44,844 nt of DNA from Saccoglossus kowalevskii. Taxonomy: Eukaryota; Hemichordata; Enteropneusta; Harrimaniidae. The notes beneath the pieces are model-generated. The model did not search any database, had not been told where the DNA came from, and worked only from the letters and a program-made list of their open reading frames with translations. Position numbers and translations under genes: made by a program. The stretch lies in assembly GCF_000003605.2 (NCBI RefSeq), contig NW_003128734.1:1-44844 (forward strand), read 5' to 3'. Shown here in pieces: positions 1-44,844 of this stretch. Positions within the stretch are counted from its first letter, which is position 1. Every line of letters begins with the position of its first letter.

Positions 1-290
1 ACAACAACTTAGGTCAAATAAACAAACAATTCAACCAACTTTGGAATCACTTTGAAGAACTTTGCACGCTATTTTAAAAGCTTGAACCAAATAGGTGCAG
101 ACTGCAAAAACTCAAAAAAGTGTCACTCGCCGGTTTTCACAGATTGTCTCCCATGCAAGTACTAACCACAACCGATTAAACTTTACTTCCATTATCGGCC
201 GATCACCTGACCACTCATCTACTAGTATCAGGGTCATTTAAAAATTATCGTAATTGGCAGCCATTTAATGTATGGAAATGTTTAAAAAAT
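1..290 (+). repeat. Satellite unit 0, left-truncated by window edge
   Basis: This is the final 290 bp of a unit, entering just before the aacttaggtc stretch. It ends with the long L allele (ctactagtatc). It carries the rare tttcacag variant, seen again only near 41169 and 44091, and caaacaattcaac, seen again near 28683. Confidence 0.95.
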
Positions 291-1018
291 CTACGTCCTT
301 CGAGGGACACTACGATATTCAAACGGCCTGTTATGACATATTCATTCACTTTCGCGAACTTTTAGCAACTGGACTCAATAATGTAACAGAATAGGTAACA
401 TTTCCATGTAAATCTGCCAACTTTGCACAAGCTTTTCACAACTTTGTAAGCACTTTGTTAATCACTTTGCGGTTGGGTAGTGGTACAATGTGCCAACATA
501 AATAGCCTTTTTAGACTTTTACATAATTTTGTTCTAAATTTAACTGCGGGGTTCTATATGAAATGACTTAGGGGGAATATAACACGCAAATCCACCAACT
601 TTTCAATCACTTGTCACATTTTTAGTATGTGTTTGTTCATTTTACGGTCGTCTCTTATGACAGTTTGCTAACATGGGAGGTTTCAAATGGATTTGAGTCA
701 TTTTTCATACTTTATAACTGCATTGTTCGATATAACAACAACTTAGGTCAAATAAACAAACAAGTCAACCAACTTTGGAATCACTTTGAAGAACTTTGCA
801 CGCTATTTTAAAAGCTTTAACCAAATAGGTGCAGACTGCAAAAACTCAAAAAAGTGTCACTCGCCGGTTTTCTCAGATTGTCTCCCATGCAAGTACTAAC
901 CACGACCGATTAAACTTTACTTCCATTATCGTTCGATCACCTGACCACTCATCTATCAGGGTCATTTAAAAATTCTCGTAATTGGCGGCCATTTAATGTC
1001 TGGAAATGTTTAAAAAAT
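291..1018 (+). repeat. Satellite unit 1, 728 bp, M allele
   Basis: The head has the variant cggcctgttatg with actcaataatg, and a private change cgagggacac. It has ggtcgtctc and ggatttgag. One extra base (aatataacacg) accounts for the length of 728 instead of 727. Confidence 0.95.
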
Positions 1019-1056
1019 CTACGTCCTTCGAGGGCCACTACGATATTCAAACGGCC

Positions 1057-1236
1057 TTTTATGACATATTCATTCACTTTCGCGAACTTTTAGCAACTGG
1101 ACTCGATAATGTAACAGAATAGGTAACATTTCCATGTAAATCTGACAACTTTGCACAAGCTTTTCACAACTTTGTAAGCACTTTGTTAATCACTTTGCGG
1201 TTGGGTAGTGGTACAATGTGCCAACATAAATAGCCT
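1057..1236 (+). repeat. Internal subrepeat A (of unit 2)
   Basis: This is the first of four quarter-unit segments. It opens with ttttatgacatattcat and has its core caacttt at 1146. A gapless comparison of 1102-1153 with 1453-1504 in subrepeat C gives 32 identities in 52 positions by hand count, around tcgata, taggt and caactttg. Its right end, acaatgtgccaacat, matches acagtctgctaacat at the right end of B. Confidence 0.7.
1167..1202 (+). repeat. Three 12-bp microrepeats inside subrepeat A
   Basis: Three consecutive 12-mers read caactttgtaag, cactttgttaat and cactttgcggtt, sharing a ca(a)ctttg head. The same block recurs in every full unit. Shorter caacttt and cacttt words elsewhere in the monomer suggest that this word seeded parts of the basic repeat. 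Confidence 0.7.
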
Positions 1237-1428
1237 TTTTAGACTTTTACATAATTTTGTTCTAAATTTAACTGCGGGGTTCTATTTGAAATGACTTAGG
1301 GGGAATATACACGCAAATCCACCAACTTTTCAATCACTTGTCACATTTTTAGTATGTGTTTGTTCATTTTACGGTCGTCTCTTATGACAGTCTGCTAACA
1401 TGGGAGGTTTCAAATGGATTTTAGTCAT
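1237..1428 (+). repeat. Internal subrepeat B (of unit 2)
   Basis: It opens with ttttagacttttacata, comparable to ttttagtcatttttcata in C. Its core is ccaacttttcaatcactt, with caacttt at 1323, 177 bp after the core of A. Preceding gacttaggg and cacgcaaatc match aacttaggt and aacaagtc in C. It ends in acagtctgctaacat and ggtttcaaatgg. Confidence 0.72.
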
Positions 1429-1594
1429 TTTTCATACTTTATAACTGCATTGTTCGATATAACAACAACTTAGGTCAAATAAACAAACAAGTCAACCAAC
1501 TTTGGAATCACTTTGAAGAACTTTGCACGCTATTTTAAAAGCTTGAACCAAATAGGTGCAGACTGCAAAAACTCAAAAAAGTGTCACTCGCCGG
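1429..1594 (+). repeat. Internal subrepeat C (of unit 2)
   Basis: It opens with ttttagtcatttttcat. Its core ccaactttggaatcacttt has caacttt at 1497, 174 bp after the core of B. Its right-hand word gcagactgcaaaaac corresponds to acagtctgctaacat of B. Confidence 0.72.
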
Positions 1595-1789
1595 TTTTCG
1601 CAGATTGTCTCCCATGCAAGTACTAACCACAACCGATTAAACTTTACTTCCATTATCGGCCGATCACCTGACCACTCATCTACTAGTATCATGGTCATTT
1701 AAAAATTATCGTAATTGGCAGCCATTTAATGTATGGAAATGTTTAAAAAATCTACGTCCTTCGAGGGCCACTACGATATTCAAACGGCC
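1595..1789 (+). repeat. Internal subrepeat D (of unit 2), most diverged
   Basis: The core position is taken by gaccactcatc near 1670, about 175 bp after the core of C, so homology in the middle is weak. Its right end, attcaaacggccttttatgac, aligns well with tttcaaatggattttagtc at the B/C junction. It extends 38 bp into the next unit because the unit phase is arbitrary. It contains the palindrome ATCGGCCGAT and the L/M/S indel. Confidence 0.5.
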
Positions 1790-2478
1790 TTTTATGACAT
1801 ATTCATTCACTTTCGCGAACTTTTAGCAACTGGACTCGATAATGTAACAGAATAGGTAACATTTCCATGTAAATCTGCCAACTTTGCACAAGCTTTTCAC
1901 AACTTTGTAAGCACTTTGTTAATCACTTTGCGGTTGGGTAGTGGTACAATGTGCCAACATAAATAGCCTTTTTAGACTTTTACATAATTTTGTTCAAAAT
2001 TTAACTGCGGGGTTCTATATGAAATGACTTAGGGGGAATATACACGCAAATCCACCAACTTTTCAATCACTTGTCACATTTTTAGTATGTGTTTGTTCAT
2101 TTTACGGTCGTCTCTTATGACAGTCTGCTAACATGGGTGGATTCAAATGGATTTTAGTCATTTTTCATAACTTTATAACTGCATGGTCGATATAACACAA
2201 CTTAGGTCAAATAAACAAACAAATCGAGCAACTTTGGAATCGCTTTGGAGAACTTTTCACGCTGTTTTAACAGCTTGGACCAAATAGGTGCAGACTGCAA
2301 AAACTCAAAAAAGTGTCACTCGCCGGTTTTCTCAGGTTGTCTCCCATGCAAGTACTAACCACGACCGATTAAACTTTACTTCCATTATCGGTCGATCACC
2401 TGACCACACATCTATCAGGGTCATTTAAAAATTATCGTAATTGGCGGCCATTTAATGTATGGAAAATGTTTAAAAAAT
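1752..2478 (+). repeat. Satellite unit 3, 727 bp, M allele, divergent right half
   Basis: The head is cctttt/cgcgaac and it has the gtggattc variant. Positions 2165-2285 carry many private changes: cataactttat, gcatggtcg, aatcgagcaac, aatcgctttggag, cttttcacgctg and cttggacc. Compensating 1-bp indels keep the length at 727. Confidence 0.94.
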
Positions 2479-2746
2479 CTACGTCCTTCGAGGGCCACTA
2501 CGATATTCAAACGGCCTTTTATGACATATTCATTCACTTTCGCGAACTTTTAGCAACTGGACTCGATAATGTAACAGAATAGGTAACATTTCCATGTAAA
2601 TCTGACAACTTTGCACAAGCTTTTCACAACGTTGTAAGCACTTTGTTAATCACTTTGCGGTAGGGTAGTGGTACAATGTGCCAACATAAATAGCTATTTT
2701 AGACTTTTACATAATTTTGTTCTAAATCTAACTGCATCCTGCATTT
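2479..2746 (+). repeat. Truncated satellite unit 4, 268 bp
   Basis: The unit runs normally from its head to tctaaatctaactgc (ending 2735), then jumps to the start of the next unit. About 460 bp are missing. The junction holds about 11 bases (2736-2746, atcctgcattt) that match neither side well. Confidence 0.95.
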
Positions 2747-3473
2747 CTACATCCTATGAGGGCCACTACGATATTCAAACGGCCTTTTATGACATATTCA
2801 TTCATTTACGCGAACTTTTAACAACTGGACTCGATAATGTAACAGAATAGGTAACATTTCCATGTAAATCTGCCAACTTTGCACAAGTTTTTCACAACTT
2901 TGTAAGCACTTTGTTAATCACTTAGCGCTTGGGTAGTTGTACAATGTGCCAACATAAATAGCTGTTTTAGACTTTTACATAATTTTGTTCTAAATTTAAC
3001 TGCGGGGTTCTATATCAAATGACTTAGGGGGAATATACACGCAAATTCACCAACTTTTCAATCGCTTTTAACATTTTTAGTATGTGTTTGTTCATTTTAC
3101 GGCCGGCTCATATGACAATCTGCTAACATGGGAGGTTTCAAATGGATTTTAGTCATTTTTCATACTTCATAACTGCATGGTTCGATATAACAACAACTCA
3201 GGTCAAATAAACATACAAGTCAACCAACTTAGGAATCACTTTGAAGACCTTTGCACGCTATTTTAACAGCTTGAACCAAATAGGTGCAGACTGCAAAAAC
3301 TCAAAAAAGTGTCACTCGCCGGTTTTCTCAGGTTGTCTCCCATGCAAGTACTAACCACGACCGATTAAACTTTACTTCCATTATCGGCCGATCACCTGAC
3401 CACTCATCTATCAGGGTCATTTAAAAATTATCGTAATTGGCGGCCATTTAATGTATGGAAATGTTTAAAAAAT
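2747..3473 (+). repeat. Satellite unit 5, 727 bp, M allele, divergent
   Basis: The head reads ctacatcctatgagg instead of ctacgtccttcgagg. It carries gcgcttggg, gctgtttta, tatatcaaatg, cgcttttaac, ggccggctc with aatggattttag, and cttaggaatc. Together with units 3 and 6 it is among the most diverged copies here. Confidence 0.94.
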
Positions 3474-4196
3474 CTACGTCCTTCGAGGGCCACTACGATA
3501 TTCAAACGGCCTTTTATGACATATTCATTCACTTTCGCAAACGTTTAGTAACTGGACTCGATAAAGTAACAGAATAGGTAACATTTCCATGTAAATCTGC
3601 CAACTTTGCACAAGCTTTTCACAACTTTGTAAGCACTTTGTTAATCACTTTGCGGTTGGGTAGTGGTACAATGTGCCAACATAAATAGCCTTTTTAGACT
3701 TTTACATAATTTTGTTCTAAATTTAACTGCGGGGTTCTATTTGAAATGACTTAGGGGGAATATACACGCAAATCCACCAACTTTTCAATCGCTTTTAATA
3801 TTTTTAGTATGTGTTTGTTCATTTTACGGCCGGTTCATGTAACAGTCTGCTAACATGGGAGGTTTCAAATGGATTTCAGTCATTTTTCATACTTTATAAC
3901 TGCATTGTTCGATATAACAACAACTTAGGTCAAATAAACAAACAAGTCAACCAACTTTGGAATCACTTTGAAGAACTTTGCACGCTATTTTAAAAGCTTG
4001 AACCAAATAGGTGCAGACTGCAAAAACTCAAAAAGTGTCACTCGCCGGTTTTCTCAGATTGTCTCTCATGCAAGTACTAACCACGACCGATTAACTTTAC
4101 TTCCATTATCGGCCGATCACCTGACCACTCATCTATCAGTCATTTAAATATTATCGTAATTGGCGGCCATTTAATATATGGAAATGTTTTAAAAAT
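3474..4196 (+). repeat. Satellite unit 6, 723 bp, S allele
   Basis: It has the rare block cgcttttaatattttt, ggccggttcatgtaac and ggatttcag, shared with unit 32 (22375), 26 units away. The S deletion (atctatcagtcat) plus two 1-bp losses explain 723. Confidence 0.95.
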
Positions 4197-4924
4197 CTAC
4201 GTCCTTCGAGGGCCACTACGATATTCAAACGGCCTTTTATGACATATTCATTCACTTTCGCAAACTTTTAGTAACTGGACTCGATAATGTAACAGAATAG
4301 GTAACATTTCCATGTAAATCTGACAACTTTGCACAAGCTTTTCACAACTTTGTAAGCACTTTGTTAATCACTTTGCGGTTGGGTAGTGGTACAATGTGCC
4401 AACATAAATAGCTGTTTTAGACTTTTACATAATTTTGTTCTAAATTTAACTGTGAGGTTCTATATGAAATGACTTAGGGGGAATATACACGCAAATCCAC
4501 CAACTTTTCAATCACTTGTCACATTTTTAGTATGTGTTTGTTCATTTTACAGTCGTCTCTTATGACAGTCTGCTAACATGGGAGGTTTCAAATGGATTTG
4601 AGTCATTTTTCATACTTTATAACTGCATTGTTCGATATAACAACAACTTAGGTCAAATAAACAAACAAGTCAACCAACTTTGGAATCACTTTCAAGACCT
4701 TTGCACGCAATTTTAACAGCTTGAACCAAATAGGTGCAGACTGCAAAAACTCAAAAAAGTGTCACTCGCCGCGTTTTCTCAGATTGTCTCCCATGCAAGT
4801 ACTAACCACGACCGATTAAACTTTACTTCCATTATCGTTCGATCACCTGACCACTCATCTATCAGGGTCATTTAAAAATTCTCGTAATTGGCGGCCATTT
4901 AATGTATGGAAATGTTTAAAAAAT
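4197..4924 (+). repeat. Satellite unit 7, 728 bp, M allele
   Basis: It has cgcaaactttt with gataatg, ctgtgaggttc, a private acagtcgtctc, ggatttgag, and gcacgcaattttaac. One extra base in gccgcgtttt gives 728. Confidence 0.95.
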
Positions 4925-5644
4925 CTACGTCCTTCGAGGGCCACTACGATATTCAAACGGCCTTTTATGACATATTCATTCACTTTCGCGAACTTTTAGC
5001 AACTGGACTCGATAATGTAACAGAATAGGTAACATTTCCATGTAAATCTGACAACTTTGCACAAGCTTTTCACAACTTTGTAAGCACTTTGTTAATCACT
5101 TTGCGGTTGGGTAGTGGTACAATGTGCCAACATAAATAGCTGTTTTAGACTTTTACAGAATTTTGTTCTAAATTTAACTGCGGGGTTCTATTTGAAATGA
5201 CTTAGGGGGAATATACACGCAAATCCACCAACTTTTCAATCACTTGTCACATTTTTAGTATGTGTTTGTTCATTTTACGGTCGCCTCATATGACAGTCTG
5301 CTAACATGGGAGGTTTCAAATGGATTTTAGTCATTTTTCATACTTTATAACTGCATTGTTCGATATAACAACAACTTAGGTCAAATAAACAAACAAGTCA
5401 ACCAACTTTGGAATCACTTTGAAGAACTTTGCACGCTATTTTAAAGCTTGAACCAATAGTGCAGACTGCAAAACTCAAAAAGTGTCACTCGCCGGTTTCG
5501 CAGATTGTCTCCCATGCAGTACTAACCACGACCGATTAAACTTTACTTCCATTATCGTTCGATCACCTGACCACTCATCTATCAGGGTCATTTAAAAATT
5601 ATCGTAATTGGCAGCCATTTAATGTATGGAAATGTTTAAAAAAT
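4925..5644 (+). repeat. Satellite unit 8, 720 bp, M allele
   Basis: It has cctttt/cgcgaac, ttacagaatttt and ggtcgcctcatatg; the last two are shared with unit 18 (12199). Seven single-base losses clustered at 5441-5521 explain the short length. Confidence 0.95.
5441..5521. other. Patch of seven single-base deletions, probably sequence error
   Basis: Runs are shortened by one base in ttaaagctt, accaatagtg, gcaaaactc, caaaaagtg, ggtttcg and gcagtac, compared with nearly every other unit. Several independent 1-bp losses within 80 bp, mostly in homopolymers, look like unpolished long-read sequence rather than biology. Confidence 0.65.
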
Positions 5645-6370
5645 CTACGTCCTTCGAGGGCCACTACGATATTCAAACGGCATTTTATGACATATTTATT
5701 CACTTTCGCAAACGTTTAGTAACTGGACTCGATAACGTAACAGAATAGGTAACATTTCCATGTAAATCTGCCAACTTTGCACAAGCTTTTCACAACTTTG
5801 TAAGCACTTTGTTAATCACTTTGCGGTTGGGTAGTGGTACAATGTGCCAACATAAATAGCCTTTTTAGACTTTTACATAATTTTGTTCTAAATTTAACTG
5901 CGGGGTTCTATATGAAATGACTTAGGGGGAATATACACGCAAATCCACCAACTTTTCAATCACTTGTCACATTTTTAGTATGTGTTTGTTCATTTTACGG
6001 TCGTCTCTTATGACAGTCTGCTAACATGGGTGGATTCAAATGGATTTTAGTCATTTTTCATACTTTATAACTGCATGGTTCGATATAACAACAACTTAGG
6101 TCAAATAAACAAACAAGTCAACCAACTTTGGAATCACTTTGAAGACCCTTGCACGCTATTTTAACAGCTTGAACCAAATAGGTGCAGACTGCAAAAACTC
6201 AAAAAAGTGTCACTCGCCGGTTTTCTCAGGTTGTCTCCCATGCAAGTACTAACCACGACCGATTAAACTTTACTTCCATTATCGTTCGATCACCTGACCA
6301 CTCATCTATCAGGGTCATTTAAAATTATCGTATTTGGCGGCCATTAAATGTATGGAAATGTTTAAAAAAT
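5645..6370 (+). repeat. Satellite unit 9, 726 bp, M allele
   Basis: The head is cggcatttt/atttattc/cgcaaacg with gataacg. It has gccttttta, tatatgaaatg, gtggattc and gaagaccctt. Before the next unit it has tatttggcggccattaaatg. Confidence 0.95.
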
Positions 6371-7097
6371 CTACGTCCTTCGAGGGCCACTACGATATTC
6401 AAACGGCCTGTTATGACATATTCATTCACTTTCGCGAACTTTTAGCAACTGGACTCAATAATGTAACAGAATAGGTAACATTTCCATGTAAATCTGCCAA
6501 CTTTGCACAAGCTTTTCACAACTTTGTAAGCACTTTGTTAATCACTTTGCGGTTGGGTAGTGGTACAATGTGCCAACATAAATAGCCTTTTTAGACTTTT
6601 ACATAATTTTGTTCTAAATTTAACTGCGGGGTTCTATATGAAATGACTTAGGGGGAATATACACGCAAATCCACCAACTTTTCAATCACTTGTCACATTT
6701 TTAGTATGTGTTTGTTCATTTTACGGTCGTCTCTTATGACAGTCTGCTAACATGGGTGGATTCAAATGGATTTTAGTCATTTTTCATACTTTATAACTGC
6801 ATGGTTCGATATAACAACAACTTAGGTCAAATAAACAAACAAGTCAACCAACTTTGGAATCACTTTGAAGACCCTTGCACGCTATTTTAACAGCTTGAAC
6901 CAAATAGGTGCAGACTGCAAAAACTCAAAAAAGTGTCACTCGCCGGTTTTCTCAGGTTGTCTCCCATGCAAGTACTAACCACGACCGATTAAACTTTACT
7001 TCCATTATCGTTCGATCACCTGCCCACTCATCTATCAGGGTCATTTAAGAATAATCGTATTTGGCGGCCATTAAATGTATGGAAATGTTTAAAAAAT
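6371..7097 (+). repeat. Satellite unit 10, 727 bp, M allele
   Basis: The cctgttatg/actcaataatg head is combined with gtggattc and gaagaccctt, the same combination as the final unit at 44243. A private aagaataatcg lies near 7047. Confidence 0.95.
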
Positions 7098-7830
7098 CTA
7101 CGTCCTTCGAGGGCCACTACGATATTCAAACGGCCTTTTATGACATATTCATTCACTTTCGCGAACTTTTAGCAACTGGACTCAATAATGTAACAGAATA
7201 GGTAACATTTCCATGTAAATCTGACAACTTTGCACAAGCTTTTCACAACTTTGTAAGCACTTTGTTAATCACTTTGCGGTTGGGTAGTGGTACAATGTGC
7301 CAACATAAATAGCTGTTTTAGACTTTTACATAATTTTGTTCTAAATTTATCTGCGGGGTTCTATTTGAAATGACTTAGGGGGAATATACACGCAAATCCA
7401 CCAACTTTTCAATCACTTGTCACATTTTTAGTATGTGTTTGTTCATTTTATGGTCGTCTCTTATGACAGTCTGCTAACATGGGAGGTTTCAAATAGATTT
7501 TAGTCATTTTTCATACTTTATAACTGCATTGTTCGATATAACAACAACTTAGGTCAAATAAACAAACAAGTCAACCAACTTTGGAATCACTTTGAAGAAC
7601 TTTGCACGCTATTTTAAAAGCTTGAACCAAATAGGTGCAGACTGCAAAAACTCAAAAAAGTGTCACTCGCCGGTTTTCGCAGATTGTCTCCCATGCAAGT
7701 ACTAACCACAACCGATTAAACTTTACTTCCATTATCGGCCGATCACCTGACCACTCATCTGCTAGTATCAGGGTCATTTAAAAATTATCGTAATTGGCAG
7801 CCATTTAATGTATGGAAATGTTTAAAAAAT
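7098..7830 (+). repeat. Satellite unit 11, 733 bp, L allele
   Basis: It has actcaataatg with cctttt, gctgtttta, tttatctgcgggg (shared with unit 52), tatggtcgtctc and aaatagatttt. The L insertion is mutated to gctagtatc, so its SpeI site is lost. Confidence 0.95.
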
Positions 7831-8553
7831 CTACGTCCTTCGAGGGCCACTACGATATTCAACGGCATTTTATGACATATTTATTCACTTTCGCAAACGT
7901 TTAGTAACTGGACTCGATAAAGTAACAGAATAGGTAACATTTCCATGTAAATCTGCCAACTTTGCACAAGCTTTTCACAACTTTGTAAGCACTTTGTTAA
8001 TCACTTTGCGGTTGGGTAGTGGTACAATGTGCCAACATAAATAGCCTTTTTAGACTTTTACATAATTTTGTTCTAAATTTAACTGTGGGGTTCTATTTGA
8101 AATGACTTAGGGGGAATATACACGCAAATCCACCAACTTTTCAATCACTTTCACATTTTTAGTATGTGTTTGTTCATTTTACGGTCGTCTCTTATGACAG
8201 TCTGCTAACATGGGAGGTTTCAAATGGATTTTAGTCATTTTTCATACTTTATAACTGCATTGTTCGATATAACAACAACTTAGGTCAAATAAACAAACAA
8301 GTCAACCAACTTTGGAATCACTTTGAAGAACTTTGCACGCTATTTTAAAAGCTTGAACCAAATAGGTGCAGACTGCAAAAACTCAAAAAAGTGTCACTCG
8401 CCGGTTTTCTCAGATTGTCTCCCATGCAAGTACTAACCACGACCGATTAAACTTTACTTCCATTATCGGCCGATCACCTGACCACTCATCTATCAGTCAT
8501 TTAAAAATTATCGTAATTGGCGGCCATTTAATGTATGGAAATGTTTAAAAAAT
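7831..8553 (+). repeat. Satellite unit 12, 723 bp, S allele
   Basis: The head is cggcatttt/cgcaaacg/gataaag with one base lost (tcaacggc). Ctgtggggttc reads CG to TG. The S allele and two 1-bp losses give 723. Confidence 0.95.
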
Positions 8554-9279
8554 CTACGTCCTTCGAGGGCCACTGCGATATTCAAACGGCATTTTATGAC
8601 ATATTCATTCACTTTCGCAAACTTTTAGTAACTGGACTCGATAATGTAACAGAATAGGTAACATTTCCATGTAAATCTGACAACTTTGCACAAGCTTTTC
8701 ACAACTTTGTAAGCACTTTGTTAATCACTTAGCGCTTGGGTAGTTGTACAATGTGCCAACATAAATAGCTGTTTTAGACTTTTACATAATTTTGTTCTAA
8801 ATTTAACTGCGAGGTTCTATTTGAAATGACTTAGGGGAATATACACGCAAATCCACCAACTTTCCAATCACTTGTCACTTTTTTAGTATGTGTTTGTTCA
8901 TTTTACGGTCGTCTCTTATGACAGTCTGCTAACATGGGAGGTTTCAAATGGATTTGAGTCATTTTCCATACTTTATAACTGCATTGTTCGATATAACAAC
9001 AACTTAGGTCAAATAAACAAACAAGTCAACCATCTTTGGAATCACTTTGAAGAACTTTGCACGCTATTTTAAAAGCTTGAACCAAATAGGTGCAGACTGC
9101 AAAAACTCAAAAAAGTGTCACTCGCCAGTTTTCTCAGATTGTCTCCCATGCAAGTACTAACCACGACCGATTAAACTTTACTTCCATTATCGGCCGATCA
9201 CCTGACAACTCATCCATCAGGGTCATTTAAATATTATCGTCATTGGCGGCCATTTAATGTATGGAAATGTTTAAAAAAT
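8554..9279 (+). repeat. Satellite unit 13, 726 bp, M allele
   Basis: It has cactgcgat, gcgcttggg, gctgtttta, gcgaggttc, one g fewer in cttagggga, tttccaatc, ggatttgag, and the catccatcaggg/cgtcattgg pair shared with unit 19 (12932). Confidence 0.95.
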
Positions 9280-10004
9280 CTACGTCCTTCGAGGGCCACT
9301 ACGATATTCAAACGGCATTTTATGACATATTTATTCACTTTCGCAAACGTTTAGTAACTGGACTCGATAAAGTAACAGAATAGGTAACATTTCCATGTAA
9401 ATCTGCCAACTTTGCACAAGCTTTTCACAACTTTGTAAGCGCTTTGTTAATCACTTTGCGGTTGGGTAGTGGTACAATGTGCCAACATAAATAGCCTTTT
9501 TAGACTTTTACATAATTTTGTTCTAAATTTAACTGCGGGGTTCTATTTGAAATGACTTAGGGGGAATATACACGCAAATCCACCAACTTTTCAATCACTT
9601 GTCACATTTTTAGTATGTGTTTGTTCATTTTACGGTCGTCTCTTATGACAGTCTGCTAACATGGGAGGTTTCAAATTGATTTTAGTCATTTTTCATACTT
9701 TATAACTGCATTGTTCGATATAACAACAACTTAGGTCAAATAAACAAACAAGTCAACCAACTTTGGAATCACTTTGAAGAACTTTGCACGCTATTTTAAA
9801 AGCTTGAACCAAATAGGTGCAGACTGCAAAAACTCAAAAAAGTGTCACTCACCGGTTTTCTCAGATTGTCTCCCATGCAAGTACTAACCACGACCGATTA
9901 AACTTTACTTCCATTATCGGCCGATCACCTGACCACTCATCTATCAGTCATTTAAAAATTATCGTAATTGGCGGCCATTTAATGTATGGAAATGTTTAAA
10001 AAAT
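9280..10004 (+). repeat. Satellite unit 14, 725 bp, S allele
   Basis: It has cggcatttt/atttattc/gataaag, aagcgctttg, gccttttta and aaattgattttag, the last shared with unit 43. With unit 13 it forms a two-unit block resembling units 19-20, six units downstream. Confidence 0.95.
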
Positions 10005-10732
10005 CTACGTCCTTCGAGGGCCACTACGATATTCAAACGGCATTTTATGACATATTCATTCACTTTCGCAAACTTTTAGTAACTGGACTCGATAATGTAA
10101 CAGAATAGGTAACATTTCCATGTAAATCTGACAACTTTGCACAAGCTTTTCACAACTTTGTAAGCACTTTGTTAATCACTTAGCGCTTGGGTAGTTGTAC
10201 AATGTGCCAACATAAATAGCTGTTTTAGACTTTTACATAATTTTGTTCTAAATTTAACTGCGAGGAATCTATTTGAAATGACTTAGGGGAATATACACGC
10301 AAATCCACCAACTTTTCAATCACTTGTCACATTTTTAGTATGTGTTTGTTCATTTTACGGCCCGGCTCATATGACAGTCTGCTAACATGGGAGGTTTCAA
10401 AGGGATTTTATTCATTTTTCATACTTTATAACTGCATTGTTCGATATAACAACAACTTAGGTCAAATAAACAAACAAGTCAACCAACTTTGGAATCACTT
10501 TGAAGAACTTTGCACGCTATTTTAACAGCTTGAACCAAATAGGTGCAGACTGCAAAAACTCAAAAAAGTGTCACTCGCCGGTTTTCGCAGATTGTCTCCC
10601 ATGCAAGTACTAACCACGACCGATTAAACTTTACTTCAATTATCATTCGATCACCTGACCACTCATCTATCAGGGTCATTTAAAAATTATCGTATTTGGC
10701 GGCCATTAAATGTATGGAAATGTTTAAAAAAT
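10005..10732 (+). repeat. Satellite unit 15, 728 bp, M allele
   Basis: It has gcgcttggg, gcgaggaatctattt, ggcccggctc (one extra c) with aagggattttat. It ends with the private ttcaattatcattcg, shared only with the next unit. Confidence 0.95.
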
Positions 10733-11459
10733 CTACGTCCTTCGAGGGCCACTACGATATTCAAACGGCCTTTTATGACATATTCATTCACTTTCGCGAA
10801 CTTTTAGCAACTGGACTCGATAATGTAACAGAATAGGTAACATTTCCATGTAAATCTGACAACTTTGCACAAGCTTTTCACAACTTTGTAAGCACTTTGT
10901 TAATCACTTTGCGGTTGGGTAGTGGTACAATGTGCCAACATAAATAGCTGTTTTAGACTTTTACTTAATTTTGCTCTAAATTTAACTGCGGGGTTATATT
11001 TGAAATGACTTAGGGGGAATATACACGCAAATCCACCAACTTTTCAATCACTTGTCACATTTTTAGTATGTGTTTGTTCATTTTACGGCCGGCTCATATG
11101 ACAGTCTGCTAACATGGGAGGTTTCAAAGGGATTTTATTCATTTTTCATACTTTATAACTGCATTGTTCGATATAACAACAACTTAGGTCAAATAAACAA
11201 ACAAGTCAACCAACTTTGGAATCACTTTGAAGAACTTTGCACGCTATTTTAAAAGCTTGAACCAAATAGGTGCAGACTGCAAAAACTCAAAAAAGTGTCA
11301 CTCGCCGGTTTTCGCAGATTGTCTCCCATGCAAGTACTAACCACGACCGATTAAACTTTACTTCAATTATCATTCGATCACCTGACCACTCATCTATCAG
11401 GGTCATTTAAAAATTATCGTATTTGGCGGCCATTAAATGTATGGAAATGTTTAAAAAAT
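10733..11459 (+). repeat. Satellite unit 16, 727 bp, M allele
   Basis: It has acttaattttgctc and gcggggttatatttg (related to unit 60), ggccggctc and aagggattttat, and again ttcaattatcattcg. It looks like a recent tandem copy of part of unit 15. Confidence 0.95.
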
Positions 11460-12198
11460 CTACGTCCTTCGAGGGCCACTACGATATTCAAACGGCCTTT
11501 TATGACATATTCATTCACTTTTCGCGAACTTTTTAGCAACTGGACTCGATAATGTAACAGAATAGGTAACATTTCCATGTAAATCTGACAACTTTGCACA
11601 AGCTTTTTCACAACTTTGTAAGCACTTTTGTTAATCACTTTGCGGTTTGGGTAGTGGTACAATGTGCCAACATAAATAGCTGTTTTTAGACTTTTACATA
11701 ATTTTGTTCTAAATTTAACTGCGGGGTTCTATTTGAAATGACTTAGGGGGAATATACACGCAAATCCACCAACTTTTCAATCACTTGTCACATTTTTAGT
11801 ATGTGTTTGTTCATTTTACGGTCGTCTCTTATGACAGTCTGCTAACATGGGAGGTTTCAAATGGATTTTAGTCATTTTTCATACTTTATAACTGCATTGT
11901 TCGATATAACAACAACTTAGGTCAAATAAACAAACAAGTCAACCAACTTTGGAATCACTTTGAAGAACTTTGCACGCTATTTTAAAAGCTTGAACCAAAT
12001 AGGTGCAGACTGCAAAAACTCAAAAAAGTGTCACACGCCGGTTTTCGCAGATTGTCTCCCATGCAAGTACTAACCACAACCGATTAAACTTTACTTCCAT
12101 TATCGGCCGATCACCTGACCACTCATCTACTAGTATCAAGGTCATTTAAAAATTATCGTAATTGGCAGCCATTTAATGTATGGAAATGTTTAAAAAAT
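11460..12198 (+). repeat. Satellite unit 17, 739 bp, L allele
   Basis: Six single T insertions in T runs at 11518-11690, plus the 6-bp L insertion, account exactly for 739. It also has tcacacgccgg and tatcaaggtc. Confidence 0.95.
11518..11690. other. Patch of six single T insertions, probably sequence error
   Basis: T runs are lengthened by one in acttttcgcg, actttttagc, agctttttcac, gcacttttg, cggtttggg and ctgttttta. The surrounding bases match the consensus. Confidence 0.65.
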
Positions 12199-12931
12199 CT
12201 ACGTCCTTCGAGGGCCACTACGATATTCAAACGGCCTTTTATGACATATTCATTCACTTTCGCGAACTTTTAGCAACTGGACTCGATAATGTAACAGAAT
12301 AGGTAACATTTCCATGTAAATCTGACAACTTTGCACAAGCTTTTCACAACTTTGTAAGCACTTTGTTAATCACTTTGCGGTTGGGTAGTGGTACAATGTG
12401 CCAACATAAATAGCTGTTTTAGACTTTTACAGAATTTTGTTCTAAATTTAACTGCGGGGTTCTATTTGAAATGACTTAGGGGGAATATACACGCAAATCC
12501 ACCAACTTTTCAATCACTTGTCACATTTTTAGTATGTGTTTGTTCATTTTACGGTCGCCTCATATGACAGTCTGCTAACATGGGAGGTTTCAAATGGATT
12601 TTAGTCATTTTTCATACTTTATAACTGCATTGTTCGATATAACAACAACTTAGGTCAAATAAACAAACAAGTCAACCAACTTTGGAATCACTTTGAAGAA
12701 CTTTGCACGCTATTTTAAAAGCTTGAACCAAATAGGTGCAGACTGCAAAAACTCAAAAAAGTGTCACTCGCCGGTTTTCGCAGATTGTCTCCCATGCAAG
12801 TACTAACCACAACCGATTAAACTTTACTTCCATTATCGGTCGATCACCTGACCACTCATCTACTAGTATCATGGTCATTTAAAAATTATCGTAATTGGCG
12901 GCCATTTAATGTATGGAAATGTTTAAAAAAT
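12199..12931 (+). repeat. Satellite unit 18, 733 bp, L allele
   Basis: It shares ttacagaatttt and ggtcgcctcatatg with unit 8, ten units upstream. The L insertion combines with atcggtcgatc and ggcggcc, a recombinant allele combination. Confidence 0.95.
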
Positions 12932-13657
12932 CTACGTCCTTCGAGGGCCACTACGATATTCAAACGGCCTTTTATGACATATTCATTCACTTTCGCGAAC
13001 TTTTAGCAACTGGACTCGATAATGTAACAGAATAGGTCACATTTCCATGTAAATCTGACAACTTTGCACAAGCTTTTCACAACTTTGTAAGCACTTTGTT
13101 AATCACTTAGCGCTTGGGTAGTTGTACAATGTGCCAACATAAATAGCTGTTTTAGACTTTTACATAATTTTGTTCTAAATTTAACTGCGGGGTTCTATTT
13201 GAAATGACTTAGGGGAATATACACGCAAATCCACCAACTTTCCAATCACTTGTCAGTTTTTTAGTATGTGTTTGTTCATTTTACGGTCGTCTCTTATGAC
13301 AGTCTGCTAACATGGGAGGTTTCAAATGGATTTGAGTCATTTTTCATACTTTATAACTGCATTGTTCGATATAACAACAACTTAGGTCAAATAAACAAAC
13401 AAGTCAACCAACTTTGGAATCACTTTGAAGAACTTTGCACGCTATTTTAAAAGCTTGAACCAAATAGGTGCAGACTGCAAAAACTCAAAAAAGTGTCACT
13501 CGCCGGTTTTCTCAGATTGTCTCCCATGCAAGTACTAACCACGACCGATTAAACTTTACTTCCATCATCGGCCGATCACCTGACCACTCATCCATCAGGG
13601 TCATTTAAATATTATCGTCATTGGCGGCCATTTAATGTATGGAAATGTTTAAAAAAT
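12932..13657 (+). repeat. Satellite unit 19, 726 bp, M allele
   Basis: It has aataggtcac (also in unit 22), gcgcttggg, tttccaatc, tcagttttttag, ggatttgag and catccatcaggg/cgtcattgg as in unit 13. Confidence 0.95.
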
Positions 13658-14382
13658 CTACGTCCTTCGAGGGCCACTACGATATTCAAACGGCATTTTA
13701 TGACATATTTATTCACTTTCGCAAACGTTTAGTAACTGGACTCGATAAAGTAACAGAATAGGTAACATTTCCATGTAAATCTGCCAACTTTGCACAAGCT
13801 TTTCACAACTTTGTAAGCACTTTGTTAATCACTTTGCGGTTGGGTAGTGGTACAATGTGCCAACATAAATAGCCTTTTTAGACTTTTACATAATTTTGTT
13901 CTAAATTTAACTGCGGGGTTCTATTTGAAATGACTTAGGGGGAATATACACGCAAATCCACCAACTTTTCAATCACTTGTCACATTTTTAGTATGTGTTT
14001 GTTCATTTTACGGTCGTCTCTTATGACAGTCTGCTAACATGGGAGGTTTCAAATGGATTTTAGTCATTTTTCATACTTTATAACTGCATTGTTCGATATA
14101 ACAACAACTTAGGTCAAATAAACAAACAAGTCAACCAACTTTGGAATCACTTTGAAGAACTTTGCACGCTATTTTAAAAGCTTGAACCAAATAGGTGCAG
14201 ACTGCAAAAACTCAAAAAAGTGTCACTCGCCGGTTTTCTCAGATTGTCTCCCATGCAAGTACTAACTACGACCGATTAAACTTTACTTCCATTATCGGCC
14301 GATCACCTGACCACTCATCTATCAGTCATTTAAAAATTATCGTAATTGGCGGCCATTTAATGTATGGAAATGTTTAAAAAAT
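13658..14382 (+). repeat. Satellite unit 20, 725 bp, S allele
   Basis: It has cggcatttt/atttattc/gataaag, gcggttggg, gccttttta and aatggattttag. Ctaactacg is shared with units 23 and 50. Confidence 0.95.
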
Positions 14383-15106
14383 CTACGTCCTTCGAGGGCC
14401 ACTACGATATTCAAACGGCATTTTATGACATATTTATTCACTTTCGCAAACGTTTAGTAACTGGACTCGATAAAGTAACAGAATAGGTAACATTTCCATG
14501 TAAATCTGCCAACTTTGCACAAGCTTTTCACAACTTTGTAAGCACTTTGTTAATCACTTTGCGGTTGGGTAGTGGTACAATGTGCCAACATAAATAGCCT
14601 TTTTAGACTTTTACATAATTTTGTTCTAAATTTAACTGCGGGGTTCTATTTGAAATGACTTAGGGAGAATATACACGCAAATCCACCAACTTTTCAATCA
14701 CTTGTCACATTTTTAGTATGTGTTTGTTCATTTTACGGTCGTCTCTTATGACAGTCTGCTAACATGGGAGGTTTCAAATGGATTTTAGTCATTTTTCATA
14801 CTTTATAACTGCATTGTTCGATATAACAACTTAGGTCAAATAAACAAACAAGTCAACCAACTTTGGAATCACTTTGAAGAACTTTGCACGCTATTTTAAA
14901 AGCTTGAACCAAATAGGTGCAGACTGTAAAAACTCAAAAAAGTGTCACTCGCCGGTTTTCTCAGGTTGTCTCCCATGCAAGTACTAACCACGACCGATTA
15001 AACTTTACTTCCATTATCGGTCGATCACCTGACCACTCATCTATCAGGGTCATTTAAATATTATCGTAATTGGCGGCCATTTAATGTATGGAAATGTTTA
15101 AAAAAT
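14383..15106 (+). repeat. Satellite unit 21, 724 bp, M allele
   Basis: It carries agggagaat and a 3-bp deletion (atataacaacttagg). Both occur together again in unit 36 (25289), 15 units away. Gactgtaaaaac is private. Confidence 0.95.
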
Positions 15107-15832
15107 CTACGTCCTTCGAGGGCCACTACGATATTCAAACGGCCTTTTATGACATATTCATTCACTTTCGCGAACTTTTAGCAACTGGACTCGATAATGT
15201 AACAGAATAGGTCACATTTCCATGTAAATCTGACAACTTTGCACAAGCATTTCACAACTTTGTAAGCACTTTGTTAATCACTTAGCGCTTGGGTAGTTGT
15301 ACAATGTGCCAACATAAATAGCTGTTTTAGACTTTTACATAATTTTGTTCTAAATTTAACTGCGGGGTTCTATTTGAAATGACTTAGGGGAATATACACG
15401 CAAATCCACCAACCTTTCAATCACTTGTCACATTTTTAGTATGTGTTTGTTCATTTTACGGTCGTCTCTTATGACAGTCTGCTAACATGGGAGGTTTCAA
15501 ATGGATTTGAGTCATTTTTCATACTTTATAACTGCATTGTTCGATATAACAACAACTTAGGTCAAATAAACAAACAAGTCAACCAACTTTGGAATCACTT
15601 TGAAGAACTTTGCACGCTATTTTAAAAGATTGAACCAAATAGGTGCAGACTGCAAAAACTCAAAAAAGTGTCACTCGCCGGTTTTCTCAGATTGTCTCCC
15701 ATGCAAGTACTAACCACGACCGATTAAACTTTACTTCCATTATCGGCCGATCACCTGACAACTCATCTATCAGGGTCATTTAAATATTATCGTAATTGGC
15801 GGCCATTTAATGTATGGAAATGTTTAAAAAAT
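15107..15832 (+). repeat. Satellite unit 22, 726 bp, M allele
   Basis: Three rare variants, aagcatttcac, caacctttcaatc and aaaagattgaacc, are all shared with unit 26 (18009), four units away. It has gcgcttggg and ggatttgag. Confidence 0.95.
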
Positions 15833-16565
15833 CTACGTCCTTCGAGGGCCACTACGATATTCAAACGGCATTTTATGACATATTCATTCACTTTCGCAAA
15901 CTTTTAGTAACTGGACTCGATAACGTAACAGAATAGGTAACATTTCCATGTAAATCTGCCAACTTTGCACAAGCTTTTCACAACTTTGTAAGCACTTTGT
16001 TAATCACTTTGCGGTTGGGTAGTGGTACAATGTGCCAACATAAATAGCCTTTTTAGACTTTTACATAATTTTGTTCTAAATTTAACTGCGGGGTTCTATT
16101 TGAAATGACTTAGGGGGAATATACACGCAAATCCACCAACTTTTCAATCACTTGTCACATTTTTAGTATGTGTTTGTTCATTTTACGGTCGTCTCTTATG
16201 ACAGTCTGCTAACATGGGAGGTTTCAAATGGATTTTAGTCATTTTTCATACTTTATAACTGCATTGTTCGATATAACAACAACTTAGGTCAAATAAACAA
16301 ACAAGTCAACCAACTTTGGAATCACTTTGAAGAACTTTGCACGCTATTTTAAAAGCTTGAACCAAATAGGTGCAGACTGCAAAAACTCAAAAAAGTGTCA
16401 CTCGCCGGTTTTCTCAGATTGTCTCCCATGCAAGTACTAACTACGACCGATTAAACTTTACTTCCTTTATCGGCCGATCACCTGACCACTCATCTACTAG
16501 TATCAGGGTCATTTAAAAATTATCGTAATTGGCGGCCATTTAATGTATGGAAATGTTTAAAAAAT
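15833..16565 (+). repeat. Satellite unit 23, 733 bp, L allele
   Basis: It has cggcatttt with cgcaaactttt and gataacg, ctaactacg, private cttcctttatcgg, and L joined to ggcggcc instead of the usual ggcagcc. Confidence 0.95.
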
Positions 16566-17283
16566 CTACGTCCTTCGAGGGCCACTACGATATTCAAACG
16601 GCATTTTATGACATATTCATTCACTTTCGCAAACTTTTAGTAACTGGACTCGATAATGTAACAGAATAGGTAACATTTCCATGTAAATCTGACAACTTTG
16701 CACAAGCTTTTCACAACTTTGTAAGCACTTTGTTAATCACTTAGCGCTTGGGTAGTTGTACAATGTGCCAACATAAATAGCTGTTTTAGAATTTTACATA
16801 ATTTCGTTCTAAATTTAACTGCGGGGTTCTATTTGAAATGACTTAGGGGGAATATACACGCAAATCCACCAACTTTTCAATCACTTGTCACATTTTAGTA
16901 TGTGTTTGTTCATTTTACGGCCGGCTCATATGACAGTCTGCTAACATGGGAGGTTTCAAAGGGATTTTATTCATTTTTCATACTTTATAGCTGCATGGTT
17001 CGATATAACAACGACTTAGGTCAGATAAACAAACAAGTCAACCAACTTAGGAATCACTTTCAAGACGCTATTTTAACAGCTTGAACCAAACAGGTGCAGA
17101 CTGCAAAAACTCAAAAAAGTGTCACTCGCCGGTTTTCTCAGGTTGTCTCCCATGCAATTACTAACCACGACCGATTAAACTTTACTTCCATTATCGGTCG
17201 ATCACCTGACCACTCATCTATCAGGGTCATTTAAAAATTATCGTATTTGGCGGCCATTAAATGTATGGAAATGTTTTAAAAAT
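16566..17283 (+). repeat. Satellite unit 24, 718 bp, M allele, 8-bp deletion
   Basis: Ctttgcac is deleted after caaga (junction near 17067). Caacgactt, cttaggaatc and aaacagg are also present. The set recurs in unit 53 (37687), 29 units away. It has ggccggctc and aagggattttat. Confidence 0.96.
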
Positions 17284-18008
17284 CTACGTCCTTCGAGGGC
17301 CACTACGATATTCAAACGGCCTTTTATGACATATTCATTCACTTTCGCGAACTTTTAGCAACTGGACTCGATAATGTAACAGAATAGGTAACATTTCCAT
17401 GTAAATCTGACAACTTTGCACAAGCTTTTCACAACTTTGTAAGCACTTTGTTAATCACTTTGCGGTTGGGTAGTGGTACAATGTGCCAACATAAATAGCT
17501 GTTTTAGACTTTTACATAATTTTGTTCTAAATTTAACTGCGGGGTTCTATTTGAAATGACTTAGGGGGAATATACACGCAAATCCACCAACTTTTCAATC
17601 ACTTGTCACATTTTTAGTATGTGTTTGTTCATTTAACGGTCGTCTCTTATGACAGTCTGCTAACATGGGAGGTTTCAAATGGATTTTAGTCATTTTTCAT
17701 ACTTTATAACTGCATTGTTCGATATAACAACAACTTAGGTCAAATAAACAAACAAGTCAACCAACTTTGGAATCACTTTGAAGAACTTTGCACGCTATTT
17801 TAAAAGCTTGAACCAAATAGGTGCAGACTGCAAAAACTCAAAAAAGTGTCACTCGCCGGTTTTCTCAGATTGTCTCCCATGCAAGTACTAACCACGACCG
17901 ATTAAACTTTACTTCCATTATCGGCCGATCACCTGACCACTCATCTATCAGTCATTTAAATATTATCGTAATTGGCGGCCATTTAATATATGGAAATGTT
18001 TAAAAAAT
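17284..18008 (+). repeat. Satellite unit 25, 725 bp, S allele
   Basis: It has cctttt/cgcgaac/gataatg, gctgtttta, private catttaacggtcg, and S joined to aaatatt and aatatatgg as in unit 6. Confidence 0.95.
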
Positions 18009-18735
18009 CTACGTCCTTCGAGGGCCACTACGATATTCAAACGGCCTTTTATGACATATTCATTCACTTTCGCAAACTTTTAGTAACTGGACTCGATAAT
18101 GTAACAGAATAGGTAACATTTCCATGTAAATCTGACAACTTTGCACAAGCATTTCACAACTTTGTAAGCACTTTGTTAATCACTTAGCGCTTGGGTAGTT
18201 GTATAATGTGCCAACATAAATAGCTGTTTTAGACTTTTACATAATTTTGTTCTAAATTTAACTGCGGGGTTCTATTTGAAATGACTTAGGGGAATATACA
18301 CGCAAATCCACCAACCTTTCAATCACTTGTCACATTTTTAGTATGTGTTTGTTCATTTTACGGTCGTCTCTTATGACAGTCTGCTAACATGGGAGGTTTC
18401 AAATGGATTTGAGTCATTTTTCATACTTTATAACTGCATTGTTCGATATAACAACAACTTAGGTCAAATAAACAAACAAGTCAACCAACTTTGGAATCAC
18501 TTTGAAGAACTTTGCACGCTATTTTAAAAGATTGAACCAAATAGGTGCAGACTGCAAAAACTCAAAAAAAGTGTCACTCGCCGGTTTTCTCAGATTGTCT
18601 CCCATGCAAGTACTAACCACGACCGATTAAACTTTACTTCCATTATCGGCCGATCACCTGACAACTCATCTATCAGGGTCATTTAAATATTATCGTAATT
18701 GGCAGCCATTTAATGTATGGAAATGTTTAAAAAAT
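18009..18735 (+). repeat. Satellite unit 26, 727 bp, M allele
   Basis: It carries the three-variant set of unit 22 but with a cgcaaactttt head, tgtataatg, and gacaactcatc joined to ggcagcc. Confidence 0.95.
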
Positions 18736-19464
18736 CTACGTCCTTCGAGGGCCACTACGATATTCAAACGGCATTTTATGACATATTTATTCACTTTCGC
18801 AAACGTTTAGTAACTGGACTCGATAAAGTAACAGAATAGGTAACATTTCCATGTAAATCTGCCAACTTTGCACAAGCTTTTCACAACTTTTGTAAGCACT
18901 TTGTTAATCACTTTTGCGGTTGGGTAGTGGTACAATGTGCCAACATAAATAGCCTTTTTAGACTTTTACATAATTTTGTTCTAAATTTAACTGCGGGGTT
19001 CTATATGAAATGACTTAGGGGGAATATACACGCAAATCCACCAACTTTTCAATCACTTGTCACATTTTTAGTATGTGTTTGTTCATTTTACGGTCGTCTC
19101 TTATGACAGTCTGCTAACATGGGTGGATTCAAATGGATTTTAGTCATTTTTCATACTTTATAACTGCATGGTTCGATATAACAACAACTTAGGTCAAATA
19201 AACAAACAAGTCAACCAACTTTGGAATCACTTTGAAGACCCTTGCACGCTATTTTAACAGCTTGAACCAAATAGGTGCAGACTGCAAAAACTCAAAAAAG
19301 TGTCACTCGCCGGTTTTCTCAGGTTGCCTCCCATGCAAGTACTAACCACGACCGATTAAACTTTACTTCCATTATCGTTCGATCGCCTGACCACTCATCT
19401 ATCAGGGTCATTTAAAAATTATCGTATTTGGCGGCCATTAAATGTATGGAAATGTTTAAAAAAT
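18736..19464 (+). repeat. Satellite unit 27, 729 bp, M allele
   Basis: Two T insertions at 18887-18915 explain 729. It has gataaag, tatatgaaatg, gtggattc, gaagaccctt, and private ggttgcctcc and gatcgcctg. Confidence 0.95.
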
Positions 19465-20191
19465 CTACGTCCTTCGAGGGCCACTACGATATTCAAACGG
19501 CCTGTTATGACATATTCATTCACTTTCGCGAACTTTTAGCAACTGGACTCAATAATGTAACAGAATAGGTAACATTTCCATGTAAATCTGACAACTTTGC
19601 ACAAGCTTTTCACAACTTTGTAAGCACTTTGTTAATCACTTTGCGCTTGGGTAGTGGTACAATGTGCCAACATAAATAGCTGTTTTAGACTTTTACATAA
19701 TTTTGTTCTAAATTTAACTGCGGGGTTCTATTTGAAATGACTTAGGGGGAATATACACGCAAATCCACCAACTTTTCAATCACTTGTCACATTTTTAGTA
19801 TGTGTTTGTTCATTTTACGGTCGTCTCTTATGACAGTCTGCTAACATGGGAGGTTTCAAATGGATTTTAGTCATTTTTCATACTTTATAACTGCATTGTT
19901 CGATATAACAACAACTTAGGTCAAATAAACAAACAAGTCAACCAACTTTGGAATCACTTTGAAGAACTTTGCACGCTATTTTAACAGCTTGAACCAAATA
20001 GGTGCAGACTGCAAAAACTCAAAAAAGTGTCACTCGCCGGTTTTCTCAGATTGTCTCCCATGCAAGTACTAACCACGACCGATTAAACTTTACTTCCATT
20101 ATCGGCCGATCACCTGACAACTCATCTATCAGGGTCATTTAAATATTATCGTAATTGGCGGCCATTTAATGTATGGAAATGTTTAAAAAAT
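19465..20191 (+). repeat. Satellite unit 28, 727 bp, M allele
   Basis: It has the cctgttatg/actcaataatg head, ttgcgcttggg (mixed allele), gctgtttta and gacaactcatc with aaatatt. Confidence 0.95.
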
Positions 20192-20917
20192 CTACGTCCT
20201 TCGAGGGCCACTACGATATTCAAACGGCATTTTATGACATATTTATTCACTTTCGCAAACGTTTAGTAACTGGACTCGATAAAGTAACAGAATAGGTAAC
20301 ATTTCCATGTAAATCTGACAACTTTGCACAAGCTTTTCACAACTTTGTAAGCACTTTGTTAATCACTTAGCGCTTGGGTAGTTGTACAATGTGCCAACAT
20401 AAATAGCTGTTTTAGACTTTTACATAATTTTGTTCTAAATTTAACTGCGAGGTTCTATTTGAAATGACTTAGGGGAATATACACGCAAATCCACCAACTT
20501 TCCAATCACTTGTCACATTTTTAGTATGTGTTTGTTCATTTTACGGTCGTCTCTTATGACAGTCTGCTAACATGGGAGGTTTCAAATGGATTTGAGTCAT
20601 TTTTCATACTTTATAACTGCATTGTTCGATATAACAACAACTTAGGTCAAATAAACAAACAAGTCAACCAACTTTGGAATCACTTTGATGAACTTTGCAC
20701 GCTATTTTAAAAGCTTGAACCAAATAGGTGCAGACTGCAAAAACTCAAAAAAGTGTCACTCGCCGGTTTTCTCAGATTGTCTCCCATGCAAGTACTAACC
20801 ACGACCGATTAAACTTTACTTCCATTATCGGCCGATCACCTGACAACTCATCTATCAGGGTCATTTAAATATTATCGTAATTGGCGGCCATTTAATGTAT
20901 GGAAATGTTTAAAAAAT
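20192..20917 (+). repeat. Satellite unit 29, 726 bp, M allele
   Basis: It has cggcatttt/gataaag, gcgcttggg, gcgaggttc, tttccaatc, ggatttgag and private gatgaactttg. Confidence 0.95.
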
Positions 20918-21650
20918 CTACGTCCTTCGAGGGCCACTACGATATTCAAACGGCATTTTATGACATATTTATTCACTTTCGCAAACGTTTAGTAACTGGA
21001 CTCGATAATGTAACAGAATAGGTAACATTTCCATGTAAATCTGACAACTTTGCACAAGCTTTTCACAACTTTGTAAGCACTTTGTTAATCACTTTGCGGT
21101 TGGGTAGTGGTACAATGTGCCAACATAAATAGCTGTTTTAGACTTTTACATAATTTTGTTCTAAATTTAACTGCGGGGTTCTATTTGAAATGACTTAGGG
21201 GGAATATACACGCAAATCCACCAACTTTTCAATCACTTGTCACATTTTTAGTATGTGTTTGTTCATTTTACGGTCGTCTCTTATGACAGTCTGCTAACAT
21301 GGGAGGTTTCAAATGGATTTTAGTCATTTTTCATACTTTATAACTGCATTGTTCGATATAACAACAACTTAGGTCAAATAAACAAACAAGTCAACCAACT
21401 TTGGAATCACTTTGAAGAACTTTGCACGCTATTTTAAAAGCTTGAACCAAATAGGTGCAGACTGCAAAAACTCAAAAAAGTGTCACTCGCCGGTTTTCGC
21501 AGATTGTCTCCCATGCAAGTACTAACCACAACCGTTTAAACTTTACTTCCATTATCGGCCGATCACCTGACCACTCATCTACTAGTATAAGGGTCATTTA
21601 AAAATTATCGTAATTGGCAGCCATTTAATGTATGGAAATGTTTAAAAAAT
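20918..21650 (+). repeat. Satellite unit 30, 733 bp, L allele
   Basis: It has cggcatttt with gataatg, gctgtttta, tttcgcag, accgtttaaac, and agtataaggg (shared with unit 46). Confidence 0.95.
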
Positions 21651-22374
21651 CTACGTCCTTCGAGGGCCACTACGATATTCAAACGGCATTTTATGACATA
21701 TTTATTCACTTTCGCAAACGTTTAGTAACTGGACTCGATAACGTAACAGAATAGGTAACATTTCCATGTAAATCTGCCAACTTTGCACAAGCTTTTCACA
21801 ACTTTGTAAGCACTTTGTTAATCACTTTGCGGTTGGGTAGTGGTACAATGTGCCAACATAAATAGCCTTTTTAGACTTTTACATAATTTTGTTCTAAATT
21901 TAACTGCGGGGTTCTATATGAAATGACTTAGGGGGAATACACATGCAAATCCACCAACTTTTCAATCCCTTGTCACATTTTAGTATGTGTTTGTTCATTT
22001 TACGGCCGGCTCATATGACAGTCTGCTAACATGGGAGGTTTCAAAGGGATTTTATTCATTTTTCATACTTTATAGCTGCATGGTTCGATATAACAACAAC
22101 TTAAGTCAAATAAACAAACAAGTCAGCCAACTTTGGAATCACTTTCAAGACCATTGCACGCTATTTTAACAGCTTGAACCAAATAGGTGCAGACTGCAAA
22201 AACTCAAAAAAGTGTCACTCGCCGGTTTTCTCAGGTTGTCTCCCATGGAAGTACTAACCACGACCGATTAAACTTTACTTCCATTATCGGTCGATCACCT
22301 GACCACTCATCTATCAGGACATTTAAAAAAATATCGTAATTGGCGGCCATTTAATGTATGGAATGTTTAAAAAT
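21651..22374 (+). repeat. Satellite unit 31, 724 bp, M allele
   Basis: It has gataacg, tatatgaaatg, gaatacacatgc, aatcccttg, ggccggctc with aagggattttat, gtcagcc, caagaccattgc and caggacattt. Confidence 0.95.
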
Positions 22375-23107
22375 CTACGTCCTTCGAGGGCCACTACGAT
22401 ATTCAAACGGCCTTTTATGACGTATTCATTCACTTTCGCGAACTTTTAGCAACTGGACTCGATAAAGTAACAGAATAGGTAACATTTCCATGTAAATCTG
22501 CCAACTTTGCACAAGCTTTTCACAACTTTGTAAGCACTTTGTTAATCACTTAGCGCTTGGGGAGTTGTACAATGTGCCAACATAAATAGCTGTTTTAGAC
22601 TTTTACATAATTTTGTTCTAAATTTAACTGCGGGGTTCTATTTGAAATGACTTAGGGGGAATATACACGCAAATCCACCAACTTTTCAATCGCTTTTAAT
22701 ATTTTTAGTATGTGTTTGTTCATTTTACGGCCGGTTCATGTAACAGTCTGCTAACATGGGAGGTTTCAAATGGATTTCAGTCATTTTTCATACTTTATAA
22801 CTGCATTGTTCGATATAACAACAACTTAGGTCAAATAAACAAACAAGTCAACCAACTTTGGAATCACTTTGAAGAACTTTGCACGCTATTTTAAAAGCTT
22901 AAACCAAATAGGTGCAGACTGCAAAAACTCAAAAAAGTTTCACTCGCCGGTTTTCGCAGATTGTCTCCCATGCAAGTACTAACCACAACCGATTAAACTT
23001 TACTTCCATTATCGGCCGATCACCTGACCACTCATCTACTAGTATCAAGGTCATTTAAAAATTATCGTAATTGGCAGCCATTTAATGTATGGAAATGTTT
23101 AAAAAAT
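22375..23107 (+). repeat. Satellite unit 32, 733 bp, L allele
   Basis: It carries the rare ggccggttcatgtaac/ggatttcag block of unit 6, plus gacgtattc, gcttggggag, agcttaaacc and aagtttcac. Confidence 0.95.
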
Positions 23108-23834
23108 ATACGTCCTTCGAGGGCCACTACGATATTCAAACGGCATTTTATGACATATTTATTCACTTTCGCAAACGTTTAGTAACTGGACTCGATAACG
23201 TAACAGAATAGGTAACATTTCCATGTAAATCTGCCAACTTTGCACAAGCTTTTCACAACTTTGTAAGCACTTTGTTAATCACTTTGCGGTTGGGTAGTGG
23301 TACAATGTGCCAACATAAATAGCTGTTTTAGACTTTTACATAATTTTGTTCTAAATTTAACTGCGGGGTTCTATATGAAATGACTTACGGGGAATATACA
23401 CGCAAATCCACCAACTTTTCAATCACTTGTCACATTTTTACTATGTGTTTGTTCATTTTACGGTCGTCTCTTATGAAAGTCTGCTAACATGGGTGGATTC
23501 AAATGGATTTTAGTCATTTTTCATACTTTATAACTGCATGGTTCGATATAACAACAACTTAGGTCAAATAAACAAACAAGTCAACCAACTTTGGAACCAC
23601 TTTGAAGACCTTTGCACGCTATTTTAAAAGCTTGAACCAAATAGGTGCAGACTGCAAAAACTCAAAAAAGTGTCACTCGCCGGTTTTCTCAGGTTGTCTC
23701 CCATGCAGGTACTAACCACAACCGATTAAACTTTACTTCCATTATCGGTCGATCACCTGACCACTCATCTATCAGGGTCATTTAAAAAATTATCGTATTT
23801 GGCGGCCATTAAATGTATGGAAATGTTTAAAAAT
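23108..23834 (+). repeat. Satellite unit 33, 727 bp, M allele
   Basis: The head word is mutated to atatacg. It has cttacgggg, tttactatg, tatgaaag (also in unit 55), gtggattc and atgcaggtac. Confidence 0.95.
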
Positions 23835-24561
23835 CTACGTCCTTCGAGGGCCACTACGATATTCAAACGGCATTTTATGACATATTCAATCACTTTCGCA
23901 AACTTTTAGAAACTGGACTCGATACGTAAACAGAATAGTACATTTCCATGTAAATCTGCCAACTTTGCACAGCTTTTCACAACTTTGTAAGCACTTTGGT
24001 TATTCACTTTACGGGTGGGTAGTGGTACAATGTGCCAACATAAATAGCCTTTTAGTCTTTGCATAATTTGTTCTAAATTTAACTGCGGGGTTCTATTTGA
24101 AATGACTTAGGGGGAATATACACGCAAATCCACCAACTTTTCAATCACTGTCACATTTTTAGTATGTGTTTGTTCATTTTACGGTCGTCTCTTATGACAG
24201 TCTGCTAACATGGGTGGATTCAAATGGATTTTAGTCATTTTTCATACTTTATAACTGCATGGTTCGATATAACAACAACTTAGGTCAAATAAACAAACAA
24301 GTCAACCAACTTTGGAATCACTTTGAAGACCTTTGCACGCTATTTTAACAGCTTGAACCAAATAGGTGCAGACTGCAAAAACTCAAAAAAGTGTCACTCG
24401 CCGGTTTTCGCAGATTGTCTCCCATGCAAGTACTAACCACAACCGATTAAACTTTACTTCCATTATCGGCCGATCACCTGACCACTCATCTACTAGTATC
24501 AAGGTCATTTAAAAATTATCGTAATTGGCAGCCATTTAATGTATGGAAATGTTTAAAAAAT
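23835..24561 (+). repeat. Satellite unit 34, 727 bp, L allele
   Basis: Several small indels lie between 23925 and 24150 (agaatagtac, gcacagctttt, gcataatttg). Ttattcactttacgg and agtctttgcat variants relate it to units 38 and 56. It has gtggattc. Confidence 0.94.
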
Positions 24562-25288
24562 CTACGTCCTTCGAGGGCCACTACGATATTCAAACGGCCT
24601 TTTATGACATATTCATTCACTTTCGCAAACGTTTAGTAACTGGACTCGATAACGTAACAGAATAGGTAACATTTCCATGTAAATCTGCCAACTTTGCACA
24701 AGCTTTTCACAACTTTGTAAGCACTTTGTTAATCACTTTGCGGTTGGGTAGTGGTACAATGTGCCAACATAAATAGCCTTTTTAGACTTTTACATAATTT
24801 TGTTCTAAATTTAACTGCGGGGTTCTATTTGAAATGACTTAGGGGGAATATACACGCAAATCCACCAACTTTTCAATCACTTGTCACATTTTTAGTATGT
24901 GTTTGTTCATTTTACGGTCGTCTCTTATGACAGTCTGCTAATATGGGAGGTTTCAAATGGATTTTAGTCATTTTTCATACTTTATAACTGCATTGTTCGA
25001 TATAACAACAACTTAGGTCAAATAAACAAACAAGTCAACCAACTTTGGAATCACTTTGAAGAACTTTGCACGCTATTTTAAAAGCTTGAACCAAATAGGT
25101 GCAGACTGCAAAAACTCAAAAAAGTGTCACTCGCCGGTTTTCTCAGATTGTCTCCCATGCAAGTACTAACCACGACCGATTAAACTTTACTTCCATTATC
25201 GGCCGATCACATGACAACTCATCTATCAGGGTCATTTAAATATTATCGTAATTGGCGGCCATTTAATGTATGGAAATGTTTAAAAAAT
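24562..25288 (+). repeat. Satellite unit 35, 727 bp, M allele
   Basis: It has cctttt with cgcaaacg and gataacg (mixed head), private ctaatatggg, and atgacaactcatc. Confidence 0.95.
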
Positions 25289-26012
25289 CTACGTCCTTCG
25301 AGGGCCACTACGATATTCAAACGGCATTTTATGACATATTTATTCACTTTCGCAAACGTTTAGTAACTGGACTCGATAAAGTAACAGAATAGGTAACATT
25401 TCCATGTAAATCTGCCAACTTTGCACAAGCTTTTCACAACTTTGTAAGCACTTTGTTAATCACTTTGCGGTTGGGTAGTGGTACAATGTGCCAACATAAA
25501 TAGCCTTTTTAGACTTTTACATAATTTTGTTCTAAATTTAACTGCGGGGTTCTATTTGAAATGACTTAGGGAGAATATACACGCAAATCCACCAACTTTT
25601 CAATCACTTGTCACATTTTTAGTATGTGTTTGTTCATTTTACGGTCGTCTCTTATGACAGTCTGCTAACATGGGAGGTTTCAAATGGATTTTAGTCATTT
25701 TTCATACTTTATAACTGCATTGTTCGATATAACAACTTAGGTCAAATAAACAAACAAGTCAACCAACTTTGGAATCACTTTGAAGAACTTTGCACGCTAT
25801 TTTAAAAGCTTGAACCAAATAGGTGCAGACTGCAAAAACTCAAAAAAGTGTCACTCGCCGGTTTTCTCAGATTGTCTCCCATGCAAGTACTAACCACGAC
25901 CGATTAAACTTTACTTCCATTATCGGCCGATCACCTGACAACTCATCTATCAGGGTCATTTAAATATTATCGTAATTGGCGGCCATTTAATGTATGGAAA
26001 TGTTTAAAAAAT
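25289..26012 (+). repeat. Satellite unit 36, 724 bp, M allele
   Basis: It shares agggagaat plus the 3-bp deletion atataacaacttagg with unit 21, giving the same 724-bp length. Confidence 0.95.
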
Positions 26013-26744
26013 CTACGTCCTTCGAGGGCCACTACGATATTCAAACGGCATTTTATGACATATTCATTCACTTTCGCAAACGTTTAGTAACTGGACTCGA
26101 TAAAGTAACAGAATAGGTAACATTTCCATGTAAATCTGCCAACTTTGCACAAGCTTTTCACAACTTTGTAAGCACTTTGTTAATCACTTTGCGGTTGGGT
26201 AGTGGTACAATGTGCCAACATAAATAGCCTTTTAGACTTTTACATAATTTCGTTCTAAATTTAACTGCGAGGTTCTATTTGAAATGACTTAGGGGGAATA
26301 TACACGCAAATCCACCAACTTTCCAATCACTTGTCACATTTTTAGTATGTGTTTGTTCATTTTACGGTCGTCTCTTATGACAGTCTGCTAACATGGGTGG
26401 ATTCAAATGGATTTTAGTCATTTTTCATACTTTATAACTGCATTGTTCGATATAACAACAACTTAGGTCAAATAAACAAACAAGTCAACCAACTTTGGAA
26501 TCACTTTGAAGACCTTTGCACGCTATTTTAAAAGCTTGAACCAAATAGGTGCAGACTGCAAAAACTCAAAAAAGTGTCACTCGCCGGTTTTCTCAGGTTG
26601 TCTGCCATGCAAGTACTAACCACGACCGATTAAACTTTACTTCCATTATCGGCCGATCACCTGACCACTCATCTACTAGTATCAGGGTCATTTAAAAATT
26701 ATCGTAATTGGCAGCCATTTAATGTATGGAAATGTTTAAAAAAT
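26013..26744 (+). repeat. Satellite unit 37, 732 bp, L allele
   Basis: It has one t fewer in gccttttaga, atttcgttc, gcgaggttc, tttccaatc, gtggattc with gcattgttcg, and tctgccatg. Confidence 0.95.
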
Positions 26745-27482
26745 CTACGTCCTTCGAGGGCCACTACGATATTCAAACGGCATTTTATGACATATTCATT
26801 CACTTTCGCAAAACTTTTTAGTAACTGGACTCGATAAAAGTAACAGAATAGGTAACATTTCCATGTAAAATCTGCCAAACTTTGCACAAGCTTTTCACAA
26901 CTTTGTAAGCACTTTGTTATTCACTTTACGGTTGGGTAGTAGGTACAATGTGCCAACATAAATAGCCTTTTAGTCTTTTGCATAATTTTGTTCTAAATTT
27001 AACTGCGGGGTTCTATTTGAAATGACTTAGGGGGAATATACACGCAAATCCACCAACTTTTCAATCACTTGTCACATTTTTAGTATGTGTTTGTTCATTT
27101 TACGGTCGTCTCTTATGACAGTCTGCTAACATGGGTGGATTCAAATGGATTTTAGTCATTTTTCATACTTTATAACTGCATGGTTCGATATAACAACAAC
27201 TTAGGTCAAATAAACAAACAAGTCAACCAACTTTGGAATCACTTTGAAGACCTTTGCACGCTATTTTAACAGCTTGAACCAAATAGGTGCAGACTGCAAA
27301 AACTCAAAAAAGTGTCACTCGCCGGTTTTCGCAGATTGTCTCCCATGCAAGTACTAACCACAACCGATTAAACTTTACTTCCATTATCGGCCGATCACCT
27401 GACCACTCATCTACTAGTATCAAGGTCATTTAAAAATTATCGTAATTGGCAGCCATTTAATGTATGGAAATGTTTAAAAAAT
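26745..27482 (+). repeat. Satellite unit 38, 738 bp, L allele
   Basis: Clustered insertions at 26808-26945 (net +5) on an L unit explain 738. It has ttattcactttacgg, agtcttttgcat and gtggattc as in unit 34. Confidence 0.95.
26808..26965. other. Patch of clustered single-base insertions, probably sequence error
   Basis: The changes are gcaaaacttttta, gataaaagtaac, gtaaaatctg, gccaaactttg and tagtaggtac, with one loss in ccttttagtc. Lengthened runs dominate, as in the 11518 patch. Confidence 0.6.
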
Positions 27483-28217
27483 CTACGTCCTTCGAGGGCC
27501 ACTACGATATTCAAACGGCCTTTTATGACATATTCATTCACTTTCGCGAACTTTTAGCAACTGGACTCGATAATGTAACAGAATAGGTTAACATTTCCAT
27601 GTAAATCTGACAACTTTGCACAAGCTTTTCACACCTTTGTAAGCACTTTGTTAATCACTTTGCGGTTGGGTAGTGGTACAATGTGCCCAACATAAATAGC
27701 TGTTTTAGACTTTTACATAATTTTGTTCTAAATTTAACTGCGGGGTTCTATTTGAAATGACTTAGGGGGAATATACACGCAAATCCACCAACTTTTCAAT
27801 CACTTGTCACATTTTTAGTATGTGTTTGTTCATTTTACGGCCGGCTCATATGACAGTCTGCTAACATGGGAGGTTTCAAAGGGATTTTATTCATTTTTCA
27901 TACTTTATAGCTGCATGGTTCGATATAACAACAACTTAGATCAAATAAACAAACAAGTCAACCAACTTTGGAATCACTTTGAAGACCTTTGCACGCTATT
28001 TTAACAGCTTGAACCAAATAGGTGCAGACTGCAAAAACTCAAAAAAGTGTCACTCGCCGGTTTTCGCAGATTGTCTCCCATGCAAGTACTAACCACAACC
28101 GTTTAAACTTTACTTCCATTATCGGCTGATCACCTGACCACTCATCTACTAGTATCAGGGTCATTTAAAAATTATCGTAATTTGCAGCCATTTAATGTAT
28201 GGAAATGTTTAAAAAAT
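27483..28217 (+). repeat. Satellite unit 39, 735 bp, L allele
   Basis: It has two single insertions (aggttaac, gtgcccaac), cacaccttt, ggccggctc with aagggattttat, cttagatc, accgtttaaac, ggctgatc and aatttgcagcc. Confidence 0.95.
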
Positions 28218-28943
28218 CTACGTCCTTCGAGGGCCACTACGATATTCAAACGGCATTTTATGACATATTTATTCACTTTCGCAAACGTTTAGTTACTGGA
28301 CTCGATAACGTAACAGAATAGGTAACATTTCCATGTAAATCTGCCAACTTTGCACAAGCTTTTCACAACTTTGTAAGCACTTTGTTAATCACTTTGCGGT
28401 TGGGTAGTGGTACAATGTGCCAACATAAATAGCCTTTTTAGACTTTTACATAATTTTGTTCTAAATTTAACTGCGGGGTTCTATATGAAATGACTTAGGG
28501 GGAATATACACGCAAATCCACCAACTTTTCAATCACTTGTCACATTTTAATATGTGTTTGTTCATTTTACGGCCAGCTCATATGACAGTCTGCTAACATG
28601 GGAGGTTTCAAAGGGATTTTATTCATTTTTCATACTTTATAGCTGCATGGTTCGATATAACAACAACTTAGGTCAAATAAACAAACAATTCAACCAACTT
28701 TGGAATCACTTTGAAGACCTTTGCACTCTATTTTAAAAGCTTGAACCAAATAGGTGCAGAGTGCAAAAACTCAAAAAAGTGTCACTCGCCGGTTTTCTCA
28801 GGTTGTCTCCCATGCAAGTACTAACCACGACCGATTAAACTTTACTTCCATTATAGTTCGATCACCTGACCACTCATCTATCAGGGTCATTTAAAAATTA
28901 TCGTATTTGGCGGCCATTAAATGTATGGAAATGTTTAAAAAAT
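28218..28943 (+). repeat. Satellite unit 40, 726 bp, M allele
   Basis: It has agttactgg, tatatgaaatg, cattttaatatg, ggccagctc, aagggattttat, acaattcaac as at the window start, and cagagtgc. Confidence 0.95.
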
Positions 28944-29676
28944 CTACGTCCTTCGAGGGCCACTACGATATTCAAACGGCCTTTTATGACATATTCATTC
29001 ACTTTCGCGAACTTTTAGCAACTGGACTCGATAATGTAACAGAATAGGTAACATTTCCATGTAAATCTGACAACTTTGCACAAGCTTTTCACAACTTTGT
29101 AAGCACTTTGTTAATCACTTTGCGGTTGGGTAGTGGTACAATGTGCCAACATAAATAGCTGTTTTAGACTTTTACAGAATTTTGTTCTAAATTTAACTGC
29201 GGGGTTCTATTTGAAATGACTTAGGGGGAATATACACGCAAATCCACCAACTTTTCAATCACTTGTCACATTTTTAGTATGTGTTTGTTCATTTTACGGT
29301 CGTCTCTTATGACAGTCTGCTAACATGGGAGGTTTCAAATGGATTTTAGTCATTTTTCATACTTTATAACTGCATTGTTCGATATAACAACAACTTAGGT
29401 CAAATAAACAAACAAGTCAACCAACTTTGGAATCACTTTGAAGAACTTTGCACGCTATTTTAAAAGCTTGAACCAAATAGGTGCAGACTGCAAAAACTCA
29501 AAAAAGTGTCACTCGCCAGTTTTCGCAGATTGTCTCCCATGCAAGTACTAACCACAACCGATTAAACTTTACTTCCATTATCGGCCGATCACCTGACCAC
29601 TCATCTACTGGTATCAGGGTGATTTAAAAATTATCGTAATTGGCAGCCATTTAATGTATGGAAATGTTTAAAAAAT
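28944..29676 (+). repeat. Satellite unit 41, 733 bp, L allele
   Basis: It has cctttt/cgcgaac, ttacagaatttt, aatggattttag and cgccagttttcgcag. The L insertion is mutated to tactggtatc, and gggtgattt follows. Confidence 0.95.
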
Positions 29677-30402
29677 CTACGTCCTTCGAGGGCCACTACG
29701 ATATTCAAACGGCATTTTATGACATATTTATTCACTTTCGCAAACGTTTAGTTACTGGACTCGATAACGTAACAGAATAGGTAACATTTCCATGTAAATC
29801 TGCCAACTTTGCACAAGCTTTTCACAACTTTGTAAGCACTTTGTTAATCACTTTGCGGTTGGGTAGTGGTACAATGTGCCAACATAAATAGCCTTTTTAG
29901 ACTTTTACATAATTTTGTTCTAAATTTAACTGCGGGGTTCTATATGAAATGACTTAGGGGGAATATACACGCAAATCCACCAACTTTTCAATCACTTGTC
30001 ACATTTTAGTATGTGTTTGTTCATTTTGCGGCCGGCTCATATGACAGTCTGCTAACATGGGAGGTTTCAAAGGGATTTTATTCATTTTTCATATTTTATA
30101 GCTGCATGGTTCGATATAACAACAACTTAGGTCAAATAAACAAACAAGTCAACCAACTTTGGAATCACTTTCAAGACCTTTGCACGCTATTTTAACAGCT
30201 TGAACCAAATAGGTGCAGACTGCAAAAACTCAAAAAAGTGTCACTCGCCGGTTTTCTCAGGTTGTCTCCCATGCAAGTACTAACCACGATCGATTAAACT
30301 TTACTTCCATTATCGTTCGATCACCTGACCACTCATCTATCAGGGTCATTTAAAATTTATCGTATTTGGCGGCCATTAAATATATGGAAATGTTTAAAAA
30401 AT
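29677..30402 (+). repeat. Satellite unit 42, 726 bp, M allele
   Basis: It has agttactgg, gataacg, ttttgcggccggctc and aagggattttat. Cacgatcgatt, aaatttatcg and aatatatgg are shared with the end of unit 56. Confidence 0.95.
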
Positions 30403-31127
30403 CTACGTCCTTCGAGGGCCACTACGATATTCAAACGGCATTTTATGACATATTCATTCACTTTCGCAAACTTTTAGCAACTGGACTCGATAATGTAACA
30501 GAATAGGTAACATTTCCATGTAAATCTGACAACTTTGCACAAGCTTTTCACAACTTTGTAAGCACTTTGTTAATCACTTAGCGGTTGGGTAGTTGTACAA
30601 TGTGCCAACATAAATAGCTGTTTTAGACTTTTACATAATTTTGTTCTAAATTTAACTGCGGGGTTCTATTTGAAATGACTTAGGGGGAATATACACGCAA
30701 ATCCACCAACTTTTCAATCACTTGTCACATTTTTAGTATGTGTTTGTTCATTTTACGGTCGTCTCTTATGACAGTCTGCTAACATGGGAGGTTTCAAATT
30801 GATTTTAGTCATTTTTCATACTTTATAACTGCATTGTTCGATATAACAACAACTTAGGTCAAATAAACAAACAAGTCAACCAACTTTGGAATCACTTTGA
30901 AGAACTTTGCACGCTATTTTAAAAGCTTGAACCAAATAGGTGCAGACTGCAAAAACTCAAAAAAGTGTCACTCGCCGGTTTTCTCAGATTGTCTCCCATG
31001 CAAGTACTAACCACGACCGATTAAACTTTACTTCCATTATCGGCCGATCACCTGACCACTCATCTATCAGTCATTTAAAAATTATCGTAATTGGCGGCCA
31101 TTTAATGTATGGAAATGTTTAAAAAAT
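30403..31127 (+). repeat. Satellite unit 43, 725 bp, S allele
   Basis: It has cggcatttt with cttttagcaac (mixed head), cttagcggttggg (mixed allele), and aaattgattttag as in unit 14. Confidence 0.95.
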
Positions 31128-31853
31128 CTACGTCCTTCGAGGGCCACTACTATATTCAAACGGCATTTTATGACATATTCATTCACTTTCGCAAACTTTT
31201 AGTAACTGGACTCGATAATGTAACAGAATAGGTAACATTTCCATGTAAATCTGACAACTTTGCACAAGCTTTTCACAACTTTGTAAGCACTTTGTTAATC
31301 ACTTTGCGCTTGGGTAGTTGTACAATGTGCCAACATAAATAGCTGTTTTAGACTTTTACATAATTTTGTTCTAAAATTAACTGCGAGGTTCTATTTGAAA
31401 TGACTTAGGGGAATATACACGCAAATCCACCAACTTTCCAATCACTTGTCACATTTTTAGTATGTGTTTGTTCATTTTACGGTCGTCTCTTATGACAGTC
31501 TGCTAACATGGGAGGTTTCAAATGGATTTTAGTCATTTTTCATACTTTATAACTGCATTGTTCGATATAACAACAACTTAGGTCAAATAAACAAACAAGT
31601 CAACCAACTTTGGAATCATTTTGAAGAACTTTGCACGCTATTTTAAAAGCTTGAACCAAATAGGTGCAGACTGCAAAAACTCAAAAAAGTGTCACTCGCC
31701 GGTTTTCTCAGATTGTCTCCCATGCAAGTACTAACCACGACCGATTAAACTTTACTTCCATTATCGGCCGATCACCTGACAACTCATCTATCAGGATCAT
31801 TTAAATATTATCGTATTTGGCGGCCATTTAATGTATGGAAATGTTTAAAAAAT
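31128..31853 (+). repeat. Satellite unit 44, 726 bp, M allele
   Basis: It has ctactatattc, ttgcgcttggg, aaaattaac, gcgaggttc, tttccaatc, atcattttg, and gacaactcatc with aggatc and tatttgg. Confidence 0.95.
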
Positions 31854-32580
31854 CTACGTCCTTCGAGGGCCACTACGATATTCAAACGGCATTTTATGAC
31901 ATATTTATTCACTTTCGCAAACGTTTAGTAACTGGACTCGATAAAGTAACAGAATAGGTAACATTTCCATGTAAATCTGCCAACTTTGCACAAGCTTTTC
32001 ACAACTTTGTAAGCACTTTGTTAATCACTTTGCGGTTGGGTAGTGGTACAATTTGCCAACATAAATAGCCTTTTTAGACTTTTACATAATTTTGTTCTAA
32101 ATTTAACTGCGGGGTTCTATTTGAAATGACTTAGGGAGAATATACACGCAAATCCACCAACTTTTCAATCACTTGTCACATTTTTAGTATGTGTTTGTTC
32201 ATTTTACGGTCGTCTCTTATGACAGTCTGCTAACATGGGAGGTTTCAAATGGATTTGAGTCATTTTTCATACTTTATAACTGCATTGTTCGATATAACAA
32301 CAACTTAGGTCAAATAAACAAACAAGTCAACCAACTTTGGAATCACTTTGAAGAACTTTGCACGCTATTTTAAAAGCTTGAACCAAATAGGTGCAGACTG
32401 CAAAAACTCAAAAAAGTGTCACTCGCCGGTTTTCTCAGATTGTCTCCCATGCAAGTACTAACCACGACCGATTAAACTTTACTTCCATTATCGGCCGATC
32501 ACCTGACAACTCATCTATCAGGGTCATTTAAATATTATCGTAATTGGCGGCCATTTAATGTATGGAAATGTTTAAAAAAT
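31854..32580 (+). repeat. Satellite unit 45, 727 bp, M allele
   Basis: It has cggcatttt/gataaag, acaatttgcc, gccttttta, agggagaat without the 3-bp deletion of units 21 and 36, and ggatttgag. Confidence 0.95.
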
Positions 32581-33309
32581 CTACGTCCTTCGAGGGCCAC
32601 TACGATATTCAAACGGCATTTTATGACATATTTATTCACTTTCGCAAACGTTTAGTAACTGGACTCGATAAGTAACAGATAGTAACATTTCCATGTAAAT
32701 CTGCCAACTTTGCACAAGCTTTTCACAACTTTGTAAGCACTTTGTTAATCACTTTGGCGGTTGGGTAGTGGTACAATGTGCCAACATAAATAGCTGTTTA
32801 GACTTTTACATAATTTTGTTCTAAATTTAACTGCGGGGTTCTATTGAAATGACTTAGGGGGAATATACACGCAAATCCACCAACTTTTCAATCACTTGTC
32901 ACATTTTTAGTATGTGTTTGTTCATTTTACGGTCGTCTCTTATGACAGTCTGCTAACATGGGAGGTTTCAAAGGGATTTTAGTCATTTTTCATACTTTAT
33001 AACTGCATTGTTCGATATAACAACAACTTAGGTCAAATAAACAAACAAGTCAACCAACTTTGGAATCACTTTGAAGAACTTTGCACGCTATTTTAAAAGC
33101 TTGAACCAAATAGGTGCAGACTGCAAAAACTCAAAAAAGTGTCACTCGCCGGTTTTCGCAGATTGTCTCCCATGCAAGTACTAACCACAACCGTTTAAAC
33201 TTTACTTCCATTATCGGCCGATCACCTGACCACTCATCTACTAGTATAAGGGTCATTTAAAAATTATCGTAATTGGCAGCCATTTAATGTATGAAAATGT
33301 TTAAAAAAT
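32581..33309 (+). repeat. Satellite unit 46, 729 bp, L allele, hybrid
   Basis: An indel patch at 32669-32846 (net -4) on an L unit gives 729. It joins ggtcgtctc to aagggattttag, a recombinant of two otherwise linked haplotypes. It has accgtttaaac and agtataaggg. Confidence 0.95.
32669..32846. other. Patch of clustered single-base indels, probably sequence error
   Basis: Gataagtaac, cagatagtaac, ctttggcgg, gctgtttaga and ctattgaaatg differ by one or two bases each from the consensus, net -4. Confidence 0.6.
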
Positions 33310-34040
33310 CTACGTCCTTCGAGGGCCACTACGATATTCAAACGGCATTTTATGACATATTTATTCACTTTCGCAAACGTTTAGTTACTTGACTCGATAA
33401 CGTAACAGAATAGGTAACATTTCCATGTAAATCTGCCAACTTTGCACAAGCTTTTCACAACTTTGTAAGCACTTTGTTAATCACTTTGCGGTTGGGTAGT
33501 GGTACAATGTGCCAACATAAATAGCCTTTTTAGACTTTTACATAATTTTGTTCTAAATTTAACTGCGGGGTTCTATATGAAATGACTTAGGGGGAATATA
33601 CACGCAAATCCACCAACTTTTCAATCACTTGTCACATTTTAGTATGTGTTTGTTCATTTTACGGCCGGCTCATATGACAGTCTGCTAACATGGGAGGTTT
33701 CAAAGGGATTTTATTCATTTTTCATACTTTATAGCTGCATGGTTCCATATAACAACAACTTAGGTCAAATAAACAAACAAGTCAACCAACTTTGGAATCA
33801 CTTTGAAGAACTTTGCACGCTATTTTAAAAGCTTGAACCAAATAGGTGCAGACTGCAAACCTCAAAAAAGTGTCACTCGCCGGTTTTCGCAGATTGTCTC
33901 CCATGCAAGTACTAACCACAACCGTTTAAACTTTACTTCCATTATCGGCCGATCACCTGACCACTCATCTACTAGTATCAGGGTCATTTAAAAATTATCG
34001 TAATTGGCAGCCATTTAATGTATGGAAATGTTTAAAAAAT
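33310..34040 (+). repeat. Satellite unit 47, 731 bp, L allele
   Basis: It has agttacttgac, shared only with unit 48, ggccggctc with aagggattttat, gttccatat, gcaaacctc and accgtttaaac. Confidence 0.95.
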
Positions 34041-34775
34041 CTACGTCCTTCGAGGGCCACTACGATATTCAAACGGCATTTAATGACATATTTATTCACT
34101 TTCGCAAACGTTTAGTTACTTGACTCGATAACGTAACAGAATAGGTAACATTTCCATGTAAATCTGCCAACTTTGCACAAGCTTTTCACAACTTTGTAAG
34201 CACTTTGTTAATCACTTTGCGGTTGGGTAGTGGTACAATGTGCCAACATAAATAGCCTTTTTAGACTTTTACAAAATTTTGTTCTAAATTTAACTGCGGG
34301 GTTCTATATGAAATGACTTAGGGGGAATATACACGCAAATCCACCAACTTTTCAATCACTTGTCACATTTTAGTATGTGTTTGTTCATTTTACGGCCGGC
34401 TCATATGACAGTCTGCTAACTTGGGAGGTTTCAAAGGGATTTTATTCATTTTTCATACTTTATAGCTGCATGGTTCGATATACAACAACTTAGGTCAAAT
34501 AAACAAACAAAGTCAACCAACTTTGGAATCAACTATGAAGAAACTATGCACGTTATTTTAAAAGCTGAAACCAAAATAGGTGCAAGACTGCAAAAACTTC
34601 AAAAAAAGTGTCACTCGCCGGTTTGTCAAGATTGTCTCCCATGCAAGTACTAAACCACGACCGAATAAACTTTACTTCCATTATCGGCCGATCACATGAC
34701 AAATCATATATCAGGGTCATTTAAATATTTATCGTAATTGGCGGCCATTTAATGTATGGAAAATGTTTAAAAAAT
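34041..34775 (+). repeat. Satellite unit 48, 735 bp, M allele
   Basis: It has agttacttgac as in unit 47 and catttaatgac as in unit 49, tacaaaatttt, and ctaacttggg. A dense patch of insertions and substitutions lies at 34481-34800. Confidence 0.95.
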
Positions 34776-34800
34776 CTACGTCCTTCGAGGGGCCACTACG
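34481..34800. other. Densest indel and substitution patch, probably low-quality consensus
   Basis: More than ten changes fall in about 320 bp: caaagtcaac, aactatgaagaaactatg, gctgaaacc, aaaataggtgcaagac, acttcaaaaaaagtg, gtttgtcaag, actaaaccacg, atatttatcg, ggaaaatg and gaggggcc. Most are extra single bases. Confidence 0.65.
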
Positions 34801-35503
34801 ATATTCAAACGGCATTTAATGACATATTTATTCACTTTCGCAAACGTTTAGTAACTGGACTCGATAAAGTAACAGAATAGGTAACATTTCCATGTAAATT
34901 TGCCAACTTTGCACAAGCTTTTCACAACTTTGTAAGCACTTTGTTAATCACTTTACGGTTGGGTAGTGGTACAATGTGCCAACATAAATAGCCTTTTTAG
35001 ACTTTTACATAATTTTGTTCTAAATTTAACTGCGGGGTTCTATTTGAAATGACTTAGGGGGAATATACACGCAAATCCACCAACTTTTCAATCACTTGTC
35101 ACATTTTTAGTATGTGTTTGTTCATTTTACGGTCGTCTCTTATGACAGTCTGCTAACATGGGAGGTTTCAAATGGATTTTAGTCATTTTTCATACTTTAT
35201 AACTGCATTGTTCGATATAACAACAACTTAGGTCAAATAAACAAACAAGTCAACCAACTTTGGAATCACTTTGAAGAACTTTGCACGCTATTTTAACAGC
35301 TTGAACCAAATAGGTGCAGACTGCAAAAACTCAAAAAAGTGTCACTCGCCGGTTTTCTCAGATTGTCTCCCATGCAAGTACTAACCACGACCGATTAAAC
35401 TTTACTTCCATTATCGGCCGATCACCTGACAACTCATCTATCAGGGTCATTTAAATATTATCGTAATTGGCGGCCATTTAATGTATGGAAATGTTTAAAA
35501 AAT
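34776..35503 (+). repeat. Satellite unit 49, 728 bp, M allele
   Basis: It has gaggggccac, catttaatgac, gataaag, aaatttgcc, ttacggttggg, aatggattttag, and gacaactcatc. Confidence 0.95.
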
Positions 35504-36227
35504 CTACGTCCTTCGAGGGCCACTACGATATTCAAACGGCATTTTATGACATATTTATTCACTTTCGCAAACGTTTAGTAACTGGACTCGATAAAGTAAC
35601 AGAATAGGTAACATTTCCATGTAAATCTGACAACTTTGCACAAGCTTTTCACAACTTTGTAAGCACTTTGTTAATCACTTAGCGCTTGGGTAGTTGTACA
35701 ATGTGCCAACATAAATAGCTGTTTTAGACTTTTACATAATTTTGTTCTAAATTTAACTGCGAGGTTCTATTTGAAATGACTTAGGGGAATATACACGCAA
35801 ATCCACCAACTTTCCAATCACTTGTCACTTTTTTAGTATGTGTTTGTTCATTTTACGGTCGTCTCTTATGACAGTCTGCTAACATGGGAGGTTTCAAATG
35901 GATTTGAGTCATTTTTCATACTTTATAACTGCATTGTTCGATATAACAACAACTTAGGTCAAATAAACAAACAAGTCAACCAACTTTGGAATCACTTTGA
36001 AGAACTTTGCACGCTATTTTAAAAGCTTGAACCAAATAGGTGCAGACTGCAAAAACTCAAAAAAGTGTCACTCGCCGGTTTTCTCAGATTGTCTCCCATG
36101 CAAGTACTAACTACGACCGATTAAACTTTACTTCCATTATCGGCCGATCACCTGACCACTCATCTATCAGTCATTTAAAAATTATCGTAATTGGCGGCCA
36201 TTTAATGTATGGAAATGTTTAAAAAAT
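35504..36227 (+). repeat. Satellite unit 50, 724 bp, S allele
   Basis: It has gcgcttggg, gcgaggttc, tttccaatc, cactttttt (as in unit 13), ggatttgag and ctaactacg. S plus one lost g gives 724. Confidence 0.95.
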
Positions 36228-36953
36228 CTACGTCCTTCGAGGGCCACTACGATATTCAAACGGCATTTTATGACATATTTATTCACTTTCGCAAACGTTT
36301 AGTAACTGGACTCGATAAAGTAACAGAATAGGTAACATTTCCATGTAAATCTGCCAACTTTGCACAAGCTTTTCACAACTTTGTAAGCACTTTGTTAATC
36401 ACTTTGCGGTTGGGTAGTTGTACAATGTGCCAACATAAATAGCTGTTTTAGACTTTTACATAATTTTGTTTTAAATTTAACTGCGGGGTTCTATTTGAAA
36501 TGACTTAGGGGGAATATACACGCAAATCCACCAACTTTTCAATCACTTGTCACATTTTAGTATGTGTTTGTTCATTTTACGGCCGGCTCATATGACAGTC
36601 TGCTAACATGGGAGGTTTCAAAGGGATTTTATTCATTTTTCATACTTTATAACTGCATTGTTCGATATAACAACAACTTAGGTCAAATAAACAAACAAGT
36701 CAACCAACTTTGGAATCACTTTCAAGACCTTTGCACGCTATTTTAACAGCTTGAACCAAATAGGTGCAGACTGCAAAAACTCAAAAAAGTGTCACTCGCC
36801 GGTTTTCTCAGGTTGTCTCCCACACAAGTACTAACCACGACCGATTAAACTTTACTTCCATTATCGGTCGATCACCTGACCACTCATCTATCAGGGTCAT
36901 TTAAAAATTATCGTATTTGGCGGCCATTAAATGTATGGAAATGTTTTAAAAAT
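36228..36953 (+). repeat. Satellite unit 51, 726 bp, M allele
   Basis: It has gcggttgggtagttg (mixed allele), tgttttaaattt, ggccggctc with aagggattttat, cccacacaag, and ttttaaaaatc before the next unit. Confidence 0.95.
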
Positions 36954-37686
36954 CTACGTCCTTCGAGGGCCACTACGATATTCAAACGGCCTTTTATGAC
37001 ATATTCATTCACTTTCGCGAACTTTTAGCAACTGGACTCGATAATGTAACAGAATAGGTAACATTTCCATGTAAATCTGACAACTTTGCACAAGCTTTTC
37101 ACAACTTTGTAAGCACTTTGTTAATCACTTTGCGGTTGGGTAGTGGTACAATGTGCCAACATAAATAGCTGTTTTAGACTTTTACATAATTTTGTTCTAA
37201 ATTTATCTGCGGGGTTTTATTTGAAATGACTTAGGGGGAATATACACGCAAATCCACCAACTTTTCAATCACTTGTCACATTTTTAGTATGTGTTTGTTC
37301 ATTTTACGGTCGTCTCTTATGACAGTCTGCTAACATGGGAGGTTTCAAATGGATTTTAGTCATTTTTCATACTTTATAACTGCATTGTTCGATATAACAA
37401 CAACTTAGGTCAAATAAACAAACAAGTCAACCAACTTTGGAATCACTTTGAAGAACTTTGCACGCTATTTTAAAAGCTTGAACCAAATAGGTGCAGAGTG
37501 CAAAAACTCAAAAAAGTGTCACTCCCCGGTTTTTGCAGATTGTCTCCCATGCAAGTACTAACCACAACCGATTAAACTTTACTTCCATTATCGGCCGATC
37601 ACCTGACCACTCATGTACTAGTATCAGGGTCATTTAAAAATTATCGTAATTGGCAGCCATTTAATGTATGGAAATGTTTAAAAAAT
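36954..37686 (+). repeat. Satellite unit 52, 733 bp, L allele
   Basis: It has cctttt/cgcgaac, tttatctgcggggtttt, aatggattttag, cagagtgc, ctccccggtttttgcag, and catgtactag. Confidence 0.95.
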
Positions 37687-38404
37687 CTACGTCCTTCGAG
37701 GGCCACTACGGTATTCAAACGGCATTTTATGACATATTTATTCACTTTCGCAAACGTTTAGTAACTGGACTCGATAACGTAACAGAATAGGTAACATTTC
37801 CATGTAAATCTGCCAACTTTGCACAAGCTTTTCACAACTTTGTAAGCACTTTGTTAATCACTTTGCGGTTGGGTAGTGGTACAATGTGCCAACATAAATA
37901 GCCTTTTTAGACTTTTACATAATTTTGTTCTAAATTTAACTGCGGGGTTCTATATGAAATGACTTAGGGGGAATATACACGCAAATCCACCAACTTTTTA
38001 ATCACTTGTCACATTTTAGTATGTGTTTGTTCATTTTACGGCCGGCTCATATGACAGTCTGCTAACATGGGAGGTTTCAAAGGGATTTTATTCATTTTTC
38101 ATACTTTATAGCTGCATGGTTCGATATAACAACGACTTAGGTCAAATAAACAAACAAGTCAACCAACTTAGGAATCACTTTCAAGACGCTATTTTAACAG
38201 CTTGAACCAAACAGGTGCAGACTGCAAAAACTCAAAAAAGTGTCACTCGCCGGTTTTCTCAGGTTGTCTCCCATGCAAGTACTAACCACGACCGATTAAA
38301 CTTTACTTCCATTATCGGTCGATCACCTGACCACTCATCTATCAGGGTCATTTAAAAATTATCGTATTTGGCGGCCATTAAATGTATGGAAATGTTTTAA
38401 AAAT
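37687..38404 (+). repeat. Satellite unit 53, 718 bp, M allele, 8-bp deletion
   Basis: It has the same caagacgcta deletion, caacgactt, cttaggaatc and aaacagg as unit 24, but a cggcatttt/atttattc/gataacg head and gccttttta. The shared block therefore covers about one unit, not its left flank. Confidence 0.96.
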
Positions 38405-39134
38405 CTACGTCCTTCGAGGGCCACTACGATATTCAAACGGCCTTTTATGACATATTCATTCACTTTCGCGAACTTTTAGCAACTGGACTCGATAATGTAA
38501 CAGAATAGGTAACATTTCCATGTAAATCTGACAACTTTGCACAAGCTTTTCACAACTTTGTAAGCACTTTGTTAATCACTTTGCGGTTGGGTAGTGGTAC
38601 AATGTGCCAACATAAATAGCTGTTTTAGACTTTTACATAATTTTGTTCTAAATTTAACTGCGTTCTATTTGAAATGACTTAGGGGGAATATACACGCAAA
38701 TCCACCAACTTTTCAATCACTTGTCACATTTTTAGTATGTGTTTGTTCATTTTACGGTCGTCTCTTATGACAGTCTGCTAACATGGGAGGTTTCAAATGG
38801 ATTTTAGTCATTTTTCATACTTTATAACTGCATTGTTCGATATAACAACAACTTAGGTCAAATAAACAAACAAGTCAACCAACTTTGGAATCACTTTGAA
38901 GAACTTTGCACGCTATTTTAAAAGCTTGAACCAAATAGGTGCAGACTGCAAAAACTCAAAAAAGTGTCACTCGCCGGTTTTCTCAGATTGTCTCCCATGC
39001 AAGTACTAACCACAACCGATTAAACTTTACTTCCATTTTCGGCCGATCACCTGACCACTCATCTACTAGTATCAGGGTCATTTAAAAATTATCGTAATTG
39101 GCAGCCATTTAATGTATGGAAATGTTTAAAAAAT
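38405..39134 (+). repeat. Satellite unit 54, 730 bp, L allele
   Basis: It has cctttt/cgcgaac. A 3-bp loss gives ctgcgttctattt. It also has attttcgg, and L with ttctcagattg. Confidence 0.95.
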
Positions 39135-39861
39135 CTACGTCCTTCGAGGGCCACTACGATATTCAAACGGCCTTTTATGACATATTTATTCACTTTCGCA
39201 AACTTTTAGTAACTGGACTCGATAACGTAACAGAATAGGTAACATTTCCATGTAAATCTGCCAACTTTGCACAAGCTTTTCACAACTTTGTAAGCACTTT
39301 GTTAATCACTTTACGGTTGGGTAGTGGTACAATGTGCCAACATAAATAGCTGTTTTAGACTTTTACATAATTTTGTTCTAAATTTAACTGCGGGGTTCTA
39401 TATGAAATGACTTAGGGGGAATATACACGCAAATCCACCAACTTTTCAATCACTTGTCACATTTTTAGTATGTGTTTGTTCATTTTACGGTCGTCTCTTA
39501 TGAAAGTCTGCTAACATGGGAGGTTTCAAATGGATTTTAGTCATTTTTCATACTTTATAACTGCATTGTTCGATATAACAACAACTTAGGTCAAATAAAC
39601 AAACAAGTCAACCAACTTTGGAATCACTTTGAAGACCTTTGCACGCTATTTTAACAGCTTGAACCAAATAGGTGCAGACTGCAAAAACTCAAAAAAGTGT
39701 CACTCGCCGGTTTTCTCAGGTTGTCTCCCATGCAAGTACTAACCACAACCGATTAAACTTTACTTCCATTATCGGCCGATCACCTGACCACTCATCTATC
39801 AGGGACATTTAAAAATTATCGTAATTGGCGGCCATTTAATGTATGGAAATGTTTAAAAAAT
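39135..39861 (+). repeat. Satellite unit 55, 727 bp, M allele
   Basis: It has cctttt with atttattc and cgcaaactttt (mixed head), ttacggttggg, tatgaaag as in unit 33, and agggacattt. Confidence 0.95.
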
Positions 39862-40590
39862 CTACGTCCTTCGAGGGCCACTACGATATTCAAACGGCAT
39901 TTTATGACATATTCATTCACTTTCGCAAACTTTTAGTAACTGGACTCGATAACGTAACAGAATAGGTAACATTGACATGTAAATCTGCCAACTTTGCACA
40001 AGCTTTTCACAACTTTGTAAGCACTTTGTTATTCACTTTACGGTTGGGTAGTGGTACAATGTGCCAACATAAATAGCCTTTTTAGTCTTTTACATAATTT
40101 TGTTCTAAATTTAACTGCGGGGTTCTATTTGAAATGACTTAGGGGGAATATACTCGCAAATCCACCAACTTTTCAATCACTTGTCACATTTTTAGTATGT
40201 GTTTGTTCATTTTACGGTCGTCTCTTATGACAGTCTGCTAACATGGGTGGATTCAAATGGATTTTAGTCATTTTTCATACTTTATAACTGCATGGTTCGA
40301 TATAACAACAACTTAGGTCAAATAAACAAACAAGTCAACCAACTTTGGAATCACTTTGAAGACCTTTGCACGCTATTTTTAACAGCTTGAACCCAAATAG
40401 GTGCAGACTGCAAAAACTCAAAAAAGTGTCACTCGCCGGTTTTCTCAGGTTGTCTCCCATGCAAGTACTAACCACGATCGATTAAACTTTACTTCCATTA
40501 TCGTTCGATCACCTGACCACTCATCTATCAGGGTCATTTAAAATTTATCGTATTTGGCGGCCATTAAATATATGGAAATGTTTAAAAAAT
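39862..40590 (+). repeat. Satellite unit 56, 729 bp, M allele
   Basis: It has cattgacatg, ttattcactttacgg and agtctttta as in units 34 and 38, tactcgc and gtggattc. Two insertions near 40380 and 40393 give 729. It ends like unit 42 (cacgatcgatt, aatatatgg). Confidence 0.95.
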
Positions 40591-41323
40591 CTACGTCCTT
40601 CGAGGGCCACTACGATATTCAAACGGCCTTTTATGACATATTCATTCACTTTCGCGAACTTTTAGCAACTGGACTCGATAATGTAACAGAATAGGTAACA
40701 TTTCCATGTAAATCTGACAACTTTGCACAAGCTTTTCACAACTTTGTAAGCACTTTGTTAATCACTTTGCGGTTGGGTAGTGGTACAATGTGCCAACATA
40801 AATAGCTGTTTTAGACTTTTACATAATTTTGTTCTAAATTTAACTGCGGGGTTCTATTTGAAATGACTTAGGGGGAATATACACGCAAATCCACCAACTT
40901 TTCAATCACTTGTCACATTTTTAGTATGTGTTTGTTCATTTTACGGTCGTCTCTTATGACAGTCTGCTAACATGGGAGGTTTCAAATGGATTTTAGTCAT
41001 TTTTCATACTTTATAACTGCATTGTTCGATATAACAACAACTTAGGTCAAATAAACAAACAAGTCAACCAACTTTGGAATCACTTTGAAGAACTTTGCAC
41101 GCTATTTTAAAAGCTTGAACCAAATAGGTGCAGACTGCAAAAACTCAAAAAAGTGTCACTCGCAGGTTTTCACAGATTGTCTCCCATGCAAGTACTAACC
41201 ACAACCGATTAAACTTTACTTCCATTATCGGCCGATCACCTGACCACTCATCTACTAGTATCAGGGTCATTTAAAAATTATCGTAATTGGCAGCCATTTA
41301 ATGTATGGAAATGTTTAAAAAAT
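40591..41323 (+). repeat. Satellite unit 57, 733 bp, L allele
   Basis: It has cctttt/cgcgaac, gctgtttta, aatggattttag, and cgcaggttttcacag, the rare tttcacag variant with a private base. Confidence 0.95.
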
Positions 41324-42056
41324 CTACGTCCTTCGAGGGCCACTACGATATTCAAACGGCCTGTTATGACATATTCATTCACTTTCGCGAACTTTTAGCA
41401 ACTGGACTCAATAATGTAACAGAATAGGTAACATTTCCATGTAAATCTGCCAACTTTGCACAAGCTTTTCACAACTTTGTAAGCACTTTGTTAATCACTT
41501 TGCGGTTGGGTAGTGGTACAATGTGCCAACATAAATAGCCTTTTTAGAATTTTACATAATTTTGTTCTAAATTTAACTGCGGGGTTCTATATGAAATGAC
41601 TTAGGGGGAATATACACGCAAATCCACCAACTTTTCAATCACTTGTCACATTTTTAGTATGTGTTTGTTCATTTTACGGTCGTCTCTTATGACAGTCTGC
41701 TAACATGGGAGGTTTCAAATGGATTTTAGTCATTTTTCATACTTTATAACTGCATTGTTCGATATAACAACAACTTAGGTCAAATAAACAAACAAGTCAA
41801 CCAACTTTGGAATCACTTTGAAGAACTTTGCACGCTATTTTAAAAGCTTGAACCAAATAGGTGCAGACTGCAAAAACTCAAAAAAGTGTCACTCGCCGGT
41901 TTTCGCAGATTGTCTCCCATGCAAGTACTAACCACAACCGATTAAACTTTACTTCCACTATCGGCCGATCACCTGACCACTCATCTACTAGTATCAGGGT
42001 CATTTAAAAATTATCGTAATTGGCAGCCATTTAATGTATGGTAATGTTTAAAAAAT
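41324..42056 (+). repeat. Satellite unit 58, 733 bp, L allele
   Basis: It has the cctgttatg/actcaataatg head, tagaatttt, tatatgaaatg, tttcgcag, and private ccactatcgg and atggtaatg. Confidence 0.95.
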
Positions 42057-42782
42057 CTACGTCCTTCGAGGGCCACTACGATATTCAAACGGCATTTTAT
42101 GACATATTTATTCACTTTCGCAAACGTTTAGTAACTGGAGTCGGTAACGTAACAGAATAGGTAACATTTCCATGTAAATCTGCCAACTTTGCACAAGCTT
42201 TTCACAACTTTGTAAGCACTTTGTTAATCACTTTGCGGTTGGGTAGTGGTACAATGTGCCAACATAAATAGCCTTTTTAGACTTTTACATAATTTTGTTC
42301 TAAATTTAACTGCGGGGTGCTATATGAAATGACTTAGGGGGAATATACACGCAAATCCACCAACTTTTCAATCACTTGTCACATTTTAGTATGTGTTTGT
42401 TCATTTTACGGCCGGCTCATATGACAGTCTGCTAACATGGGAGGTTTCAAAGGGATTTTATTCATTTTTCATACTTTATAGCTGCATGGTTCGATATAAC
42501 AACAACTTAGGTCAAATAAACAAACAAGTCAACCAAATTTGGAATCACTTTCAAGACCTTTGCACGCTATTTTAACAGCTTGAACCAAATAGGTGCAGAC
42601 TGCAAAAACTCAAAAAGTGTCACTCGCCGGTTTTCTCAGGTTGTCTCCCATGCAAGTACTAACCACGACCGATTAAACTTTACTTCCATTATCGTTCGAT
42701 CACCTGACACTCATCTATCAGGGTCATTTAAAAATTATTCGTATTTGGCGGCCATTTAATGTTATGGAAATGTTTAAAAAAT
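42057..42782 (+). repeat. Satellite unit 59, 726 bp, M allele
   Basis: It has ggagtcggtaacg, ggggtgctatatg, ggccggctc with aagggattttat, and ccaaatttgg. An indel patch lies at 42612-42785. Confidence 0.95.
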
Positions 42783-43509
42783 CTTACGTCTTTCGAGGGC
42801 CACTACGATATTCAAACGGCCTTTTATGACTTATTCATTCACTTTCGCGAACTTTTAGCAACTGGACTCGATAATGTAACAGAATAGGTAACATTTCCAT
42901 GTAAATCTGACAACTTTGCACAAGCTTTTCACAACTTTGTAAGCACTTTGTTAATCACTTTGCGGTTGGGTAGTGGTACAATGTGCCAACATAAATAGCT
43001 GTTTTAGACTTTTACTTAATTTTGTTCTAAATTTAACTGCGGGTTATATTTGAAATGACTTAGGGGGAATATACACGCAAATCCACCAACTTTTCAATCA
43101 CTTGTCACATTTTTAGTATGTGTTTGTTCATTTTACGGTCGTCTCTTATGACAGTCTGCTAACATGGGAGGTTTCAAAGGGATTTTATTCATTTTTCATA
43201 CTTTATAACTGCATTGTTCGATATAACAACAACTTAGGTCAAATAAACAAACAAGTCAACCAACTTTGGAATCACTTTCAAGACCTTTGCACGCTATTTT
43301 AACAGCTTGAACCAAATAGGTGCAGACTGCAAAAACTCAAAAAAGTGTCACTCGCCGGTTTTCTCAGGTTGTCTCCCACGCATGTACTAACCACGACCGA
43401 TTAAACTTTACTTCCATTATCGGTCGATCACCTGACCACTCATCTATCAGGGTCATTTAAAAATTATCGTATTTGGCGGCCATTAAATGTATGGAAATGT
43501 TTTAAAAAT
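42783..43509 (+). repeat. Satellite unit 60, 727 bp, M allele, hybrid
   Basis: It has cttacgtctttcg and gacttattc. Acttaattttg with gcgggttatattt resembles unit 16. It joins ggtcgtctc to aagggattttat, a recombinant. It has cccacgcatg. Confidence 0.95.
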
Positions 43510-44242
43510 CTACGTCCTTCGAGGGCCACTACGATATTCAAACGGCCTTTTATGACATATTCATTCACTTTCGCGAACTTTTAGCAACTGGACTCAATAA
43601 TGTAACAGAATAGGTAACATTTCCATGTAAATCTGACAACTTTGCACAAGCTTTTCACAACTTTGTAAGCACTTTGTTAATCACTTTGCGGTTGGGTAGT
43701 GGTACAATGTGCCAACATAAATAGCTGTTTTAGACTTTTACATAATTTTGTTCTAAATTTAACTGCGGGGTTCTATTTGAAATGACTTAGGGGGAATATA
43801 CACGCAAATCCACCAACTTTTCAATCACTTGTCACATTTTTAGTATGTGTTTGTTCATTTTACGGTCGTCTCTTATGACAGTCTGCTAACATGGGAGGTT
43901 TCAAATGGATTTTAGTCATTTTTCATACTTTATAACTGCATTGTTCGATATAACAACAACTTAGGTCAAATAAACAAACAAGTCAACCAACTTTGGAATC
44001 ACTTTGAAGAACTTTGCACGCTATTTTAAAAGCTTGAACCAAATAGGTGCAGACTGCAAAAACTCAAAAAAGTGTCACTCGCCGGTTTTCACAGATTGTC
44101 TCCCATGCAAGTACTAACCACAACCGATTAAACTTTACTTCCATTATCGGCCGATCACCTGACCACTCATCTACTAGTATCAGGGTCATTTAAAAATTAT
44201 CGTAATTGGCAGCCATTTAATGTATGGAAATGTTTAAAAAAT
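43510..44242 (+). repeat. Satellite unit 61, 733 bp, L allele
   Basis: It has cctttt/cgcgaac with actcaataatg, gctgtttta, aatggattttag, and tttcacag as in unit 57. Confidence 0.95.
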
Positions 44243-44844
44243 CTACGTCCTTCGAGGGCCACTACGATATTCAAACGGCCTGTTATGACATATTCATTCA
44301 CTTTCGCGAACTTTTAGCAACTGGACTCAATAATGTAACAGAATAGGTAACATTTCCATGTAAATCTGCCAACTTTGCACAAGCTTTTCACAACTTTGTA
44401 AGCACTTTGTTAATCACTTTGCGGTTGGGTAGTGGTACAATGTGCCAACATAAATAGCCTTTTTAGACTTTTACATAATTTTGTTCTAAATTTAACTGCG
44501 GGGTTCTATATGAAATGACTTAGGGGGAATATACACGCAAATCCACCAACTTTTCAATCACTTGTCACATTTTTAGTATGTGTTTGTTCATTTTACGGTC
44601 GTCTCTTATGACAGTCTGCTAACATGGGTGGATTCAAATGGATTTTAGTCATTTTTCATACTTTATAACTGCATGGTTCGATATAACAACAACTTAGGTC
44701 AAATAAACAAACAAGTCAACCAACTTTGGAATCACTTTGAAGACCCTTGCACGCTATTTTAACAGCTTGAACCAAATAGGTGCAGACTGCAAAAACTCAA
44801 AAAAGTTTCACTCGCCGGTTTTCTCAGATTGTCTCCCATGCATG
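44243..44844 (+). repeat. Satellite unit 62, right-truncated by window edge (602 bp)
   Basis: It has the cctgttatg/actcaataatg head, gccttttta, tatatgaaatg, gtggattc, gaagaccctt and aagtttcac. It stops inside the cccatgcaag stretch, with catg as the last bases. Confidence 0.95.

Follow-up and report, generated by a model that had tools for sequence, protein, structure and literature searches.

A 727-bp satellite of Saccoglossus kowalevskii that probably combines a decayed 5S rRNA gene with copies of a ~175-bp repeat

The stretch of DNA analysed in this study, hereafter referred to as the window, is the whole of contig C2063 (44,844 bp), which belongs to a Saccoglossus kowalevskii assembly of 572 Mb in 4830 contigs. 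It was found to be occupied from end to end by a satellite in head-to-tail arrangement, the features of which are listed in Table 1. Unit anchors, for which up to six substitutions were allowed, delimited 61 intervals, and the single 996-bp interval among them was dropped prior to alignment. The regular intervals range from 721 to 738 bp, the commonest unit length is 727 bp (15 of the 60 units), and the consensus of the aligned units is 727 bp long as well. The preliminary description gave the monomer as 728 bp, one base more than this consensus. The mean pairwise identity between units is 0.957 and we observed no higher-order structure among them, the identity remaining between 0.953 and 0.960 and flat over lags of 1 to 24 units. 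No tRNA genes were found in the window.

Table 1. Features of the satellite array, with positions in the window and, where mapped, in the 727-bp consensus
Feature	Position	Strand	Basis or remark
Satellite array, head-to-tail	1..44844	+	Entire contig; alignment of 60 regular units, 62 anchors found
5S relic of the preceding unit (845-1571)	866..936	-	cmscan; full RF00001 model at 851-942
Subrepeat B, first ~175-bp copy	1066..1241 (consensus 222-397)	+	Consensus alignments, mapped to the window
Subrepeat C, second ~175-bp copy	1242..1416 (consensus 398-572)	+	Consensus alignments, mapped to the window
Subrepeat D, third copy, ~120 bp recognisable	1417..1535 (consensus 573 to ~691)	+	Mapped from consensus
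Six-T run (AAAAAA on +), terminator-like	1575..1580	-	Just beyond the 3' end of the 5S relic
5S rRNA gene relic	1593..1663 (consensus 22-92)	-	In the unit starting at 1572; mapped from consensus
Site of the 25-base run	1607..1631	-	Last + base is A here, G in the consensus
AATTGGCGGCCATTTAATG-type motif	1712..1731	not assigned	99 bp from box C in six of seven 728/943-type unit sequences
Irregular unit	2478..3003	+	268-bp stretch tandemly duplicated, inside the 996-bp interval

The monomer itself contains an internal periodicity. A banded gapped self-alignment of the consensus reached a score of 60 at lags of 165-190 bp, compared with a maximum of 22.5 in 150 shuffles that preserved dinucleotide content. 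Given that this score exceeds that of every shuffle, the ~175-bp repeat within the monomer is real. The remaining lag bands of the real sequence scored between 10.5 and 20, with the exception of the overlapping band from 150 (44) and of the double lag, where the bands from 330 and from 345 scored 28 and 31, respectively. By contrast, ungapped offset identity over the whole consensus was rejected as a measure, its maximum of 0.333 standing against a shuffle mean of 0.320 and a shuffle maximum of 0.340 (300 shuffles). The measured lags between subrepeats are 174-178 bp, which replaces the period of 182 bp proposed earlier.

With regard to the number of copies, the consensus was divided into segments A (1-221), B (222-397), C (398-572) and D (573-727), the borders of which were chosen after viewing the alignments. 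The pairs B-C, B-D and C-D scored 27.5, 28.0 and 35.0, and none of these scores was matched in 1000 shuffles. Segment A scored 11.0 against B, 9.0 against C and 7.5 against D, and of 1000 shuffles 350, 924 and 1000, respectively, did at least as well; its reverse-strand scores of 10.5-13.5 also fall inside the forward-shuffle range. A profile built from B to D recovered B, C and D and gave no match in A with nhmmer at its most sensitive setting and E-values up to 1000. The mutual similarity of B, C and D was also observed when subrepeat splits were scored against 20 shuffles per split. Only three segments, of 176, 175 and about 120 bp, thus match one another, and since the third is partial, the monomer corresponds to approximately 2 2/3 copies of a ~175-bp repeat and 220-260 bp of other sequence. 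A subrepeat period detected within a monomer should accordingly be read with caution, as it may not span the whole monomer.

These results bear on the structure put forward in the preliminary description, in which the monomer was an ancient tetramer of a repeat of nucleosomal length. A self-alignment with a shuffled control, the check proposed there, gave a periodic signal for three segments; an older repeat of such length is indeed buried in the unit, in three copies at lags of 174-178 bp. The fourth copy is not borne out, as segment A is at shuffle level against B to D and the fourth quarter of the unit holds a 5S relic with its flank. The start assigned to the fourth segment, 1595, falls inside this minus-strand relic. 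Almost all of the individual matches were confirmed. The gapless match of 1102-1153 with 1453-1504 has exactly the 32 identities in 52 positions that were counted, a value reached by 3 of 100 shuffles, and when the consensus is compared with itself without gaps, the best 52-base stretch has 38 identities, above the null maximum of 33 (100 shuffles). The word ACAnTnTGCnAACAT, said to be common to the first two segments of that description, is present at 1213 and 1387, and the junction words are found at 1046, 1409 and 1779 as TTCAAAnGG followed by TTTTA within 3 bases. With regard to the three cores described as lying about 175 bp apart, CCAACTTT occurs at 1322 and 1496, but at 1145 the unit reads ACAACTTT; the corresponding column of the first core is polymorphic, 33 of the 60 units having C there and 27 having A.

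The part of the unit outside the subrepeats carries, on the minus strand, a segment homologous to the host 5S rRNA gene. Compared with the genome's own 5S gene, the consensus is identical at 56 of 71 positions (78.9%, E 3e-11), including an exact run of 25 bases at the site where the internal promoter of 5S genes has its intermediate element and box C. On the plus strand, the last base of this run is G in 40 of the 60 units and A in the other 20. Against another 5S gene sequence, 53 of 73 positions are identical without gaps on the minus strand of consensus 20-92; the alignment to this gene scored 33, and the maxima of two nulls of 2000 shuffles each were 19 and 17. The consensus and the host gene also share a C in TTGCATGG, a base of this lineage; the human gene has G there. 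The closer match to the genome's own 5S gene together with the shared C points to this gene as the source of the relic. When up to four substitutions were allowed, the minus strand contained 60 occurrences of the 21-base core of the 5S segment, 51 of which are exact, and the plus strand contained none. A T-run of five to seven bases on the 5S strand is present in all 60 units, approximately at the site of the terminator in the true gene, and its placement is that expected of a Pol III terminator.

Nevertheless, the unit does not hold a complete 5S gene reaching the family score. In a cmscan run over 700-2300, the relic at 866..936 obtained 15.8 bits (E 5.5) with RF00001, for which the gathering score is 38, and neither this nor any other Rfam family matched at its gathering score anywhere in the window. 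RF00001 was not listed in the Rfam run over the whole window with E-values up to 10, and the first third of the gene could not be recognised in the unit by local alignment. The other Rfam families returned at E-values up to 10, namely RAGATH-21, SSRC38 and rli42 for 700-2300 and SNORA29 and rli42 for the whole window, look like chance matches.

Related units are also present in other parts of the genome. The 21-mer of the 5S core was found at 7269 places with at most one mismatch (none for a reversed-pattern control), and a motif from outside the 5S segment at 4125 places (one for the control). Taking each place of the latter motif as one unit of 0.73-0.94 kb, satellites of the 728/943 type may account for ~3-4 Mb of the assembly. 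We identified a second 728-bp array on C115, which shares ~91% identity with the consensus of the window, as well as units of 939-944 bp on C124, C324, C389, C74 and C113, an excised unit of 946 bp on C275, where the steps are mostly near 956 bp, and a single unit of 931 bp with the 5S core on C183. The sister families of ~930-957 bp possess the same core. Over the window consensus, five units showed identities of 0.61 to 0.82, the identity between the window and the 943 type being 0.64-0.65. The unit at C183:3300-5300 is closer to the 727-bp family of the window (0.70) than to the 943 type (0.61-0.62). Old broken copies were observed inside the large contigs C6, C203, C58, C62, C261, C257, C254 and C7. 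In the 943-type units, Tandem Repeats Finder reported short runs of a repeat of 10-11 or 21 bp (CAACTTTGCAA type), and it reported none in the window.

Ten of these loci were fetched with two motifs from outside the 5S segment, and the 5S core was present in seven (up to 8 mismatches in 29): C275, C74 and C58 among the five loci of the first motif, and C113, C183, C257 and C7 among the five of the second. It was not found in C62, C261 and C254. The subrepeats are likewise not confined to the window. Three 943-type consensi (C324, C389 and C124) have lags of 177-178 bp and of ~347-348 or 367 bp, and three segments of the C124 consensus beat all 1000 shuffles in every pair. With the subrepeats present in these consensi and the 5S core in the sister families, the trimer and the composite unit as a whole are older than the split between the 728 and 943 families.

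A search for a surviving plain satellite of ~180 bp had been suggested together with the tetramer. The two motifs from outside the 5S segment occur at 4125 and 2196 places in the genome, and the first 100 listed of each were examined. Among these 200 places, no plain array of ~175-180 bp was found; the steps correspond to one or more unit lengths (~728-957 bp), a few are irregular, and some places are solitary. The same genome does contain a satellite of 216 bp, whose relationship is to the 5S part. In its arrays, on C111, C242 and C404, each unit combines 118 bp of 5S-like sequence with a 98-bp spacer, and on C111 and C404 we also observed steps of 118 bp, that is, adjacent 5S parts without a spacer. 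Most of these units score above the cut-off of 38 with the 5S model (40.8-98.5 bits), whereas none of six 728- or 943-type loci scanned alongside exceeded 38 bits. The 216-bp satellites in C111:1-10000, C242:1-10000 and C404:1-10000 could be miscounted as 5S genes by annotation pipelines.

A motif resembling AATTGGCGGCCATTTAATG lies 99 bp from box C in six of the seven 728/943-type unit sequences (it was not found in C74) and 105 bp from box C in both 216-bp satellite consensi. The similar distance suggests that the 5S module plus flank is common to the two kinds of unit. The similarity of the 216-bp spacers to the 728/943 units is weak: of 2000 shuffles, 2 and 9 reached the score in the best two unit sequences, 53, 87 and 107 in three others, and 1038 and 1280 in the last two.

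The window array is distinct from the functional 5S arrays. Of 18217 first-look candidates for RF00001, 47 were scored, and all of these matches come from C3485, C2212 and C3801. The true 5S rDNA arrays on C3485 and C2212 have units of ~1139 and ~1579 bp, and their gene-adjacent flanks differ between the types.

Whether the 5S core is under constraint was assessed at two levels. Inside the array, it shows no special conservation, its 26-bp window ranking 352 of 727. Across six unit sequences (four consensi and two single units), the core is the most conserved 30-bp window, with 0.83 against a mean of 0.475, and the max-statistic P was 0.011 when columns were permuted and 0.029 when blocks were; three of the six (C115, C124 and C324), however, had been fetched through the 5S core itself. 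When the window was compared with two arrays fetched without the core, the core had 0.83 against 0.547, with P of 0.12 and 0.32. With the window and four such arrays, two measures were combined with two window sizes and with two nulls; P ranged from 0.036 to 0.39, and the core ranked between 1 and 5 of about 700 windows. As the arrays chosen without the core gave mostly non-significant values, the conservation across families is only suggestive of selective constraint. It seems doubtful, though conceivable, that the core and the T-run are kept because they function in TFIIIA/TFIIIC binding or Pol III transcription over thousands of units. If this were true, a Pol III promoter would have been domesticated by a satellite superfamily as the remainder of the gene decayed, and promoter activity would aid the persistence of the satellite or the organisation of chromatin.

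Primate alpha satellite forms higher-order repeats in which diverged copies of ~170 bp are amplified as a larger unit. The window is similar in that its larger unit likewise holds diverged copies, of ~175 bp, and appears to have been amplified whole. Unlike alpha satellite, its unit adds a foreign 5S module, and no array of the simple monomer was seen among the 200 listed places. Among satellites related to 5S rDNA, PcP190 of frogs is described as a tandem repeat of ~190 bp with a conserved 5S-like region of 120 bp, located on contigs apart from 5S rDNA and reported to be transcribed (PMC11675491). The 216-bp satellites of the present genome are similarly built and come near to this organisation. 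The window unit does not share it: compared by description, it is 727 bp long, its 5S segment is recognisable over ~71 bp, and it carries three additional ~175-bp subrepeats. PLsatB of Plantago lagopus is said to be derived from 5S rDNA (PMC11202950), and a 5S-derived satellite of Hoplias malabaricus is named in the title of a work cited in PMC12692304. By these descriptions, both resemble the window unit in being 5S rDNA-derived, but the literature covered mentions no composite unit with subrepeats of nucleosome length for either. Cassandra TRIM elements of plants form tandem arrays whose units include 5S sequence together with a Pol III promoter and a terminator (PMC7215508). Cassandra is, however, an LTR retroelement with 5S sequence in its LTRs, whereas in the window unit the 5S gene is well preserved in its 3' core only.

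In the open-access literature on 5S-derived or composite satellites, covered by titles and listings, none was recognised as the satellite of the window, and the known 5S-derived satellites amount to a handful in the literature covered. The 727-bp unit forms a long head-to-tail array, contains a segment homologous to the host 5S gene and is separate from the functional 5S arrays. On the basis of its sequence, we assign the array to the 5S rDNA-derived satellite class, and neither to PcP190 nor to the tetramers.

Taken together, the array is probably a composite 5S rDNA-derived satellite, in which a decayed copy of the host 5S gene is combined with three ~175-bp copies, two full and one partial. 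A 5S copy with a short spacer, resembling the present 216-bp satellites, would have been joined to a few tandem 175-bp repeats, after which the composite would have been amplified as a whole and homogenised through unequal crossing over and gene conversion. The junction of a 216-bp-like unit with 175-bp repeats is a step that we infer rather than one seen directly, and several results count against this explanation: the lack of a plain source array for the 175-bp part among the 200 listed places, the weak spacer similarity to the 216-bp satellites, the absence of an RF00001 match at the gathering score in the window, and the three of ten loci without a 5S core. The present role of the array would most likely be that of ordinary satellite DNA, in heterochromatin or packing, the 5S core being mostly an inherited relic that is possibly maintained by the binding of Pol III factors. 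A true ancient tetramer, whose fourth copy of ~175-182 bp was overwritten or diverged around a 5S insertion, would be in line with the three genuine surviving copies and with the distance of ~375 bp from the last core to the first core of the next unit, which is near two repeat lengths. Nevertheless, we consider it rather improbable, given that A resembles B, C and D no better than shuffles do, that the B-D profile finds nothing in A even with nhmmer E-values up to 1000, and that the lags of the three 943-type consensi also fit three copies.

It is also unlikely that the unit represents, over its full length, a 5S rDNA repeat in decay with old spacer subrepeats of 175 bp, as the consensus matches the true 5S arrays over the gene only (best 40 BLAST matches). 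Each unit does contain one relic with a correctly placed T-run, true tandem 5S units of ~1139 and ~1579 bp do exist, and 5S genes with satellite-like spacers are known from Tribolium freemani (PMC11202950). The internal-promoter core with its T-run would also suit a 5S-derived mobile element, SINE3-like or Cassandra TRIM-like, that turned tandem; old dispersed copies are found in the eight large contigs named above, and Cassandra, with 5S in its LTRs, makes long tandem arrays (PMC7215508). The relic matches, however, differ in their endpoints and several continue into a second unit, as judged by eye from the BLAST rows. Such variable ends are more in keeping with fragments of a satellite than with an element whose ends are fixed, and an origin from a mobile element appears very improbable. 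Chance resemblance in AT-rich sequence, finally, has a practically negligible probability. In its favour, the best offsets of the whole unit without gaps are only 10, 11 and 21 bp long, and their identity of 0.333 does not exceed the 0.340 reached by shuffles, but the shuffle-controlled local alignments and the recurrence in sister families contradict it.

The composite reading gains interest from its setting, as a single genome contains true 5S arrays, 216-bp satellites, and composites of ~728 and 930-957 bp. The co-occurrence of these types allows comparison to test how a gene became a satellite and what becomes of an internal promoter inside one. In the same assembly, cox1, when translated with TGA as tryptophan, indicates an animal mitochondrion. 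The mitochondrial contig C4830 carries cox1 on the strand opposite to nad1 and cox2, and has ATA codons at positions where other animals have isoleucine.
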